Assembly (NCBI RefSeq): GCF_036194065.1
Contig: NZ_CP108095.1
Location: 372,001-436,000, forward strand
Length of the DNA: 64,000 bases
DNA from: Streptomyces sp. NBC_00239
GTDB lineage: Bacteria > Actinomycetota > Actinomycetes > Streptomycetales > Streptomycetaceae
Reading direction: 5' to 3'
Positions 1 to 64,000 of the stretch are shown here, piece after piece (positions within the stretch are counted from its first letter, which is position 1; every line of letters begins with the position of its first letter). Both the position numbers and the translations under genes were made by a program. The notes under the pieces are model-generated. The model worked only from the letters and a program-made list of their open reading frames with translations, was not told the DNA's origin and did no database searches.

Positions 1-602
1 ACCACCTGATGAAGTACCTCAACAGCAGCTCCGGCCGCGTCGGCATCGTGATGGCGGACTTCCCCGGCTGGGGCCTGGTGAACGCGATCATCGACCACAA
101 CGCCAACAACATGGTCAAGGGCGGCCACCGGTCGATCTGGCTGGTCAACCCCGACAAGACGTACGCGAACAGCCTGCACCAGGGCCGCTGCATGGTCCGC
201 GGTCCGGAGTTCGACGCCTCCAAGGAGGGCGGCCTGGTCACCCAGCGCCCGTGCCAGTCGAGCCCGCCGAGCAGCCACCAGTGGACGGCCACGAAGCCGG
301 ACACGTTCGACGGCAAGGGCTACTTCTGGATCAAGGCGAGCAACGGCAAGTGCCTGACCATGCCCTACAACAACGGCGTCGCGCCGGCCGCCGGCACCCA
401 GCTGTTCTGGTGGCCCTGTGAGACCCGCTGGTTCTCGGGCAGCCAGATGTGGAACGTCATGCCGACCAAGCTCGCCACCGCGACCGGATCCCGTCCGGCG
501 TACTACTTCATCAACAACTGGACGGGCCTGTGCCTGTCGATGGACCCGGCCACCGCCTCCACGGCGGGCGGCAAGGTGACCCACGACACCTGCCCCAGGT
601 AA
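1..602 (+). CDS. PI-PLC-like phospholipase with C-terminal lectin-like domain (5' end outside window)
   Basis: The reading frame is open from the first base, so the true start lies upstream and only about the last 199 residues are visible. The first part contains GIVMADFPG followed by a segment ending in IIDHN, which matches the last strand of bacterial phosphatidylinositol-specific phospholipase C (X-domain) TIM barrels. After it comes a domain with paired Cys and Trp-rich blocks (QLFWWPC, SQMWNV, TGLCLSM), consistent with a ricin-type carbohydrate-binding fold. The protein is probably secreted and acts on inositol phospholipids or glycolipids outside the cell. The catalytic His residues would lie in the missing N-terminal part and cannot be checked. 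A 16-bp hairpin follows the stop. Confidence 0.7.
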   Translation, partial: HLMKYLNSSSGRVGIVMADFPGWGLVNAIIDHNANNMVKGGHRSIWLVNPDKTYANSLHQGRCMVRGPEFDASKEGGLVTQRPCQSSPPSSHQWTATKPDTFDGKGYFWIKASNGKCLTMPYNNGVAPAAGTQLFWWPCETRWFSGSQMWNVMPTKLATATGSRPAYYFINNWTGLCLSMDPATASTAGGKVTHDTCPR

Positions 603-621
603 CACCCGCCTGCGACTCCGC

Positions 622-658
622 GACCGTCCGGGACGAGTACGCCTCGTCCCGGACGGTC
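622..658 (+). terminator. Rho-independent-type hairpin after the PI-PLC gene
   Basis: A perfect 16-bp stem (622-637 with 643-658) closes a 5-base loop, 20 bases after the stop codon. There is no clear U-tract, which is normal for streptomycete terminators. Confidence 0.7.
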
Positions 659-659
659 C

Positions 660-810
660 GCGTCGTCGCCAGACGCTCGCCGCCCGGCCGTCAGGGTGGA
701 GGCGCCATTCGACCTCGAGGACGACGTGCCGGTGCACCTCGGTGCGGTCGTACGCGTAGCCGGCGAGCGGGCCGCTGACGGAGTCGGGCATTCCGTGCAC
801 GGCGGCCGAC
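660..810 (-). pseudogene. Possible remnant of a hypothetical gene
   Basis: Reading leftwards from an ATG at 791, about 40 residues look protein-like (MPDSVSGPL..., then HRHVVLEVEW). The frame then runs into the PI-PLC terminator and becomes low-quality. I see no ribosome-binding site and recognise no family. The rest of the 603-972 interval holds the terminator above and the leader of the next gene. Confidence 0.22.
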
Positions 811-972
811 TTCGCCCAGGGGCCTGGGGTGGTCGTTCCCGCTGGTGAGGGGGCTGTTAGCGTCTTCCGGAAACTCGGGGCGGGGTGGGGATCCGCCATT
901 CCGCGGACGCCGTCGCGCCTTCGCCGTCGTGTACGGAGCCCCGGTCGGTACGGATCCACTGGGGGTAGCGCC

Positions 973-3246
973 ATGTCCGGTTCGCAGATCACTCGAGGGG
1001 TGCTGGCAGGCTCCGTGGCCTTCGGCGTGGCGGCCGCCGCCGGGCCGCTGGCCATCCCGGCGGAGGCGGCTCCGCCCCACCCTGCCACCACCGCTGCGAC
1101 GTCCACCGCGTCACCTTCGTCCGGCCTGTCACCTTCGCCCGCCGCTTCCGCGCAGGTCCGGATCGCGCCCCGGGGCAAGCTCCTGGGTGTCGGCGCCCGC
1201 GGTTTCTCCTGGACCGACATGCAGGCCGAGCGGATCCGGTGGACCGCCTACGACGACGGCCGGACCGTAGACCTCGGCTCCTCGCGGCTGGTGCCGGGGA
1301 GCCTCTTCGAGTGGGACGCGGACTCCTCCGACCTCGTCGCCCGGGTGGAGTACGACGAAAACTGGGTCCTCCAGGCGGTCACGCTGTTCGACCCCGTCGC
1401 CGGTACCTCGCAGGCCATCGGCCTCGCCGGGCTGGAGTACGTGGGCACGTACGGCGGGGCCGTCCTCGGGAGGAAGCCCTTGGCCGCGGGCGGAGCGGAG
1501 TTCCGCCTGGTCGGGATGCGCGACGGGGTGCGCGCCGAGCGGACGATAGACGGGCTGTCCTCGGCGAAGAGCTGGGTCGTCACCGGCTCCGCGCCGGGCC
1601 TGCTGACGATGGAACAGGACCTGGGCCGCGGCGTCCAGGGTGGGACGGCGGTGGTGGTGGACCTGGCGAAGGCAGCGGTCGTCACCCGGCAGCCCGTCCC
1701 TGGCACCGGCTTCTCCGACCGCGCCGCCGCGGTGTCCGCCACGCACACCGCGCGCCTGACCTCCCCCGGCGGTTCCGAGTCCGCCGCCCTGACCGTGCTG
1801 GACCGGGCCACCGGGGCCTCCCGGCAGATTCCGCTGGCGGCGCAGTCCAAGCCCGTCGTGGCCCTGCTCGGCACCACCGCGGTCTACGGCACCTCGGGCG
1901 AAGCCCATTCCTCCTGGGAGGCCCCCATGGCCGCCCTCAAGGCCGTACCGGTCGCCGGCGGCACCCCGCGCACACTCCTCGACCACGCCAGCCAGGTGTT
2001 GCCGGCCCCGGACGGCTCTCTCATCGTGCGGGGCGGCACGCTGGCGCAGGGCCAGGGCCTGTTCCGCATCACACTCGTCTCCGGAAGCCCCGTGGTGAAG
2101 AAGATCGCCACCACCGGCGAACCGACCCAGGTCGTGCTCCTGGGCACGGAAGCACCCGCGGTGGCCGAACCGGACAAGGGCCCGTGGCGCATCCGCTGGA
2201 ACCTCAGCCGCCGCAACGTCCGGCCGCACCTGACCATCACCCACAAGGCGACGGGCATGGAGGCATCCGGCTACGTTCCCCCGCCCCGCGACGACGCCGG
2301 CTGGATCGAGCACCAGTGGAGCGGCTGGCTCAACATGAGCAACGTCGAGGCGCCCAACGGGGCGTACACGTGGGCAGTGAGCTTCGAGCCCGTCAACGGC
2401 ATCGGCCCCACCGTCAAAGCCACCGGCGCCTTCACCCTCAAGCGGACCGCCCCCGCCTCCGGCCACGACTTCAACGACAACGGCACCACGGACGTCCTGA
2501 CACGCGACACGGACGGCGGCCTGTGGCGCACGGACACATTCGGCTACCGGTCCCGCGGCACCGCCCACGTCACCTCGGGCGACATGGCCCGCGTCGGCGG
2601 CGGCTGGAACGCCTACGACGAACTCGTCGCCGCCGGGAACCTCGGCGGCCACACAGTGGGCGACCTGCTCGCCCGTGACCGCGTGGGAACGCTCTGGCTG
2701 TACGCGGGCAAGGGAGCCGCCGGCACCTTCGCACCCCGCACCAAGGTCGGCAGCGGCTGGAACACCTACACCGCACTCACCGGCGGCTCCGACTTCACCG
2801 GCGACGGCCGCGCCGACCTGCTCGCCCGCGACCGATCCGGCGTCCTGTGGCTGTACAAGGGCACGGGCAGCCTCACCAAGCCGTACACGACCCGCGCCCG
2901 CGTGGGCGGCGGCTGGAACGGCTACGACCGGATCACCGCCGCCGGCAACATCGCCGGCGGCCCGGCCGGCGATCTCGTCGCCCGCGACGGCTCCGGAACC
3001 CTGTGGCTCTACACCGGCAAGGGCAACGGCACCTTCACCGCCCGGACCCGCATCGGCACGGGCTGGAAGGCGTACACGGCCCTCGTCGCCGCGGGCGACT
3101 ACAACAAGGACGGCTGGTCGGACACCCTGGCCTTCGGAGGCGGCCAGACCTACGTCTACTGGGGCACCGGCAACTGGCGCGCCCCCTTCTCGGCGCGCGC
3201 CCTGGCCCCCGGCTTCGGCTACGACACGACCGGCAAGATCACCTGA
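973..3246 (+). CDS. Secreted FG-GAP/VCBS repeat protein
   Basis: A 757-residue protein. I chose the ATG at 973 because it starts a typical signal peptide (short polar N-terminus, hydrophobic stretch, Ala-rich cleavage region at about residues 30-37); the upstream in-frame sequence does not look coding. Residues of about 60-420 have alternating beta-strand character resembling a seven-bladed beta-propeller. From about residue 495 there are at least five FG-GAP/VCBS repeats, each with an Asp-rich calcium-loop-like turn (DFNDNGTTDV, DFTGDGRADL, DYNKDGWSDT) followed by LWLY. Such proteins are extracellular and usually bind surfaces or polysaccharides; no enzymatic motif is visible. A terminator follows at 3277. 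Confidence 0.85.
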   Translation: MSGSQITRGVLAGSVAFGVAAAAGPLAIPAEAAPPHPATTAATSTASPSSGLSPSPAASAQVRIAPRGKLLGVGARGFSWTDMQAERIRWTAYDDGRTVDLGSSRLVPGSLFEWDADSSDLVARVEYDENWVLQAVTLFDPVAGTSQAIGLAGLEYVGTYGGAVLGRKPLAAGGAEFRLVGMRDGVRAERTIDGLSSAKSWVVTGSAPGLLTMEQDLGRGVQGGTAVVVDLAKAAVVTRQPVPGTGFSDRAAAVSATHTARLTSPGGSESAALTVLDRATGASRQIPLAAQSKPVVALLGTTAVYGTSGEAHSSWEAPMAALKAVPVAGGTPRTLLDHASQVLPAPDGSLIVRGGTLAQGQGLFRITLVSGSPVVKKIATTGEPTQVVLLGTEAPAVAEPDKGPWRIRWNLSRRNVRPHLTITHKATGMEASGYVPPPRDDAGWIEHQWSGWLNMSNVEAPNGAYTWAVSFEPVNGIGPTVKATGAFTLKRTAPASGHDFNDNGTTDVLTRDTDGGLWRTDTFGYRSRGTAHVTSGDMARVGGGWNAYDELVAAGNLGGHTVGDLLARDRVGTLWLYAGKGAAGTFAPRTKVGSGWNTYTALTGGSDFTGDGRADLLARDRSGVLWLYKGTGSLTKPYTTRARVGGGWNGYDRITAAGNIAGGPAGDLVARDGSGTLWLYTGKGNGTFTARTRIGTGWKAYTALVAAGDYNKDGWSDTLAFGGGQTYVYWGTGNWRAPFSARALAPGFGYDTTGKIT

Positions 3247-3276
3247 ACCCGCCCGCCCCTTCACTGCCCGCTGCCT

Positions 3277-3314
3277 CCCGGTCCGGCCCCGCACGCACAC
3301 GGGGCCGGACCGGG
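3277..3314 (+). terminator. Hairpin terminator after the FG-GAP gene
   Basis: A perfect 14-bp GC stem (3277-3290 with 3301-3314) with a 10-base loop, 30 bases after the stop codon. The remainder of 3247-3544 shows no gene. Confidence 0.7.
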
Positions 3315-3544
3315 GCCAGGCAACGATCCCGGCGCCCGGCGCTGACGCTCATGCCTCCTCACAGGTGGTGTCGAGCACCCGGCGGTCCCCGGTGCACCCC
3401 TGCGCAGCAACAGCCGCCCATCACGGACCCACAGCATCGCGCACACTCCTGGCCTGCTTGGCGGCCACGGTGGAGGGATGCCCCATCGGGCACCACCCCG
3501 GAAGTCAACTCCCTGCCGGTCACGGCCGGTTACCCTGGATTGCC

Positions 3545-5161
3545 ATGAGGCTCAAGCCCGGGGAGGAGCGGCCGACCGCCGCCACCGACCGTGCCACCCG
3601 CCCGGCCACCCGCACGCCCGCCCAGGGGTACGCCCCGCACGCCGCCCTGCTCGCGCTCCAGCGCACGGCCGGCAACGCGGCCACCACCGCCGTCCTCACC
3701 GTCCAGCGCGACCCGCCGCGGAACCCGCGCACGCCTGACCCGGAGCCGGTCACCGACCCGGAGGCACTTGCCCAGGTCGACGGCCTGCCGCCGCACGTCG
3801 TGCACGGCGGTCACGGCGGAAAGCCGGTGAGGCCGGCCGAGCGGGGGCACTTCCTGCGCGCCGGCCTCGAATGGTTCGGCACCCTGGACGCCCTGCTGAA
3901 CCACTTCCGTGCGATCGAGCCGTGCCCCGTACCCGGCAGCCCCCTGATGCACCGCGACGCCGGTGCCCGGCTGCAGGCGGTCCAAGCGGCCCTGCAGGGA
4001 CCGATGCCCTCCTCCGGCACCGCCTTCGCGTTCCGCGAACACTTCGGCCCCCGCAGCCACTTCACCGGCATGTCCATGCACGCCCTCGGCTACGCCATCG
4101 ACTACGACGCCACCCTCATGCCGCGCATCGGACACATCGAGACCGCCGCCCTCATCGAGGCCGTCACCGGCCGCGGGAGCCACGCCGAACTCGGCGAGTA
4201 CACCCGGCGCCGCGCCCTGATCCGCACGATGGGGGACGCCACCGCGCGCAGCGAGACGGCTCCGGGCGAGGGCGGGGAGGCGGCGCCCGCCCCCGCGCCA
4301 CCGTCCCCCGAGGCGCTGTTGTTCTTCAACGCCCTACGCACCGAATCGGCCCGCCTCGCCGACACCTCGGCCCTCTTCCAAGCCTCGCTCGGCCCCCACC
4401 GGGACGCCTTCCTGGATCTGCGCACCCGCTACTTCGAGGCCACCACCGACGCCGAACGCGCCGCAGCACTCGCCCGGGTGCCCGAGCTGATCCAGCCCTG
4501 GACCGCCGCGATCACCGCCGCGGAACAGCACGTCACGTCCGCGGCGACGGCGGCGCACCTCGATCCGGCGGACCTCCCGACCCAGCGCGCCCTGGGTGCC
4601 CAACTGGCCCGCCTGGCCGACATCAAGACCGGTGCCGTCCGGGCCCGCCAGGCCGTACGGCGCGCCGAGCCCGCGGCCACGAGCGCGCCGGTGCGCCGGC
4701 TGGCCCGGTGGGAGGCCGATCTGCGGCTGGCTCCCGCGGCCGGTGCGGCGTACGTCGATCGGCTGGACGCCGTGATCCGGGCGGCGAACGGGACCCATGC
4801 GCTGCTGTCGCCGCTCTCGGGTGCGCGGGAACGCGCGGCAGCGCTGAGCAGCCTGCGCGGCCTGCTGGCCCAGCACGGCTTCCTGTTCGGCGAGCGCCGG
4901 GCGGGGACCCGCGGGGGCCGTCCCACCACCACTCTGGTGCCGAACGCGCCGTCCATGGCCCAGCTCGTCGAGCACGGCTTCTACAACCCCCGCCCCCGCG
5001 CCGCCGGTTCCGAGCACTTCGACGTGGAGTTCCTGATGGAGCTGGCCCGGCACGGCTTCGACGGCGGCGTGGCCTGGGGTGGGGAGAGCACCGACTCGAT
5101 GCACATGGAACTGGTCGTCGGCCGCCCCGCCCCGCCACCGGCTCCACCGGCCCTCCCCTAG
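3545..5161 (+). CDS. LQRTAGN-type protein with split M15-like peptidase domain
   Basis: A 538-residue protein without a signal peptide, started at the ATG at 3545, where the sequence first looks like protein. Residues 37-58 contain LQRTAGN followed by VLTVQR, the N-terminal signature of actinobacterial proteins that also carry DUF4157 or travel with extracellular contractile injection systems. Residues of about 160-190 carry a SxHxxGxAxD-like zinc motif (His179, Asp186). The C-terminus has VAWGGE and DSMHMEL (His520), the matching closing motif of M15 D-Ala-D-Ala or L-Ala-D-Glu peptidases. About 330 residues of mostly helical sequence separate the two halves, far more than the usual 60-70. 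Likely role, inferred: a peptidoglycan-directed effector. No injection-system genes are in the window. Confidence 0.65.
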   Translation: MRLKPGEERPTAATDRATRPATRTPAQGYAPHAALLALQRTAGNAATTAVLTVQRDPPRNPRTPDPEPVTDPEALAQVDGLPPHVVHGGHGGKPVRPAERGHFLRAGLEWFGTLDALLNHFRAIEPCPVPGSPLMHRDAGARLQAVQAALQGPMPSSGTAFAFREHFGPRSHFTGMSMHALGYAIDYDATLMPRIGHIETAALIEAVTGRGSHAELGEYTRRRALIRTMGDATARSETAPGEGGEAAPAPAPPSPEALLFFNALRTESARLADTSALFQASLGPHRDAFLDLRTRYFEATTDAERAAALARVPELIQPWTAAITAAEQHVTSAATAAHLDPADLPTQRALGAQLARLADIKTGAVRARQAVRRAEPAATSAPVRRLARWEADLRLAPAAGAAYVDRLDAVIRAANGTHALLSPLSGARERAAALSSLRGLLAQHGFLFGERRAGTRGGRPTTTLVPNAPSMAQLVEHGFYNPRPRAAGSEHFDVEFLMELARHGFDGGVAWGGESTDSMHMELVVGRPAPPPAPPALP

Positions 5162-5488
5162 GTGCATTGGTCACGAGCGTCGTTCACAGGGCCCCAAACC
5201 GGCACATCGCCACCAGGGCCGAGCATCATCCATGGCCAGGGCGTACTTGCAATCGCTGCGGCAGGGGCCACCTCCGCTGCATGACGGTCCGACAGGCCGA
5301 GCAGAAGCCTCACCTCAGCACGCATACGGTGGCCGACCGGGCAGGCGAGAGACCGGGGCGGCCATCGCGTCCCACCGCTGCTGTGAAGGCGGCGCGTACC
5401 GTCCGCTCGGGTACCGGGAGGTCCTCGTCGAGCGGGATACGTCGGCCAGGCCGGCACATGGCACGGGTCCCGGTTCGGGGAACCGCGA

Positions 5489-5520
5489 AGGGGCCGGTAC
5501 CCGTACGGGTACCGGCCCCT
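5489..5520. terminator. Bidirectional terminator palindrome
   Basis: A perfect 32-bp palindrome between convergent genes, rich in G and C with a GTACCCGTACGGGTAC core. It can fold on either strand and probably ends both transcripts. The rest of 5162-5584 shows no gene. Confidence 0.7.
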
Positions 5521-5584
5521 CGTGGGCCTTCGGCCGGGTCAGCGGGGACCGCCGCGGGCTACGCGGTGGTCACGCCTCGGCCGG

Positions 5585-5818
5585 TCAGACGTCCAGCTCG
5601 TTGCCCTGCGAGTCCCACGCCTGTAGCGGTTCGGCCCACGGCGGGCAGAGGACGATGCCCTCGGCCGTGTAGTCGATGCTCCCGAGGTGCTCCTCGTCGT
5701 CATGGGCCGGCCATTCCACGACGATGTAGTCGCGCGGAGGGATGTCGATCTCCATGGCGGCGGGCTCGAACATCACGTTGAGCGGCTGGTCGCCGCCGTT
5801 CCTGAGGGTGATTTTCAC
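5585..5818 (-). CDS. Small acidic protein, candidate immunity protein
   Basis: A 77-residue acidic protein starting 9 bases after the stop of the large toxin-like gene, so probably co-translated with it. It is predicted all-beta (alternating strands such as YIVVEW and GIVLCPPW), has no signal peptide, and should be cytoplasmic. I do not recognise a family. Its position directly behind a protein with a pre-toxin region and variable C-terminus is the classic place of an immunity gene, so the role is inferred from context. The transcript ends at the palindrome 65 bases downstream. Confidence 0.6.
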   Translation of the reverse strand: MKITLRNGGDQPLNVMFEPAAMEIDIPPRDYIVVEWPAHDDEEHLGSIDYTAEGIVLCPPWAEPLQAWDSQGNELDV

Positions 5819-5827
5819 CGATTCATC

Positions 5828-8800
5828 CTACCAATTGTCCAGGTAGTACTGGATGGCCGCAGAACGCTGCTGGGCACTCGGACTCGGGTTTCCGCCCTCC
5901 CGGTGGGTCGACACGTCGTCCACCTTGTCGAAGTACTTCTGGATCACCTTGAGTTCCTCGCGGCTGAAGTACTTCTTGACGTTGGCGATCTGCTCGGGCG
6001 TCTTGAACCGGTCCTCGAGGCTGCCGTCCTGCCGCTGCCACAGCTGGATGGGATTGCCGTCCTGGCCGAGCTTGCCCAGGCTGCCCGGGTTGTTCTTGTT
6101 CGCCTTCAGCATCTCGAGGGTGTCCTTCAGGGCCTGCTTCACATCGGGGTGCTGGCCGACTGCGCCGCAGTACTTCTTCGGCGGTTCCGCACCCTGGGCC
6201 CGCGCTGACGCCTTGAACATCGACCGCGCGGCAGGGCCGCCCAGGGGCTTCGTGACGATCTCGCAGGCCGCGCCGACCTTTTCGAGGATCTCCTCGCTCT
6301 GCTTGACCAGCTTCTTGGCGGCGGCGTTCTTGTCGAGGAACTCGTTCAGGCCGCCGACGATGCGGGTCAGCGCCTTGGCGATCTTCGGCATCTCCTTGAT
6401 GATCTTGAGCGCCTTGCCCCAGGGCAGGGCGCCGACCACGGCCCAGAAGCAGCTCTCGAAGTTGCCTTCGCTGAAGCACTTCTTGATGTCCTCGAAGAGG
6501 AGGTCGACGATGATCTCGCCGCCGTTCTCGAGGAGGAAGTCGAGGACCCCCTTGTCCGCCAGCTCACGGGCAGCCTTGAGCGCCTCGGGCGAGATCCCGG
6601 CGTCCTTCAGCGCCTGGAGCTCGTCCTCCTGCAGCTCCGTGGAGTAGCCGGAGTCCTGCGCCGCCTTGGCCGCGGCCTCGCGGGCCTTGCGTTCCTGTTC
6701 GCGCTGGTACTCCTCGGCCTTCTTCGCCGCCTCGTCCGCCTCACGGGCGTACGTGTTGGCGTTCTTGGCCGCGGTCTCCGCCGACTTGGCGTGGCCTTCT
6801 GCCGACTCGGCGAACTTGTTCGCGTCCGCGGCGTCCTTCTCCGCCTGGGCGGCAGCGCCCTGGGCGACGCTGGCCTCGTTCTCGGCGAGGGTGGCGGCGC
6901 TGTTCGCGGCGACGGCGTGGTTGTCGGCCTCGGCTGCGGCTCCGCGGGCGCGGGAGGCTTCCGCCTCGGCCTGGTTGGCGGCGTTGCGGGCCGCGGTCGC
7001 GTCCGCGTAGGCCTGGTTGGCGGCCTGACGGGCCAGCGTCGCGTCGGCCTGCGCCTGCGCGTCGGCCTGGTTCGCGCGCGCCGCGGCCGCGCGGGCCTTG
7101 GCACCCTCCTCGGCGGCCTGGGCCGCCGACTTCATCGCGGCCGCGGCCGAACGCGCGGCGTCCGCCGACGAACGCGCCGCGTCCGCGGCGGCCTTGAACG
7201 CCGGGGCGACCTGCGCGTTGGCGCGCTTGGCCGCGGCCTCGGCCGCCTCGGCCGCCTTGACGGCCTCGGCCGCCTTCGCCTCGGCGGAGGCGACCTGCTC
7301 CGCGCCCATCTGCTCCGCCGCAGCGGCAACCGCGGCAGCGAAGTCCGCGTCCAGGTCCTTGCCGGCGAACGGCGCGGTCAGCGCAATCGCCGTGTTCGCG
7401 GGCTCGGCGATACCCGCCGCGGTGCTGCGGGCGGAAGCCGCCGCCTGGACGGCGATCGTGGACTGCACGCGGGCCATCGCGGCCTCGCGGACGGCGCCCT
7501 GTGCCTCTTCCTTGGTCCGGTTGGCGGCCTGGAGGGAGTTCGCGGCCTGCATGGCGGCGAGTCCGGCGTAGCGGGCGGCCTCGTGCGCGGCGATACCGGC
7601 GCGGGCCTCCTGGGCCGTGGCCTCCGCCGCCTTCTGGTTCGCGCGTGCGGCGGCAGCCCGGGTCAGGGCCGCTTCCGCCTCCGCCTTGTTCGCAGCGGCG
7701 TTGGCTGCCGCAGCGGCTGCCTCGGCCTTGTTGGCGGCAGCGTTCGCACGGGCGGCGTGCGCGGTGGCCTCGGCCGCCGCGGCACGCGCACGGGCAGCCG
7801 CACCGGCGGCCTCCGTCGCCGCGGACCGGGCGCGTACGGCCGCACCGCTGGCGGTGTTGGCGGCGCTACGGGCCTGGCCGGCGGCCGCACCCGCGGTGTC
7901 GGCGTCGGTACGCGCCTGATCGGCGGCCGCGCGGGCCACTCCGGCGTCGATGGTGCCGCGACCGGAGGCGGCGATCGCCTCGGTGGCCTTGGCGCGGGCT
8001 TCCTTCGCCTGGTGGTTCTGCTCGGCCGCGAAGGCGGCGTTGCGGGCGTTGCGGGCGTTGGTCTCCTCACCCTGGGCACGACGGTCCGCCTCCGCGGCGA
8101 TCCCGTCCTGCGTCTGAGCGCTCGCCCGCGCGGCCGCTGCCGTCGCGGCGGCGGCCTGGGCCTGCGCGCGGGCGGCGGACGCGGTCCGGGCCTCGGCCTC
8201 GGCGCGCGCACGGGCCGCGGCGGCGATGTCGCGCTCACGCTCGGCGCGGGCGCGGGCAGCGGCTGCGAGGTCCCGCTCACGCTCGGCGATCTTGCGCTGC
8301 TCGGCGGCTATCTGCGCCTGGCGCTGCGCCTCGATGCGGGCCTCGCGGGTCTTGCGGGCGTGCTCCCACGCCTCCCGCTCCGCCTGCTCGGCCGCCAGAC
8401 GCGCGTCCTTCGCACGCGCGGCAGCGGTCGCGGCGATCTTCGCCTGCTTGTCCGCGGCCTCCGCCAGACGGGCCGCGGCCTTCGCGTGCTCCTCGGCGTT
8501 CGCACGCCACTTCTTGGCCTGCGCCTCGTGCAGCTCGGCCTGGTTCTTGGCGTTCAGTCCGGCCGCGTCGGCGGCCGTCGCGTCCACCGCGTGCTGCGCG
8601 GTCTGCGTGGCCTTCACCGCCGCGTCCGCAGCGGCCGCGATGCCCGCGGCGACCTCGGACCACTGGGTCCCGTGCTCCAGCCCGGTCTCCACCAGCACAC
8701 CGGCCTGGACCTTCGCCTGCGCGGCGGCGACCCCGGCCGCCTTCGCGGCGTCCTCGGCGTAACCGACCTGACGGGCGACCTCGGCCTTGACCTGGGCGTA

Positions 8801-9802
8801 GTCCGACAGGCGCTTGCCCGCGCGGTCCGCGGACAGCATCCGGTCGGCCTCGCGCGAGGCCGAAGCCGCCGACGACATGGCGTTGGAGGCCTTCTTCAGC
8901 GCCTTGACGGCGTCGCCGTGCGCGGTGATGAGCTTGGTGCGGGCCTCGGCGGCGACCGCGGACTTCTTCGCGAGTTCGCGGAGCTTCTCCGCGGCGTCGA
9001 GGGCTTCTTTCTGCGCCTTCTCCTGCGCGGCGCGGTCGTCCGCGTCCTGGCGGGCGGCGGCCTGGTAGCCGGTCTCCAGGAACTGCGCGATCACCGCGGC
9101 GTCCTTGGAGTCGAGGGCGGCCTGCGCGGCCCGCTTCACCGCGGGACCGCCCACCGACGCCAGCATCTCGACGCGCTTGCGGTTCTCTTCGGCGCGCTTG
9201 GCGGCGTTCTGCTTGTCCGCCTCGTCGCGCTGCTTGGCGATGTCGGCGCCGAAGGCGAGGAAGTCGGCGCGGTCCTGCGCCGTGCCCTTCAGGACCCGCT
9301 CGACCTCCGCGTTGAAGAACGGGCCACCCGTCCCGCGGAGCTTCTCGATCTGCGCGCGGTTGGCGACGTCGACGGCCGCCCGCTTGTCCTTCGCCCGCTG
9401 GCGGGCCTCGGCCACGCCACGGTCGAGGAACTCCCGGATCGCGTTCGGGTCGGTGCTCGCGAGGGCCTTCTTCGCGGCCTCGCGGACCTCTTCCTCCTCG
9501 TCGAACTCCGCGAAGTCCTCGACGAGCTGCCGGTCCCGCTCGTCGCTGAGCCGCTGGAGTTCCGACTTCGCGGCCGGCGCCGGAGCGCCGGACCGGGGCT
9601 TGAGCGCGGCGGCGAGCTGGTCGAGCGACGCCATGGCCTGCGTCAGCGACGGCTTCTGCTCGCGCACCGGTGTCGCCGCGGCGGCCTCACCCGTGGCGGT
9701 GCCCAGCACCGCCACCACCACCGCCGTCGACACGGCCTTGCGAACGTTCCCGGCCACGCGTGCGCGTGGCCTTCCGGCCCTGGGCCGGAACCTTTCCCAC
9801 AT
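5828..9802 (-). CDS. Giant secreted ALF-repeat/coiled-coil protein with polymorphic-toxin C-terminus
   Basis: A 1324-residue protein. The ATG at 9802 has a GGGGG ribosome-binding site and opens a signal peptide ending in an AAAA run. Residues of about 60-300 hold ALF-type short repeats (pattern AFLETGYQAA...). Residues of about 310-1060 are a very long Ala/Arg/Glu/Gln-rich helix, interrupted by Ala-rich TAAAARA-type repeats, which should form a rod or coiled coil. Residues of about 1090-1190 resemble the pre-toxin segment of actinobacterial polymorphic toxins (DIKKCF, then SCFWAVVGALPWGKALK). The last 130 residues (PPKKYCGAVGQHPD to YYLDNW) are compositionally different and probably the toxin; I cannot name its fold. 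It is the fifth gene of a six-gene operon, followed by a probable immunity gene. Confidence 0.75.
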   Translation of the reverse strand: MWERFRPRAGRPRARVAGNVRKAVSTAVVVAVLGTATGEAAAATPVREQKPSLTQAMASLDQLAAALKPRSGAPAPAAKSELQRLSDERDRQLVEDFAEFDEEEEVREAAKKALASTDPNAIREFLDRGVAEARQRAKDKRAAVDVANRAQIEKLRGTGGPFFNAEVERVLKGTAQDRADFLAFGADIAKQRDEADKQNAAKRAEENRKRVEMLASVGGPAVKRAAQAALDSKDAAVIAQFLETGYQAAARQDADDRAAQEKAQKEALDAAEKLRELAKKSAVAAEARTKLITAHGDAVKALKKASNAMSSAASASREADRMLSADRAGKRLSDYAQVKAEVARQVGYAEDAAKAAGVAAAQAKVQAGVLVETGLEHGTQWSEVAAGIAAAADAAVKATQTAQHAVDATAADAAGLNAKNQAELHEAQAKKWRANAEEHAKAAARLAEAADKQAKIAATAAARAKDARLAAEQAEREAWEHARKTREARIEAQRQAQIAAEQRKIAERERDLAAAARARAERERDIAAAARARAEAEARTASAARAQAQAAAATAAAARASAQTQDGIAAEADRRAQGEETNARNARNAAFAAEQNHQAKEARAKATEAIAASGRGTIDAGVARAAADQARTDADTAGAAAGQARSAANTASGAAVRARSAATEAAGAAARARAAAAEATAHAARANAAANKAEAAAAAANAAANKAEAEAALTRAAAARANQKAAEATAQEARAGIAAHEAARYAGLAAMQAANSLQAANRTKEEAQGAVREAAMARVQSTIAVQAAASARSTAAGIAEPANTAIALTAPFAGKDLDADFAAAVAAAAEQMGAEQVASAEAKAAEAVKAAEAAEAAAKRANAQVAPAFKAAADAARSSADAARSAAAAMKSAAQAAEEGAKARAAAARANQADAQAQADATLARQAANQAYADATAARNAANQAEAEASRARGAAAEADNHAVAANSAATLAENEASVAQGAAAQAEKDAADANKFAESAEGHAKSAETAAKNANTYAREADEAAKKAEEYQREQERKAREAAAKAAQDSGYSTELQEDELQALKDAGISPEALKAARELADKGVLDFLLENGGEIIVDLLFEDIKKCFSEGNFESCFWAVVGALPWGKALKIIKEMPKIAKALTRIVGGLNEFLDKNAAAKKLVKQSEEILEKVGAACEIVTKPLGGPAARSMFKASARAQGAEPPKKYCGAVGQHPDVKQALKDTLEMLKANKNNPGSLGKLGQDGNPIQLWQRQDGSLEDRFKTPEQIANVKKYFSREELKVIQKYFDKVDDVSTHREGGNPSPSAQQRSAAIQYYLDNW

Positions 9803-9910
9803 GGGAATCCCCCTAGACGAATGTTCAAGAGACCCCGCCCAGGTCATCGGGCGGGGTGGTCTGACGACGTCCGGCCGGCCCCGGTCACGGGCCGGCCGGA
9901 CCACCTGGGA

Positions 9911-11041
9911 TCAGCCCCGGGTGCGGTTCTCGCCGTCCCGGGCGCGGTCGTACATGGCCTGCCAGAACGCCGCAGCTTCCTCGGCGCCGGCCTGTTCCCC
10001 GGCCCAGGCGTCCTGGTTGCCCTCGGCGGTGCCCGAGATGACCTTCCAGAGCTGCTCGGCGGACTCGCGGGACAGCGCGGCGATGGCCCGCCAGTTCTGC
10101 GCCTGCGCGGTGGCGGCGGCCTGTTCGGCCAGCCAGGCGCGCTGCGCCGCGCCGGCGTGCTCCGACACCGCCTGCCAGGCGCGTTCCGCCTCGGCGCGGG
10201 CCTTCGCGGCGTCGGCCGCGCCCTTGACGGCCGCCTCGGCCGCGGTCGCTTCCCGGATGAGGCGGGTCAGCGCGTGGTGCCGCATCGTTTCCGCGTCGGC
10301 GACACGCGTCCGGTACGCCTCCAGGTCCAGTGCCGCGCCGGTGGCCCAGCCGTAGCCGAAGAACTCCGCCACGTCCGGCTCCGCGGCACCGGGCCGCACG
10401 GCCCACTGCGCCGCGACCCGAACCTGCTCGCCCGGGTCCTGCTCACCGAGGGCGCGTACGAACTCGCGGTCCTTGGCGGCGACTTCCAGCCGCTGCTGCT
10501 CCCCCGCCTCGCGCGCCGTACGGTCGCGGCGCTGCGCGTCGGCGTAGCCGGTCTTGACGAACGCCGCCTGCTCGGTGACGCCGCCCTTCAGCGCACGCAG
10601 TGCGGCAGCCCGTACCTCGGGGGAGAACCCCGTCGTGTGGGTGGCGGCCACTCGTTCGCAGAACGCCCGGTTGCGGGCGCGGGTCTCACGCGCCCGCTGC
10701 CTCGCGTAGTCGAAGCCGCCGCCGGGCGCGAGCCACTCAAAGAGCGCCTCGTCGCCGCGGGAGCTGCGCAGCGCGTTCCACGCGGACGTGCGTACCTCGG
10801 CGGCCGGGTGCGTCTTCGCCGTCAGCGTGACCCGCTTGCGCGCCTCGGCGATCGCCTCGGCCAGCTCGGGCGAGAGCGTCTGCCCCGGCTGGTCGGCCGG
10901 AGCGAGGGACGAGGCGGCCGTCACGGACGAGGGAGCGGCCGTGCGGGCATCCGCCCAGGCCGGGGCCAGGCCCGCGACCGCGATTCCACCGGCCAGCACG
11001 CCGGCGGTCAACGCCCGTGCACCCCAACACTGAAGACTCAA
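9911..11041 (-). CDS. Secreted ALF-repeat protein
   Basis: A 376-residue protein with a TTG start preceded by AGGGGG at good spacing and a signal peptide ending near PAWADA. The body consists of ALF-type helical repeats (WNALRS..., AALRALKGG, EFFGYGWA), each near 45 residues, followed by a helical Ala/Glu/Gln-rich tail with repeated WQAV, AWLAEQ and NWRAI segments. The Pfam ALF repeat is known almost only from streptomycetes and has no assigned function. It lies about 110 bases upstream of the giant toxin-like gene, and the shared repeat type suggests the two proteins assemble together outside the cell. Confidence 0.75.
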   Translation of the reverse strand: MSLQCWGARALTAGVLAGGIAVAGLAPAWADARTAAPSSVTAASSLAPADQPGQTLSPELAEAIAEARKRVTLTAKTHPAAEVRTSAWNALRSSRGDEALFEWLAPGGGFDYARQRARETRARNRAFCERVAATHTTGFSPEVRAAALRALKGGVTEQAAFVKTGYADAQRRDRTAREAGEQQRLEVAAKDREFVRALGEQDPGEQVRVAAQWAVRPGAAEPDVAEFFGYGWATGAALDLEAYRTRVADAETMRHHALTRLIREATAAEAAVKGAADAAKARAEAERAWQAVSEHAGAAQRAWLAEQAAATAQAQNWRAIAALSRESAEQLWKVISGTAEGNQDAWAGEQAGAEEAAAFWQAMYDRARDGENRTRG

Positions 11042-11161
11042 CTCAGACCCCCTTGAAGAATGAAGAATGTGTTCAAGCCGTGGAGGGGCAGGGCCGTGTG
11101 GCCGGCCCTGCCCCTCCTCGACGTTCGGCGGGGTGCGTTTTACGCGCTCCGCCGGGCAGGC

Positions 11162-11848
11162 TCACTTGGCCTGCTGGACCTTCCACAGCTGGGCGGTGGA
11201 CCGGTTGCAGGTCCACAGCTGGGTGTTGACGCCGTCGTCGGTCTTGGAGCTGGGGATGTCCAGGCACATCTCGTCGACGTGCTTGGGCTGCAGCTCGTAC
11301 AGCTTCTCGACCGGGTCGACGAGCTGGAGTTCCCAGCGCATGTTGCCGCCGCCCGAGCACTTCCAGCTCTGGATGACCGCACCCGGCTTGATACCGCTGT
11401 TCTCGACCTCGATGCACTTGTCACTGACCGCGGACCGCAACTCGAAGCTGCCGCCGCCCTTGGCGACGGCCTTCCACTTCTGCGCGTTGGTACCCGTGCA
11501 GGTGTACTGCTGAACCGGCACGCCATCGGTGGTCTTGGAGCCTTCGAGGTCCAGGCACTTGCCGCTGTTCGCAGCCGTGATCGTAAGAACCGTCTGCGGC
11601 ATGGCAGCACGGTTGCGCGCCTCCATCGCCGCGGCCTGCGCGGTGATGGCAGCCTCCGCCGCCGCCTCCGCAGGGTCACCCGAGGCAGCACGCGCAGCCG
11701 CGGCGGCACGGGCGGCCGCGGCGGCACGGGCGGCGGCCGCGGCGCGGGCCGCGTCGTCGGCGTCGTCAGCCTGAACGGCGGTCGCGGTACCGGCCAGCAC
11801 CGCAACGGTGGCACCTACCGCCAGAACGGCCTTGATGATCCGGGACAT
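11162..11848 (-). CDS. Secreted ricin-type beta-trefoil lectin
   Basis: A 228-residue protein. The start at 11848 is chosen because it opens a clean signal peptide (MSRIIKAVLAVGATVAVLAG) almost identical to that of the next lectin. A low-complexity Ala/Arg linker (repeated AAAAAR units) follows. From about residue 95 there is one beta-trefoil with CLDLEGS, CIEVENS and CLDIPSS sugar-binding loops and QxW-like motifs (AQKW, MRWELQ, AQLWKV). It probably binds carbohydrate at the cell surface or on a target cell. It sits between another lectin gene and the ALF genes on one transcript. Confidence 0.85.
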   Translation of the reverse strand: MSRIIKAVLAVGATVAVLAGTATAVQADDADDAARAAAAARAAAAARAAAAARAASGDPAEAAAEAAITAQAAAMEARNRAAMPQTVLTITAANSGKCLDLEGSKTTDGVPVQQYTCTGTNAQKWKAVAKGGGSFELRSAVSDKCIEVENSGIKPGAVIQSWKCSGGGNMRWELQLVDPVEKLYELQPKHVDEMCLDIPSSKTDDGVNTQLWTCNRSTAQLWKVQQAK

Positions 11849-11883
11849 GATGGGATCCGTTTCCTCTCGCGTGTTCAGGATGC

Positions 11884-12459
11884 TCAGACGGCCGAAACCG
11901 GCTTGATACGCCACTGCTGGGCGCTCGTGCCGTTGCACGCATACAGCTGCGCGATCGCGCCGTCGTCCTTGGCGCTGGACTTGATCTCCAGGCAGCGGCC
12001 CGGCTTGCCGATCAGGTGCGCGGGCCGCAGCTCGTACAGCTCCTTGGCGATGTCGACCATGATCAGACGCCAGCGCTGCTGCTGCTGGCCCACACACCAC
12101 CACTGCTGCACGACCGTGCCGGTCTTGATGCCGGCGCCCTCCACATCAAGGCACTTGCCGGCATGCTTGAACTGCACCTCGAGGGTGCCCGCGCCGGTGG
12201 CCTTCAGATCGAACTGCTGGTTCTCCGCGCCCTCGGCGCACGCCGACTGCACGGCGTTGACGCCATTACGCAGACTGCCCGAGGGAACGGTCAGGCACTG
12301 GCCACTGTGCTGGGCCTGGAGCTGCACGGCAGCCGGGGCCGCGGCAGCCACCGGCTCGGCGCGCTGGGCGGGCTCGCCCGCGACGGCGAACGTCACACTG
12401 GCAGCGATCGCCGCGGCACCCGCGCCGACAGCCAGGACGGATCGGATGATCCGGGACAT
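11884..12459 (-). CDS. Secreted ricin-type beta-trefoil lectin, paralogue of its neighbour
   Basis: A 191-residue protein with signal peptide MSRIIRSVLAVGAGAAAIA and a single ricin-type trefoil covering the rest (CLTVPSGS, CLDVEGA, CLEIKSS loops; QQWW, QQRW and QQWRIK as QxW variants). It shares start sequence and domain plan with the gene 35 bases downstream, so the pair looks like a tandem duplication. It lacks the neighbour's long Ala/Arg linker. Probably exported and carbohydrate-binding. Confidence 0.85.
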   Translation of the reverse strand: MSRIIRSVLAVGAGAAAIAASVTFAVAGEPAQRAEPVAAAAPAAVQLQAQHSGQCLTVPSGSLRNGVNAVQSACAEGAENQQFDLKATGAGTLEVQFKHAGKCLDVEGAGIKTGTVVQQWWCVGQQQQRWRLIMVDIAKELYELRPAHLIGKPGRCLEIKSSAKDDGAIAQLYACNGTSAQQWRIKPVSAV

Positions 12460-12512
12460 GAGGTGATTTCCGTTCTGTCAGGTCTGAGAGGGGAAGGGCT
12501 CTGCGGCGCAGG

Positions 12513-14093
12513 TCAGCGCGCCAGCGGAGTGGCGATCTTCCACGTGGCGTCCTGGGCGAACTCGTTCGGCGTGTCGAAACGGTTCGCGCCGCCGGCCTTG
12601 TTGCCCGCATACATGTCGCCCCAGTGCTGCCGCAGGAAACGACCGGGCTGCCCCGCCGACTCGAACGAGATACCGGTACCGGACAGGCCCTTCTTCGCGC
12701 ACCAGGAGGCGTCCTTGCGGAACTGCGCACTGTTGTCACTGGCCGTCAGCTTGACCCGCAGGTCCTTCTGGGCCAGGTAGTGGCCGGGCTTGCGGGCGGA
12801 CTCGAAGGACCAGCAGCCGGGCTGCCCGCCCAGCGCGGGCACGATGACCCAGGTGCCGTCCTCACGGTCACTCTGCTTCGAGCTCGCAGAGACCGGGGCG
12901 AGGAAGGTTTCGCCGCCGTCGACGCTCGACTGGCGGACCACGAAGCCCGCCTTGCCGCTCACCGGCGCCAGCGTCTGCCGCCGGGCACGGTACTGACTGT
13001 CCTCCTTGAGGAACCCCGCGACCGCCTCGTCACTGCCCGCCAGCGCCTGCTTCGCCAACGCCACCAGGTTCGGATGCACACCAGTCTGCTCCGCAGCCGC
13101 CTGAATCTGCAGCGCAAGCCGCCGGTTCGCGTCAGCGATCTTCTTACGACGCGCCTCGTCGTCCTTCTTGTACGCCTCCTCCGCACCCGTGTGGATGTAC
13201 GCCTTCCACACCGCCGGATCCGGGCTCAGAACCGCACGCTGACCCGCCGCATACAGCTCGCTCTCCTTCAGATCAGCCGGCACCGCACGCAACAGCTCAC
13301 GAATGAAGTTGTCATCACTCAGAGCCAGCATCGCCTCGGACGGCGTGATCCGGAACAACGCAGCCGTATTACTGCGCGCAGCCAGCTCCTTACGACGCTC
13401 GGCCTCCGCCCGGTTCCTCTCCTCCAACTCCTTGATCTCCGCAGCCACATCACGCTGATGCGCCTCACGGGCACCATTGACGATGAACTCCAACCAAGCC
13501 GCCGGGTCACCCGCCAGAGCCTTCGCAGCGGCCGCGCGGACCTCAGGACCCGAAGCGGTGTGCCGCATCACGGCGCGGATGAAGTTGTCGTCACTGAGAT
13601 CAAGCAGCTCAGGGCTGCTCGGAATACCGATCGTGATCAACGCCTGCGACTTCGCGAGGCGCGCCGCACGGGCGGCATCCGCCTTGTCCTTCTCACGCTG
13701 CTTGTCGACCGCATACGCCTCGTGGATGCCCGTGACGATGAACTGGACGTGGTCAGCGGCCAGCTCACTCGACATCGCAGCCTCGGCGGCCAGCCGCACG
13801 GCCTCGAAAGCCTCCCCGCCATCCCGGGCCTTCTGCCACAACGCATGGATGAAGTCGTGATCGCTCAACAGCAGCACGTCCGGGCTCGGATCCAGACGCA
13901 CCACAGCAGCCGCATCCACCCGCTGCCTGTCATCAGTCCCGATACCTGAAGCCGCGGCCACCGCCCCAGCCGGAGCCGCAACAGCCACCAACGGCACAGC
14001 CATACCACTGACAGAAGCCAAAGCGGTAGCGGTCACGAGCCCGCGCGAGACAGCCCTCCGCACACGAGCGGAGTTCGAGTGACTCTTCATCAT
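12513..14093 (-). CDS. Secreted ALF-repeat protein with C-terminal AbfB-type domain
   Basis: About 526 residues; two adjacent ATGs (14093 and 14090) could start it. A signal peptide is followed by four ALF repeats with the recurring pattern LSDDNFIRxxM/L, each about 65 residues and separated by charged helices (EAYKKDDEARRKK). The last 150 residues match the AbfB arabinose-binding trefoil: paired CWSFESA..PGHYLA and ISFESAG..PGRFLR repeats with FRKDASW in between. It is the first gene of the ALF/lectin operon. No glycosidase domain is present, so the AbfB domain probably serves targeting. Repeats and sugar-binding domain together suggest a cell-wall or glycan-bound scaffold. Confidence 0.8.
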   Translation of the reverse strand: MMKSHSNSARVRRAVSRGLVTATALASVSGMAVPLVAVAAPAGAVAAASGIGTDDRQRVDAAAVVRLDPSPDVLLLSDHDFIHALWQKARDGGEAFEAVRLAAEAAMSSELAADHVQFIVTGIHEAYAVDKQREKDKADAARAARLAKSQALITIGIPSSPELLDLSDDNFIRAVMRHTASGPEVRAAAAKALAGDPAAWLEFIVNGAREAHQRDVAAEIKELEERNRAEAERRKELAARSNTAALFRITPSEAMLALSDDNFIRELLRAVPADLKESELYAAGQRAVLSPDPAVWKAYIHTGAEEAYKKDDEARRKKIADANRRLALQIQAAAEQTGVHPNLVALAKQALAGSDEAVAGFLKEDSQYRARRQTLAPVSGKAGFVVRQSSVDGGETFLAPVSASSKQSDREDGTWVIVPALGGQPGCWSFESARKPGHYLAQKDLRVKLTASDNSAQFRKDASWCAKKGLSGTGISFESAGQPGRFLRQHWGDMYAGNKAGGANRFDTPNEFAQDATWKIATPLAR

Positions 14094-14160
14094 TCTTTTT
14101 TCGGTTCCCCCTGCTAGATCCCGCACGCGGTCCCGATGGGTGCGGGGCGGTCGGAGGCGC

Positions 14161-14189
14161 AGTCTTGAAGATCGTTAAAGAACAGTCAA
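14161..14189 (-). promoter_or_regulatory. Possible promoter of the ALF/lectin operon
   Basis: On the minus strand TTGACT (14189-14184) and AAGACT (14166-14161) are separated by 17 bases in an unusually AT-rich patch, about 70 bases upstream of the first gene. This is motif matching by eye only. Confidence 0.35.
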
Positions 14190-14978
14190 AGTGGAATTGA
14201 CCAGTCCTATGCACCCAGAGACTGATTTGACGGAGTATTGGGCCGATCTCCGCCATTTTTCGACGGCAACCAGCCACGCGGAGGCGGAATCCGGACCGAT
14301 GAGTAACAAGGAACGGCTCATTCCGCAGGCGAACGCCCTGGCGTGCCACCACCGGCCACCGTCCCCGCAGCCCCTCCCCGCCCGAGGGCACAAGGGATCG
14401 GGGCACGTCCCACCGGACACCCCTCCGCTCCGTAAAGGCCGCGTGAAGGTGAAATGTGGTTCAGTACACATCAATGATCGCGACCGGTACCAGCGGTGTA
14501 CCATCCGTCGCTTCCCGCAGGTGTCCAGGCCGGCTCAGGGCCCGTCGGGTACCGCGGGTCCCGGGTGGGTGGTGCGGGGTTTCCGCCGCCAGTCGGCCCA
14601 CTCGGCGTGCGGGAGTTTGGCCAGGCACGACTGGAAGTAGATGACGGACATCTGCATCCGGGCCAGGGTGACGGCGCTCACGCCAATGAGGGCTCATGTG
14701 CCCCGGCTGCGCCCCGAGGTCCTGGCGGGGACGCCTGCTGCCGGTGCGCGGGCACAGCAGGCTCCGCCGGCTCGGCCTGGCGGGGCGCGGCGCCGGTGCG
14801 GGCCCGCTCGGGGGGCAGTGACGTCCGGCGCTGGAGGGCGCGCTTGGCGGCGCTGGTGCCCCTGGAGCAACTCTGGCACCATCTCAGCCGAGATGATCAA
14901 GCTTGGGGTTTGATCCGTCTCACCTGCATCGACCGCATCGACGCCGTCGTAGAGCACTGAGAAGATCTGAGGCCGACC
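14190..14978. other. Gene-poor interval
   Basis: Between the divergent ALF operon and the Cys-repeat gene. It contains one short minus-strand frame described separately (14535-14681) and a small CATCTC/GAGATG inverted repeat near 14880. I see no other convincing gene. Confidence 0.4.
14535..14681 (-). CDS. Short hypothetical frame, possibly the tail of a lost gene
   Basis: A 48-residue frame with a GTG start, reading VSAVTLARMQMSVIYFQSCL and then a Trp/Arg-rich, Pro-rich end. The composition looks like real protein, not a shadow, but there is no ribosome-binding site and an in-frame stop lies just upstream. It is either a small gene or the surviving end of a degraded one. No function can be assigned. 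Confidence 0.3.
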   Translation of the reverse strand: MSAVTLARMQMSVIYFQSCLAKLPHAEWADWRRKPRTTHPGPAVPDGP

Positions 14979-15818
14979 TTGAAGACCTTACGTACCCGCA
15001 TACCGCACCTGCTGACGGCCGTGTTGCTGCTGCTGGGCGTGATGACCGCAGCGACCGCGCAGGCGCAGGCCGCCCCGCAGCGGGTCGCGGGCAGCGCGAA
15101 CGTCTGTTCCAACACCCCCGTTCCGGCGGGCTGGGTCATCACCAGCTCGTACCAGGGCAGCGGCTGTACCACCGGTGTCTGGTACACCATCGCCGATACG
15201 AGCGGGCTCAACTCCGCCTCCGTGTGCTCCCAGTCGCCCATCCCGACCGGGTGGGTCGTCACCAGCTCGTACAGCACGAGCAACTGCGCCGGCACCGGGG
15301 TCGGCTACTACATCGGCAACACCGCGGGCCAGAGCTTCGCCGTCGTGTGCTCGCAGTCCCCGATCCCCACCGGGTGGGTCGTCACCGGCTCGTACAGCAC
15401 GAGCAACTGCATCGGTACCGGCGTCGCCTACAACATCGGCAACACCGCGGGCCAGAACTTCGCCACCGTGTGCTCGCAGTCCCCCATCCCCACCGGATGG
15501 GTCATCACCAGCTCGTACAGCACGAGCAACTGCAGGGGCACCGGCGTGGGTTACAACATCGGCAACACCGCCGGCCAGAACTTCGCGGTCGTGTGCTCCC
15601 ACTCCCCCATCCCGGCGGGGTGGGTCGTCACCAGCGCGTCGAGCACGAGCAACTGCACCGGTACCGGCGTCGCCTACAACATCGGCAACACCGCCGGCCA
15701 GAGCTACGCCACCGTGTGCTCCTACTCCCCCATCCCCTCCGGATGGGTCGTGAGCAACTCGTTCCGGGCCACCAACTGCGTCGGCACGACCCTCGGCTAC
15801 AACATCCGCAAGGCCTGA
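14979..15818 (+). CDS. Secreted protein of six Cys-paired ~41-residue repeats
   Basis: A 279-residue protein with a TTG start behind GAGG at 6-base spacing and a signal peptide ending at AQAQAA. The mature part is six tandem repeats of about 41-43 residues with the pattern V-C-S-x-S-P-I-P-x-G-W-V-V-T, then STSNC about 20 residues after the first Cys, then GTGVxYxIGNTAGQ. Each repeat has exactly two Cys, suggesting one disulfide per repeat. The middle repeats are nearly identical at DNA level, which points to recent expansion. I recognise no named family; an extracellular adhesive or structural role is a guess from the architecture. Confidence 0.75.
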   Translation: MKTLRTRIPHLLTAVLLLLGVMTAATAQAQAAPQRVAGSANVCSNTPVPAGWVITSSYQGSGCTTGVWYTIADTSGLNSASVCSQSPIPTGWVVTSSYSTSNCAGTGVGYYIGNTAGQSFAVVCSQSPIPTGWVVTGSYSTSNCIGTGVAYNIGNTAGQNFATVCSQSPIPTGWVITSSYSTSNCRGTGVGYNIGNTAGQNFAVVCSHSPIPAGWVVTSASSTSNCTGTGVAYNIGNTAGQSYATVCSYSPIPSGWVVSNSFRATNCVGTTLGYNIRKA

Positions 15819-15861
15819 CCTCACCGGTCGCCACCAGACCGGCTCGGCCCGTGCCGTGGCA

Positions 15862-15893
15862 GAAAGCCCCGCACCGCGAAGTGCGGGGCTTTC
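15862..15893 (+). terminator. Strong hairpin terminator
   Basis: A perfect 13-bp stem (GAAAGCCCCGCAC at 15862-15874 with its complement at 15881-15893) with a CGCGAA loop, 44 bases after the Cys-repeat gene. Confidence 0.85.
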
Positions 15894-15983
15894 GTCAGAT
15901 CGGCCGATCCAGAATTCCCGCCCCGCAGCGATGCGCGCGGAGATCGCCGGGGGGAGTCGTCGGCGGGAGGTACGGTCGGTGGC

Positions 15984-17174
15984 ATGGAAGATCGCCGGGG
16001 TTGGTCGCAGTCCCTGCTCGCGGGCGCGGTGTTCGCCGTGTGCATGGCCGGTACCACCCTCCCGACGCCGCTGTATCTGCTCTACGAGGAGAAGTTCGGC
16101 TTCTCCCAGCTGACCGTGACCGTCGTGTACGCGGTGTACGCCTTCGGGGTCATGGCCGTGCTGCTGCTCGCCGGCAACGTCTCGGACGCCGTCGGCCGCA
16201 AGCCGGCCCTGCTGTGGGGCCTCGGCTTCGCGGCGGCCAGCGCCGTGTGCTTCCTGTCCGCGGACGCGCTCGGCTGGCTCTACGCCGGCCGACTGCTGTC
16301 GGGGCTGTCCGCAGGCCTGTTCACCGGAGCGGCCACGGCGTACGTGATGGAGCTCGCACCACCGGACGGCCGGGCGCGGGCGACGTTCGTGGCGACGGCC
16401 GCCAACATGGGCGGTCTGGGGTGCGGGCCCCTGGTGGCCGGCGTGCTGGCGCAGTACGCTCCCGAACCCCTGGTGCTGCCCTTCGCCCTCCACCTCGCGC
16501 TGGTGGCCGTGTCGGCCGTCGTCCTGGTGCGGCTTCCGGAAACCGTGGCGGAGCGGCGGCCCGCGGCGACCGTACGGCCCTCCGGCCTCGCACTCCCGCC
16601 GCAGGTCCGGGCGGTGTTCGCACCGGCGGCGATCGCCTCCTTCGTGGGCTTCGCCCTGTTCGGTGTGTTCGCCTCGGTCAGCCCCGCCTTCCTCTCCGGC
16701 TACCTCGGCGTCGACAACCGTGCGGTGAGCGGCCTGGTGGTGGCCCTGGCCTTCTTCGCCTCGACGCTCGGTCAACTGGGCGTCGACCGCGTCGGCGTGG
16801 CGCGCTCCCTGCCCGTGGGCTGCGCCGTCCTGTTCGCCGCGCTGGCTCTGCTGGCCGCGGCGCTGTGGACGGACCTCCTCGCCCTCGTCGTCCTGTCCGC
16901 CCTGGTCGGGGGAACCGGTCAAGGCCTGACGTTTCGCGCGGCCTTGACCGCAGTGGCCGCGGCCGCACCGGCCGACCGGCGGGCCGCGGTGCTCTCGGCC
17001 CTGTTCGTCGTGGCGTACACGGGCATCTCGCTCCCGGTGATCGGCGTGGGCCTGCTCTCCGACGCGTTGGACCTGGAGCGCGCGGGCCTCGCCTTCATCG
17101 GCTGCATGCTGCTGCTCGTCTCCGCGGCCGGCGCCTACCTGCTGCGACGGCCGGCAACGACGGAACGGACCTGA
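15984..17174 (+). CDS. MFS transporter
   Basis: A 396-residue integral membrane protein with about 12 hydrophobic segments. The loop between helices 2 and 3 has the MFS signature-like GNVSDAVGRKP, and helix 5 has a Gly-rich GGLGCGPLVAG motif typical of drug/H+ antiporters. The length is normal for the family. Substrate is unknown; export of small hydrophobic compounds or sugars is possible. It stands alone, and its transcript probably stops at the 15-bp hairpin directly downstream. Confidence 0.85.
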   Translation: MEDRRGWSQSLLAGAVFAVCMAGTTLPTPLYLLYEEKFGFSQLTVTVVYAVYAFGVMAVLLLAGNVSDAVGRKPALLWGLGFAAASAVCFLSADALGWLYAGRLLSGLSAGLFTGAATAYVMELAPPDGRARATFVATAANMGGLGCGPLVAGVLAQYAPEPLVLPFALHLALVAVSAVVLVRLPETVAERRPAATVRPSGLALPPQVRAVFAPAAIASFVGFALFGVFASVSPAFLSGYLGVDNRAVSGLVVALAFFASTLGQLGVDRVGVARSLPVGCAVLFAALALLAAALWTDLLALVVLSALVGGTGQGLTFRAALTAVAAAAPADRRAAVLSALFVVAYTGISLPVIGVGLLSDALDLERAGLAFIGCMLLLVSAAGAYLLRRPATTERT

Positions 17175-17205
17175 CGCGGGGGCGACTGCCGCCCGTGGGG
17201 TGGTC

Positions 17206-17237
17206 CGTCGAACGGGTCCGAGCGGACCCGTTCGACG
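17206..17237. terminator. Bidirectional terminator between convergent genes
   Basis: A perfect 15-bp inverted repeat (17206-17220 with 17223-17237) lies between the MFS gene and the convergent AhpD-like gene. Confidence 0.8.
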
Positions 17238-17252
17238 CCGACGTACGTGTGG

Positions 17253-17726
17253 TTACGCGAACTGGCCGGGCCGGTAGTCGCCGGCGGGGGTCTGGAGCAT
17301 GACGTTCGCGCGGTTGAAGGCGTTGATGACGGTGATGACGCCCACCAGGGCGCCCAGCTGGTCCTCGTCGTAGTGCTTGGCGGCGTTCTCCCACACCCGG
17401 TCCGGGACTCCGCCGGCCGCATCGGCGATGCGGGTGGCTTCCTCCGCCAGCTCCAGCGCGGCACGCTCGGCCTCCGTGAACACCGTGGCCTCGCGCCAGA
17501 CCGCGACGAGGTTGAGGCGCTCCGCCGACTCGCCGGCGTGCACGGCGTCCTTGAAGTGCATGTCGGTGCAGAAGCCACAGCCGTTGATCTGGCTGGCGCG
17601 GAGCTTCACCAGCTCCTGGGTCGCGGCCGGCAGGGTCGTGCCCTCAAGGGCCTTGCCCGCGGCTATGACGTGCTTGAGGACCTTGCCCAGGACGGGGTTG
17701 GTGAAGGGGTTCAGGCGTGCTTCCAT
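17253..17726 (-). CDS. Carboxymuconolactone decarboxylase/AhpD-like protein
   Basis: A 157-residue cytoplasmic protein. Residues 42-62 contain KLRASQINGCGFCTDMH, the CxxC-plus-His motif of the alkylhydroperoxidase AhpD core, with the proton-relay His two residues after the motif. The family reduces peroxides, often with an alkylating partner, and uses the CxxC pair redox-actively. No dedicated partner lies nearby. The closing part (ITVINAFNRANVMLQTP) is also typical of the subfamily. Confidence 0.85.
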   Translation of the reverse strand: MEARLNPFTNPVLGKVLKHVIAAGKALEGTTLPAATQELVKLRASQINGCGFCTDMHFKDAVHAGESAERLNLVAVWREATVFTEAERAALELAEEATRIADAAGGVPDRVWENAAKHYDEDQLGALVGVITVINAFNRANVMLQTPAGDYRPGQFA

Positions 17727-17838
17727 GATGCGCTCCGTTGTCGTTGCCCGGCGGTTACACCCCTTTGACAGTGTGGGCGGGCGAGTTGTGACACGGATGC
17801 GCTGTGACGTGGGTCACCACCCTTGTCCCGGTGGGCTC

Positions 17839-18066
17839 TCAGGCCGGATGGCCCGCGAAGAGTTCGAGGTGGGAGCACTGGGGGCATCGGAAGGCGTCTA
17901 TCTGCCACTTCGGTTTGCCCCAGCGTCTCGCACCGCCGAAGAGGCCGCGTTCGAGGGTGCCTGCTATCCAGCGGGCGAAACCCGGGGAGTGCTCGCCGGC
18001 GTCTTCGACGAAGCCGGACTCCAGACCGACGGTGCCGCACTGCGTGCACCGGAAAGTGTTCTTCAC
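17839..18066 (-). CDS. Small two-CxxC zinc-ribbon protein
   Basis: A 75-residue protein with two CxxC knuckles, CTQC near the start and CPQC near the end, separated by about 53 residues with WIAGTLERG and Trp-rich sequence. This is the layout of a short zinc ribbon. Start is GTG at 18066. The role is unknown; such proteins often bind nucleic acid or act as scaffolds. It lies alone between the AhpD-like gene and the tRNA. Confidence 0.65.
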   Translation of the reverse strand: MKNTFRCTQCGTVGLESGFVEDAGEHSPGFARWIAGTLERGLFGGARRWGKPKWQIDAFRCPQCSHLELFAGHPA

Positions 18067-18290
18067 GCCCGGATTCTAGGCGGGCACGCCGGCGCGACCT
18101 GCCAAGGGAGGGCACCCGGCGCCCATCCGGTCGGCGTGGACGCACCCGCCCGGAGCGCGTCCCTCCCGCCCGGAGGGGCGCTCGTGTCGTTCGGATCCGC
18201 ACGGCTCCGGGGGTTCGAGAACCGGGCGCCTGCTGACGTGAGCACGGTGCTGACGTGAGAGCCAAGGCCGCCTAGGATGCCGGGGTGGGC

Positions 18291-18366
18291 GGAGCCGTAG
18301 CGCAGGGGGTCGACGCGCGCGGTCTCCAAAATCGCGAGGACGCCGGTTCGAATCCGGTCGGCTCCG
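18291..18366 (+). tRNA. tRNA-Trp (anticodon CCA), unusual D-arm
   Basis: A 76-base cloverleaf folds with a 7-bp acceptor (GGAGCCG/CGGCTCC), a 5-bp anticodon stem (GCGGT/ATCGC, one G-U) and a seven-base loop CTCCAAA giving anticodon CCA at 18326-18328. The T-arm GCCGG/CCGGT closes TTCGAAT. The D-stem pairs GCGC with GCGC but then leaves no base for position 26. The D-loop is a run of five G. No 3' CCA is encoded. Confidence 0.7.
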
Positions 18367-18444
18367 TCCGCAACCGAGCGGATCAGCCGGGGCCGTTCCG
18401 CGGCTCGCGAGGCCGTCCGTGCCACGGCCGGTTAGTCTCGGGAC

Positions 18445-18900
18445 ATGCGGATCTGCGTTTCCTCGGACATGGACGAACCCGTGGCTCGCGCGCTCCTGGG
18501 GCAACTGCGCGACCGCGGGCACGAAGTGGTGGCGTACGGGGCGCTGAGCCCCGGCGACGATCCGCAGTGGGCAGCCTGCTCGGAGACGGCGGCCCGCGAG
18601 GTCGCCGCCGGGAACGCCGACCAGGCGGTCGTGTGCTGCTGGACCGGTACGGGCGCATCGATCGCCGCGAACAAGGTTCCCGGCGTACGCGCGGCCCTGT
18701 GTACGGATGCCTACACGGCGGACGGTGCGCGGCGCTGGAACGACGCCAACGTGCTCGCGCTCAGCCTGCGCCTGACCTCGGAACCGCTGCTCAAGGAGAT
18801 CCTCGACGCCTGGTTCGCCGCCGAGGCGAGCGCGGAGGCCGAGGACCGGGAGAACATCGCGCGCGTCGAACGGCTCGACAGGGCCAGGACCACGCCCTGA
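18445..18900 (+). CDS. RpiB/LacAB-family sugar-phosphate isomerase
   Basis: A 151-residue protein matching the ribose-5-phosphate isomerase B fold. It begins with the beta-alpha unit MRICVSSDMDEP, and residues of about 70-95 have C-W-T-G-T-G followed by ANKVPGVRAAL, the phosphate-binding loop with a Cys at the place of the E. coli catalytic Cys. The usual HxxR/HD positions are less clear. It may interconvert aldose and ketose phosphates in the pentose-phosphate route, or be a divergent paralogue, since Streptomyces normally carries another RpiB. Promoter and partner genes are not evident. Confidence 0.75.
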   Translation: MRICVSSDMDEPVARALLGQLRDRGHEVVAYGALSPGDDPQWAACSETAAREVAAGNADQAVVCCWTGTGASIAANKVPGVRAALCTDAYTADGARRWNDANVLALSLRLTSEPLLKEILDAWFAAEASAEAEDRENIARVERLDRARTTP

Positions 18901-18921
18901 TCGAAGGCCGCTTCCGACATC

Positions 18922-18969
18922 GCGCCCGGGTCCGAGTACGCGCCCGGGTCCGACTACGCGCCCGGGTCC
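18922..18969. repeat. 18-bp tandem repeat, about 2.7 copies
   Basis: Three near-identical units beginning at 18922, 18940 and 18958 (GCGCCCGGGTCCGAGTAC, with one change in the second copy). They lie between the RpiB-like gene and the 2H phosphoesterase gene. Confidence 0.7.
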
Positions 18970-19035
18970 CGCGTGGAGCGCCTCCCGTACGTACGGGAGC
19001 GGTAGCGGCCCGGCCCGGCCTGCGATGATGGCGGC

Positions 19036-19611
19036 GTGCCAGAGCCGGGAACCACTGCCGTCGTCATCGTCCTGCCCGATGCCGCGCCGCTGCTGGATGC
19101 GGCGTGGCGCATCGACCCGGCCCTGGTGCGTCGCGGGGTGCCGGCGCACGTCTCGCTGTTCTACCCGTTCGTACCGCAGGCCGCTCTGACGGCCGGGGAC
19201 GAGGAGAGCGTCCGTTCCCTGGCCGCGGGTTTCCCGCGAGCCGATCTGCTCCTGGAGGAGGTCGTGACGGCGTCCGGCTTCGTCGCCGTCACCGTTCCGG
19301 GACTCCAGCCGATCGTGGACGCGTTCCACGCCCATTGGCCGCGGTTGCGCCCGTACGGGGGCCGTTTCGGGACACGGCCCGGCGCCCATGTCACGGTCGC
19401 GATGGGCACGGACGACCCGACGGCCACCGCCCGGGTCCGCACCGCGGTCGACAGCCTGCTGCCGCTGCGCACCCGCGCGGCAGCCGTCCAACTGGTGGAG
19501 CTGACGGAGGAAGGCTGGCAGTCCCGGCTCACCACACCGCTCGGCATCCCGCACGGGCCGTGCGCACCGCCCGCTTCGGGAGCCCAGCGGCGGCGGGCCG
19601 AATCCGGCTGA
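19036..19611 (+). CDS. 2H phosphoesterase / 2'-5' RNA ligase-like protein
   Basis: A 191-residue cytoplasmic protein starting with GTG. It carries two HxS/T motifs, HVSLFYPF (about residue 37) and HVTVAM (about residue 119), the defining pair of the 2H phosphoesterase superfamily (LigT, ThpR and cyclic phosphodiesterases). Spacing of about 80 residues fits. Substrate could be an RNA 2',3'-cyclic phosphate or a nucleotide cyclic phosphate; the sequence alone does not decide. Confidence 0.8.
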   Translation: MPEPGTTAVVIVLPDAAPLLDAAWRIDPALVRRGVPAHVSLFYPFVPQAALTAGDEESVRSLAAGFPRADLLLEEVVTASGFVAVTVPGLQPIVDAFHAHWPRLRPYGGRFGTRPGAHVTVAMGTDDPTATARVRTAVDSLLPLRTRAAAVQLVELTEEGWQSRLTTPLGIPHGPCAPPASGAQRRRAESG

Positions 19612-19722
19612 ACACGACCCGTGCACAAGGGTGTTGACCGCGGATCCCCGCTCGTCCTGCGCGACCTGCGAGGGGGGAGGGTCTGACACCGGGGTGGCAC
19701 CCCGTCGGCGTTCAGGACGGGC

Positions 19723-20196
19723 TCATCGGAGCGGTCCTTGTTCGTCGATGAACACGGTGGGCGTGGACAGGAACACGTCTGCGTCCACGGGGCCGTAAGC
19801 GATGTTGAACGTGTCCAACCAGTACGACCAGCCCCGGATCCCCAGTGCACTGCTGAAGCGGTAGTTGAGCTGCCAGCGCACCCACTGGCCGGGGACGAGC
19901 CGGACAGCCGGGGGCCGCCGCTGTCGAGGCGGCAGGGCGAACAAGGGCTGCACTCGGGGAAACACGCGCAGCCGACCGTCTGCCTCACGGAGCTGGACAT
20001 CGACCTTGCTCAGGTCTTCCCGGCTGTCATTCGGCTCGAAGCCGTCACGCTCATGCATGCGGATCACATGCGCGAAGGAGGCCGCATCATGCGGGAGAGT
20101 GAAGCCGACCGGGGCCGCGTTCCTGCGCGAGGCGGCCTCTGCTCCCCGGGACTCCTTCGTCCAGGACGTCCGTATCCACTGAAGGGTGGTCTCCAT
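19723..20196 (-). CDS. Hypothetical protein
   Basis: A 157-residue protein with no recognised family. The N-terminal third is Arg-rich; the rest has a Pro/Arg-rich block and then WVRWQLNYRFSS and WSYWLDTFNIAYG, which look like a folded beta-rich domain. No signal peptide, membrane segment or catalytic motif is visible. ATG start without an obvious ribosome-binding site. It is a lone minus-strand gene. Confidence 0.5.
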   Translation of the reverse strand: METTLQWIRTSWTKESRGAEAASRRNAAPVGFTLPHDAASFAHVIRMHERDGFEPNDSREDLSKVDVQLREADGRLRVFPRVQPLFALPPRQRRPPAVRLVPGQWVRWQLNYRFSSALGIRGWSYWLDTFNIAYGPVDADVFLSTPTVFIDEQGPLR

Positions 20197-20379
20197 GTGC
20201 GTACCCTCGCCGAGTCGTCGGGCAACTCACTCTATGTGACTCCCGAGACGTGTTCAGGGAGGGGCGGTCGGTTCTGGGTCTGTCAGGGCACATGAACGTG
20301 TACTCCGGCACCAGGCCGCCGAGAAGCCGTCGGTGCCGACCGGGACTGGGGGCCGGGCAGCCCCGGGTACGGTCGCCCG

Positions 20380-20610
20380 ATGCTGCGCATCGACTCGCCC
20401 CTCGCCACCGCCCGGCTGAGACTCCGTCCGTTCCGGCCTGGGGACGCCGAGGACGTCCGCGACTACCAGCGCCGGCCCGACGTCGCCCGGTTCATGCGGT
20501 GGGAACCGCGCGGACCGGAAGCTGTCCGGGGGGCGGTGGAGCGGATGGCCCGGGAGGCCGAACCGGCCTCGGACGGGGATTGCCTCAGCCTGGCGGTCGT
20601 CGAGCCGGGG
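20380..20610 (+). pseudogene. Truncated GNAT acetyltransferase
   Basis: The first 77 residues match the start of RimJ/RimL-type N-acetyltransferases (ARLRLRPFRPGDAEDV..., PDVARFMRWEP, then LSLAVVE at the beta-2/beta-3 position). Where the acetyl-CoA pyrophosphate loop should follow, the frame runs into a 15-bp hairpin and Arg/Pro-rich nonsense. The acetyl-CoA binding half is therefore missing and the gene is dead. Confidence 0.7.
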
Positions 20611-20612
20611 GC

Positions 20613-20648
20613 CGTGCCCCCGCGCGATTCGCATCGCGCGGGGGCACC
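20613..20648. other. 15-bp GC hairpin at the break point of the GNAT gene
   Basis: A perfect stem (20614-20628 with 20633-20647) with a tetraloop interrupts the acetyltransferase frame. It could be a terminator brought in with the rearrangement or a small repetitive palindrome. The stretch from here to 20898 shows no convincing gene. Confidence 0.5.
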
Positions 20649-20898
20649 GGTTTCTCGTCTGCGGCTCCTCGCCCGGGGGTCTCCAGCGTGGCCAGGATTG
20701 CGCAGACGGCAAGCGTCACCGGCGCTTGTCGCGCCGCCCGGCAGGCGCAGAACAGGCTGACCAGCGTCGCCGCGCTGCCGACCGAGCTGCCTGGGCCGTG
20801 GCGGTCATCGTCCCCGGCTGTTCGGGCGAACCGCAGTCCGCCCCGGCCCTTCTCCCACCCGGGGCGGGCATCCATGGGTGAAACGAAAGGGAGACACG

Positions 20899-21225
20899 AT
20901 GCCGCTCTATCTATCGAGGTTCAGCTACACGCCGGAGACGTGGGCGAGGCTGATCGGCCACCCCGAGGACCGCGCAAAGGCCGCTCAGTCGTACATCGAA
21001 TCCGTCGGTGGGAAGCTCCACGGCTTCTGGTACGCCTTCGGCACGCACGACGGCTACAACCTCTGGGAAGCTCCGGACAACGTGTCCATGGCCGCGGTTG
21101 CGCTGGCGATCAGCGGGGGTGGCGCGCTTGGCTCGTTCGAGACGACCGTTCTCCTGAGCGTCGAGGAAACGCTGGACGCCCTGCGCAAGGCAGAGCAAGT
21201 CCGGTACCGGGCTCCTGGCAAGTAG
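20899..21225 (+). CDS. GYD-domain protein
   Basis: A 108-residue protein. The ATG at 20899 has GGGAG seven bases upstream. It begins MPLYLSRFSYTPETW and contains the family signature GTHDGYN, then an amphipathic helix and a strand-rich end (ETTVLLSVEET). The GYD fold resembles a dimeric ferredoxin-like domain. Its biochemical role is not established; several members are stress-linked. Confidence 0.8.
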   Translation: MPLYLSRFSYTPETWARLIGHPEDRAKAAQSYIESVGGKLHGFWYAFGTHDGYNLWEAPDNVSMAAVALAISGGGALGSFETTVLLSVEETLDALRKAEQVRYRAPGK

Positions 21226-21388
21226 CGGCCCGCGAGCAGGCCCGCTGCCACCGTCGGCCCGTGCCGGGTCGACGACGGTCCGGCAGGGCTCCCGGAACGG
21301 GCCGCCCCGCCTCGTCCTGGCTGCCGGCTTCGGCCTGCCAGTCGATCAAGTGGATCACCACGGCATGGCGGCCCAGGCTGCCGAGCGG

Positions 21389-21871
21389 TCACGATTCCTC
21401 CGCCGCCGTGTCACCGGCGGACCGGGCCGCCCTTCTCCTGCGGTACGCCACCGCCCCGCACACCGCGAAGAGGAGGACGGCCACGGACGACAGCCCGAGG
21501 GCCGTGTGCTCGGCGAAGAGGCGCCCCAGCACTTCGAGCACGCCGATGCCCGCAGTCGCGTAGAGCAGCGCCCAGGCCGCTCCGCCCACGAACAGGGCGG
21601 GGAGGTAGCGTGGCAACGGCATGCGCATGCTGCCCGCGAGGAAGTTGGCGGCGGTCTGGAAACCGACGGTCAGGAACGAGACGGCGACCACCGGCGAGCC
21701 CCACCGCTGGATCGCCCGCTCGACACGCCGGAACTTCGCCGAGGAGATCCGCTCGGCGAACCTGCTGCGCCGGGCACCGGCACCGGCGAGCCACCCGACG
21801 GCGAACGTCCCTCCGGCGCGGAGCAGGACGATGGCGTACAGGGCTCCGGCCGTCAGCGCGATCCTATCCAC
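21389..21871 (-). CDS. DedA/VTT-like membrane protein
   Basis: A 160-residue integral membrane protein with a GTG start and four to five hydrophobic segments. The middle (RWGSPVVAVSFLTVGFQTAANFLAG, read in two pieces) follows the DedA/VTT pattern of a helical hairpin after a wG motif, and the next segment (LFVGGAAWALLYATAGIGV) matches the second hairpin. It ends with a charged cytoplasmic tail. Some DedA proteins move lipids between membrane leaflets. Its length is at the short end for the family. Confidence 0.65.
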   Translation of the reverse strand: MDRIALTAGALYAIVLLRAGGTFAVGWLAGAGARRSRFAERISSAKFRRVERAIQRWGSPVVAVSFLTVGFQTAANFLAGSMRMPLPRYLPALFVGGAAWALLYATAGIGVLEVLGRLFAEHTALGLSSVAVLLFAVCGAVAYRRRRAARSAGDTAAEES

Positions 21872-22412
21872 GACGCCTCGTCCCGAGCTCCGGGCCGGAA
21901 CCCGGGGCGCCCGTCACCCACACGCGCGTCCCGCCCCAGCGGGCACGAGGCCGGTCACCATCACTCACTGCGCCCTGCCTCTGTCCGTTCCGTCCCATCG
22001 GATGCCACCTGCGGCCACGCAACCCGAACCCGTACGCCCCATACCCAGACGCCAAGCAAGGACACCCTAACCGAACGGGCATACGGGGATGCGGGGCGCC
22101 GGGCGGCCGGAGCATCTGCCGGTGGGGCTGCGGCCGCCTGCTGGACCGCTGGAGCAGGAACTCGACGTCCACCCCGCGGCGGAGCCCGAGCCCATGCCCG
22201 CGATCCCGGCGGATTCGCCGGGGGCGAACCCTCCGCGCCGAAGAGCCCGTGTCGTGGAACGGCGGCGCACACAAGGGCAGAGGAGGCTGCCCGACTCGCA
22301 CCGCCGGGCAGGACCCGAAGGAGACCGGTCACCTCTGCCGGGAAAGCGCCTCATGAGTCATCCATGGGGCTTGGTCCACTTGGGGCGGATACGTCCCGGT
22401 CGGGCCGTCCGC
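21872..22412. other. Non-coding interval
   Basis: About 540 bases between the DedA-like gene and the coupled hypothetical pair. Every frame is Arg/Pro-rich or broken, and I see no RNA gene or strong hairpin. Confidence 0.4.
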
Positions 22413-22982
22413 TCACTTCGCCCGACGCGCCCGACGCGCGCGGCCGCGCTGTCCGGGCAGTCGGTTCGGGGTGGCGAGGGTCCGCCAGCGGGGGGCGTCG
22501 TAGCCGGGGGCGTGGGGTGAGGGGAAGTGGAACGGGACGGCGAGGTGGGTGGCCAGGCGCTGGCCCGCTTCGGCGGCGGCCGGGCCCGGGGCGTTGCCGT
22601 CGGGGCGGTGGTGGACCGTCGCCAAGTGGCCTTCGCCGTCCGGGTCGTCGAGCACCGCGACCAGCAGGACGAACCAGTCGTGGACGGTGTCGCCGTCCCA
22701 CAGCGCCTCTACCGCAGCCACCCGGCCGGGAAGGGCGGCGGCACGGGCCGCCAGCGAGGCGAGGTCGAGCGGATCCGGTGGTGTCCGCCGCACCCGGTCG
22801 CCCAGGACCTCGTAGCGCGCGTGCACCACCCGCTCCGCCTCGTGCAGGCCGACCTCCAGGGGCCGCAGTGCCTCCCACACGGTCCGGACGGCCGATATCC
22901 GGCGGTCCCGCAGCACGTCGGCGTCGACCTCCCGGCGGGTCCGTTCCTCCAGGTAGCCCCACCAGCCGCGGCCGGCGCTCAC
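22413..22982 (-). CDS. Hypothetical protein, translationally coupled to its upstream neighbour
   Basis: A 189-residue protein starting with GTG at 22982, inside a GTGA that is also the stop of the preceding gene. It has no signal peptide. It is a mixed alpha/beta protein with TVHDWFVLLVAVLDD and HFPSPHAPGYDAP segments and a basic tail ending in Arg/Lys repeats. I do not recognise a family. The coupling implies a stoichiometric complex with the upstream protein. Confidence 0.6.
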   Translation of the reverse strand: MSAGRGWWGYLEERTRREVDADVLRDRRISAVRTVWEALRPLEVGLHEAERVVHARYEVLGDRVRRTPPDPLDLASLAARAAALPGRVAAVEALWDGDTVHDWFVLLVAVLDDPDGEGHLATVHHRPDGNAPGPAAAEAGQRLATHLAVPFHFPSPHAPGYDAPRWRTLATPNRLPGQRGRARRARRAK

Positions 22983-23362
22983 GTACCGCTCCCGGGCACT
23001 CCGAAGACCCGATGGACCCAGCCGTCCATCCGCCGTGCGAAGTCCGGTGCGCCGGAGATCTCCGAGGCCGGCAGCACACCGGCGTCGTCGGGGTCCGCCA
23101 TGAAGTCCACGTCGGCCCAGCCGCCGCGGAACACGACGACCGACAGCTCGGCCTCCGCCGGACCACGCACGACCAGCCCGAGCGAGTCGGGGTCGGGCAC
23201 CCCCGCCCGGTCCGCGACCAGCGGCTGAGGCCATGCCGCTCCGGCATCCCGCCAGGTCGTCCGCCCCACGTCGAGGCCGGACGCCCGCCAGTACGCGGTG
23301 CGCCGGGTCAGGAGACCGGCCAGCTCGTCGAGATCGATCACACGTTCCACGGGAGGGATCAT
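22979..23362 (-). CDS. Hypothetical protein, first of a coupled pair
   Basis: A 127-residue acidic protein started at the ATG at 23362, because the protein-like sequence begins there (MIPPVERVIDLDELAGLL). It is rich in Asp and Trp, with VVVFRGGWADVDFMADPDD in the middle. This resembles SMI1/SUKH-like or similar immunity folds in size and composition, but the match is weak. The gene overlaps the next by 4 bases. Confidence 0.55.
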   Translation of the reverse strand: MIPPVERVIDLDELAGLLTRRTAYWRASGLDVGRTTWRDAGAAWPQPLVADRAGVPDPDSLGLVVRGPAEAELSVVVFRGGWADVDFMADPDDAGVLPASEISGAPDFARRMDGWVHRVFGVPGSGT

Positions 23363-23720
23363 GCCTGCCCGGCAGCACGCCCACGACCGCATTTCCCGCC
23401 CAGACCCCCGGCCCGTGCACCGTCGTCCGCGCGGCAAGCGCCTCCGCGACCGCATCGCACAGCCGTTCCGGGCGAGGGCGTCGACGTGGACGGCGATCGT
23501 GGACGGGGCGCGCCCGGCCCGCCGGGGCCGCCTCGCGTGGCGGCGTTCTGGACACGCCACCAACGACTGGACCTCACCAAGCCCAATTAGGATGTCGGCC
23601 GCGCGTTGATGTCACGTGCGGTTGACGTCACGCGCCGTCGCGGCTCATGTGCAGTCTGGCGTCCGTGATCCGTCCGACTGGATGTGTCCGGGTAACTGTT
23701 CCAACGGGGGGAGAACTTCG
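23363..23720. other. Gene-poor interval between divergent genes
   Basis: It should hold the promoters of the hypothetical pair (minus) and the DUF5685-type gene (plus). No defined element stands out. Confidence 0.35.
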
Positions 23721-25109
23721 GTGTTCGGAATCATCAGGCCATGCCGTCATCGCCTGGGCGAGGGTCTGCGTACCGAGTGGATGGCGCATCTGTGCGGGCT
23801 GTGCCTCGCTTTGCGCAGCGAGTACGGACAGTTCGCGAGGGTGGCCACGAACTACGACGGCCTGATCGTCTCGGTGTTGACCGAGGCGCAGTCGGAGCGT
23901 ACCGGGGACTGGCGGCGGGGTGCCGGTCCGTGCCCGCTGCGCGGGATGCGTTCGGCGGACGTGGCGCAGGGTGAGGGTGCTCGGCTGGCGGCGACGGTGT
24001 CGCTGGTGCTGGCCGCGGCGAAGATACGTGACCATGTGGCCGACGGCGACGGCTTGGTGGGGCGCCGCCCGGTGGCGCTGGCGGCCCGCCGGATCGCCCA
24101 CGGCTGGGACCGCGCGGGCGCCGCGGGCGGCGAACGACTCGGCTTCGACACCGCCGTGCTGATCGGGGCGGTCGAGCGCCAGCCGGAGGTCGAGCGGTCG
24201 ACCGGGCCCGGTGGCTCGCTGCTGACTGTCAGGGAGCCCACGGAGACGGCGACCGCAGCCGCCTTCGCGTACACCGCCGTGCTCACGGATCGCCCGGGCA
24301 ACGCCGAACCGCTGGCGGAAGCCGGCCGGCTGTTCGGTCGGCTGGCGCATCTGCTGGACGCGGTGGAGGATCTGGCCGCGGACGAGGCGTCGGGCGCGTG
24401 GAACCCGATCGCCGTGACCGGTGCGGACCTCGCCGAGGTGCGCCGCCTCTGCGACGACGCCGTCCATGGAATCCGACTCGCGCTGTCCGACGCCGCGTTC
24501 GTCGACGGGCGGTTGGTAGGGGCACTTCTGGGCGGCGAGTTGGAGCGTGCCGTCGATCGCGTCTTCGACCCCGGCCATCGTGGCCATCAGCACCGCCCCC
24601 AGGCGCGGGGTCTGCGCATGCTGCCCTGGCTGGGACGCCGTACGGCGACGCAAGCGCCCTCGGGGAACGGGACCGGCACGGCCTGCGGCGTCGGGGCGCT
24701 TGCGGGCGCGGCCTCCCCCGAGGGCGGATTGACGGCATCGGGCCGACCGCCGGAGGAGCAGTGTCAACGGTGCCGCGAGTGGCGCCAGTTGTGCGCCGGT
24801 TGCAGGGTGTGCTTCGGCTGCTGCCGCTGCAACGTCGATGACGGAGAACCCTGGCAGTTCGGCGACAACAACCGCAGCGGCGGTTCGAACCGGGATGGTT
24901 CCGGCAGGGACGGTTCCGGGGGTGACGGCTGGTTCGGCGGCCATGGCGGAGGCAACTCGGGCGGGTCCTCCGGCGGTTCGGGCGGCGGTCATGGCTCAGG
25001 TGGTTCCGGCGGCTCCGGCGGCTCCGGCGGCTCGGGCGACGGCTGCGGTGGCGGTGGCGGCGGCGGCTGCTGCAACCCGTGCAAGTGCTGCTGCGACTGC
25101 TGCGACTGA
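23721..25109 (+). CDS. DUF5685-type protein with Gly/Cys-rich metal-binding-like tail
   Basis: A 462-residue protein. The GTG at 23721 has GGGGGGAG at ideal spacing; upstream in-frame sequence is not protein-like. The N-terminus has FGIIRPCRHRLGEGL and CGLCLALR, then a helical body with DGLIVSVLTEA and a second helical half (HLLDAVEDLAADEA). This matches the actinobacterial DUF5685 family as I remember it. The last 110 residues are striking: a Cys cluster (CQRCREW, CAGCRVCFGCCRC), about 70 residues of Gly/Ser/Asp, and a second cluster (CNPCKCCCDCCD). These could bind several metal ions. Function unknown. Confidence 0.65.
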   Translation: MFGIIRPCRHRLGEGLRTEWMAHLCGLCLALRSEYGQFARVATNYDGLIVSVLTEAQSERTGDWRRGAGPCPLRGMRSADVAQGEGARLAATVSLVLAAAKIRDHVADGDGLVGRRPVALAARRIAHGWDRAGAAGGERLGFDTAVLIGAVERQPEVERSTGPGGSLLTVREPTETATAAAFAYTAVLTDRPGNAEPLAEAGRLFGRLAHLLDAVEDLAADEASGAWNPIAVTGADLAEVRRLCDDAVHGIRLALSDAAFVDGRLVGALLGGELERAVDRVFDPGHRGHQHRPQARGLRMLPWLGRRTATQAPSGNGTGTACGVGALAGAASPEGGLTASGRPPEEQCQRCREWRQLCAGCRVCFGCCRCNVDDGEPWQFGDNNRSGGSNRDGSGRDGSGGDGWFGGHGGGNSGGSSGGSGGGHGSGGSGGSGGSGGSGDGCGGGGGGGCCNPCKCCCDCCD

Positions 25110-25398
25110 ACGAGGACGGGCCGCACCCGGTCCCCCGGCAGCGGACCGGGTGCGGAGGTCTCCGGTGGAGTCCGGCTCCACCCCGCCGCCCGAGCGCGCT
25201 CAGCGTGCGGGGCTGTGCCGGGGCGGGTCAGAGGGTGCTCATGCTGCTCGCCCCCACAACGGCATCCGGGCGAGCTGCTCCAGGCGGTGCGCTTGCCGCA
25301 CAGAGGCGGACGAGGGGCTTGTCGTGTAGCGGCGGCCCCTGCCAGTCTGACGCGGTGGTGGTGCGAGGCTGTGAGCCACGGCCTGGGGTAGTGGGGGG

Positions 25399-25569
25399 AT
25401 GAAGAGACGCATGAGTGATCTGCCGGACGATCTGGAGACGTTGCTCGGCGACGACGACCTTCGCGGGCAAGCGTTCGCGCCGGGAGCAGAGATCCCCCGA
25501 CCGATCGAGGTCTCGGACGACGTACAGGGACCCCAGGAAGACGATTCGATCACGGACGAGAGCTCCTGA
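25399..25569 (+). CDS. Small acidic protein preceding the DUF6338/CHAT genes
   Basis: A 56-residue protein, too short for routine gene calling. It ends 3 bases before the DUF6338-type start and is on the same strand, so it is probably the first gene of the operon. Composition is dominated by Asp/Glu (DDLETLLGDDDL near the start, a QEDDSITDESS end). A downstream ATG at 25411 is also possible. No known family; it could be a regulatory peptide or a protease substrate. Confidence 0.55.
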   Translation: MKRRMSDLPDDLETLLGDDDLRGQAFAPGAEIPRPIEVSDDVQGPQEDDSITDESS

Positions 25570-25572
25570 TCG

Positions 25573-26313
25573 ATGCCGGCGACCTTCACGAGCCTGCTGT
25601 TGCTCATCGTCCTGCTCGCACCCGGGTTCACCTACGCGGCGGTCCGGGACCGCCACCGTCCGGAGCGGACCTCGACGGCGTTTCGGGAGACCTCGCGCGT
25701 GGTGCTCGCGAGCGTCGGGTTCAACGCCGCCGCGCTGATCTCCTTCGCCTGCGTACGGATCAGCGCGCCCGACCGGACCCCGGACGTGGGTCGGCTCGTC
25801 CGCGAGCGTGATCCCTACGTTCGCGCGCACTACGCCGAGACCCTCATGTGGACGGCGGCGGTGCTGCTCCTCGCGGTCCTGTTCGCAGTGCTCGTCGCGC
25901 GGTTCCTTCCGCGCCGGAGGTTCGCGGTCAATCCGGAGTCCTCCGCCTGGTGGGTTCTCTTCGACATGAACGCCCGGGCCAACGGGACCGAATGGATCCG
26001 GGTGGAATGCGAGCTGATCGACGGCTCCCACCTGGCCGGACGGGTTCATCACTACTCCTCGAATCCGGAGGAGACCGGCGACCGCGAACTCGCGCTCGGG
26101 CCGCCGTTCGAGTACCGGCCGGCTCCGGACGGCGAACAGCGGGACCTCACGGACACCCACCGAGTCGTCATCAGCGCACGGCAGATCAAGTTCCTTGGCG
26201 TGACCTACTTCAGCCGATCCGGGGGTTCTGGTGGAAGCAACGCACTTGGCAGGACGGCTGCGCGCAGTACTGGACCGGCACCAGGGCAACAGGGGGCTCA
26301 GCGAACTCCTTGA
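25573..26313 (+). CDS. DUF6338-type membrane protein
   Basis: A 246-residue protein with three hydrophobic segments at about residues 4-24, 42-62 and 92-115, followed by a cytoplasmic beta-rich domain (WIRVECELIDGSHLAGRVHHY) that looks like an SH3-like barrel, and a Gly/Ser tail. The start and topology fit the actinobacterial DUF6338 family. Its last 83 bases overlap the CHAT gene, so the two are translated together. It may anchor the protease complex at the membrane or be its target. Confidence 0.7.
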   Translation: MPATFTSLLLLIVLLAPGFTYAAVRDRHRPERTSTAFRETSRVVLASVGFNAAALISFACVRISAPDRTPDVGRLVRERDPYVRAHYAETLMWTAAVLLLAVLFAVLVARFLPRRRFAVNPESSAWWVLFDMNARANGTEWIRVECELIDGSHLAGRVHHYSSNPEETGDRELALGPPFEYRPAPDGEQRDLTDTHRVVISARQIKFLGVTYFSRSGGSGGSNALGRTAARSTGPAPGQQGAQRTP

Positions 26314-29300
26314 CGCACCCGCGCTGGAGGTTGCGCAGGCTCTTCTCGATCTGTCGGAGCGGGGCGAGGTCGAGGAGCGGGCGATCGCCGTCCTCGGCGA
26401 GTTCCACTGGCGCCGCTTCAAGGTTCTCGGCTTCGAGCGCGGGGAGCCGGACTTCCATCGGGCCCAGTTCCTGCTCCAGACCGTGCTGCAGCAGGACGGG
26501 GATTGCCTGCCGGAGGAGCTCAGGACGGAAGTCATCCCCGGCCTCGTGGACGGCTGGCAGCGCATCGCGGAGCGCACATCCGGGGAGGCCCCGAATCGGG
26601 GCGAGGTGCTGCTGGGCCTGGCCAGCGCCCTGCACACCCGCTATCTGGCCACCTTCCGCCGCGATCACCTCGAAGAGGCGCTCGGCATGAGTCGTGCGGC
26701 TCTGACGGTGCTCCCGCCCGGGTCCGAACATCGGGTGCCGGGTCTCCTCCAGTTGGAGAACCTGCTGGCGCACCGCTTCGAACTGGCACATGAGTTGGCC
26801 GACCTGGAGCGAGCCATCGAAGCGTGCGAGGAAGCCGTCCCGCTCACGGGGCCGGGAGACGTCCAGCGGGCGGCGCTGCTCAGCGATCTGGGCATGCACG
26901 AGCGAGCGCGCTTCAAACTCACTGGAGTACCTGCCGATCTGATGCGTGCGCTCGACCATGGCCGGAGAGCCCTCGAGGCGGTTCCACCTCAGTCCAAGCA
27001 AGGGCAGGAGGCGGCCCGCGAGCTGTTCACCTCGGTACAGCTGTGGGCGTCCCGGATCGATGAGCTCCCGGGTCCGGAGGGAGGCGACCGGGCGAGCCTG
27101 TCGGCGTTCCTGAAGGACCTACGGGAGCGGCACGGCGTCCTCTTCGTCATCCGCAGTGCCGTCGATCTCGCCGAGAGTGCCCCCCATGCCTCACAGCAAG
27201 CCGACGCTTCCCCGCCGCACGACGCGGACGCCGGGCTGAGGCACTGGGCCGCGGGCGTGGGCATGATGCAGCGCTTCACCCGGAACGGCGCACGCGACCG
27301 CGCCGACGTCGAGACGGCGGTGAGGCACTTCCGGGCAGCGCTCGCGTCCCTGCCGCAGGAGGACCTCACGGCGGTCCGGGTCCAGCTCGGTGGCGCTCTC
27401 CTCCAACGCAATCACCCGGAGGACCTCGACGAGGCGATCGACCTGTTCCGCGTCGTGGTGGCCTCCGATCCCGACCCCGGATCCCGTGACGGGAGCCGAG
27501 ATCTCGCGGCGGCTTGGAGCAACCTCGGAATCGCCCTCTGGACTCGATGCCGCCGCCGTCGCTCGATGGACCTGGACGGCCCGATCGAAGCGTTGAGCAG
27601 AGCAACCGAGCTGCTTCCCGAACACGAGCGGGACTCGCGTCTGCCGGTTCTCGGCCTGCTGGCGACGCTCCTCGCCGTGGCCGCACAGCTGCACGATGAC
27701 GAGGAACGGTTCCAGGCGGCGCTGGCCATCATCCGGCGGGAGCCGGGCGCGGCGGAGAACCTTGACGAACAGGTTCGTCGGCAGCTGACGGAAGAGCTGG
27801 TGGGCCTTGCATTCCGCCAAGCCGAAGTCCACGATCTCGACGCCGCCATCGAGAACATGGACGTCGCCGCCCAGATCGTCGGCGGCAGCACGGAACGCGC
27901 GGCTTTCCACAATGTACTGGGCCAGTGGCTGGGCGACAGATACCGGCGGACCGGGGACGTGGCGGACCTGGACCGGTCGGAGGATTCATTCCGGCGGGCC
28001 CTCGAGCAAGCCCCCGCGAACGACACCCTCCAGGTCTCCTGCCACGCCAATCTCGCCGTCACACTCAAGATGCGCTACGAGGCGCAGGGCGCTTCGGAAG
28101 ACCTGGAATCCGCGATCCTGGCCAACGACGTGGCCGTCGGGTCGGCGCGGCCCGACCACCCAGAACGAGGGACCCTGCTCTCCAACCGCGGGATCTTCAG
28201 GATGGAGCGGTTCTCGCTGAGCAACGATCCCGACGACCTCGACATCGCTGTCGGCGCGCTGACGGAGGCCGTGGCCGGCGCCGATCCCGCGAGTCCTGCT
28301 CACGGGCACTTCAGCAACGGCCTCGGCAACGCGTTGCGAAAACGGTTCAAGCTGACCGCCGACCCGGCCGACATCGACCGGGCGATCACCGTGCTGCGGT
28401 CGGCCTCGGAGTTTCCGGAGGCCTCGGACGAAGACCGGGCCATGTACCTCAACAACCTGGGCGTGGCACTGCGACGACGCTTCCGGCGCCAGGGCGATCC
28501 GGGCGACCTGGACGCGTCCATCGACGCGCATCGGCGTGCGATCGACCTGAGCGATCCCGGTGTCCCGGGGTGGGCGAAGGACCAGTCGACTTATGCCACC
28601 GCGTTGCAGGATCGGTTCAAGACCACCGGTGAACCCGCCCACCGGGACGCGGCGGTAGCCGAGTTCGCCAAGGTCGTGGAACGAGCCGACGCCATCGCGG
28701 TGGTGCGAATCCGCGCGGCGCAGGCCGCGGCGGAACTCACCGCGGAACACGATCCCGGCCGTGCCGCCGACTTCCTGGAAGAGGTCGTTCCGCTGCTGGA
28801 GACCGTCGCACTGCGCCGGTTGGCCCTCAAAGACCGGCAACGCATGCTCAGTGATTACAGCAGCCTCGCTGCTGACGCCGCGGCGCTCGCGCTGCGGGAC
28901 TCCAGGATCTCGCCCGAGGAGCGCGCCGCCAGGGCACTGGTCCTGCTGGAGACCGGCCGGGGCGTTCTGCTGGGCCAGGGCCTGGAGCTCAGGCGCGACC
29001 TGACAAGGCTTCGGGACGCCGATCCGCACCTGGCCGGACGACTCGAAGAACTGCGTGCCGAACTCGGCCGTGCGAACGCGTCAGCCGCGGACCTGCGACG
29101 ACTCGACGCGCGGCTCCGCGAGACGCTGGTCGAGATCCGTGCCGTCGACGGCTTCAGCGAGTTCGGCCGTCGGCCCAGCCTCGCCGAACTGAGACGCCAG
29201 GCTTCGGACGGCCCCGTCGTCGTTTTCAACATCAGCTCGTACGGCAGCGACGCGATCCTCGTGACCGGGCACGGGATTCGCTCCCTGGAGCTTCCGCGCC

Positions 29301-30280
29301 TCACGAGGAAGGCCACAGCCGAGAAGTTCTTGAGCCTTCTTCGCACGCAACCAGGATGGCCGGACATGCCGGAGCCGGAGCCGGCCCAGGGCATGAGTGA
29401 CGTGCTCACCTGGCTGTACGAGGCCGCGACCGGACCCGTGCTCGACGCCCTCGGCCTCGGGCCCGTACATGAGGACGACGAGAGGGAGTGGCCGCGGATC
29501 TGGTGGGTCCCGACCGGCCTGCTCGCCCTGCTTCCGCTGCACGCGGCGGGCGACCACACCTCGGCCGGCCGTTCGGTGCTCGATCGCGTGGTGTCGTCCT
29601 ACACCCCGAGCCTGACCGCGCTCTGCCATGCCCGGCAACGGCGACGGCGTCCCGCCGCGCACGTCGGCCTGATCGTCGCGTTGCCGCAGACCCCGGGACC
29701 TTTGGACGATCTGCCCGGCGTGGCGGCCGAGGCACGGGTGATCGCGCGAATGATTCCGCACCACCTACTGCTCGACTCCGGTGATCCGGCGGGCGAACGG
29801 CCGGAGAAGGACAGCGTGCTGCGGCACCTCCGGCGCTCCACGATCGCTCACTTCGCGTGTCACGGTGGCGTCGACGCGCAGGACCCCGTGCAGAGTCGGC
29901 TCTTTCTCGCCGACCACGAGACCGATCCGCTCACGGTCGGAAGCCTGCTGCCGCTCGATCTGTGTGACGCACAGATGGCCTTCCTGTCCGCCTGCCGGAC
30001 CTCGTTCATGGCGAAGCTGTCCCTCCTGGACGAGTCACTGCACCTGACCGCGGCCTTCCAACTGGTGGGCTACCCCTACGTCGTCGGAACGCTTTGGAAC
30101 GTCGGCGACGGAGCCGCGGCGTGCTTCGCGTTCTGGTTCTACGACGCGTTGTCCACCTGGGACCGGAACCTCAGGCTCGCACACTCGGCGCACGCGGCCC
30201 ACAGGGCGACCCGGCTGCTCCGCGAACGCTTCGCCGACGATCCGACGCACTGGGCCGCGCACGTTCACTTCGGCGCCTGA
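26231..30280 (+). CDS. TPR-CHAT caspase-like protease
   Basis: A 1349-residue cytoplasmic protein starting with GTG inside the previous gene. Residues of about 120-900 are a long array of TPR-like helical repeats (recurring DLDxAIxxxRxA...P and LxxxLxxRFxxxGD patterns). A helical linker precedes the CHAT domain, about residues 1080-1345. It has the catalytic His motif HFACHG (His1211) and Cys motif SACRT (Cys1255), with the family hallmark GTLWNVGD after it, so an active protease is expected. CHAT-TPR proteins cleave partners in bacterial immunity and cell-death systems; the substrate here is unknown. The gene ends an operon of three. Confidence 0.85.
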   Translation: MEATHLAGRLRAVLDRHQGNRGLSELLDAPALEVAQALLDLSERGEVEERAIAVLGEFHWRRFKVLGFERGEPDFHRAQFLLQTVLQQDGDCLPEELRTEVIPGLVDGWQRIAERTSGEAPNRGEVLLGLASALHTRYLATFRRDHLEEALGMSRAALTVLPPGSEHRVPGLLQLENLLAHRFELAHELADLERAIEACEEAVPLTGPGDVQRAALLSDLGMHERARFKLTGVPADLMRALDHGRRALEAVPPQSKQGQEAARELFTSVQLWASRIDELPGPEGGDRASLSAFLKDLRERHGVLFVIRSAVDLAESAPHASQQADASPPHDADAGLRHWAAGVGMMQRFTRNGARDRADVETAVRHFRAALASLPQEDLTAVRVQLGGALLQRNHPEDLDEAIDLFRVVVASDPDPGSRDGSRDLAAAWSNLGIALWTRCRRRRSMDLDGPIEALSRATELLPEHERDSRLPVLGLLATLLAVAAQLHDDEERFQAALAIIRREPGAAENLDEQVRRQLTEELVGLAFRQAEVHDLDAAIENMDVAAQIVGGSTERAAFHNVLGQWLGDRYRRTGDVADLDRSEDSFRRALEQAPANDTLQVSCHANLAVTLKMRYEAQGASEDLESAILANDVAVGSARPDHPERGTLLSNRGIFRMERFSLSNDPDDLDIAVGALTEAVAGADPASPAHGHFSNGLGNALRKRFKLTADPADIDRAITVLRSASEFPEASDEDRAMYLNNLGVALRRRFRRQGDPGDLDASIDAHRRAIDLSDPGVPGWAKDQSTYATALQDRFKTTGEPAHRDAAVAEFAKVVERADAIAVVRIRAAQAAAELTAEHDPGRAADFLEEVVPLLETVALRRLALKDRQRMLSDYSSLAADAAALALRDSRISPEERAARALVLLETGRGVLLGQGLELRRDLTRLRDADPHLAGRLEELRAELGRANASAADLRRLDARLRETLVEIRAVDGFSEFGRRPSLAELRRQASDGPVVVFNISSYGSDAILVTGHGIRSLELPRLTRKATAEKFLSLLRTQPGWPDMPEPEPAQGMSDVLTWLYEAATGPVLDALGLGPVHEDDEREWPRIWWVPTGLLALLPLHAAGDHTSAGRSVLDRVVSSYTPSLTALCHARQRRRRPAAHVGLIVALPQTPGPLDDLPGVAAEARVIARMIPHHLLLDSGDPAGERPEKDSVLRHLRRSTIAHFACHGGVDAQDPVQSRLFLADHETDPLTVGSLLPLDLCDAQMAFLSACRTSFMAKLSLLDESLHLTAAFQLVGYPYVVGTLWNVGDGAAACFAFWFYDALSTWDRNLRLAHSAHAAHRATRLLRERFADDPTHWAAHVHFGA

Positions 30281-30310
30281 CACCGACTGCCGAACGAACT
30301 CCAGCGCCCC

Positions 30311-30412
30311 GTGACCGTGAAGGCCCTGCGCGACGGCGTCGAGAGCAGCCAGGACCGTGGCCGTTTCCGCCGGGAAGCGGCCATCGGAGCACGGCTGCGG
30401 CATCCCCCTGCC
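30311..30412 (+). pseudogene. Serine/threonine kinase fragment
   Basis: About 33 residues, VTVKALRDGVESSQDRGRF and then RREAAIGARLRHP, match the beta-3/alpha-C region of Hanks-type kinases (the VAVKxL lysine and the alpha-C helix). The frame then degenerates. A separate 30440-30587 frame ends in GHGWNVYTFFF and may be the tail of another lost gene. No other gene is seen in 30281-30693. Confidence 0.55.
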
Positions 30413-30693
30413 GGGACGGAGGGCCCCACCACAGACCAACCGGGGCCTGCTCGTCCTGGAGCGGCGCGGCGGCGGCACGATGGTGGCCTTCCCCGGCCAC
30501 CCTGCGAAGGTCGGCTCCGACGAGTCCGCGCCCCGCAGTGAAGCGATCGTCGGCCACGGCTGGAACGTCTACACGTTCTTCTTCTGAGCGCCGGTCACCC
30601 GCGAAAAGGGCCCAACCAACGCGCTGCCCGCGCCTGTCGCTCTCGACCGCACCCGGTGAACGGGAGCGGCGGGCGGCTTTCTAGGCTGACCCC

Positions 30694-30924
30694 ATGTCCG
30701 ACGAGCCACCCCTACCGCGCAGCCTGCGGGCCCCGACCGCACCCACCGCGACCCCACCCCGGGCCGCCGCGTCCGCGGCACCCTCACCCGCCACGGACGC
30801 CGCCGCCCGGCGCCAAGCGCCCTGTGTGGTCTTCGTCGACGAGCTGGACGCGCTCGGCGCCGAGCGCTCGCGTACCCACCACAGCGGTCTGCTCAGCACC
30901 ACCCACGACCGGGACAAGGCCTGA
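30694..30924 (+). pseudogene. Internally deleted AAA+ ATPase, only Walker B region left
   Basis: A 76-residue frame: a Pro/Ala-rich N-terminus joined directly to APCVVFVDELDALGAERS, the Walker B segment of FtsH/p97-type AAA+ ATPases. The Walker A, arginine-finger and lid regions are absent. It ends in an ATGA overlap with the next gene, so it may still be translated and help start it. It could be a regulatory mini-protein, but a deletion remnant is more likely. Confidence 0.5.
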
Positions 30925-31991
30925 TGAGCCGCGCCCTGCAACAGGCCGACGCCCTCTTCGACCTGGGCCGCTACGAGCAGGCCACCGCACTCGCCGCCCG
31001 GCACCTCGCCGACAGCCCCGACGACGTCACCGCACTCGTACTGCTCGCCCGCTGCCGGCAGCACCTCGGCGACGGCCGACAGGCGCTCACCACCGCCGAA
31101 CAGGCCCTGCGCGTCGCACCCGAGTCGGTGACCGCATGGCTGACGCACACCCACGTCCTGCTCGCCCTGAAGAGGTACCAGCAGGCCGAGGTCTCGGCCC
31201 GGCGCGCGGTCGAACTCGCCCCGCAGCACTGGGCGAGCCACTACAACCTCGGCATCGTCCTCGGCCACGGCGCCCGCAGGAAGCGCAAGCGGGCCGCGTA
31301 CGAGTCGGCCCGCAGGGCCGTCGCCCTCGCCCCCGAGGAGAGCGACGCGTACGTCCTCGTGGGCGTGACCGCCCACCACACCGGCAACCACCGCGTCGCC
31401 CGGGAGGCCTACGAGACGGCGCTGCGCCTCAACCCGGACAACAGCGCGGCCCACAACAACCTCGCGCTGCTCCATCTGCGCCGCTGGTTCCGCCGCGGCT
31501 CGTGGACCCGGGCGGCCGAGGGCTTCGTCCAGTCCGCCGCCCTCGATCTGAACGACCGCCAGGCCCGGTACAACCTGGAGACCATGGCCTGGGGAACCGT
31601 CACGGGCTCCCGCTGGGTGGCCCTCGCCGGAACCATCGCGGTGTCGTTGGGCTCCGCCCACCTGCGTGCGGGCGCCGCAGGCGCCGACGCCCTCGTCACC
31701 CACCTGGTGTGCGCTGCCGTGCTCCTCGGCAGCTGGGGAGGCTGGCTGCTGTGGCAGACCCGGCGGATCCCGCCCCACCTGCGCCGCCCCCTCCTGCTGG
31801 TGGCGCGCGGCTGCCGACCGGTCCTCGGGATGGCGCTCCCCATCGCGCTGCTCATCCTCCACGCGCCTTTGGCGCTGGTGCTGTGGCGCAGCGCCCTGTT
31901 CAGCGCGCTCGCGATTCCCCTGTTCTTCTTCGCGATCGTCACGTCCGTGGCCGGCCGTACCGCCCTCCAACAGCGCGCACCGAAGCGGTAG
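30924..31991 (+). CDS. TPR protein with C-terminal membrane segments
   Basis: A 355-residue protein starting in the ATGA overlap. Residues 1-220 form five to six tetratricopeptide repeats (ALFDLGRYEQATALAARHLA, the RYQQAEVSARRAVELAP unit, and the HRVAREAYETALRLNP unit). From about residue 228 there are four hydrophobic segments, ending in a basic tail. The TPR region should lie in the cytoplasm and assemble partner proteins at the membrane. Upstream it once had an AAA+ ATPase partner, now deleted. Function unknown. Confidence 0.75.
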   Translation: MSRALQQADALFDLGRYEQATALAARHLADSPDDVTALVLLARCRQHLGDGRQALTTAEQALRVAPESVTAWLTHTHVLLALKRYQQAEVSARRAVELAPQHWASHYNLGIVLGHGARRKRKRAAYESARRAVALAPEESDAYVLVGVTAHHTGNHRVAREAYETALRLNPDNSAAHNNLALLHLRRWFRRGSWTRAAEGFVQSAALDLNDRQARYNLETMAWGTVTGSRWVALAGTIAVSLGSAHLRAGAAGADALVTHLVCAAVLLGSWGGWLLWQTRRIPPHLRRPLLLVARGCRPVLGMALPIALLILHAPLALVLWRSALFSALAIPLFFFAIVTSVAGRTALQQRAPKR

Positions 31992-32103
31992 GAGGCAAGG
32001 GGGCGGTCCAGCCGTCGACCGTCGCGGCCCGGGAGTCTCGGGCGTTGTCGGATCCTGCCTTCGACGCTGGTGCTGTGGCCGGGAAGGTTCACCGGTCACG
32101 GCA

Positions 32104-33951
32104 CTAGCGAGCCGGCGCCCACGGGGCGAAGGCGTTTTCCACCGATCGCAGGGCCCCGCGCAGCTCCGGGAAGTGGCGCAGCAGCACGCTGGTCATGGTG
32201 TTGTCCTCGATCCAGTCCAGGCCGGTCTGCGTGTACACCTGCGGGGTGTAGTCCGTGGTCAGGAACCGGTCGCTGTTGAGGCGGCGGGACGCCATCAGGA
32301 CGAAGATCCGGAAGGCCGTGTCGCTGAAGGCGAAGCCCTTGGGGCGGGGCTCGGCGTACAGCCCGACCATCAGGTCGACGCGCTCGATGTCGCCGTCGTA
32401 CGTCCGGCGCAGTTCCTCGGCCCAGGCAGGGTTGTCCGTGAGGGATTCGAAGTCCTCGGCGGGCTTGAGGTGGAGCTGCCGCCGGAACTCGTTGTAGCGG
32501 GGTACGCCCATTTCCCGGATGCGCAGCACGTCGACTGCCGCCAGGTCCATCAGCTTGCCGTCCGGGCGCTCGAACTTCTGGAGGAACTTGGGGTAGTTGT
32601 GCAGGGTGACGAGGCCCGGGTGGGAGGTGCCGAAGGAGTAGAACAGGTCCGTCGGGCTGTGCTTCCGGTAGATCTCGTAGGCGTGCGGTCCGGTCAGCTC
32701 TGCGAACGTGGCGTCCTGGAGGGTCGAGTCGTCCGCGGCCGAGCGGAAGCTCCAGTCGTCGGGCACCAGGGGGTGCATCCGATAGACGGCCACGAACTCC
32801 TCGGTGAGCGCGTACGGGACGCCGAAGTGGTCGGGGCGTCCGCCGATGATGCCGCTGAGCACCTCGTTCCGGCTGACCCGGCCGAGCAGTCGGTGGATCC
32901 GCTTGCCGAGCAACCCGTACCAGTTGGCGTGCATGGCGGTCACGGTGGTCGGGTGGCTGATGACGGCCGGGGTCCATTCAACGGTGTGGATCTTCGCGAT
33001 GAGCGCCGCGTTGATCAGCCGTGCCCGCTGGAAGAGCTGTTCGTCGCTCCAGCCGGGGAACTCCGCGGACAGCCGGTCGCAGATGGCGTTGTGCTCCAGG
33101 ATGAACAGGTGGTGCATCATCAGCAGGCCCACCCAGAAGCCCGGGGTGCCGGCGGGGTCCGGTTGCGGACCGTCCGGGAAGAACGAGCCGTTGTGGGGGA
33201 CCTTCAACTTGCCGTCCGCGCCCGAGCGCAGCTGCCGCTGGGTCGCCAGGTCGCTGCCGTAGACCTGCGATGCGTCCCACCAGTGCGAGTGCTCGTTGAT
33301 GTACGTCGGCGGCAGGCCGTCGCCGCCCTCGGGGCGGGTGGAGTCGGGCACGGTGCGGGGCACCAGCATGGGGCGTTCCGGCCAGGGGTCGTCGGGCAGC
33401 AGCTCGATCCGCCAGGGGTCGTCGACGGCACCCTGGCCGTGGCTGACCCAGTCGCGGACCATGAACTGCAGCCAGGACGCGACCAGGGCGTTGACGGATG
33501 TGGCCGGGATGAACTCGTGGCGGGTCAGCAGGGCCCGGCTGACCTCGCGGGGGCTGGGCGACAACAGTTCCGGCAGGGGCTCGGGGTAGGTCTCCTCGGG
33601 CGGCACGTTGCGGCCGAAGCGGGAGCCGGCCATGCCCATGCGGGGCTCGTCCAGGTCGTTGTACGAACCGTCGGCGGTGCGCTCGGTGAGGTGCCGCGTG
33701 GCGGGCGGCTCGATGTCGGGCGCGCCCTGCGTGGGATAGGAGCCGGTGTCGAAGAGGTTCTTGCGGCGCAGGTTGGCGCGCAGGCCCATGAGCGTGGCGA
33801 GGCCGAGCGGGGTCGGCAGGTTCTGCCAGCCCAGCTTGCGGTCGGTTGCCAGCGCCAGGTCGTCGTACAGGCGCAGGAAGGGCGAGCCGGTGCCGCGCGC
33901 AGGCTGCGGGGCGGCCTTGTCGGTGGCGGAGCCATCGGGAGTCTTGCGCAT
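32104..33951 (-). CDS. Alpha-dioxygenase/cyclooxygenase-like heme peroxidase
   Basis: A 615-residue protein; the ATG at 33951 has AAGGA eight bases upstream. It belongs to the peroxidase-cyclooxygenase superfamily. A distal-side segment QFMVRDWVSH (His171) matches the plant alpha-dioxygenase/COX distal His region. VYRMHPLVPDDW contains the proximal His393 and, three residues before it, Tyr390, the place of the COX radical tyrosine. FILEHNAICDRL also fits. The length is that of plant fatty-acid alpha-dioxygenase. It probably adds oxygen to a fatty acid by a tyrosyl radical. It is the last gene of a five-gene operon with two other heme enzymes. No signal peptide is seen. Confidence 0.75.
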   Translation of the reverse strand: MRKTPDGSATDKAAPQPARGTGSPFLRLYDDLALATDRKLGWQNLPTPLGLATLMGLRANLRRKNLFDTGSYPTQGAPDIEPPATRHLTERTADGSYNDLDEPRMGMAGSRFGRNVPPEETYPEPLPELLSPSPREVSRALLTRHEFIPATSVNALVASWLQFMVRDWVSHGQGAVDDPWRIELLPDDPWPERPMLVPRTVPDSTRPEGGDGLPPTYINEHSHWWDASQVYGSDLATQRQLRSGADGKLKVPHNGSFFPDGPQPDPAGTPGFWVGLLMMHHLFILEHNAICDRLSAEFPGWSDEQLFQRARLINAALIAKIHTVEWTPAVISHPTTVTAMHANWYGLLGKRIHRLLGRVSRNEVLSGIIGGRPDHFGVPYALTEEFVAVYRMHPLVPDDWSFRSAADDSTLQDATFAELTGPHAYEIYRKHSPTDLFYSFGTSHPGLVTLHNYPKFLQKFERPDGKLMDLAAVDVLRIREMGVPRYNEFRRQLHLKPAEDFESLTDNPAWAEELRRTYDGDIERVDLMVGLYAEPRPKGFAFSDTAFRIFVLMASRRLNSDRFLTTDYTPQVYTQTGLDWIEDNTMTSVLLRHFPELRGALRSVENAFAPWAPAR

Positions 33952-34067
33952 CGTGGATTCCTTCCGGCGTCCGGCCGGTCGACGGGCAGGGGGGCGGTGT
34001 GGGGCGGGCGCGAAGGTACGGCGGTACGGTGGCACGGCGCTGCTGCGGTGCGGCGAGGCGGCGAGGC

Positions 34068-34457
34068 TCAGGTGTGGCCTCGACGCGTCCCTTCCGGCAG
34101 CTGGGCCAGCAGCGAGAGGACGACGTTGACCGTCGAGATCGCGGTGGTGGTCATCGCCGCGCGCGGCGGGAGCATGCCGTGCCGGCCGGCCGCGGCCGCC
34201 GACAGCGCGTCGCTCGCGTGGATGAGCGTGCCGATGCGCAACGCTCGGGCGATCCTGTCGGCGTCCTTGAGGAGCAGCAGCTCGGCGCCGATGAACACGG
34301 TTCGCACACCGAACATGCGCAGCACGTGGACGAGGCCGGGCTGGTGCTCGTCCGCCCCGAGCCGGCGGGCCACCACCTGCGGGGCGGCCAGCGCCGCCAC
34401 TCCGTTCACCAGCCGGATCCCGGCCAGGCTGTAACGCGCGAGGGAGCGCGGGTCCAT
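34068..34457 (-). CDS. Small membrane protein (DUF4267-like)
   Basis: A 129-residue protein started at the ATG at 34457, preceded by GGAAGGGG. It has hydrophobic segments at about residues 14-32, 48-66 and 98-118, with polar loops between. Its layout resembles DUF4267-type four-helix membrane proteins, though the match is from memory. It lies between the catalase-like and COX-like genes, so it may anchor or help the heme enzymes. No function is known. Confidence 0.55.
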   Translation of the reverse strand: MDPRSLARYSLAGIRLVNGVAALAAPQVVARRLGADEHQPGLVHVLRMFGVRTVFIGAELLLLKDADRIARALRIGTLIHASDALSAAAAGRHGMLPPRAAMTTTAISTVNVVLSLLAQLPEGTRRGHT

Positions 34458-34547
34458 GGCCAGTACCCCTTCCAAAGGGAAGATCTCGTACTACATATGA
34501 CGATAGTCGACAGGGGGATGCCTCGCTCGCCGTGCCGGCGCGGGGCC

Positions 34548-35711
34548 TCAGGCCGCCTTGCCCGGATCCTCGTGCGACGTACCGTTCATGGACTGCCGCA
34601 GGCGTGAGAGGTGCAGGTAGATCTCACGGCGCGCGCGGTTCTGGTTGCCCAGCGGCCGGTGTTCGGGCAGGGCGTGCCACGGGTTGAAGGTCAGCCGGTC
34701 GGCCAGTGCGAACTGTTCGTCTTCCTCGAACTCCTGCCTGGGCAGCCGGAGTACGGCGACCGGGACGGACGGGGACAGCCGCTCGGGCCAGACGACGGAG
34801 GCGTTCTCGACGGGCATCCGGTGTGGGTCGGTCTGGAGTTGGACGAGGAAGTCGAGGACGACGTCCCGTCGGCGCAGCGCCCCGGCCAGGGCCTGCTGCA
34901 GGTAGTCGTCGGGCGGGTGCCGGGGGACCCGGCTCCGCGTCCGCTCACGCGGCACCACGGAGTACTGCATGGCCTGGCCCTCGCCGAGCAGGTACGGCAC
35001 ACAGCTCCAGTAGCGCGTCTCCAGCGGGCTGGTGTGGGTCTTGGCGTAGAGGCCCTGCATGACGAGGTCGCACAGGTGCGGGTGGCGTGGGCCAAGGAAG
35101 TACAGCAGCGGCGTGCCGGCGTAGACGTGCTGCTGGAGCAGCAGGTTCTCGGCGATGTCCGGGGTGGTGAACGTCGGGGCGCTGATGCCGGTGAAGTCCT
35201 GCGTGGCCCGCTCGTCGTCGAGCAGCGTCGGGCCCTCGACCCCCAGGAGTTTGACGGCGATGCTGAGTACGCCGTTGTCCTTGATGTCGGGCGGTGACAG
35301 CGGGCCGGGACCGGCGAAGCGGACCCAGGCCCGGAAGGTGGCGGGGCGGCGGAACACGCCGTGTCGCAGGCGCTCGGGCAGATCCTCCAGCACGGTGAAC
35401 TCGCCGTGGACGACCCCGTACGTCTTGGTGTTGCCGGCCCGTCGGGCGGTGCCCGGCCCGTACTCGCGCTGGACGAACCGGGTCATCTGCCGGGTGATGG
35501 CCTCGGTGACCTCCGTCTCGTCCGGGAGCGGGCGTTCCTCGGCGATGCCGAGGTGCTGGTCGCGGCGCCGGAGGTTGACGAGCCACTGCACCAGCGCCTG
35601 CACGGGCCCGCGCAGGGTGCGGTCGAGCAGGGGACGGACGTACGGGTCGATGCGCCGTTCGAGGTGGACCAGTGCGAGGAGGACGTCGTTGAGGCGCCTT
35701 GCCGCGCTCAC
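34548..35711 (-). CDS. Catalase-like heme protein (hydroperoxide-converting type)
   Basis: A 387-residue protein with a GTG start that overlaps the Dyp stop as GTGA. It has the catalase-fold heme pocket: YGVVHGEFTV with a distal His102, the conserved FRAWVRFAG patch, and near the C-terminus RREIYLHL, an RxxxY motif (Arg361, Tyr365) at the place of the catalase heme-ligand Tyr. Compared with true catalases it lacks the long N-terminal arm and is shorter. Similar proteins include coral allene oxide synthase, which turns fatty-acid hydroperoxides into allene oxides. In this operon a related reaction on a lipid hydroperoxide is a reasonable guess. Confidence 0.7.
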   Translation of the reverse strand: MSAARRLNDVLLALVHLERRIDPYVRPLLDRTLRGPVQALVQWLVNLRRRDQHLGIAEERPLPDETEVTEAITRQMTRFVQREYGPGTARRAGNTKTYGVVHGEFTVLEDLPERLRHGVFRRPATFRAWVRFAGPGPLSPPDIKDNGVLSIAVKLLGVEGPTLLDDERATQDFTGISAPTFTTPDIAENLLLQQHVYAGTPLLYFLGPRHPHLCDLVMQGLYAKTHTSPLETRYWSCVPYLLGEGQAMQYSVVPRERTRSRVPRHPPDDYLQQALAGALRRRDVVLDFLVQLQTDPHRMPVENASVVWPERLSPSVPVAVLRLPRQEFEEDEQFALADRLTFNPWHALPEHRPLGNQNRARREIYLHLSRLRQSMNGTSHEDPGKAA

Positions 35712-37156
35712 AGCCCGGCGTCCGTTCGGGTGCCTTCGCACAGGTAGCGCAGGGCGCGCAGGCCGGGCAGGAAGAAGTAGGCGCCGCCTCGGACGTAGAC
35801 GAACTGCGGCAGGTCTCGGTAGCGGGTGCGGACCGGCCTGGCCTGCACGGTGAAGGTCGAGTGGTGGTCCTGGCGGGCCCCGACGACGGGGTCCGGGCCG
35901 TCGTAGAGGCCGTTGAAGTCGGGATTGTTGAGCCAGGTGTGCTGGATGAACTCGAACTGGCGGGAGATGTTGGCGTTGAGGCAGAGGAAGTGCAGTCCGC
36001 TGCCGTCCGTGCCGGGTGCCGCTGCGTCGGCGGTCCCGTACGCGCGGCTGCCCGGCCCGTACGCGCGGCCGCGGCGCAGGATCCGGTGGCGTCGGCCGAT
36101 CGCGATCGAGCGGGCCGAGCCGGGGTCGGGGTCCAGCGAGTCGCGCGGGTGGGCGCGGCGGATGTGGGCGCCGAGCGGGCAGCTCAGGCCTTCGGGGTCG
36201 GTGGCGAAGTAGCCGAAGTCGTTGTCGGTGGCCAGGGCCGGGTCGTCGTGGTGCGGCGCGCGCACCAGGGGTGCGCCGCTGGGCCAGCGCCCCATCATGC
36301 GTGCCGCCAGGGCCCCCGCCGCCTGCGGGTCGGTGGCGCCGTCGGGCCGCCGGGTCGCGTCCTCCAGGTACTGCCGGAAGCCGTCGAGGTCCTGGCGGAA
36401 CTGCCGCAGGACCAGGTAGCTGCCGTTGCGCCCGAAGTCGGCGCCGGAGCCGTCGTGGGCGCGGGGCAGCAGGCCCGTGGCGTCGTGCGAGGCCGGCAGC
36501 AGTGGCCGGTCCGTGAGCAGGCCGTATTCGTTGGGGTAGCCGAGCACGAATTCCCCGGCCTTGACGACGTCGTCGCCGCCTGCGCCGGAGGCCTTGGACA
36601 GGCCCTCGACGAGGGGCTGCGAGATGCCGTCGCGGAACCCGAAGGGCTCGCGGTCGGTCAGCTCGGCCGTTCCCAGGCGGGCGATCTCCGTGAGGCCGCC
36701 CGCGCCGAGCACGTCGTGGCGCACCTCCGCCTCCAGCGCCGCCAGCAGTTGCTCGTCCCGGGCGTAGAGCAGCGCGAGGACGTGGACCGGCGGGGTGTCG
36801 GGGCCGCCCCAGAGCCAGTGCCGGGGCGCGTTCTCCCCTACGTCGCCGAGGAGGCGGGAGCGGTTGGGTTCGGCCATGCCGGTGACGAACTCCTGGGAGA
36901 ATCCGCTGGTTCCGGATGTGTCCAGGCCCAGGCGCCGTATGCCCTCGGAGGTGAAGGCGAGGTTCACCGCCGTGTGCGGCGGCTCTGCGCTGCCGTTCGC
37001 CACCTTCGGCGCGAGCCGTCCCAGGGCGGGCCGGGCGGCGGGGCCGGTGATCGTCAGCAGCAGGAAGCAGGCAGCTGTCAGGCTGCCGTATCCACGGGCG
37101 AGGATGCCCTGGATGTCGTCGAGTTCCAGGGGTGCGGGTACGGGTGCTGCTGCCAT
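35708..37156 (-). CDS. Dye-decolorizing-type (Dyp) peroxidase
   Basis: A 482-residue protein; ATG at 37156 downstream of GGAGGAGGG. It shows the Dyp signatures: FGFRDGISQP with the catalytic Asp176 and the adjacent Arg, and CPLGAHIRRAHPR with proximal His331, the heme ligand. No twin-arginine signal is present, so it is cytoplasmic or carried by partners. Dyp enzymes oxidise dyes, phenols and sometimes lipids with hydrogen peroxide. It overlaps the catalase-like gene by 4 bases, which implies coordinated synthesis. Confidence 0.85.
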   Translation of the reverse strand: MAAAPVPAPLELDDIQGILARGYGSLTAACFLLLTITGPAARPALGRLAPKVANGSAEPPHTAVNLAFTSEGIRRLGLDTSGTSGFSQEFVTGMAEPNRSRLLGDVGENAPRHWLWGGPDTPPVHVLALLYARDEQLLAALEAEVRHDVLGAGGLTEIARLGTAELTDREPFGFRDGISQPLVEGLSKASGAGGDDVVKAGEFVLGYPNEYGLLTDRPLLPASHDATGLLPRAHDGSGADFGRNGSYLVLRQFRQDLDGFRQYLEDATRRPDGATDPQAAGALAARMMGRWPSGAPLVRAPHHDDPALATDNDFGYFATDPEGLSCPLGAHIRRAHPRDSLDPDPGSARSIAIGRRHRILRRGRAYGPGSRAYGTADAAAPGTDGSGLHFLCLNANISRQFEFIQHTWLNNPDFNGLYDGPDPVVGARQDHHSTFTVQARPVRTRYRDLPQFVYVRGGAYFFLPGLRALRYLCEGTRTDAGL

Positions 37157-37187
37157 CGCGTCACGCCCTCCTCCGGCAGCGCCCTGG

Positions 37188-38987
37188 TCAGAACAGGGCG
37201 AGCCAGGCCTGGGTCTCTGCCGGTCCGAGATCTCCGAAGAGGCCCGCGCGGATACGGGCATTGGTGTCGATGTGGTGCGTGGTCAGCGTGTCGTAGGCCG
37301 AGTACCACACCTCGGTCGGCACCTGGTGGCAGCGCAGGAAGAACTTGAAGGCCTGCTCGTCCTCGGCGCCGTCCCGGACGAGCCACCGAGTGCGCGGATA
37401 GCCGTGACCGTTGCTGAAGACGGCGTTCAGGCCCCAGGCGACCTTGTCGACGAAATCGTCCATGTAGCTTTCGAGGCTGCCGTCGTAATTGCTCACGAAG
37501 ACCACTCGCCGTTTGTCGTCGATGAACAGCCAGCGGGCGAAGTGGATGGTCTTGACGCCGGCGAGGCTGCCCCGGTTGAACAGGTGACGGACCCCGTAGT
37601 CGACGACGAACAGGACCCCGGTGAGCGTCATCCGCCTGAACCGGCCGGACTTGACGAAGCCGACCGCGGTGAAGGGGTTCTGCGCGGCGAAGTCCTCGCA
37701 GGCGGCCAGCCGGGCCACGTGCTCCGGGTCGGGGCGCTCCCGGTTGGGTGCGTCGCGTCGCTCGTGCCATCGCAGCAGCACCGCCCAGACCGGCAGGGCG
37801 AACACGGCCACCGGCAGCAGCGCCAACCCGGCCAGGGGCACCGCGACCCGGTGCGCCGCCTGCCGGACCCGCCACCGCAGGCCGGGCCGGGCGGCCGGCG
37901 AACCCGCCCACGCCAGGTCGGGACGTCCGGTGACGAAGCGCTGGATCTCGGCCCGTACCGTGGCGGGGTCCTGCGGCAGTTCGGAACCGGAGGGACCCGC
38001 GGCACGCTGGTCGAGGAAGGTCTCGATCGCCTCGCGCAGCCGGGCCTCCTGAAGGATCTGCCGCAGGCCCCGGCCGACGGTGTTGACGTAGAACGCGGCG
38101 CTGGGAACGCAGTGGTCGCGCAGCCAGGCGACGCGTGCCGCGTCGGGGGCGCCCGCCACGGGATAGCCCTCGCAGTGCCCGAAGACCTCCCCGACACCGC
38201 TGCCGGCCTTGCGGACCAGATCGGCGAGGTGCGCGTCCAGCGGGGCGTCCACCTCGCTCATGTAGACGATGCTCGCCGGGACGGGCTCACCCGCGAGGTC
38301 GGTCCCGGCGGGCACCAGGACCAGACGCGCGAAGTGGACCCCGACCAGCTCCGAGAACGGGACGACCTCGCCCGCGCTCCCCTTGCGGCCGGCCTCGTCC
38401 AGGCGCCGCCGGACCTCGGCGACCCGGTCCTCGGGCACGACCGCCCTGATGGTCACGGCGACCTGGTGAGGGGCCCTGGCCGCCTCGGCGAGTGACGCCG
38501 TCGGGTCCGGTGATCCGTACGTTCCCGGTGATCCGGGTGAACCGCGAAGGCTCAGTGCGAAGTTCAGGACCTTGTGCCGCCCCCAGTAGACGATGCCGAG
38601 ATAGACACCGGGAGCGATCTCCCGGATCTCGTCGCGGATCCGCCGCGCCACGAACGACGTACGGGAGTAGTCCAGGACCGTGCATTCCTTGCCGTCGAGT
38701 CGGCTCGGGCCGCGATAGACCTTCGCCCGGACCGCGGCCACGCCGAACGGCGTGATCCGGTTGAGGAGTTCACCGCGGCCGGGATCGAAGACCTTGCCCT
38801 TCCAGGCGGCGACGCGGGCAAGGGCCGCGGCCGCCTCCGACAGCCCGGCGCCGCGCGCCAGCAGGACCGTGCCGTGCGCCTCACCCGTGGGGATCCCACC
38901 GGCGGGGCTGCTGCGGAACAGCTGATCGAGGGCCGGCCGCGACATGCCCAGCAGCCGGGCCACGTCCACCCCCGTGTCGTGGCTCAT
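37188..38987 (-). CDS. Unknown protein with duplicated domain and central membrane segment
   Basis: A 599-residue protein; the ATG at 38987 has GGAGG at 6-base spacing. Residues of about 25-155 form a lipocalin-like domain of unknown type (RITPFGVAAVRAKVYRG..., DEIREIAPGVYLGIVYWG). Two related domains follow, at about 215-340 and 455-590, sharing the pattern HFARxxxI..V/S-x-Y/D-x-P/S-L-D/E-x-x-x-D/D-x-V-x-K...GHG/CEGYP. They flank one hydrophobic segment (about 380-406). No heme or metal motif is certain. It is the first gene of the heme operon and probably membrane-bound. Confidence 0.55.
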   Translation of the reverse strand: MSHDTGVDVARLLGMSRPALDQLFRSSPAGGIPTGEAHGTVLLARGAGLSEAAAALARVAAWKGKVFDPGRGELLNRITPFGVAAVRAKVYRGPSRLDGKECTVLDYSRTSFVARRIRDEIREIAPGVYLGIVYWGRHKVLNFALSLRGSPGSPGTYGSPDPTASLAEAARAPHQVAVTIRAVVPEDRVAEVRRRLDEAGRKGSAGEVVPFSELVGVHFARLVLVPAGTDLAGEPVPASIVYMSEVDAPLDAHLADLVRKAGSGVGEVFGHCEGYPVAGAPDAARVAWLRDHCVPSAAFYVNTVGRGLRQILQEARLREAIETFLDQRAAGPSGSELPQDPATVRAEIQRFVTGRPDLAWAGSPAARPGLRWRVRQAAHRVAVPLAGLALLPVAVFALPVWAVLLRWHERRDAPNRERPDPEHVARLAACEDFAAQNPFTAVGFVKSGRFRRMTLTGVLFVVDYGVRHLFNRGSLAGVKTIHFARWLFIDDKRRVVFVSNYDGSLESYMDDFVDKVAWGLNAVFSNGHGYPRTRWLVRDGAEDEQAFKFFLRCHQVPTEVWYSAYDTLTTHHIDTNARIRAGLFGDLGPAETQAWLALF

Positions 38988-39013
38988 CACATACCTCCAT
39001 GGGCCATGACATC

Positions 39014-39042
39014 ATCGTATTTCAGTCTGTATGCCACGGCAT
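39014..39042 (-). promoter_or_regulatory. Probable promoter and operator of the heme-enzyme operon
   Basis: On the minus strand TACGAT (39019-39014) looks like a -10 box about 27 bases upstream of the first start codon. An ATGCC-AC-GGCAT palindrome (39031-39042) covers the -35 region, so a dimeric repressor could block it. The remainder of 38988-39399 shows no gene. Confidence 0.4.
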
Positions 39043-39399
39043 GTCACGTCTCCGCAGGCCGTGTCCCGCGCCCCGGCATACCGCGCGCCGATGCGGTCAG
39101 GCGCACCAGGCAACGCCTCATGCGTCCGCGCAGCGCGGGGCGGCGGGACCGGGTCGACGTCGGGGCTGCAGCCACACGACGGGGGCGCCGTTGACCGGCA
39201 TGCGCGGTCCAGGGTCCGCAGCGGGTGGATTCGAGATGCCCTGCCGGTAGGGCTGTTGTGCGTACAGGGGATCGTTTCTGCGATTCCTGTTCGGGCGTGG
39301 CGGGGGAAGTCGCGCAAAGGTGTGTGGAAGCGTCCCGACCGTTCCCGGGTGGAGGCGGCGTTACCGCTGCCCTGCCCCCTTCCGGAAGGACGACTTGTC

Positions 39400-39969
39400 A
39401 TGCGCAAACCTAGGTTCTCGCTGCTCGCCGCCGTGTGCGCGGCGGTCCCGCTCGTGTTGGCCGGAGCCTCGCCGGCGTCGGCGGATTCGCTCATCAACCA
39501 AGATCTCGTGAACAAGATGCACGGCAGCCGCCTGGCGCTGGGCGGGGACAGCACCGCGGAAGGGGCCGAGGTGATCGCGCTCCGCGGTACCCGCTGGGAC
39601 AGCTACATCACGGAGGCCTGGGACTGGGAAGGCACCTACGACAGCACCAACCAGCTGTGGACCGCGACGCTGCGCAACCGTGCCGCGAACCGGTGCATCG
39701 AGCCCGAGTCGACGAACCCGGTCCGGGGAAACCGCATCGTGGTACGCGCGTGCGACGGCTCGGACCAGCAGAAGTGGAGCCTGCGCCTGGAAACCAAGGG
39801 CGGCAACCCGGAGCGCTGGTGGATCTGGCGTCCACTGAAGAACGTCAACGTCGCCATGGCCCTCCAGAACACCAACAACGACCAATGGGACACCGTCCGC
39901 CTGGACTACTCCTACCCCAGCGACGACCGCCTGTGGCAGACCGGCCCCAACAACCAGTCCTGGTGGTAG
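39400..39969 (+). CDS. Secreted ricin-type lectin-like protein
   Basis: A 189-residue protein; ATG at 39400 with GGAAGGA about 10 bases upstream. A clear signal peptide ends at ASPASA. The mature part carries one beta-trefoil-like domain with CIEPEST and QQKWSLRLE motifs plus WWIWRPL and LWQTG, all in the spacing of ricin-type domains. It has two Cys that can form a disulfide. Probably binds glycans outside the cell. Confidence 0.75.
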   Translation: MRKPRFSLLAAVCAAVPLVLAGASPASADSLINQDLVNKMHGSRLALGGDSTAEGAEVIALRGTRWDSYITEAWDWEGTYDSTNQLWTATLRNRAANRCIEPESTNPVRGNRIVVRACDGSDQQKWSLRLETKGGNPERWWIWRPLKNVNVAMALQNTNNDQWDTVRLDYSYPSDDRLWQTGPNNQSWW

Positions 39970-40090
39970 ACGACAGCCGCGACAGAGCGGGGCCTTCGAT
40001 CCGTGTGCGCCGCGCTCCGGTTCGTCGCACACGGGCCGCAGGTCACAGGCAGCCGTTCCGGCTCGGACCTGCGCTTCCCCGTCGCCCGTC

Positions 40091-40121
40091 TTGACCCTTT
40101 CGTGATCTTGGAAGCTACAAC
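40091..40121 (+). promoter_or_regulatory. Possible promoter of the secreted protein gene
   Basis: TTGACC (40091-40096) and TACAAC (40116-40121) are 19 bases apart, about 30 bases upstream of the start codon. Confidence 0.35.
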
Positions 40122-40151
40122 TCCGGACGCGAGTCGCGGATCCAACCGGGC

Positions 40152-41558
40152 ATGAAGAAGATCTCCCTGCTCACCGTGGCCACCGCGGCGATACTGGGCC
40201 TCGCGGCCCCGTACGCCCAGGCCGCGCCGGGCGCCCCGGCACAGGCCCCGGGGCCCCGTGAGCTCCGCCTGACCTCCGCCGGCGAGGTGACCATGCCGGT
40301 TCCCGAAGGCGCGGAGGCGCCCGCCCAGAAGGCGTTCTCCGTCAGCCTCCGCGCCAAGGTGAAGGGCCACCACCCCCTGGTCAAGCACCGGATCTCCTTC
40401 GACCTCACGGCCCTCAAGGGCAAGGTCGACTGGAAGGTCTGGTACGGACCCAGCTGCAAGCGGACGGGCGAGAAGGCCGTCTGCGAGTCGCACACCTCCG
40501 TGTACGACGCCCTCAAGGTGGCGATCGTCAAGCTGAGCCCCGCCAAGGGCACCGCGCCCGGCTTCACCGGAGACATCAAGGTCACCGGCGAGGTCCCCGG
40601 CGCCACCGTCAAGCCCTGGAACATCAAGGTCAACGTCGGCGGGCCCGACCTGGCCGTCCAGCCCCTGTCCGTACCCGGGACCGTTGCCGTCGGAGCGGCC
40701 GTCCGGCTGCCGCTGGCGTTCTCCAACGGCGGCACCGCGCCCGCCAGGAACGTCCTGCTCTGGCTCCGCACCAGCAACGGCCTGGACTTCACCACGAAGT
40801 ACGACAACTGCACGTACGGCCTGCAGAAGAAGTACTTCCGCAAGGTGGCCCTGTGCACGGTCCCCGGCACCTTCGGCGTGAACGGCGACTTCCGGACGAC
40901 CACCTCCCCCGTCCTGAAGGCCCGTCAGGACGGGGCTGCCGAGACGATCGACTACGGGGTGTTCCAGGACAGCGAAGCACAACGCAGGCAGCTCACCCGG
41001 GGCGGCAGCAACTGGGTCCGGGGCACCGGCACCGCGCTGAAGGTGGCGGCGGACAGTACCGCTCCGCTCTCCGGGGACCTCGACGACCACGACAACTGGA
41101 CCAGCGAGCGCCTCCAGATCAAGAACAGGTCGGAGTTCACCGCTGTCGGCGGCGCCGTCAGGGGCCGCTCCGGACAGACCGTCACCGCCTCCTTCGGCTT
41201 CGACTTCGCCGGCCCCGGCCGCAGCTACACCGAAGCCGAGGCGGAACTCACCACCCGGGTGACCCTGCCCGCGGGAGTGACCGCCACCGCAACGCCCGAG
41301 AACTGCCACGCCGTCCGGCGCGGCGGCAACGCGTACGACTGCGTCGAGGGCACCCGCGAGTTCCTGGCCGGCGACAAGCTCCGCTACGCCTTCACGTTGA
41401 AGATCGACCGCATCGACCCCGCCGCGAAGGGCGAGGTCCGCGTCTTCCGCTCCTTCCTCCTCGACGACCCGGACATGCCGGGCAGCGGCTCGGGCCGCCC
41501 CGAGGGCGACACCAACCCCAAGGACGACCGGGCAAAGATCACCGTCGTCACGTCGTAA
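40152..41558 (+). CDS. Secreted protein with repeated beta-sandwich domains
   Basis: A 468-residue protein with a signal peptide (MKKISLLTVATAAILGLAAP). Beyond it, three beta-rich regions of about 130 residues have the flavour of DUF11/CARDB adhesion domains, with short Cys pairs (CKRTGEKAVC, CTYGLQKKYFRKVALC, CHAVRRGGNAYDC) that likely form disulfides. No sortase motif or C-terminal anchor is present, so it should be released. Function unknown; surface or extracellular matrix role is inferred from architecture. Confidence 0.65.
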   Translation: MKKISLLTVATAAILGLAAPYAQAAPGAPAQAPGPRELRLTSAGEVTMPVPEGAEAPAQKAFSVSLRAKVKGHHPLVKHRISFDLTALKGKVDWKVWYGPSCKRTGEKAVCESHTSVYDALKVAIVKLSPAKGTAPGFTGDIKVTGEVPGATVKPWNIKVNVGGPDLAVQPLSVPGTVAVGAAVRLPLAFSNGGTAPARNVLLWLRTSNGLDFTTKYDNCTYGLQKKYFRKVALCTVPGTFGVNGDFRTTTSPVLKARQDGAAETIDYGVFQDSEAQRRQLTRGGSNWVRGTGTALKVAADSTAPLSGDLDDHDNWTSERLQIKNRSEFTAVGGAVRGRSGQTVTASFGFDFAGPGRSYTEAEAELTTRVTLPAGVTATATPENCHAVRRGGNAYDCVEGTREFLAGDKLRYAFTLKIDRIDPAAKGEVRVFRSFLLDDPDMPGSGSGRPEGDTNPKDDRAKITVVTS

Positions 41559-41588
41559 CGAAGGCACTGCACGACGGGCGGAGTGTCG

Positions 41589-41610
41589 GGAGCCTGCCGG
41601 GGCCGGCTCC
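41589..41610. terminator. Hairpin between convergent genes
   Basis: An imperfect stem pairing GGAGCC with GGCTCC and GCC with GGC lies between the secreted protein gene and the CAP gene. It is short but suitably placed. Confidence 0.4.
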
Positions 41611-41620
41611 TGCTCCGGCC

Positions 41621-42229
41621 TCACTGCTGGCAGCGCCCGAACGTCACCACGTAGGTGCCGCCGGTCGGCGACGCGGCCCCGGCGCGGTCCGCCGAGCCGG
41701 GCTGGGCCCACGGGCCCAGCTCGCGCAGCGTCGGCTTGAGGATGATGGCGCGGTGGCCCGAGCTGTTCATCCACCAGTTGACGGCGGCCTGCGGGGTTCC
41801 CGATCCGCCCCACCCGGTGTACGTGATCTCGCTGAACTCCCATGACCGGGGGTTCGGACAGTACCCGGCCGCCTGGATGCGGCTCTGCGGCGTCGAGCCG
41901 CTCTGCGGGTTGCGGTGCGAGTCCTGGCCGGGCCCCCACCACTTCAGCTGGACCGCCGCGACGGCATGCTGCTGGGCCGCGTTCGTCAGGGCTTGATTGA
42001 CGGTGAGCTGCGGCAGCCCGCGCTGGGTGCGTTGCACGTTGATCAGGCACACCACGGCTTCCCTGGCCCGTGCGGCCGTCGCGGCCGTAGGGGCCTGGTT
42101 GGCGGCGGTCGCATCACAGGTCGGAGCGGCGGCCGACGGAGTAGCGACGATGGGGAAGAGCGTGGCCGACAGGGCGGCGGCCACGGCAGTACCCAGCAGT
42201 CTTCCGGCATGCGGCATGGAGCAGTGCAC
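41621..42229 (-). CDS. Secreted CAP (SCP/PR-1-like) domain protein
   Basis: About 202 residues. A GTG at 42229 follows GGAGG at 10 bases and is preferred over the ATG at 42217. A signal peptide ends at ATPSAAA. The CAP domain has VVCLINVQRTQRGLPQL, the first helix, AAQQHAV with its conserved His, SWEFSEI with the conserved Glu, and SSGHRAIILKP with the second His. Four Cys are present. Such proteins are secreted and can bind sterols or lipids; in bacteria their role is mostly unknown. Confidence 0.85.
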   Translation of the reverse strand: MHCSMPHAGRLLGTAVAAALSATLFPIVATPSAAAPTCDATAANQAPTAATAARAREAVVCLINVQRTQRGLPQLTVNQALTNAAQQHAVAAVQLKWWGPGQDSHRNPQSGSTPQSRIQAAGYCPNPRSWEFSEITYTGWGGSGTPQAAVNWWMNSSGHRAIILKPTLRELGPWAQPGSADRAGAASPTGGTYVVTFGRCQQ

Positions 42230-42484
42230 GGAGGATCCACCTCCCGCGAACATGAATGGTGTCGTCTGGTCTGGCTGGAGCGGAACGGCGACCGATCGGC
42301 CGCACATCGCCCCTTCCAGGCTGCCACCGGCGGTTGGAAACCGCTCGGCGGATGCGCTCGGGTCGAGCACCCGCGGTCCGGGCCTCCCGGACGAGCCGTG
42401 GCGCAACGTGGATCCGCATGGCGGTCCTCATCGATTGTGGTGCTTCAATGGACCGTCGTTCATGGTCTTGCAAGGAGAAGCGCT

Positions 42485-43258
42485 GTGCCCCTGGTGTCTG
42501 TCGTGATGCCCGTGTACAACTCGGAAGCCACCCTCGGCGCAGCCGTCCGATCGGTGCTCACGCAGACCCACAGCGACTTGGAGCTGCTGGTCACCGACGA
42601 TCGGTCCTCCGACGGCTCCATGGACCTGCTCCGCGAGTTCGCCGAGAAGGACGAGCGCGTCCTGCCGGAGTCGGCACCCGAACAGGGCGGTGCGGGCCGG
42701 GCCCGCAACCTCGCGATCGAGCGGGCCCGCGGGGACTACATCGCCTTCCTCGACAGCGACGACATGTGGCTTCCGGAGAAGACCGAGAAGCAGCTCGCCT
42801 TCGCTGCGCAGGCCACTGCGCCCTTGACGTTCACCTCGTACTTCAAGATGGACGCCGACTACGACGGCGAGAGCACCGACTGGGTCCCGAACGGCCGGGT
42901 GGTCCGTGCGCGGGAGCACGTGGACTACCGCGCGATGCTGGTCCGAGACCACATCGGAGCGCTCACCGCCATGTACGACCGCAACGTCCTGGGCACGAGG
43001 CTGATGCCGGAAATGCGCAAGCGCCAGGACTACGCCCTCTGGCTGTCGATCATGCGGGACGGCGCTGACGCCCGGGGCCTGACCGAGCCGCTCGCGGTGT
43101 ACAGGGCCCACCAGGCGGGATCACTGTCCTCCAACAAGCTCTCGCTCGTCCAATACAACTGGACCCTGTACCGCGAACACGAGCACCTGTCCGTCCCGCG
43201 AGCGACCCGGGCACTGGCCGGCGCTGCCTGGCAGTCGCTGCGCAACTCGCGCATCTAG
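42485..43258 (+). CDS. Family 2 glycosyltransferase
   Basis: A 257-residue cytoplasmic protein with a GTG start behind AAGGAG at 8-base spacing. It starts PLVSVVMPVYNSEATL and has LVTDDRSSDGS (nucleotide-binding Asp) and FLDSDDMWLP (metal-binding DxD), the hallmarks of a GT-A fold family 2 enzyme. The C-terminal part has KRQDYALWL, the typical acceptor-side motif of exopolysaccharide transferases. It should transfer a sugar from a nucleotide sugar. No polysaccharide cluster is around it. Confidence 0.85.
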   Translation: MPLVSVVMPVYNSEATLGAAVRSVLTQTHSDLELLVTDDRSSDGSMDLLREFAEKDERVLPESAPEQGGAGRARNLAIERARGDYIAFLDSDDMWLPEKTEKQLAFAAQATAPLTFTSYFKMDADYDGESTDWVPNGRVVRAREHVDYRAMLVRDHIGALTAMYDRNVLGTRLMPEMRKRQDYALWLSIMRDGADARGLTEPLAVYRAHQAGSLSSNKLSLVQYNWTLYREHEHLSVPRATRALAGAAWQSLRNSRI

Positions 43259-43517
43259 ACCCACGCACGGACCCGGGGAGCCCGGAGCGCGACCGTTCCC
43301 CGGGGTACCCGACCGGGCCCCGCCCCCGTGGCCGTGCCGCGTGCTCGTGGGCTGCACCCGGGGTCGGGACTCGGCGGGTCACCGGTGCCGTCGGCCGGCT
43401 ACGCGGATGCGCTGCCCTTGGTGATCGTCGGCGCACCATCCTCGCGACGGTGGCCGGTCACGCGCCCTACGGTCCCCCGCCTCGGGCAGTGGAGGCGATG
43501 CGAAGGGAGCGCTTTCC

Positions 43518-45497
43518 TTACCGGCTGTTCGCCGGGTCGGTCCGCTGCCAGGCGGCCTCGCGCAGCAACCGCAGGCCGTTGAGGCCGACGAGGACCGTGG
43601 AGCCCTCGTGGCCGAGGACGCCGAGCGGGAGGGGCAGGTGCCCGGCGAGGTCCCAGATCACCAGGGCGGAGATGAACACCGAAGCGATCACCAGGTTCTG
43701 CACGACCAAGCGCCGGGCCGCGCGGGAGAGGGCAACCGCCCTGGGAACGGCGGCGAGTTCGTCGCGGACGATGACGACGTCCGCGGTCTCCCGAGCGAGG
43801 TCGGAGCCGGCCCGGCCCATGGCAACGCCGGCGTGGGCGGCGGCGAGGGCGGGGGCGTCGTTGACGCCGTCGCCGATGACCAGGACCCGGCGGCCGGCGT
43901 TCTCCTGTTGCCTCACGGCCGCGACCTTGTCCTGGGGCAGTAGCCCGGCGCACACGTCGGTGATGCCCACTTCGCCGGCGAGGCGGGCCGCAGCACGCGG
44001 GTTGTCCCCGGTCAGCAGCACCGGGGCGCTGCCGGTGAGCGCGGCCAGGGCGGTGACGGTGGCGGCGGCGTCCGGCCGCAGGCGGTCGGCGATGCCGAGG
44101 ACCCCGACCGGCAGCCCGTCCCGCTGGACCAGTGCCGCGGTCCGGCCGTCGCTCTCAAGGCTTTCGGCCACCGCCAACGCTCCTGCGAACTCCGCGCGTT
44201 CGCGGGCATCGATCAGCCGGGCGGGTGCGCCGACCGCGACAGCGTGCCCGCCGACGGTGGCCCGCACCCCGATGCCGGGGGTGGAAACGAAGTCCTCGGC
44301 GAGGGGGACGTGGAGGCCGCGTTGGCGGGCGGCCTCCACGATCGCGCGGGCGAGGGGGTGCTCGCTCGGGTGCTCGGCCGCTGCCGCGAGGGCGACCAGA
44401 CCGGGCCCGTCGAGACCGCTGCCGGCGAGGGGCAGGACGTCGACGACCTGAGGGGTGCCTTCGGTCAAAGTGCCCGTCTTGTCCAGTGCCACCGCGTCGA
44501 CCTGGCCCAGGCGCTCCATCACCACAGCCGACTTCACCAGTACGCCGTGGCGGCCGGCGTTGGCGATGGCCGAGAGCAGCGGCGGCATCGTCGCCAGCAC
44601 CACCGCGCACGGAGAGGCAACGATCATGAAGGTCATCGCCCGCAGCAGCGAGCCGGTCAGATCGGCGCCGAAGGCCAACGGGACACCGAAGACCGCGAGG
44701 GTGGCGATCACCATGCCGATGGAGTACCGCTGCTCGATCTTCTCGATGAACAGCTGGGTCGGAGCCTTGGTCCGCGAGGCTTCCTCGACCATGGCGACGA
44801 TGCGGGCGATCACCGAGTCCGAGGCATCCCGCTCGACCTTGACCCGCAGTGCGCCCGTACCGTTCAGCGTGCCCGCGAAGACCTCGTCGCCGACCTCCTT
44901 CAGCACGGGCAGCGGCTCGCCGGTGATGGTGGCCTGGTCGACTTCGCCGGCCCCGGCCAGGACCCGGCCGTCCGCCCCGACTCGCTCACCGGGGCGGATC
45001 AGAATGGTGTCGCCGACCGCCAGGCCCTCGGTGGTGACCGTCTCCTCACTACCGTCGTCGAGCAATCGTGTGGCGGTGGTAGGGGCGAGGTCGAGCAGGC
45101 CGCGCACCGAGTCCGCCGTGCGGGCGGTGGCCAGCGCCTCCAGCGCGCCGGACGTCGAAAAGATGACGATCAGCAGGGCACCGTCCATCACCTGCCCGAT
45201 CGAGGCGGCACCGAGCGCGGCGACGATCATCAGCAGGTCCACATCCAGAGCCTTGCCCCGCAGCGCCTGCAGACCGGCCCAGGCCGGCTCCCAGCCCCCC
45301 GTCACATACGCGACCGCGTACAGCGGCCCCCAGGCCCAGGCCGGCGCCGCCGCCAGTTGCAGCGGGAGGGCGAGCAGGAAGGCCACGGTGGCGGCGGCCG
45401 CCCAGCGGGCCTCGGCCAGGGCGAACACCCGCGTCCGGCGCCGGGGAGGAGCCCCGGCGGAGGCGGCAGCGGGACGGGCAAGGAGAGCGGAAGGCAC
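43518..45497 (-). CDS. P1B-4-type metal-exporting ATPase
   Basis: About 659 residues; the GTG at 45497 has AAGGG at good spacing, and a further GTG lies at 45521. There is no N-terminal metal-binding domain. Core motifs are complete: TGEP, ASPCAVV in the channel helix, DKTGTLTEG (phosphorylated Asp), EHPLA, and GDGVNDAP. The SPC motif plus HEGST near the C-terminus marks subgroup P1B-4 (CtpD/CoaT/PfeT), which exports Co2+, Fe2+ or related ions. Topology has six membrane helices. The divergent ArsR gene and the palindrome between them point to metal-controlled expression. Confidence 0.9.
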   Translation of the reverse strand: MPSALLARPAAASAGAPPRRRTRVFALAEARWAAAATVAFLLALPLQLAAAPAWAWGPLYAVAYVTGGWEPAWAGLQALRGKALDVDLLMIVAALGAASIGQVMDGALLIVIFSTSGALEALATARTADSVRGLLDLAPTTATRLLDDGSEETVTTEGLAVGDTILIRPGERVGADGRVLAGAGEVDQATITGEPLPVLKEVGDEVFAGTLNGTGALRVKVERDASDSVIARIVAMVEEASRTKAPTQLFIEKIEQRYSIGMVIATLAVFGVPLAFGADLTGSLLRAMTFMIVASPCAVVLATMPPLLSAIANAGRHGVLVKSAVVMERLGQVDAVALDKTGTLTEGTPQVVDVLPLAGSGLDGPGLVALAAAAEHPSEHPLARAIVEAARQRGLHVPLAEDFVSTPGIGVRATVGGHAVAVGAPARLIDARERAEFAGALAVAESLESDGRTAALVQRDGLPVGVLGIADRLRPDAAATVTALAALTGSAPVLLTGDNPRAAARLAGEVGITDVCAGLLPQDKVAAVRQQENAGRRVLVIGDGVNDAPALAAAHAGVAMGRAGSDLARETADVVIVRDELAAVPRAVALSRAARRLVVQNLVIASVFISALVIWDLAGHLPLPLGVLGHEGSTVLVGLNGLRLLREAAWQRTDPANSR

Positions 45498-45551
45498 GAC
45501 GAAGAGACCCTTCACTGGCACGGGGAGGGCGGGACCTCACCATACAGGAAT

Positions 45552-45571
45552 ACATGAACAGCTCTTCATGT
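45552..45571. promoter_or_regulatory. ArsR-type operator between ATPase and regulator genes
   Basis: A perfect inverted repeat ACATGAA-CAGCTC-TTCATGT lies 22 bases before the ArsR start and 55 bases before the ATPase start. It resembles CzrA/NmtR operators (ATGAA half-sites) and is well placed to repress both genes. Confidence 0.65.
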
Positions 45572-45592
45572 CTCGCCGGTAGGATGGCACCC

Positions 45593-45958
45593 ATGGGTCA
45601 CGGAGTCGATACGAAGAACGCCGCCACCACCCGCGAGCGCCTGGACGCCGTGGGCGCCTCCGATGTCGCCGCGACGCTCCAGGCCCTGGCCACTCCCTCT
45701 CGGCTGCGCATCCTCGCCCGGCTGCACGAGGGCCCCTGCTCCGTCGGCGATCTCGCCGAGGCCGTGGACATGGAGCAGTCGGCCTGCTCCCATCAGCTGC
45801 GACTGCTGCGCAATCTCGGGCTGGTCACGGGTGAGCGCCGGGGCCGCTCCATCGTCTACGCGTTGTACGACGGGCACGTCGCAGAGCTGCTCGACCAGGC
45901 CCTTTTCCACGTCGAGCACCTGCGCCTCGGCCTGCATGACGCCCCCGCCGAGACGTAG
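45593..45958 (+). CDS. ArsR-family metal sensor (CzrA/NmtR type)
   Basis: A 121-residue winged-helix repressor; ATG at 45593 preferred, with AGGA nine bases upstream. The HTH spans about residues 50-85 (SVGDLAEAV, ACSHQLRLLRNLGLV). Near the C-terminus DGHVAELLDQALFHVEH has the exact alpha-5 ligand pattern D-x-H-x10-H-x2-H of zinc, cobalt or nickel sensors. Metal binding should release DNA and induce the divergent P1B-4 ATPase. Cys residues near the HTH also exist, but the classic alpha-3 CxC site is absent. Confidence 0.9.
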   Translation: MGHGVDTKNAATTRERLDAVGASDVAATLQALATPSRLRILARLHEGPCSVGDLAEAVDMEQSACSHQLRLLRNLGLVTGERRGRSIVYALYDGHVAELLDQALFHVEHLRLGLHDAPAET

Positions 45959-45999
45959 GCCGCATCACGGGACGGGGCGGGCCCGAGCGATGAGGTGAG

Positions 46000-46527
46000 T
46001 CAGCGCGCGGCGCCGCGGGGGACGGCGAAGTCGGCCAGGCGGGCCGTACCCGGCGCGAGCCCGCGCCAGGGGCCGGGGCAGGCCAGCACCGCGATCGCGG
46101 AGGTCGGGAACTTCTCCGCCAAGCGGTCGAGTGCCCCCTCCTCCGCCTCCTCCCCCGCGAGGCTGACGGCGAGATCCGCGAGCCCCGGGTTGTGGCCCAC
46201 CAACAGCAGGGTCCGCACCTCCTCGGGCACCTCGGACACCACGGCCAGCAGCTCCACCGGCTCGGCGCCGTACACGCGCTCGTCGAAGCGCACCGGGACG
46301 TGCCCGCCGAGCTGCTCGGCGGCCAGCGCCCAGGTCTCGCGGGCGCGCCTAGCGGTGGAGCAGATCACCAGTTCGGGCAGGCAGCCGGTGTCGCGGAGCC
46401 AGCGGCCGGCAGCCGGCGCGTCCCGCAGGCCGCGTGGCCCCAGCGGACGTTCATGATCCGCGACGTCCGGCCAGGCGGACTTGGCGTGGCGCAGCAACAC
46501 CAGACGGGCTTCGGCTCTCGTGCTCAC
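46000..46527 (-). CDS. SixA-type histidine phosphatase
   Basis: A 175-residue protein starting with GTG. It has the RHG-family motif as LLRHAKSAW near the start (catalytic His13-like) and LLVGHNPGL with the second His, typical of SixA phosphohistidine phosphatases. Arg (ARRARETW) and Glu (DERVYGAEP) phosphate-pocket residues are present. SixA members remove phosphate from His of phosphotransfer proteins, but related small enzymes act on other phosphates. Confidence 0.85.
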   Translation of the reverse strand: MSTRAEARLVLLRHAKSAWPDVADHERPLGPRGLRDAPAAGRWLRDTGCLPELVICSTARRARETWALAAEQLGGHVPVRFDERVYGAEPVELLAVVSEVPEEVRTLLLVGHNPGLADLAVSLAGEEAEEGALDRLAEKFPTSAIAVLACPGPWRGLAPGTARLADFAVPRGAAR

Positions 46528-46772
46528 GACCTCAGCCTCGCACGTGACCGGGGCGGCGCGATCCGCAACACCCGAACGCCGCGCTCACGCTCGAGCCGAA
46601 GGGGCGGGAACCCTCGGGGCCCGGGACTCGGGACTCGGGACGGGGCTCGGGACTCGGACTCGGCATGCCGTGCGGGCCGCCCCGAACCCGCGGGACAGGT
46701 CTCTCGCCAGCATTCGGCTCCGCTCCACCGCGGCCCGTCCTCGCGGTGGAGGCCGACAGGCCACGTACATAG
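46528..46772. other. Interval with short GGGACTC direct repeats
   Basis: No gene is seen. Around 46620-46655 a GGGACTC/GGGACGG unit repeats several times and could reflect slippage. Confidence 0.35.
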
Positions 46773-46784
46773 TTCGAATTCGAA
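46773..46784. promoter_or_regulatory. TTCGAATTCGAA palindrome upstream of the VOC gene
   Basis: A perfect 12-bp palindrome in an AT-rich patch 58 bases before the VOC start codon. It could be an operator; no nearby regulator is obviously paired with it. Confidence 0.4.
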
Positions 46785-46841
46785 AGGTATGTTGGAGCCG
46801 ACCACCTCGAGCAGCCATTGACCCACCGGGAGCGTCGCCGC

Positions 46842-47342
46842 ATGCCTGTCCGCCGTCTGAACCACGCCGTGCTCTGGATCCGCGATGTCGAACGCTCGGT
46901 CGCGTTCTACACAGACGTCTTCGGATTCCAGGTCGACCACCTGACCCGCGGCCGGGCCGCCTTCCTGAGCGCCCCGGGCAGCCTCAACGACCACGATCTC
47001 GGGCTGTTCGCCATCGGCGCCGACGCGCCGGGGCCGGAACAGGGTCGGGTCGGCCTCTATCACTTGGCGTGGGAGGTCGGCACGCTCGGCGAGCTGGCGG
47101 AGTTGGGCCAAAAGCTCACCGACCTCGGCGCGCTCGTCGGCGCGACGGACCACTTGGTCTCGAAGTCGTTCTACGCCAAGGACCCGGACGGCAACGAGTT
47201 CGAAGTGATGTGGCGCGTCCCGCGCGAGGACTGGCCGACCGAGGACTCGGATCTGCGCTCCGGACCGCTCGACCTGCAGGCCGCGATCACACACTGGGGC
47301 ACCGAGCTCCCGACGGGTTCGGCAGCGGGCTCCGCCACCTGA
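46842..47342 (+). CDS. VOC-superfamily (glyoxalase/dioxygenase-like) protein
   Basis: A 166-residue protein with an ATG at 46842. It has the two beta-alpha-beta modules of the vicinal oxygen chelate fold: LNHAVLWIRDVERSVAFY with His8-like metal ligand at the start, YHLAWEV with a second His, and PDGNEFEVMW with the Glu ligand near the end. The three-ligand set matches ring-cleaving dioxygenases and related metal enzymes. The substrate is unknown. Confidence 0.85.
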   Translation: MPVRRLNHAVLWIRDVERSVAFYTDVFGFQVDHLTRGRAAFLSAPGSLNDHDLGLFAIGADAPGPEQGRVGLYHLAWEVGTLGELAELGQKLTDLGALVGATDHLVSKSFYAKDPDGNEFEVMWRVPREDWPTEDSDLRSGPLDLQAAITHWGTELPTGSAAGSAT

Positions 47343-47747
47343 GGAACACGACCTGTCGGCCGCACCGTCGCAATCGGTGATCGCCTCGGCGGAACGGGCG
47401 CCCGGCCAGCCGGGCCGACGGCGAAAGGGGGCGTCGAAGTCCGTGGTCCCGGTCGCGCCGCCGGTCGATCACGGCGTCGGCCCCTTTCGGTGCGGGCCGG
47501 CCGGGTGGCCGCGGAGGACTGACCCGCCGACCACGCGCCGGTCGATGGCGTCGGAGCGCACCACCGGCACCACCAGCCTCACCATCCGTCACCACGGCCA
47601 CGTGACCTCAGCGTTGGGAAGATCCTTGCGGTCCGACCTCGCAGAACCGGGACAGGGCTTGACCTCAAGTGAGGTTGAGGCTGGAGGCTTCTTCGTATGC
47701 CGCTGGCCGTACGGCGGCGCAGCACTTCACACGTTGGAGGAAGTCTC
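47343..47747. other. Intergenic interval
   Basis: It holds the SoxR-like box described below and no convincing gene; all open frames are Arg/Pro-rich. Confidence 0.4.
47663..47680 (+). promoter_or_regulatory. SoxR/MerR-like box upstream of the DUF6069 gene
   Basis: CCTCAA-GTGAGG-TTGAGG is a 6-bp-arm inverted repeat overlapping a TTGACC -35 element (47659-47664). The arms match the SoxR consensus CCTCAA/TTGAGG, but the centre does not. It lies 68 bases before the start of the gene. Confidence 0.45.
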
Positions 47748-48200
47748 ATGTCGAGCAGTACCGTTCCCCACTCCGACCCCGCTGTGCCCGCCGCACCCTC
47801 GGTCCGCCGTTCCCGCCTCGCCTGGTGGAAGCTGCTGGTCACCGGCGCGGTCGGCGCGGCCGTGGTCAATCTGATCGTTCTCGCCGTCGCCAAGTTGGCC
47901 GATGCCTCGCTCGTCATCGTCGACGGCGGCACCGAGCATCCGATCACGGTCGGGGGCGTCATCGGCGCCTCCGTCGTCCCGCTGGTCGTCGGGACGGGCG
48001 CTGCCTTCTTGATGGCCTTGTGGAAGCCGGTCTTCCTGCGGATCGCGCAGTTCGTGGGCGGTGGGCTGGCACTGTTGTCGACTGCCGGCCCGCTCTCGTC
48101 CGGCGCCGACGGCGGCACCGTCGCAGCCCTGTCCCTCATGCACATCACCCTCGGCGTGGCGGTCGTCACCACCCTGCAGCTCCACCGCCGCCACCGTTGA
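47748..48200 (+). CDS. DUF6069-like membrane protein
   Basis: A 150-residue protein; ATG at 47748 with GGAGGAAG seven bases upstream. It has four hydrophobic segments (about residues 26-50, 65-90, 95-115, 120-140) separated by short polar loops, consistent with the DUF6069 family common in Streptomyces. Function is unknown. It is a single gene, possibly controlled by the box upstream. Confidence 0.7.
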   Translation: MSSSTVPHSDPAVPAAPSVRRSRLAWWKLLVTGAVGAAVVNLIVLAVAKLADASLVIVDGGTEHPITVGGVIGASVVPLVVGTGAAFLMALWKPVFLRIAQFVGGGLALLSTAGPLSSGADGGTVAALSLMHITLGVAVVTTLQLHRRHR

Positions 48201-48422
48201 GCTTGCTGCTACCGGTCTGACCACGAACGACACCCCGAACGTGATCACCCGTACGGGGATTCCGGGGACGCGAACACGGCCTTCGTCTGATCCCGCGCTC
48301 CGGCCAACGAAGCGCACGACCAGTACGAAGGCCGTGGGCGCAGCCGGTAGTCGGCCCCTCGCGATCGTGCCGCTCCTCTCCGGCATCGCTTCCGGGACCC
48401 GAAGATCTTGACCGTGGCCGAA

Positions 48423-49283
48423 TCAGCGCCCGGGGTCCGGGTTCCCCGGCTCCGCGCACAGTCCCGCGAACGCCCGCTCGAAGGCCTGAAGGGGTTCGGG
48501 CGCACGGTCCAGCACCCCGAACACGACCCGCTCGAAGACCCCGTCGAAGCGGCCGGTGAGCAGTTCCCGGAACGCCTCGGCCACGACCGCCGGCTCGTTG
48601 CGGAAGACCCCGCATCCCCAGGCACCCAGCACCAGCCGCCGGTTGCCGTGCAACGCCGCAACCTCCAGGACCAGCTCGGCCCTGCGCGCCAGGGCGCCCG
48701 GGATCTCGTGGGCGCGCTCCGGTTCCTGGCGGCGGATGGTGCCCGCGTTGGGAGCCGGGGAGGTGAGGAATGCCACGCGGAAGGGGGTCTCCAGGAGATG
48801 GCCCCGGTCGTCGCGGAAAACGGGGACCGCGGGCGAGTAGATCACCCGGTCGGTATAGAACGTGCTCTTCCCCGCGCGGTGGATCTCGTAGTAGTCCGGG
48901 GCTTCCAACAGGGTTTCGTACAGGGCCGAGGCGCGGCACAGGGCTTCCTCCTGGGCCTTGGCCCCGCGGACGTAGCCGCCCCCGGGATTGCGGGCCGAGG
49001 CGAAGTTCAGGACGGCGACCCGGGCCTCCCGCGGAGCGTCCTCCGCGAGCCGGCGGGCGGCGACGGTACTGCTCTCGCCCGTGACCTCGAAAGCGGTCTT
49101 CCCCTCCCTGTCGAGGGGCTCTCCATCTGGAATGGCAGGGGTGGGGCCATACGTTCTGGTTCCTGCCTTGGCTTCCGCCAGAGCGGTGGCCAGGGAGACG
49201 TGCCGTCCCGTCCGCGTCCGGTACCCACCGGCCGCAAGGATCGTCGCGTTCTCCCGTGCGATCTCACGCAGTCTGCTGCTCAC
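48423..49283 (-). CDS. Microbial PARG-like (TIGR02452) protein
   Basis: A 286-residue protein starting with GTG. It contains NPGGGYVRGAKAQEEALCR, the GGG-x7-QEE signature of poly(ADP-ribose) glycohydrolase-type macrodomains with the catalytic Glu pair, and the conserved LGAWGCGVFRN loop of the macrodomain fold. Bacterial members remove ADP-ribose polymers or single ADP-ribose from targets. No ADP-ribosyltransferase gene is in the window. Full length and intact residues suggest an active enzyme. Confidence 0.85.
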   Translation of the reverse strand: MSSRLREIARENATILAAGGYRTRTGRHVSLATALAEAKAGTRTYGPTPAIPDGEPLDREGKTAFEVTGESSTVAARRLAEDAPREARVAVLNFASARNPGGGYVRGAKAQEEALCRASALYETLLEAPDYYEIHRAGKSTFYTDRVIYSPAVPVFRDDRGHLLETPFRVAFLTSPAPNAGTIRRQEPERAHEIPGALARRAELVLEVAALHGNRRLVLGAWGCGVFRNEPAVVAEAFRELLTGRFDGVFERVVFGVLDRAPEPLQAFERAFAGLCAEPGNPDPGR

Positions 49284-49469
49284 ACCGCAATCCTCTGGCC
49301 GAGCCCCGCGAACGGCAATGGAATTTGTGCCCCCGCCGCCAGGCCAGCACGCCGGGGCCAGGGGAATCCGCAGGTGCGGTATGTCGGGGGCCCGGCCGGC
49401 GGGTTCGCCGCACGGCCGGGGACGGGGCAGGGCAGGGGCGGGCAGGTAGCCCCCGCCGGGAAGGGCGCA

Positions 49470-50516
49470 TCAGGCTGCCGGAACGTGCGGGGCGGCGTGG
49501 CCCGCGTCCTGCGTCTGCGGTGCCGAGGGGCGTCGCTGCCGGCGCAGCCAGACGTACAGCGCCAGGCAGGGCAGCAGCACACCGCAGACGCTGAGGGCGA
49601 GGAACGCGGTGAAGCTGCTGATGTGGCTGACCAGCCACTCGAAGTTCTGGCCGAAGAAGCCGACCACGAAGGACAGGGGGAGAAACACCGTCGCGACGAT
49701 CGTCAGCCGCTCCATCGTTGCGCTCTGCCTGAGGTTGATCTTGTTCTGCTCGACGGAGATCACCGCGATGTTCGCTTCCAGGACGGTGGTCAGAAGGTCT
49801 CGTTGGGCGGCGACCTCCTCGTTGACCAGCAGCAAGTGGTCGTGCACGTCGCGGAAGTAGGGCAGGAGCCCGGTCGGTGACTTGCCGGGTAGCAGCCGTC
49901 GGGCGACCACGGAGAGCAGCGGGTGCACGGCGCGGTAGAAGTCGGTGGCCTCACGGCGCAGGGAGTAGATCCGCTCGGTGGGGGCGACCGTCCCGGAGAA
50001 CACCGTGGCCTCGATCTGCTCGATGTCGCGTTCGAGCTCCGCCACCACGGGCGCGTAGCTGTCGACGACCTGGTCGAGGATCGCCCACAGCGTCGATGTA
50101 CTGCCGGTCCGCAGCAGTTCGGGTCGGCGTTCGAGTCTGACGCGGGCGCCCGTGAGTTCGCTGGCGATGCCATGGCGAACGGTGATGACGAAGTGCTCGG
50201 CGAGGAAGACACTGATCTCGCCGGTGTCGATCTCCTCGCGCTCGTCGTCGTAGCGCGCGGTGCGCAGGATGATCAGTTCCGTGCCGTCCTCGTATTGCTC
50301 GGCCTTCGGCCGCAGGTGGAAGGCCTGGGCGTCCTCGACGGCGAGTTCGTGCAGTCCGAAGCTCTCGCGCACGCCGGCCAATTCCTCGGGACTTGGTTCG
50401 AACATGCCCAGCCAGACGAATCCGCCCTGCTTGCAATGGGCGGCCGCCTCCTCCAGCGGCATCGGGCCCACGTGCTGTCGGCGCCCGTCTCGATAGTGTG
50501 CGCAGTCGACGATCAC
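49470..50516 (-). CDS. CorA-like divalent metal transporter with GQN variant motif
   Basis: A 348-residue protein; GTG at 50516 with AGGAGG five bases upstream. The N-terminal 250 residues are the cytoplasmic helical domain (IEQIEATVFSG, LLLVNEEVAAQRDLL), and two membrane helices close the protein (VVGFFGQNFEWL, then LSVCGVLLPCLALYVW). The usual GMN selectivity motif is GQN here. CorA relatives form pentameric Mg2+, Co2+ or Zn2+ channels, and GxN changes alter ion selectivity. It may be a zinc or magnesium channel. Confidence 0.85.
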   Translation of the reverse strand: MIVDCAHYRDGRRQHVGPMPLEEAAAHCKQGGFVWLGMFEPSPEELAGVRESFGLHELAVEDAQAFHLRPKAEQYEDGTELIILRTARYDDEREEIDTGEISVFLAEHFVITVRHGIASELTGARVRLERRPELLRTGSTSTLWAILDQVVDSYAPVVAELERDIEQIEATVFSGTVAPTERIYSLRREATDFYRAVHPLLSVVARRLLPGKSPTGLLPYFRDVHDHLLLVNEEVAAQRDLLTTVLEANIAVISVEQNKINLRQSATMERLTIVATVFLPLSFVVGFFGQNFEWLVSHISSFTAFLALSVCGVLLPCLALYVWLRRQRRPSAPQTQDAGHAAPHVPAA

Positions 50517-50927
50517 AGTCTTCCTCCTCGCGTCCGGCTGCCGCGCCGTCTGCTGTCGGCGGCGTAGCGCGCGGCGCACGCCTCGTTGCGATAGATGCTC
50601 CTCCGATCCGGCCGGAATCTTCCGCACGCCGGGCCAGGAGACCGGCACCGGTGGGACGGCCGGCGGGGACGACTCCGCCTGCTGCCTCACCGGTCTCCCG
50701 TTCGCCGAGGCAGGCACGGATCTCGTGCGGATCGTCACCGTTGGCCACCGTGCGGTCCACGGCATCCGTCCAGTGAGGCCGCAGGCCCCGCACACGCCAC
50801 GGCATCGTGCGGGTCGTCCACGTTCACCCAGCTGGTGACGCCGGGTGGCAGCCGGGGAGCGCGAGAGCGGGCCTCCGGGCGCAGTCCGTCGCGCACGCTG
50901 CGCAAGGCGAGCGGGGAGCCCAGGTGA
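50517..50927. other. Gene-poor interval
   Basis: Between the CorA and pyrF genes, both on the minus strand. A minus-strand Cys-rich frame (start near 51018, MDWSGHCCHACGVVAYEIL) overlaps the end of pyrF and extends into this stretch; it has no clear ribosome-binding site and is doubtful. No other feature is visible. Confidence 0.3.
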
Positions 50928-51749
50928 TCAGGGTCTCGACGCCGCGGCCGGGGAGGCAGCAGAGGATCTCGTAGGCGACGACGCCACACGCGTGGCAGCA
51001 GTGGCCTGACCAATCCACTCCGGTGATCGTTCCACGTCTCGCTCCACGTCAAGGTCCAGGTTGGCGCGGACGAGCCGGAAGGCGGCCGTCGGGTCTGCGG
51101 CACGGGTGACCGCCCGGCCCACGACGACATGTGACGCACCGGCGGCAACCGCAGCGCCCGGTGTGCCGGGCCGGGCGTGGTCACCCGGGGTTCCACCGGG
51201 AAGCGTGACTCCCGGAGTGACGATCAAAGTGCCGGCTCCCAGCGCACTGCGCAGGGGCCCGGCTTCCTGCGGCGATGCGATCACGCCGTGGCAGCCGGCG
51301 GCTTCCGCCAGCCGGGCCAGCCGCAGCACCTGCTCCTCGGTGGAGGTTGAGCCGGTGACGCCGATGTCAGTGAGGTCGGAGTTCGTCATGCTGGTGACGA
51401 CGGTCAGAGCCAGCACGCGAAGGCGCGGGAAGTCGCGGGCCGCGGCGACGGCGGCGGACATGATGCCGGTGCCGCCCATACTGTGGACGGTCACCATGGA
51501 GACGCCCAGAGCGCCGGCGGCGCGGACCGCGCCGGCCACAGAGTTCGGGATCTCGAAGAGCTTCAGGTCCAGGAAGACCTCCTTGCCCTTGGCTACGAGG
51601 TGCTCGATCAGGTCCGGCCCGGCCGCCGTGAGCAGCTCCATCCCGACCTTGTAGAAACGACACTCCTCACCAAGCCGGTCGACGACTTCGACAGCCTCTC
51701 GGCGGTTGTCGAAATCCAAGGCAACGATGATCCGGCTGGTCGAGTCCAC
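50928..51749 (-). CDS. pyrF: Orotidine 5'-phosphate decarboxylase-like protein (type 1), altered active site
   Basis: About 273 residues (GTG at 51749 with GGGGGA upstream; GTG at 51767 is an alternative). It is a type 1 OMP decarboxylase barrel: IIVALDFDNR, FYKVGMELLTAAG with the first Lys, FLDLKLFEIPNSV with the Asp/Lys pair, and PGVTLPG/VVGRAVTRA phosphate loops. In the canonical catalytic tetrad the last residue is Asp (DLKxxDI); here it is Glu, and Thr is Ser. Streptomyces normally has a type 2 pyrF in the pyrimidine operon, so this is an extra copy. The last 30 residues look added. Confidence 0.75.
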   Translation of the reverse strand: MDSTSRIIVALDFDNRREAVEVVDRLGEECRFYKVGMELLTAAGPDLIEHLVAKGKEVFLDLKLFEIPNSVAGAVRAAGALGVSMVTVHSMGGTGIMSAAVAAARDFPRLRVLALTVVTSMTNSDLTDIGVTGSTSTEEQVLRLARLAEAAGCHGVIASPQEAGPLRSALGAGTLIVTPGVTLPGGTPGDHARPGTPGAAVAAGASHVVVGRAVTRAADPTAAFRLVRANLDLDVERDVERSPEWIGQATAATRVASSPTRSSAASPAAASRP

Positions 51750-51931
51750 GGCGTCATTGTCCCCCACGCGGCATTGGAGGCGTCAGCGGCCTGCGTCGCG
51801 GCCGACGTCCTCATCGGCAGCCCTGGCCGTCGGGCCCGGGGCATCCATGCGGTCGCAACGTTCGCCCCGCATCCCGCGGTTGCCGGACCACTCGCCCCGC
51901 TGCTCGCGAGCGGTCGTCGTGAGTGCCTGGG

Positions 51932-52510
51932 TCAGCGTGTGCGTACGCCGTCGATGGCGATCGTCAGCAGGAGGTCGGCCTCGGCACGGCCGTCGACGTC
52001 GTGCTCGGTGGCCAGTGCGATCGCGCCGACGAGCTTCAGCAGCTGGGTGATCGTGATGCCGGGGCGCACGAGGTCCGCCGCTTGAGCGCGCGAAAGGAGG
52101 GCGTCTCCGGCGGTGGTGATCATGTCGTGGCAGCTCTCGCCCAGTGCAGGATCTCCGTCCTGCATCAGCGACGCCCCCAGGCCCCGGTGGGCTGCGGCGT
52201 GCGCGCCGACGGCGTGAAGCCAGGTGGACAGTGCCTGGCCGGGGTCCGATTCAGTGAGCAAATCCCCCGCCTTCGCGCAGAGAACCTCGACCCGGTCCTT
52301 GAAGACCGCCTCCAGGAGTACCTGCCGGGAGGGGAAGTGGCGGTGCAGGGTGGCTGAACCGACCCCCGCCCGGCGAGCGACCTCCTCCAGGGAGGCGTCG
52401 GCGCCGTGCTCGGCGATCAGGGCACCGGCGGCGGCCACGATCTTCTCGACGTTGCGGCGGGCATCGGCCCGCATCGGCCGGCGGGACGGGACGTCGCTGT
52501 CCTTCGGCAC
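51932..52510 (-). CDS. TetR-family repressor
   Basis: A 192-residue protein with GTG start behind AGGAG at 6 bases. Residues of about 18-65 are the DNA-binding domain (IVAAAGALIAEHGADASLEE, then GSATLHRHFPSRQVLLEAVF), and the rest is the helical ligand/dimer domain. It is divergent from the NmrA-like gene and separated by a long inverted repeat, so it probably represses both and responds to a small molecule. Confidence 0.9.
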   Translation of the reverse strand: MPKDSDVPSRRPMRADARRNVEKIVAAAGALIAEHGADASLEEVARRAGVGSATLHRHFPSRQVLLEAVFKDRVEVLCAKAGDLLTESDPGQALSTWLHAVGAHAAAHRGLGASLMQDGDPALGESCHDMITTAGDALLSRAQAADLVRPGITITQLLKLVGAIALATEHDVDGRAEADLLLTIAIDGVRTR

Positions 52511-52530
52511 GTGTACTCCTGACGGCTTGA

Positions 52531-52587
52531 TAAGTGGGGCGGCCCTCCATATTGTAGCGAACGAGAAATGGAGGGCCACCCCACTTA
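52531..52587. promoter_or_regulatory. 20-bp inverted-repeat operator between tetR and nmrA-like genes
   Basis: Arms 52531-52550 (TAAGTGGGGCGGCCCTCCAT) and 52568-52587 are complementary in 19 of 20 positions, with a 17-base AT-rich spacer that holds likely -10 sequences. Each arm alone has TetR-operator-like partial symmetry, so two dimers could bind. Confidence 0.75.
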
Positions 52588-52633
52588 GTGGTGTGGCTCG
52601 CCTTCCGCACGGACACAATGGAGAAGGAAGAAC

Positions 52634-53563
52634 GTGAACCTGACGCGGCAGAAGACCGTCGTGGTGGCGGGTGCGACCGGCCTGCAGGGCAGGGCCGTAA
52701 CCCGTCACCTGCTCCGCGACGGCTGGCACGTGCGCGCCCTGACGCGCGACCCGGACGGGCTCCAGGCCACCGCGCTGGCGAAGGCGGGCGCACAGGTGGT
52801 GCGGGCGCGGATGGAGGAAGTCGATTCCCTGACCGCCGCGGCCGAGGGTGCCTGGGGCCTTTTCAGTGTCCAGCCCACCGTCGGCTCACCCGGCACCGCG
52901 CCGGACTTCACCGCCGAGGACGAGGTGCGCTGGGGCGCGAACGTCGCCGAGGCCGCGCACGCCGCCGGCATCGGGCACTTCGTGTTCACCTCGGTCGCCG
53001 CAGCGGACCGGCACCTCGAGGAGACACTTCCGGTGAACCTGGTCAGCAAGTGGCGGATCGAGCAGCACATCGCCGCCCTCGGCCTGCCCGCGACGATCCT
53101 GCGGCCGGTGTCCTTCATGGAAAACTTCACCGGCGGATACGCGCTGCGGAACGGGACCCTCTCCACCGGCCTCGCGCCGACCGTAGCTCAGCAGATCATG
53201 GCCGTCGACGACGTCGGCGCCGTCACCGCACTGGCGTTCTCCCATCCCGAGGAGTGGATCGGCCGCGCCGTCTCCCTGGCCGGGGACGAACTCACGCCGG
53301 TTCAGATCGCCGCGGCCATCGGAGAGGCGCTCGGCATACCGTTGCCGTACGACCAGGTCCCGATCGATGCGATCCGGGCCCTGAGCGAGGACTTCGCCTA
53401 CTCCAACGAATGGCTCAACGTCCGCGGCTACCGCGCCGACATCCCCGGCACCCGGAAGATCCACCCCGGCACTATGGACCTTCGCACCTGGCTGGAGCGC
53501 ACGGGCGCGTCCCAGATCGCCGCGTTCCTCGACTCCGCGCGCACCGCCGGGCAGGACACATGA
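52634..53563 (+). CDS. NmrA-like NAD(P)-binding protein
   Basis: A 309-residue protein with GTG start and GAGAAGGAAG upstream. The N-terminus has VVVAGATGLQGRAV, the Rossmann GxxGxxG of the NmrA/HSCARG branch of atypical SDRs, and RALTRDP nearby fits NADP binding. It lacks the classical YxxxK, as expected for this branch, and has HFVFTSVAAA and ILRPVSFMEN. It may be a redox sensor or a quinone/NADPH oxidoreductase. It is likely under control of the divergent TetR. Confidence 0.85.
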   Translation: MNLTRQKTVVVAGATGLQGRAVTRHLLRDGWHVRALTRDPDGLQATALAKAGAQVVRARMEEVDSLTAAAEGAWGLFSVQPTVGSPGTAPDFTAEDEVRWGANVAEAAHAAGIGHFVFTSVAAADRHLEETLPVNLVSKWRIEQHIAALGLPATILRPVSFMENFTGGYALRNGTLSTGLAPTVAQQIMAVDDVGAVTALAFSHPEEWIGRAVSLAGDELTPVQIAAAIGEALGIPLPYDQVPIDAIRALSEDFAYSNEWLNVRGYRADIPGTRKIHPGTMDLRTWLERTGASQIAAFLDSARTAGQDT

Positions 53564-53591
53564 GCGTCCGCACTCACGGCCTCGGGCGCCG

Positions 53592-54539
53592 TCAGTCGTA
53601 TCCGCCCGGTGCGTCGCCTGCCGTCTTGACCTGCTTGCGGTAGGCCCCCGGCGGCGACCCGAAGTGTCGCTTGAAGGCTTTGGCGAAGGCGAACTCCGAC
53701 GTGTACCCCGTGTGCTGCGCGATGGTGCTCAGCGGGGTCGGCGATCGGTGCAGCAACCGCGCCGCGGTGGCCATCCGCCAGTTGGTCAGGTAGGTCAACG
53801 GCGGCTCGCCGACCACCGAGGCGAAGCGGCGGGCGAACGCCGCGCGGGACAGCCCGGCGCGGGTGCCCAGAGACTCCACGGTCCAGGGGTGGCCGGGATC
53901 GTCGTGGATCGCCTTCAGGACCGGGGCGATTACCGGGTCGGTCAGCGCGGCCGCCCAGCCCCGGGTCCGCTCCCTCGGTAGTTCGGCGTACCACGACCGG
54001 AGGATGTACAGCAGCAGCAGATCGATGAGCGCCGTGACGACCGCGTCCGAGCCCGGCTGCGGCGCGTGGAACTCGGCGCACAGCTGATCGACCGCCGAGC
54101 GCAGCGCCGGGTGGCGGCCGGGAACCGCGGGGAGGTGGATGACCTCCGGTAGATCGCTGAACAGCGGATGCGGGCGATCGACGTCGATCGCGTACGCGCC
54201 GCACACCAGCACCGTGTGCGGCCCTGGCCCGTCCACGGTGACCTGGCCGATCGGCGAGGAGCGGTCCACGCGGTCCGGTACGAAGTCCACCGGCTCGCGG
54301 TCCGGCACGTCGCACAGGATGTGTCCGCTGCCGCGCTGCAGGAACACGATGTCGCCGGGTCCGAGGGCGAGCGGTTGCCCGTTCGGTGGCAGCAGGTGGC
54401 AGTGCCCTTCCACCACCACGTGGAATCCGGCTCCTGAGATGGGTTGGAACTTCAGGGCCCACGGGGCGTGCGCGTCGGTGCGAGTCACCATCGGGCGGCC
54501 CGTACGCAGGACTTCGAGGGTGTCGCTCAGGATGTCCAC
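53592..54539 (-). CDS. AraC-family regulator with cupin-type sensor domain
   Basis: A 315-residue protein. The N-terminal 170 residues are a cupin-like sensor (WALKFQPISGAGFHVVVEG, GDIVFLQRGSGHIL), and the C-terminus has the two HTH motifs of AraC (LGTRAGLSRAAFARRF and IAQHTGYTSEFAFAKAFKRHFG). It is divergent from the SDR gene and should activate or repress it. Similar AraC proteins sense aromatic or redox compounds. It converges with the NmrA-like gene, only 28 bases apart. Confidence 0.9.
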   Translation of the reverse strand: MDILSDTLEVLRTGRPMVTRTDAHAPWALKFQPISGAGFHVVVEGHCHLLPPNGQPLALGPGDIVFLQRGSGHILCDVPDREPVDFVPDRVDRSSPIGQVTVDGPGPHTVLVCGAYAIDVDRPHPLFSDLPEVIHLPAVPGRHPALRSAVDQLCAEFHAPQPGSDAVVTALIDLLLLYILRSWYAELPRERTRGWAAALTDPVIAPVLKAIHDDPGHPWTVESLGTRAGLSRAAFARRFASVVGEPPLTYLTNWRMATAARLLHRSPTPLSTIAQHTGYTSEFAFAKAFKRHFGSPPGAYRKQVKTAGDAPGGYD

Positions 54540-54583
54540 AGCGCCACTCTAGCGCCTGTACGGCGAGACGATATGACAGGGAA

Positions 54584-54612
54584 TCGAGACTTCGAGTCAT
54601 TCAACGTCTCGA
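54584..54612. promoter_or_regulatory. Inverted repeat between araC-like and SDR genes
   Basis: TCGAGAC (54584-54590) and GTCTCGA (54606-54612) are 7-bp arms with a 15-base spacer, in the divergent promoter region. A candidate site for the AraC-type regulator. Confidence 0.5.
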
Positions 54613-54680
54613 TGCGGAGGCGTACGTTCTTGCCTTAGCGGGGGCGAAACCCGCACTGCATCGACGAAGGAACGGATCCC

Positions 54681-55397
54681 ATGTCTCTGGTTGGCAAGAA
54701 GATCGTGATCATCGGTGGAACCTCCGGCATCGGCTTCGCGGTGGCCCGACAGGCCGCGGCGGCCGGCGCGGACGTCGTGGTCGCCTCCAGCAATCAGGAC
54801 CGCGTGGACGCCGCGACGAGGCGGTTGGGCGAGCCGGCCGAAGGCCGCCGCCTGGACGTCGCCGACGAAAACGCCATCGCCGCGTTCTTCGAGCAGGTCG
54901 GGGAGTTCGACCACCTCGTCTACACCGCGGGCGAATCCCTGCTGATCAAGCCGCTGGTCGACACCACTCCGCAGGAGGCCAGGGCCGTCTTCGAGCGCCG
55001 GTTCTGGGGCGCGTTCCTCTCCGCCAAGTACGCTGCCCCGCGACTGCGGGACGGCGGCTCGATCACTTTCAGCTCCGGCGTCCTCGCGGTCCGCCCCCTG
55101 GCCGGAACCGCGCTCACGGCTGGTATCACCGGCGGCATCGAGGCCCTGTCCCGGGCACTCGCCGTCGAACTCGCCCCGCTGCGCGTCAACGTGATCCAGC
55201 CCGGTGTGATCCGTACCGAGCTGTGGGACGGCAGCGTCCCGGACCCGGAGGCTTTCCTCCAGGACGCCGGTTCCGAGCTGCTCACGCGGCGTGTCGGCAC
55301 TGCCGAGGAAGCCGCGGCGGCCTATCTCTTCGTCTTGGCCAACGCCTATGTCACCGGCACCACGCTCGCCATTGACGGCGGCGCGGCACTGGTGTGA
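54681..55397 (+). CDS. Short-chain dehydrogenase-like protein lacking the catalytic Tyr-Lys
   Basis: A 238-residue Rossmann protein: KKIVIIGGTSGIGFAVARQA is the TGxxxGxG cofactor site, and SSGVLAVRP and LRVNVIQPGVIRTELW are conserved SDR blocks. At the place of the catalytic Y-x-x-x-K it has T-A-G-I-T (GTALTAGITGG), so neither the Tyr nor the Lys is present. It could be a non-catalytic binding protein or use another mechanism. It is divergent from the AraC-type regulator. Confidence 0.85.
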   Translation: MSLVGKKIVIIGGTSGIGFAVARQAAAAGADVVVASSNQDRVDAATRRLGEPAEGRRLDVADENAIAAFFEQVGEFDHLVYTAGESLLIKPLVDTTPQEARAVFERRFWGAFLSAKYAAPRLRDGGSITFSSGVLAVRPLAGTALTAGITGGIEALSRALAVELAPLRVNVIQPGVIRTELWDGSVPDPEAFLQDAGSELLTRRVGTAEEAAAAYLFVLANAYVTGTTLAIDGGAALV

Positions 55398-55827
55398 CAT
55401 GCACGGGCGCCGGGAATCCCTCGGTCTCGAGCGGGTGGCCAGGCCGCGCGGTGTTCAGGTGCCGGGAGAGTTCATCGAGCACCTCGTCGGGTACGTCGTC
55501 GGACTCGGGGCATCAAGGTCGACGCGGGCGGCGGCGGGCCCCGTCGACCGCCGGCCGGGTGACAATCACCGGATCTCGTAGGCGGGGCCCAGCATCCGGC
55601 TGAGCCCTTTACACCCCCGGTTTCGTGGAAATGGCCCCCGTCCGTGATCAGGCGGAAGCGCTGGTGGGCTTCCGGGCGTTGGACATGCCCGTCCGCTGCG
55701 TGAGCAGAACGTCACGCTGCGCCGTTCATTCATCGTTTACGGATCGTGGACGGAGCGCACGTGCACTGATCTCTGCCATCAGGCAGCACAGCCGGAACAG
55801 ACAGTTGACCGTTCTCGGGAGATTCCT
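55398..55827. other. Gene-poor interval
   Basis: On the minus strand around 55430-55520 about 37 residues look protein-like (PESDDVPDEVLDELSRHL) but there is no start or continuation; probably a remnant. Otherwise nothing is seen before the leader of the next gene. Confidence 0.3.
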
Positions 55828-56424
55828 TTGTCCTCAGCACGAAACGTACGACGCGCGGCGATCGTGATCGCCTCCGCGGGACTGGCGATCGCGAGCACCG
55901 CCGCCTCGGCCTCCGCCTCCCCGACCACGCCCCGTGGGCCCAAGGCCGGCGCCCACTGCGTCGCCCACGTCAGCACGCACACGACCACGTGTTACGACAC
56001 CTTCCGTGAGGCGATCGCCGACGCGACCGACGGCCGGGTCACCGACGCCCCCGCGGTGCCGGGGAAGGCCGCCAGGGACAAGGCGTTCGTGGCCGAGCTC
56101 AACGCCCCCGCCGGCGCACGCGTCGCGGCGAGCGCCGACGGCGGCGTCGTCGGCGCCGTCTTCTACTGGGACTGGAACTACGGTGGTGCGTCCTGGACGA
56201 TGGAGATCCCCGAAAGGTGCAAGGACAACGGGACGTGGGACTGGGGCTACACCGACCTCAGCGGCTGGAACGACGCGATCAGCTCCGTCCTCCCCGCGAA
56301 CAACTGCTGGGTCGCGCTGTACTCGGACATCTACTACAACGGCACGAACCAGCTGTACACGAATGCCACGCCGTACGTCGGCGACGCGATGAACGACCGG
56401 GCCAGCTCGGTGCAGCTGACGTAG
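55828..56424 (+). CDS. Secreted beta/gamma-crystallin or I36 inhibitor-like protein
   Basis: A 198-residue protein with TTG start and GGGAG seven bases upstream. A signal peptide ends at SASASP. The last 85 residues (FYWDWNYGGASWTMEIPERC, GWNDAISSVLP, ALYSDIYYNGTNQLY) show the double Greek-key pattern shared by beta/gamma-crystallins and the peptidase inhibitor I36 family of Streptomyces. It probably binds calcium or inhibits a protease outside the cell. A pro-region of about 90 residues precedes it. Confidence 0.75.
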   Translation: MSSARNVRRAAIVIASAGLAIASTAASASASPTTPRGPKAGAHCVAHVSTHTTTCYDTFREAIADATDGRVTDAPAVPGKAARDKAFVAELNAPAGARVAASADGGVVGAVFYWDWNYGGASWTMEIPERCKDNGTWDWGYTDLSGWNDAISSVLPANNCWVALYSDIYYNGTNQLYTNATPYVGDAMNDRASSVQLT

Positions 56425-56457
56425 CAGAGTAGGGCGGGAGCCGGTCCTGCGGACCTG

Positions 56458-56497
56458 CCCGGCGGATCAGAGGCGGAACCGGCTCTGATCCGCCGGG
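56458..56497. terminator. Bidirectional terminator
   Basis: A perfect 15-bp stem (56458-56472 with 56483-56497) with a 10-base loop, between the secreted protein gene and the convergent AfsR-type gene. Confidence 0.8.
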
Positions 56498-56516
56498 CCG
56501 AAACGTTTGCCCAGAC

Positions 56517-59324
56517 TCAGTCGTCCGACGCGGCCAGCCCGCTCAGTGCGGCCCCCAGGCGGACCACTCCCGGTGCTTTGACCAGCGAGGTCCCGTGGGC
56601 GTCCACTCGGCGCATCAGTGGTGTCATCAAGGGCAGCCCGGAGGGCGGCTGGTCCGCGCCCACGGCGACGTGCAGGCGCGCTACGAACCGGGCGAAGCCG
56701 GCAGGGCTCGCCGGGTCGTCCGGATCGCCCGCGAAACGCTCGGCCCTGGCCATGGCAGCCTCCGACTCCCCGACGCGTCCGGTGGCGCGCAGGACGAGCG
56801 CCAGCAGCACCCCCGACATGTGAAGGCGCCGGGCACTGCCCGTCGCCTCCGCCCAGTCGAGCGCCTCGCGCAGGTCCGTCTCCGCCGCCGCGTACTCGCC
56901 CACCAGACACGAAAGCCAGGCCCGCGTGTGCAGCGCTCGGGCCCGGTACTCGAGTTCGCCGGCCTCCGCCGCCCGCCGAGCGGCCGATCCGGCGAGCCGA
57001 CAGGCGTCCTCGTAGTGACCACGGCTCGGAAACAGGCTGCAGACCGCGATCAGCGTCAGCAGTTCCACGGCCGAGCGCAGGGCGTCGGGGACCGACGCCA
57101 GCGATTGCTCCACGGCGGAGGTCAGCACGGCGTGCTCCGCGCGGAACCAGGCACGGGCCTGCTCGGTACCTTCGAAGGCGATGCCCGGATGGCCCGCTGC
57201 GTGGAGCCAGGGGGGCGAGGGGACGTCGTCGGGCAGAGCCGTCCTCGCCACACGCACCGCGCTGCCGTAGAGGAGGGCCAGGACCCGGCGCAGCGCCGCC
57301 GCCCGGTCCTCGGCGCGTTCGGCGGATTCGGCACGGCGTCGGCCGTAGAGCCGGAGCAGGTCGTGCAGGCGATAGCGGCCCGGAGCGGGGGACTCCAGCA
57401 TTCCGGCGTCGACCAGGCCCTCCGCGAGGCCCTCGGCCACGTCCTCCTCGACGCCGAGCAGAGCGGCGGCGACGGGCAGCGGCACGTCGGGAGCGTCGAG
57501 GAGAGACAGGAGACGAAACGCCCTGGCCTGATCGGGCATCAGGGCCCGGTAGCCGAGTTGGAAGGCGGACTCCACCGCGTGGCCGCCGTGGCTCAGCTCG
57601 CCGAGCAGCGTGCGGGTGTCGGTCAGCCGCGCTCCGAAGGCGCGCAGGCTGTGGCCCGGCAGGGCGGCGAGGCGGGCCCCGACGATGCGCACGGCGAGCG
57701 GCAGACGGCCGCAGGAGGCGGCCAAGGCCCGTGCGGCTTCGGGCTCGGCGGCCACTCGTGCGGAGCCCGCGAGGGCGCCGAGCAGCGTCACCGCCTCGGC
57801 CTCGGCGAAGACGTCCACGGCAAAGGAACGGGCGCCGGGGACCGCGATATGAGGAGCCCGGGTGGTGACGAGCACCGCAGAGCCGGCCGTTCCGGGCAGG
57901 AGGGGGCGCACCTGGGCGGCGTCCCGGGCGTCGTCCAGGACCAGCAGCACCCGCCGGTCGGCGAGCAGGGTGCGCAGCAACGCGGCCCGCTCTTCCACGT
58001 CCAGCGGCAGCCGGTCGGGCGGGGTGCCGAGCACGGAGAGGAGATCGGCGAGCACACCGGCCGGGTCCGCGGGAGTGGCGCCGGCACGCAGACCGACGTA
58101 CAACTGCCCGTCGGGGAAGGCCGCACGCAGGCCGTGTGCCACGTGCACGGCGAGCGCGGTCTTGCCGACGCCTCCGATGCCGGTGACGGTCGCGATGGCC
58201 ATCGCCGGGCTGTGCCCGGGACGGGCCCGGAGGAGGTGGTCCCTTATTTCGCCGATGAGTCGGTTGCGCCCGGTGAAGTACCCGATGTCGGAGGGGAGCG
58301 GCGACGCGGTCCTCCTCGTGCCGTCCTGCGCGGTGCCTGCGGCCGCAGGAGCTCCGGGCCGCCGGTCCGCCCCCGTGGACGGCTGCCGCTGGTGGCCCAT
58401 GGCACCGGCCGATCGGTGCGCGGACAGGTACGGGGCTGCTGAGCCGCCCCCATCGGGTGCTCCCGACCGGCGATCGTCCGTGGCGGCCGGGCGGGACGGG
58501 GGCAACGGACGGACGCCGGTGCCGCCGGGCCACGCGAGGGAATGCACGCTCCGTCCCGTACGCAGCCCACGATGCAGGTCCCTGAGCTCCGCCGACGGAT
58601 GCGTCCCCAGTTCCCGCGCCAGCACCTCGCACGCCTCGTCGAACACCCGGGCCGCCTCCACTTGGCGCCCGGTGCGCTGCAGAGCCAGCATCAGCAGCCC
58701 GTGCGAGCGCTCCCGCAGTGGGAACTCCCTGACCATCGAGCGCAGTTCGGTGACCACCTCCCCGTATCGCCCCAGCTCGACGGCCGTGGCGTACAGGTCT
58801 TCGCGTGCCGCCGCGAGGGACTCGGTCAGCTGTTCGCGGCGGCGCTCCGCCCAGGGCCCCGGAACCCCGGCCAGGGGGACGCCCTGCCAGCGCCCGACCG
58901 CACGCGTCAGCCGCTCGTACACGGCCTCGGCCGTCCCGCCCCGGTCCGCGGTCTCGCGCGCGAACACCTCGGCGTCCACGACAACCGCCCGCGTCGGGAA
59001 CCGATAGCCGCCTTCCGCGGTGACGATCAGCCGGCTTCCCGACCGCACCGGCCGGTCCGGCTCCAGGGCCGCGCGCAACTGCGAGACGTACGTGCGGACC
59101 GCCGAGGACGCACTACGTGGTGCGGCAGCCGGTCCCCACACCCCCTCCACCAGCTGCCCGACCCCGACGACGTGGCCACGCCGCAGCACCAACATCGCGA
59201 ACACCGCCTGTTGCAGCGGCGGTCCGAGCGCGATCCGCTCGTCGCCCAGCCGGGCACCCACCGGTCCGAGGAGCCGCACCGCGAGGGGCCGCGATCGTTC
59301 CTGTGCCTCCGTCAACCCTTGCAT
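56517..59324 (-). CDS. AfsR/SARP-family transcriptional regulator
   Basis: A 935-residue protein; the ATG at 59324 has GGAGG at six-base spacing. Domains: OmpR-like winged helix (about residues 15-110), bacterial transcriptional activation domain (about 115-260), Pro/Ala-rich linker, NB-ARC ATPase (about 340-620) with P-loop GIGGVGKTAL (Lys388), Walker B VLLVLDDA and GRLPLAVRIVGA, then a TPR-like tail. This is the AfsR plan; such proteins activate secondary metabolism genes after phosphorylation or ATP binding. The downstream target is not in the window. A 40-residue acidic peptide gene lies just upstream on the same strand. Confidence 0.9.
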   Translation of the reverse strand: MQGLTEAQERSRPLAVRLLGPVGARLGDERIALGPPLQQAVFAMLVLRRGHVVGVGQLVEGVWGPAAAPRSASSAVRTYVSQLRAALEPDRPVRSGSRLIVTAEGGYRFPTRAVVVDAEVFARETADRGGTAEAVYERLTRAVGRWQGVPLAGVPGPWAERRREQLTESLAAAREDLYATAVELGRYGEVVTELRSMVREFPLRERSHGLLMLALQRTGRQVEAARVFDEACEVLARELGTHPSAELRDLHRGLRTGRSVHSLAWPGGTGVRPLPPSRPAATDDRRSGAPDGGGSAAPYLSAHRSAGAMGHQRQPSTGADRRPGAPAAAGTAQDGTRRTASPLPSDIGYFTGRNRLIGEIRDHLLRARPGHSPAMAIATVTGIGGVGKTALAVHVAHGLRAAFPDGQLYVGLRAGATPADPAGVLADLLSVLGTPPDRLPLDVEERAALLRTLLADRRVLLVLDDARDAAQVRPLLPGTAGSAVLVTTRAPHIAVPGARSFAVDVFAEAEAVTLLGALAGSARVAAEPEAARALAASCGRLPLAVRIVGARLAALPGHSLRAFGARLTDTRTLLGELSHGGHAVESAFQLGYRALMPDQARAFRLLSLLDAPDVPLPVAAALLGVEEDVAEGLAEGLVDAGMLESPAPGRYRLHDLLRLYGRRRAESAERAEDRAAALRRVLALLYGSAVRVARTALPDDVPSPPWLHAAGHPGIAFEGTEQARAWFRAEHAVLTSAVEQSLASVPDALRSAVELLTLIAVCSLFPSRGHYEDACRLAGSAARRAAEAGELEYRARALHTRAWLSCLVGEYAAAETDLREALDWAEATGSARRLHMSGVLLALVLRATGRVGESEAAMARAERFAGDPDDPASPAGFARFVARLHVAVGADQPPSGLPLMTPLMRRVDAHGTSLVKAPGVVRLGAALSGLAASDD

Positions 59325-59509
59325 GACCACCCTCCCCTGGCCCGCCCCGGAACACGCCGTCGCTCGTTCCGCCCGGCCGGCGCCGAACCGTTCATCGACA
59401 TCGGTGGTTTCCTCCGTCCGCGTGATGCGTCAAGGGGACGTGGGCGCAGGTGTTGCTCCCGTCGAAGGCGGCGGTCTTCGACGGGAGCGCGCTGCGGACG
59501 AGACGAGGG

Positions 59510-59632
59510 CTATGCCTCGAGCTCCTGCGGGTCGTCCGACTCGTCCGGCTGACTCGGTGTGTCCACGGCGTCGATGCCGATGTCGTGCTCATCGATCGGC
59601 GCGATACGGTCTCCCGGACGGGCTCCGTCCAT
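59510..59632 (-). CDS. 40-residue acidic peptide upstream of the AfsR-type gene
   Basis: ATG at 59632 is preceded by AGGAGG at the ideal five-base spacing, one of the best ribosome-binding sites in the window. The peptide begins MDGARPGDRIAPIDEHDIGI and ends in an Asp/Glu-rich tail (DESDDPQELEA). It has no Cys and one Ser pair. It is co-oriented with the AfsR-type gene 185 bases downstream. It may be an unknown regulator or a peptide precursor; no maturation genes are adjacent. Confidence 0.5.
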   Translation of the reverse strand: MDGARPGDRIAPIDEHDIGIDAVDTPSQPDESDDPQELEA

Positions 59633-59706
59633 GCTGTCCTCCTGTTGTGATCGCGCGTGCGTGCGCTCGGTGGTCGCCGCGGGAACGCGGCTGGTCCCCG
59701 GCGGGT

Positions 59707-59868
59707 TCACGAGGGGTGGCGCAGGTGCTCAGCCGACATCGGGAACAGCAGGACGTCGGCGTGGATGCCACGTAGCGCCGGGTACTGCTTCTCTCGCCCC
59801 TGCTGTTCGAAGCCCACTCGTGAACCGGAAACCGACTCGTAGTAGGTCATCCGCCGATAGACGGTTGA
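59707..59868 (-). pseudogene. C-terminal fragment of a GNAT acetyltransferase
   Basis: About 53 residues between stop codons: TYYESVSGSRVGFEQQGREK then GIHADVLLFPMSAEHL match the last helix and strand of RimJ/RimL-type acetyltransferases. The N-terminal and acetyl-CoA parts are absent. Other parts of 59633-60099 show no gene; a GTTGATCAAC palindrome is near 59865. Confidence 0.55.
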
Positions 59869-60099
59869 TCAACAACCGATCAACGGACACGCCGGCTACG
59901 GGCTCATCCCTTTTCCGGCCGCCTTCCGGAAGCGCCGGAGCGTCACCGTCGACTCGACGGTGTCCCGTGCAGCCTGTTGGTCGATAGGCTTACGCGTCGA
60001 CCCGGCATTCGATCCACGACGGCGCGGACCGAGTACCGCTTCCCTCGCCCGGGCCGCGGACCATACTGGTCGGGCCCTGATCGCCCACTGAACGGTTCC

Positions 60100-61293
60100 A
60101 TGGCCAAGAACAGCACTTCATCGACCACCGTCCCCGACACCGCCTGGCTCGGGCGCGGGCGTCACCTCGGGCCCGAGCCCGAGCGGGACGTCCGGCGCAA
60201 CCTGCTCGCCCTCAAGGCGGCCCGGGTGATCGACGACTTCCTGGACCTCGACCCCGTCGAGGCGGCGCGCTCCACCGACCTGTACCCCCGGGACGAGTCC
60301 GCCGACCCCGGCCCGTCCGCCCGCCGCCTCTTCGAAGCCCGCTGGTGCGTGGCCGACGGCGTCACGGTGCGCGCACAACTGACCACGTACGAGCCCGAGT
60401 CCCGCCGCATGAAGAGCGAGGGTGTCACCTGGGTCCTCGCCGCCGAGGCCGAGCGGGCGTGGGAGGCGGGCTGGCCCTCACCAGCCACCGTGTTCTGGCC
60501 CGACAGCGAGCAGGTCGCGTGGGACCACGAGACGGTGCCGGGCGTGCGCCTGCGGACGACGAACCACCTGCCGAAGGACGACGACGAGTTGCGCCGCCTG
60601 CTGCGGGCCTGCACCCGACAGAGCTGGTTCATCCATGTCGTGGTGCACGAGGCGATGACGCCGGACGCCCTGGGACGCCGGCCGATCACGGCGTTCCTGC
60701 CACCGAGCCTGCGGCACCGGGTGGTCGAACACCGAGCCACACCGGAGCAGGCGCGGATCGCCGACTTCGTGATGAAGCGTGAGCTGGGTGTGGGGATGCC
60801 GCGCGGCGGCGCCGTCATCCTGCCCCCGACACCGCAGGCCCTCGATTACGACGCGGAGCACTTCACGATACGCAATGTCTTCCTGGACGGCACGGAACCC
60901 ACCGAACTCCTGGACAAGATCAAGGAGTTCGCCTCACTGCCCCAGCCGATGCCGGACGACGCCGAACAGATCCTGACACGGCTGCGCCAAGGCTGGCACC
61001 TGCTCACCCCCGCCGAGGAACTGGTCCACGCACGGGCCATGGTCACCAGGTACGCCAAGGCCCTCGAAGCCATGACAGCATCCTGCGACCTGTACCGGGA
61101 AGCCGCCGAGTCGGCGCTCGACGCCCTCGCCGAGGCGACCGGCGGCGACGGCGCCCCCCGGGCGGCATCGCCGACGTCGGCCAAGGCGGACCCCTCACCG
61201 TGGAAGACCCTCACGAAGACGCTCGCCCGCTTCCGGGGCCCGAACCCCCAAGCGCCGGACACCGAGGTCCAGCAGCGTCCGCACGGCGAGTGA
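60100..61293 (+). CDS. Hypothetical protein
   Basis: A 397-residue soluble protein; ATG at 60100 is the first start of protein-like sequence. It has a charged N-terminal region with LGPEPERDVRRNLLALKAARVIDDFLD, a mixed middle with WFIHVVVHEAMTPD and RRPITAFLPP, a helical end, and a disordered Pro/Ala tail. I recognise no domain or active-site motif. GNAT and MerR-type remnants lie on either side, so the area looks rearranged. Confidence 0.55.
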   Translation: MAKNSTSSTTVPDTAWLGRGRHLGPEPERDVRRNLLALKAARVIDDFLDLDPVEAARSTDLYPRDESADPGPSARRLFEARWCVADGVTVRAQLTTYEPESRRMKSEGVTWVLAAEAERAWEAGWPSPATVFWPDSEQVAWDHETVPGVRLRTTNHLPKDDDELRRLLRACTRQSWFIHVVVHEAMTPDALGRRPITAFLPPSLRHRVVEHRATPEQARIADFVMKRELGVGMPRGGAVILPPTPQALDYDAEHFTIRNVFLDGTEPTELLDKIKEFASLPQPMPDDAEQILTRLRQGWHLLTPAEELVHARAMVTRYAKALEAMTASCDLYREAAESALDALAEATGGDGAPRAASPTSAKADPSPWKTLTKTLARFRGPNPQAPDTEVQQRPHGE

Positions 61294-61411
61294 GACGTAG
61301 CGGGCGAACGGACCGATCACTCTCCGGCCGTCCCGAGGGGGAGCCGGTCGGCCGCAGTCGTCGCCCGACACGAGTGGCGTCGAAACCGCAGACGGCGACC
61401 GGTGTCGAACG

Positions 61412-61549
61412 CTGCCGCCCAGAGTAGCGCCGGTGGCCGCCGTCGGAGCGGAGCGGGGTGATGAGGCGGGCCTCTCCGAGGGCGCGGAGGAAGCCCTGGG
61501 TCGTGCCCGGTAACAGGGACCGGCTGCTGGTCAGGGCCTGGATCGTGGG
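61412..61549 (-). pseudogene. Remnant of a MerR/BldC-like HTH regulator
   Basis: About 46 residues, GTTQGFLRALGEARLITPLR then SDGGHRRYS, give the recognition helix and wing of MerR/BldC-type winged helices. An in-frame TAG upstream and a low-complexity end downstream show it is no longer a gene. Confidence 0.55.
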
Positions 61550-61603
61550 CTACTTCAGCTGTCCCGACCACTGACGGGCCGCTGCCACCGGGTATTGGGG
61601 GGT

Positions 61604-62248
61604 TCAGCGGGCGAGGGAGACGGCGAAGGGCTTGAAGCCGTGCCGGCGCAGGATGTGGGGCACGACCAGGATCATGGCCTCGGTGGCGCGGGCGGTGGTG
61701 ATGTCGCCGAGGTCCTCGATCCGTTCGGGCTGCCAGCCCAGGTCGCCGAGCAGGCCGGTGACGGTCCTCTTCGCGTCTTCGTCGTCGCCCGAGAGGTAGG
61801 CGGTCGGTGGGACGGCCAGGGTGTCGGGGGCGGTCATGACCATGAAGAGCATGGTGTTGAGGGTCTTGACCACACGGGTGTCGGGGAGCGCGGCCTGGAG
61901 CTTCTCGGCGAGGCTGCTGCCGGGATAGCACAGGTCGCCGGGCAGGCCGTCCCCGTCGTCGCGGGTGGCGTTGGCGACGTCGATGAGGATCTTGCCGGCG
62001 AGTTCGGTGCGCAGGTCGGTGAGGCGGTCCAGGGTGCTGTCGCCGGGCGTTGCGTTGATCACGATGTCCGCGGTGCGCGCGGTGGTGCGCTGGTCGGCGA
62101 AGGCGATCCGCGGGGCGAGCCCGGCGGTGCGGGTGGCGGTGTCTCCGGTGCTGCGGCCGCCGAGGGTGACGTGGTGTCCGGCTGCGGAGAGCTTGCCGGC
62201 GAGGTTGGTTCCGACGCGGCCGGCGCCCAGGATGCCGATGCTGGTCAT
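61604..62248 (-). CDS. NADPH-dependent F420 reductase-like protein
   Basis: A 214-residue protein with GILGAGRVGTNLAGKL, a Rossmann GxGxxG, followed by LGGRST for the NADP phosphate, and the family features INATPG, VVKTLNTMLF and GDDEDAKRTV. The fold is the NADPH:F420 oxidoreductase type. It may transfer hydride between NADPH and F420 or be an NADP-binding relative. It sits in a module with an IMPase-like gene and a divergent LysR. Confidence 0.8.
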   Translation of the reverse strand: MTSIGILGAGRVGTNLAGKLSAAGHHVTLGGRSTGDTATRTAGLAPRIAFADQRTTARTADIVINATPGDSTLDRLTDLRTELAGKILIDVANATRDDGDGLPGDLCYPGSSLAEKLQAALPDTRVVKTLNTMLFMVMTAPDTLAVPPTAYLSGDDEDAKRTVTGLLGDLGWQPERIEDLGDITTARATEAMILVVPHILRRHGFKPFAVSLAR

Positions 62249-62285
62249 GGGGTGTTGCTCCTTTGGGTATCGGGGGGAAGTCCGG

Positions 62286-63098
62286 TCAGGCGATCGGTGT
62301 GAGGACCTTGAGGGCGGTGGTGTGGATGCCGGGGGCGGCGGCCAGGAAGTCGCGGCTTCCGGTGTTCCAGGGTTCGCCCGTCAGATCGGTGACGGTGCCT
62401 CCGGCCTCGGATACCAGCAGGGCGCCGGCGACCAGACCGGAGCGGACGTCGGAGAACTGCCAGAACGCGTCCATGCGTCCGGCGGCGACGTGGATGAGCT
62501 GCATCGTGGCGGGAACGGACACGCGCACCACCAGGCCGTTGATGAGCATCGCGGTGACGGAGTCACCGATCCGCCGGAAGGTGCGCTCGTCCTCGCCGGG
62601 CTTGGCCTGGCCGGTGCCGACGAGCGCGGCGCCCAGGTCGGTCTTGGCGGACACCTTCAGGGGCCGGTCGTTCAGGCGGGCACCGCCGCCGGCGACCGCG
62701 GTGTAGGTGTCGCCGTTCAGCGGCAGGTGGACGACGGTGAGTACCGGCTGGTTGTCGCGGACCAGGGTGGCGGTGACGGCCCAGTCGTCCATGCCGTGGA
62801 CGTGGTTGATGTTGCCCTCGGCGGGGTCGACGACCCACCACTCCCCCGACGGGAGGGCGCCGCCGGCCAGCTCGTCCTCGGCCCACTGCGACCCCGGCCG
62901 GGCCCGCAGCAGCGGTTCCCGCAGCACGTCCAGCACCGCGTCGTCGTTGGCGTGGATCTCGCCCACGACCTCGTCCAGGCTCACGCCGCGGGCGTGCGGG
63001 GTGTGGCGGTCGCGCAGCGTGACTCCGGCGGTCTTCACCGCAGCTGTCACGTCGGACAGGAGCGTCGTACCGGCGTCGAAAGGCATGGCTGTGCTCAT
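62286..63098 (-). CDS. Inositol monophosphatase-like protein with altered metal site
   Basis: A 270-residue protein; ATG at 63098 with GGGAG seven bases upstream. It follows the IMPase fold (EDELAGG, then WWVVDPAEGNINHVHGMDDW and SDVRSGLVAGALLVSEAGG). The canonical metal motif DPxDGTxN is DPAEGNIN here, with Glu for the second Asp, and the usual W before the final DxxAG is S. Metal binding may be changed. It shares the minus strand with the F420-reductase-like gene and may act on a sugar phosphate. Confidence 0.75.
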   Translation of the reverse strand: MSTAMPFDAGTTLLSDVTAAVKTAGVTLRDRHTPHARGVSLDEVVGEIHANDDAVLDVLREPLLRARPGSQWAEDELAGGALPSGEWWVVDPAEGNINHVHGMDDWAVTATLVRDNQPVLTVVHLPLNGDTYTAVAGGGARLNDRPLKVSAKTDLGAALVGTGQAKPGEDERTFRRIGDSVTAMLINGLVVRVSVPATMQLIHVAAGRMDAFWQFSDVRSGLVAGALLVSEAGGTVTDLTGEPWNTGSRDFLAAAPGIHTTALKVLTPIA

Positions 63099-63178
63099 GG
63101 CGGGCTCCCTGGGGTGGGTCGAAGCGGGGCAGTTGTCTCGCTCCCGCACTTCGAAGGTAGGCCGCACGGTGATTAACA

Positions 63179-63201
63179 ACAAGTGCATGCTTGTCACTTG
63201 T
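63179..63201. promoter_or_regulatory. LysR-type operator in divergent promoter
   Basis: ACAAGTG-CATGCTTGT-CACTTGT has perfect 7-bp arms with a nine-base centre. It lies 12 bases before the LysR start and 80 bases before the IMPase-like gene. Confidence 0.6.
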
Positions 63202-63213
63202 AGAGTTACCGCC

Positions 63214-64000
63214 ATGCAACTGGATCTGAACCTGCTCACCGCCCTGGACGCCCTGCTGGAAGAGGGCAGCGTCGCCGGCGCGGCAGCGCGCCTCCACGTC
63301 ACCGCACCGGCGATGAGCCGCTCCCTGGGCCGCATCCGCAAGGCCACCGGTGATCAGATCCTGGTCCGCACCGGCCGCAGCATGGTCCCCACCACCCGCG
63401 CGCTGGCCATGCGCGCCGAGGTTCACGCCGTCGTGCAGCAGGCCCACCGACTTCTGTCCGCGCAGCAGGAACTCGACCTGGCAGCTCTCGACCGGGTGTT
63501 CACCGTGCGCTGGCACGACACCCTGACCGCAGCCTGCGGGACCGCCTTGACCACGACCGTCCACCAACAGGCCCCCGGCGTCCGGCTGCGCCTGTCCGCC
63601 GAACCCGGGACGGACGACGCCGAGCTGCGCCGGGGCGAGGTCGACCTCGAATCGAGCTCCAGCACTCCGACGCTCCCCGACATCCGCCACCACCTCGTCG
63701 GCAGGGACCGGCTGATCGTCGCCGTCCGACCGGGCCACCCGCTCACCGAAGGGCCGCTGAGCGTTGAGCGTTACGCAGCCGCCGAACACCTCACCGTTTC
63801 GCGGCGCGGAAACCTGCGCGACCCCATCGATGACGCCCTGTCCACACGCGGCCTCGAACGACGCGTCGTCGCCGCCGGGCCCACCGCCGCCTTCGCCCTC
63901 CAACTCGCCCTCGACACCGACCTGGTCGTCACCCTCCCCGACGCGGTCACCCGAACGGCCCGGGAACAACTCGGCCTGACCACACTGCCGCCGCCACTCC
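63214..64000 (+). CDS. LysR-family regulator (3' end outside window)
   Basis: The first 262 residues are visible; no stop occurs before the window ends. Residues 1-60 form the winged HTH (LNLLTALDALLEEGSVAGAA, RLHVTAPAMSRSLGRIR), followed by the periplasmic-binding-type effector domain (VRPGHPL and VERYAAAEHLTV). Its N-terminal segment MQLDLNLLTALDAL is typical of NodD-like LysR members. Divergent from the IMPase-like and F420-reductase-like genes, which it probably controls. Confidence 0.85.
   Translation, partial: MQLDLNLLTALDALLEEGSVAGAAARLHVTAPAMSRSLGRIRKATGDQILVRTGRSMVPTTRALAMRAEVHAVVQQAHRLLSAQQELDLAALDRVFTVRWHDTLTAACGTALTTTVHQQAPGVRLRLSAEPGTDDAELRRGEVDLESSSSTPTLPDIRHHLVGRDRLIVAVRPGHPLTEGPLSVERYAAAEHLTVSRRGNLRDPIDDALSTRGLERRVVAAGPTAAFALQLALDTDLVVTLPDAVTRTAREQLGLTTLPPPL

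Follow-up and report, generated by a model that had tools for sequence, protein, structure and literature searches.

Does a compact set of genes in the genome of the soil bacterium Streptomyces sp. NBC_00239, in which three different heme proteins are encoded side by side, specify a route by which a lipid hydroperoxide is made and then converted into something else? A sequence-only reading had proposed this for part of the window, i.e., the whole stretch of 64,000 nucleotides that was analyzed, and we followed it up by computational analysis of the five gene products, their relatives, and their genomic neighborhoods.

Gene layout and protein families

The locus occupies positions 32104 to 38990 of the window and consists of five minus-strand genes in operon-like packing. 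They encode P1 (37188 to 38990; 600 aa, or 599 aa from the ATG at 38987), the DyP-type heme peroxidase P2 (35708 to 37261), the catalase-fold heme protein P3 (34548 to 35711, 387 aa from a GTG; ORF 34548 to 35741), the small hydrophobic protein P4 (34068 to 34457, with an ATG start; ORF 34068 to 34475), and the putative fatty-acid alpha-dioxygenase P5 (32104 to 33951, 615 aa from an ATG; ORF 32104 to 34035). All five ORFs originally described as closely spaced or overlapping are present, with a 4-base overlap between P2 and P3 and a 74-base overlap between P1 and P2, provided that P2 begins at its first ATG. Purine-rich stretches precede the ATGs at 34457 (P4) and 33951 (P5). A promoter and terminator scan, in which Streptomyces promoters are poorly covered, returned nothing above shuffles.

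P5 gave a 360-bit match to Pfam An_peroxidase, and the PDB search placed it nearest to the alpha-dioxygenases within the peroxidase-cyclooxygenase superfamily, the best match being the plant enzyme 4kvj (E value, 6e-115), with 4hhr at 1e-112 and COX-2 at 2.5e-20. In the rice alpha-dioxygenase, we take Y379, H382, H311, T316, and R559 to be the catalytic Tyr, the proximal His, and the carboxylate-site His, Thr, and Arg, respectively. The catalytic Tyr (Tyr390 in P5, 615-aa numbering), the proximal His (His393), and the carboxylate-site residues were unchanged in 76 of 76 close rows (75 of 75 for the Arg), as scored with gapped rows set aside and four duplicate rows counted. Judged by its closest matches and retained residues, P5 is a fatty-acid alpha-dioxygenase, as the initial alpha-dioxygenase/COX-like label had anticipated, and its expected product is a 2-hydroperoxide, in which case allene-oxide chemistry would not simply carry over.

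At the distal position, where alpha-dioxygenases have a His thought to be necessary for peroxide activation, the residue survey found an Arg in P5 (Arg166). The distal His is missing on at least two separate branches of an alpha-dioxygenase tree, of a quick type that warns of long branches, and is replaced there by Arg or Lys. As far as the account in PMC8720084 goes, it is also only partly conserved among the alpha-dioxygenases of a published phylogeny and so may not be a strict hallmark of these enzymes. Locus L029, with a Pro at the distal site and no catalase motif, appears damaged.

P3, earlier described as catalase-like, is invisible to Pfam (no match at an E value of 0.01, the PF00199 cutoff not being reached), and its likeness to catalases was missed both by a single-sequence PDB search and by a narrow profile run against PDB. 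It was recovered by a wider profile and by the predicted structure (pLDDT, 86.0), which has a catalase fold and for which coral allene oxide synthase was the first PDB match with both Foldseek and VIA-align, ordinary catalases lying at most 2 Z units away. The heme anchor is retained: R91, R131, Y365, and R372 are kept in 65 of 65 rows, as are the proximal motif R361-x3-Y365-x6-R372 and the heme-propionate Arg, and equivalents of R64, R102, R360, and Y353 of the coral anchor are all present. Gap-free counting had put NPWH at the catalase Tyr site, which would leave P3 without a proximal ligand; this possibility was rejected on the basis of profile alignments, which assign the Tyr to the R-x3-Y-x6-R motif further along the chain, fully conserved in the P3 rows. 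The distal pocket is different, with T66-H67-N137 of the coral enzyme aligning to G93-N94-S177. The distal His position is thus Asn94 in P3 (Asn in 57 and Gln in 8 of the 65 rows), while that of catalase Asn148 is occupied by Ser in 54 rows, Cys in 10, and Thr in 1. Because its distal His is replaced by Asn, P3 is not an ordinary catalase, an identity that the absent Pfam match also speaks against; and because the distal Thr-His-Asn set is lacking, the coral mechanism cannot be copied onto it.

P2 exceeds the cutoff of the NCBIfam DyP model TIGR01413 by a narrow margin (100.6 versus 100.5 bits) and has no Pfam match at an E value of 0.01. Its best PDB match is 8re3, annotated "Peroxidase, putative" (6e-67), with named DyPs appearing from 1e-33, and its active-site residues Asp211, His366, Arg368, and Arg369 are identical in 79 of 79 rows. 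The Dyp assignment therefore stands, and so does the notion of three different heme enzymes, since P2, P3, and P5 belong to three heme-protein families and have their heme-ligand residues in place.

For P1, no match was obtained in Pfam, NCBIfam, or PDB-sequence searches. The predicted fold comprises a small lipocalin-like barrel domain (residues 1 to 150) and a duplicated ABM/SchA-like domain (residues 175 to 600) with two hydrophobic helices (371 to 412). The duplication postulated from the sequence is therefore visible in the predicted fold, although self-BLAST did not detect it; Pfam ABM does not match P1, and a distant P1 relative scores 14.7 bits (cutoff, 23.1). Comparison of the P1 fold turned up no named enzyme whose reaction is known, which excludes nothing, and P1-core family members carry the name "hypothetical protein" wherever the source names them. 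P4 weakly matches DUF4267 (16.9 bits; cutoff, 27.8), as does its relative in L089 (15.1 bits), and is found in 32 of the 80 P1 loci described below.

Recurrence of the gene set and fusions

Co-occurrence of the five families was examined in the best 80 of 478 P1 relatives; since these loci were selected through P1, the P1-core is present in 80/80 by construction. Within this sample the gene set recurs across phyla. The P1-core with DyP is its most constant part (79/80 loci), the P1 N-domain is present in 73/80, and P1-core, DyP, P3-type, and dioxygenase or COX-like genes occur together in 41/80. Among the 54 loci with full flanks, counting any gene within the flanks on either strand, DyP is present in all 54, a P3-type gene in 44 (absent in 10), and a dioxygenase or COX-like gene in 41 (absent in 13), where the P3-type counts take in one split gene (L090) and a trace match of 74 bits (L078), and the dioxygenase/COX-like counts take in weak matches of 78 to 109 bits (L114, L131, and L152). 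Lack of conservation elsewhere, which would have undermined the original proposal, is thus not what we see, and because the arrangement recurs in several phyla it is more than a chance assembly of neighbors.

A fully fixed five-gene pathway was likewise rejected, as P3, P4, or the dioxygenase can be missing. Intact P3 is absent in 5 of 18 Streptomyces/Kitasatospora loci; P5 is present without P3 in L075, L079, and L081; and in L006 (genome G035) a P1 N-domain is accompanied by P5 and P4, while at the thresholds used that genome yields neither a DyP nor a P3 match. With some loci devoid of P3 or of the dioxygenase, a fixed linear pathway is not established. In some loci a GMC oxidoreductase and a two-CXXCH protein are found in place of the dioxygenase, so that the substrate common to the loci could be something other than a fatty acid. 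Patatin-like genes occur in 10/80 loci and adjoin the alpha-dioxygenase in the six Streptomyces ones; in the window, no patatin-like or lipase-like gene adjoining P5 was found.

The two protein families are also physically joined. In at least 14 of 28 genus genomes having an alpha-dioxygenase, a related catalase-like domain is fused to it in one open frame; a fusion in reverse order is present in G479, from another family, and the two genes lie side by side in G419, the gene calls for the reverse fusion, the side-by-side pair, and the genus sets being based on a crude GC-position score. These Streptomyces fusions ("peroxidase family protein"), for which an open-access literature search found no report of function, carry the P3 and P5 families in one chain. 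They are about 44 to 46% identical to P5 and, over the matched part, 27 to 46% identical to P3, but retain the distal His and hence need not share the P3 reaction. Among the 20 genus genomes in which a catalase-like match was obtained, at least 16 have an alpha-dioxygenase, versus at least 12 of the 81 lacking such a match (Fisher, 5e-8, kinship not corrected); in the phylum sample, an alpha-dioxygenase was detected in at least 7 of 7 genomes with a catalase-like match versus at least 20 of 396 overall (hypergeometric, 3e-10, kinship not corrected). The alpha-dioxygenases of G018, G020, and G078 are identical to those in P1 loci, and the genus and locus samples therefore overlap.

Known counterparts and the proposed function

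In Nostoc punctiforme, a linoleate 10S-dioxygenase is paired with a catalase-related 10S-hydroperoxide lyase (Brash et al. 2014, as related in PMC13049297 and PMC9579011). From these descriptions, there too the lipid hydroperoxide comes from a bacterial relative of the peroxidase-cyclooxygenases and is converted by a catalase-related protein that a separate gene encodes, and the linkage of the genes seen in the window, in the 41 loci, and in the fusions is a further likeness. The principle is consequently not new, and DyP, P1, and P4 are components additional to the Nostoc pair. Further differences from the Nostoc system, which we compared by description only, are that the best PDB matches of P5 are alpha-dioxygenases and that the distal residue of P3 is Asn. 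The coral allene oxide synthase-lipoxygenase (1u5u and 3dy5), as presented in PMC5617202, shares with P3 a catalase fold devoid of the additional domains of catalases, the proximal Tyr together with three Arg residues that bind heme, and a hydroperoxide-forming partner that is fused or linked; in the coral, a lipoxygenase takes the place of the alpha-dioxygenase, and identity to P3 is 14 to 16%. MAP2744c, a 33-kDa catalase-related protein (3e4w and 3e4y), has a similarly short catalase fold and, by profile alignment, the R-x3-Y-x6-R motif, but is 19 to 21% identical to P3 by structure alignment. P5 itself matches the plant alpha-dioxygenases and, as characterized in PMC8720084, the cyanobacterial ones over its full length, including the catalytic Tyr, proximal His, and carboxylate site, and departs from them in its distal Arg.

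On balance, we lean toward an operon in which a lipid hydroperoxide is formed and subsequently converted, at the membrane or close to it, as a five-gene variant of the Nostoc pair principle and broadly comparable to the way signaling lipids arise in corals and plants. As to substrate, product, and order of steps, we infer that P5 would abstract a hydrogen from the alpha-carbon of a free fatty acid and add O2 to give a 2-hydroperoxy acid; patatin-like or lipase-like enzymes would release the fatty acid in some related loci. P3, with its intact proximal Tyr-Arg system and the Asn94 amide in place of the distal His, would bind this hydroperoxide and isomerize, cleave, or reduce it rather than dismutate H2O2. 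DyP may spend leftover peroxide or further oxidize the product, and the P1 barrel and ABM-like domain with its hydrophobic helices might, together with P4, hold or pass the greasy intermediate. For the original make-then-rearrange scheme, the heme residues, the coral-like fold of P3, the conserved set, and the fusions in both orders are favorable; the absence of the coral distal set from P3 and of an intact P3 from some Streptomyces/Kitasatospora loci weighs against it.

A bolder version, which we put forward tentatively as the less likely course, is that this unnamed cross-phylum operon would use the catalase fold as a 2-hydroperoxy-acid isomerase or lyase by virtue of the distal His-to-amide change, that activation by a partner heme enzyme, either DyP or P3, would explain why alpha-dioxygenases in loci of this kind have exchanged their distal His for Arg or Lys, and that the two ABM-like repeats of P1 would constitute a membrane oxygenase or scaffold of a new type. 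If true, bacteria would possess in this operon an equivalent of the prostaglandin and jasmonate pathways with its own chemistry. The favored reading itself, if correct, would provide bacteria, many of them cultured, for gene-by-gene tests of oxylipin-like chemistry. It would also show the dioxygenase and catalase-fold partnership of corals and Nostoc recurring with a different oxygenase and a remodeled catalase pocket. The distal histidines missing from all 65 P3-type rows and from the P5 branches raise the question of what a catalase fold does with a lipid peroxide under an amide, and for the P1-core family the scheme offers an initial idea of function.

Alternative functions

Alternatively, the heme enzymes might act with the ABM-like P1 in the oxidative tailoring of a specialized metabolite or another membrane lipid (polyketide, polyprenoid, or sterol-like), and common fatty acids would then not be the substrates of P5. 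This we consider rather unlikely, given that the equivalents of the carboxylate-site His, Thr, and Arg are invariant in P5, that patatin-like and lipase-like neighbors indicate fatty acids, and that no polyketide or terpene synthase family was found among the recurrent neighbors scanned. Still less probable, in our estimate, is a peroxide defense in which the heme enzymes jointly clear H2O2 and lipid peroxides at the membrane, with the dioxygenase-like protein serving as a peroxidase. DyP and the catalase fold are both peroxide-handling families, the constancy of P1-core with DyP fits such a role, and the genus has a related P1-like/DyP/catalase-like set without an alpha-dioxygenase; yet the distal His and Asn of catalases are absent from P3, P5 retains the oxygenase Tyr and substrate site, and four catalases scoring above the Pfam cutoff are already encoded in the source genome.

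Plain alpha-oxidation, with P5 shortening fatty acids by one carbon via an aldehyde and the other four proteins protecting from or consuming by-products, would agree with the persistence of P5 where P3 is missing and with the reduced set in L006. Cyanobacterial alpha-dioxygenase relatives do make fatty aldehydes, according to what PMC8720084 relates of them. We nonetheless rate plain alpha-oxidation as very unlikely: a general scan of the recurrent neighbor clusters revealed no aldehyde dehydrogenase family, and the occurrence of catalase-like fusions in both orders argues for a hand-over between the two enzymes.

Organization of the operon and its peroxidase genes

The five genes lie on the minus strand at positions 32104 to 38990. 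The gene for P1 (37188 to 38990), whose closest named relatives come from Streptomyces, is transcribed first, followed by those for the DyP peroxidase P2 (35708 to 37261), the catalase-fold protein P3 (34548 to 35711; 387 aa, GTG start), the small protein P4 (34068 to 34457) and the alpha-dioxygenase P5 (32104 to 33951; 615 aa), the starts of the last two being chosen by inspecting the sequence before candidate starts. P2 overlaps P3 by 4 bases, and gaps of 90 and 116 bases separate P3 from P4 and P4 from P5. Tail to tail with the operon (26231 to 31991, plus strand) are genes for a 1,349-aa CHAT-domain protein (143 bits) and then a TPR protein; the product of a plus-strand gene divergent from P1 (39031 to 39969) weakly resembles ricin B lectin (22.8 bits, below the cut-off of 29).

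P2 scored narrowly above the NCBIfam DyP cut-off, in agreement with its PDB matches, and had no match in the Pfam scan. Its Asp211, His366, Arg368, and Arg369 are identical in all 79 aligned rows. Eight P3 relatives are longer, at 629 to 648 aa (P0141, P0147, P0159, P0164, P0169, P0185, P0194, and P0224), with a hydrophobic C-terminal extension of ~240 aa in the four sequences inspected.

An alpha-dioxygenase with an altered distal site

P5 matches Pfam An_peroxidase (360 bits), and its closest solved structures are plant alpha-dioxygenases (4kvj, E = 6e-115), COX-2 scoring far lower (2.5e-20). Residues were surveyed in 77 close rows from fetched loci (four of them duplicates; gapped rows left out), the sites being named by their roles and numbering in rice alpha-dioxygenase. 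Equivalents of four functional residues (catalytic Tyr, proximal His, carboxylate-site His and Thr) are identical in 76/76 scored rows, and that of the carboxylate-site Arg in 75/75.

The distal His of alpha-dioxygenases is Arg in P5. In a quick-method tree of 80 sequences, the distribution of Arg/Lys versus His at this site takes three changes, at least two of them forced by well-supported branches. Thirty-three of the 38 Arg/Lys rows come from P1 loci (window and G035 counted in); the other five (L007 to L011) are genus relatives nested in a clade of P1-locus rows. A published phylogeny already includes actinobacterial alpha-dioxygenases and describes the distal His as partly conserved (PMC8720084). 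The window's genome encodes a second alpha-dioxygenase (G000:C1:3128362-3130185; loci L031 and L199; 48% identity) with the distal His, adjoining a lipase-like alpha/beta hydrolase gene (L199).

Linkage and fusion with catalase-like proteins

Among the 101 genus-sample genomes, where all counts are lower bounds, as in the phylum sample, at least 28 carry an alpha-dioxygenase, 20 a P3-like match, 21 a DyP, and 5 a P1 (one the N-domain alone); P1, DyP, P3-like, and alpha-dioxygenase genes are grouped together in four (the window's own genome, G000, together with G018, G020, and G078). Alpha-dioxygenase occurs in 16/20 genomes with a P3-like match versus 12/81 others (Fisher 5e-8, kinship ignored), and in the phylum sample in 7/7 with a catalase-like match versus 20/396 overall (hypergeometric 3e-10, kinship ignored). 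The two genes are adjacent in G419 and on separate contigs in G283 and G393.

In half of the genus genomes with alpha-dioxygenase (14/28), a single open frame of 967 to 1,303 aa joins it to a catalase-like domain, which is divergent (27 to 46% identity to P3 over the matched part); in the alpha-dioxygenase part, 13 of these 14 fusions keep the distal His, also present in cyanobacterial and COX-like rows. G479, from another family of the same class, has the reversed domain order within one frame. A protein search with one fusion gave 820 relatives; among the 120 listed, almost all are of 944 to 981 aa, those named are from Streptomyces, and many have both PF00199 and PF03098. At L108 (10465 to 12954), one 830-aa open frame has alpha-dioxygenase and P1 N-domain matches.

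Variable gene sets and a proposed pathway

The P1 search of genome contigs gave 478 relatives, the best 80 being retained as loci. These come from Streptomyces, Amycolatopsis, Mycolicibacterium, Chloroflexi, cyanobacteria, Nitrosomonas, Nitrosospira, Variovorax, Acidobacteria, and others. By tblastn with the window's proteins, these best 80 of 478 carry DyP in 79, the P1 N-domain in 73, P3-type proteins in 60, alpha-dioxygenase or COX-like proteins in 54, and P4 in 32 (the P1 core in all 80 by construction, the loci being selected through P1). HMM counts, limited to the 54 loci whose flanks reach 4.5 kb or more on each side, gave DyP in 54, P3-type in 44, dioxygenase/COX-like in 41, two-CXXCH protein in 14, GMC oxidoreductase in 12, and patatin-like in 9; P1 core, DyP, P3, and dioxygenase coincide in 31, and at least one among dioxygenase, GMC, and two-CXXCH protein is found in 51. 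The absence of P3-type proteins from 10/54 loci and of dioxygenase from 13/54 argues against a fixed pathway. Of the 18 Streptomyces/Kitasatospora loci, L075, L079, and L081 have no P3, L078 retains no more than a trace of it, and L090 has a split gene.

A patatin-like protein of ~1,000 aa is encoded in 10/80 P1 loci (two copies scanned gave Pfam scores of 20.6 and 23.0 bits, below the 27.7 cut-off), directly preceded by the alpha-dioxygenase gene in the six of these loci that are from Streptomyces. These genes and the lipase-like neighbor of the second alpha-dioxygenase are consistent with a supply of free fatty acids; in the window, neither a patatin-like nor a lipase-like gene lies next to P5.

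Families, folds, residues, linkage, and fusions are direct observations. In the pathway we propose, P5 would form a 2-hydroperoxy fatty acid, which P3 would convert by a reaction other than catalase action; DyP would consume peroxide, and P1 and P4 may hold the lipid or pass it on at the membrane. Tailoring of a metabolite, with a different substrate, is an unlikely alternative, defense against peroxide somewhat less likely still, and plain alpha-oxidation improbable. A bacterial pair of a COX relative and a catalase-related hydroperoxide lyase is already published from Nostoc, according to papers that cite the work (PMC13049297, PMC9579011). In the open-access literature searched, we found no report of the five-gene operon, a Streptomyces alpha-dioxygenase-catalase fusion, or P1; the novelty of the proposed pathway thus lies in the variant, not the principle.

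Several loci depart from the window's arrangement. In L090, ~2.3 kb of other DNA (about 13305 to 15596) interrupts the P3-type gene, with P1-core, DyP, P4, and alpha-dioxygenase matches retained. Genus relatives L207, L209, L210, L211, and L212 have a P1-like/DyP/catalase-like set without alpha-dioxygenase, the catalase-like protein keeping its distal His (RDAHAK). Near P1 genes, a GMC oxidoreductase (16/80 loci) and an ~826-aa protein (17/80; two CXXCH motifs in the L122 copy) occur at L102, L104, L106, L111 to L117, L122, L129, L131, L145, L147, and L152, for the most part at loci that gave no dioxygenase match; GMC and dioxygenase occur together in just five loci, and GMC adjoins alpha-dioxygenase in L188 and L190. 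COX-like ORFs of ~970 to 1,000 aa (27 to 30% identity to P5) are present in L118, L121, L126, L138, L145, L151, and L153, with a second catalase-like gene between the COX-like ORF and P1; its product has a distal Gln in all six aligned copies and in L118 exceeds the Pfam Catalase cut-off.
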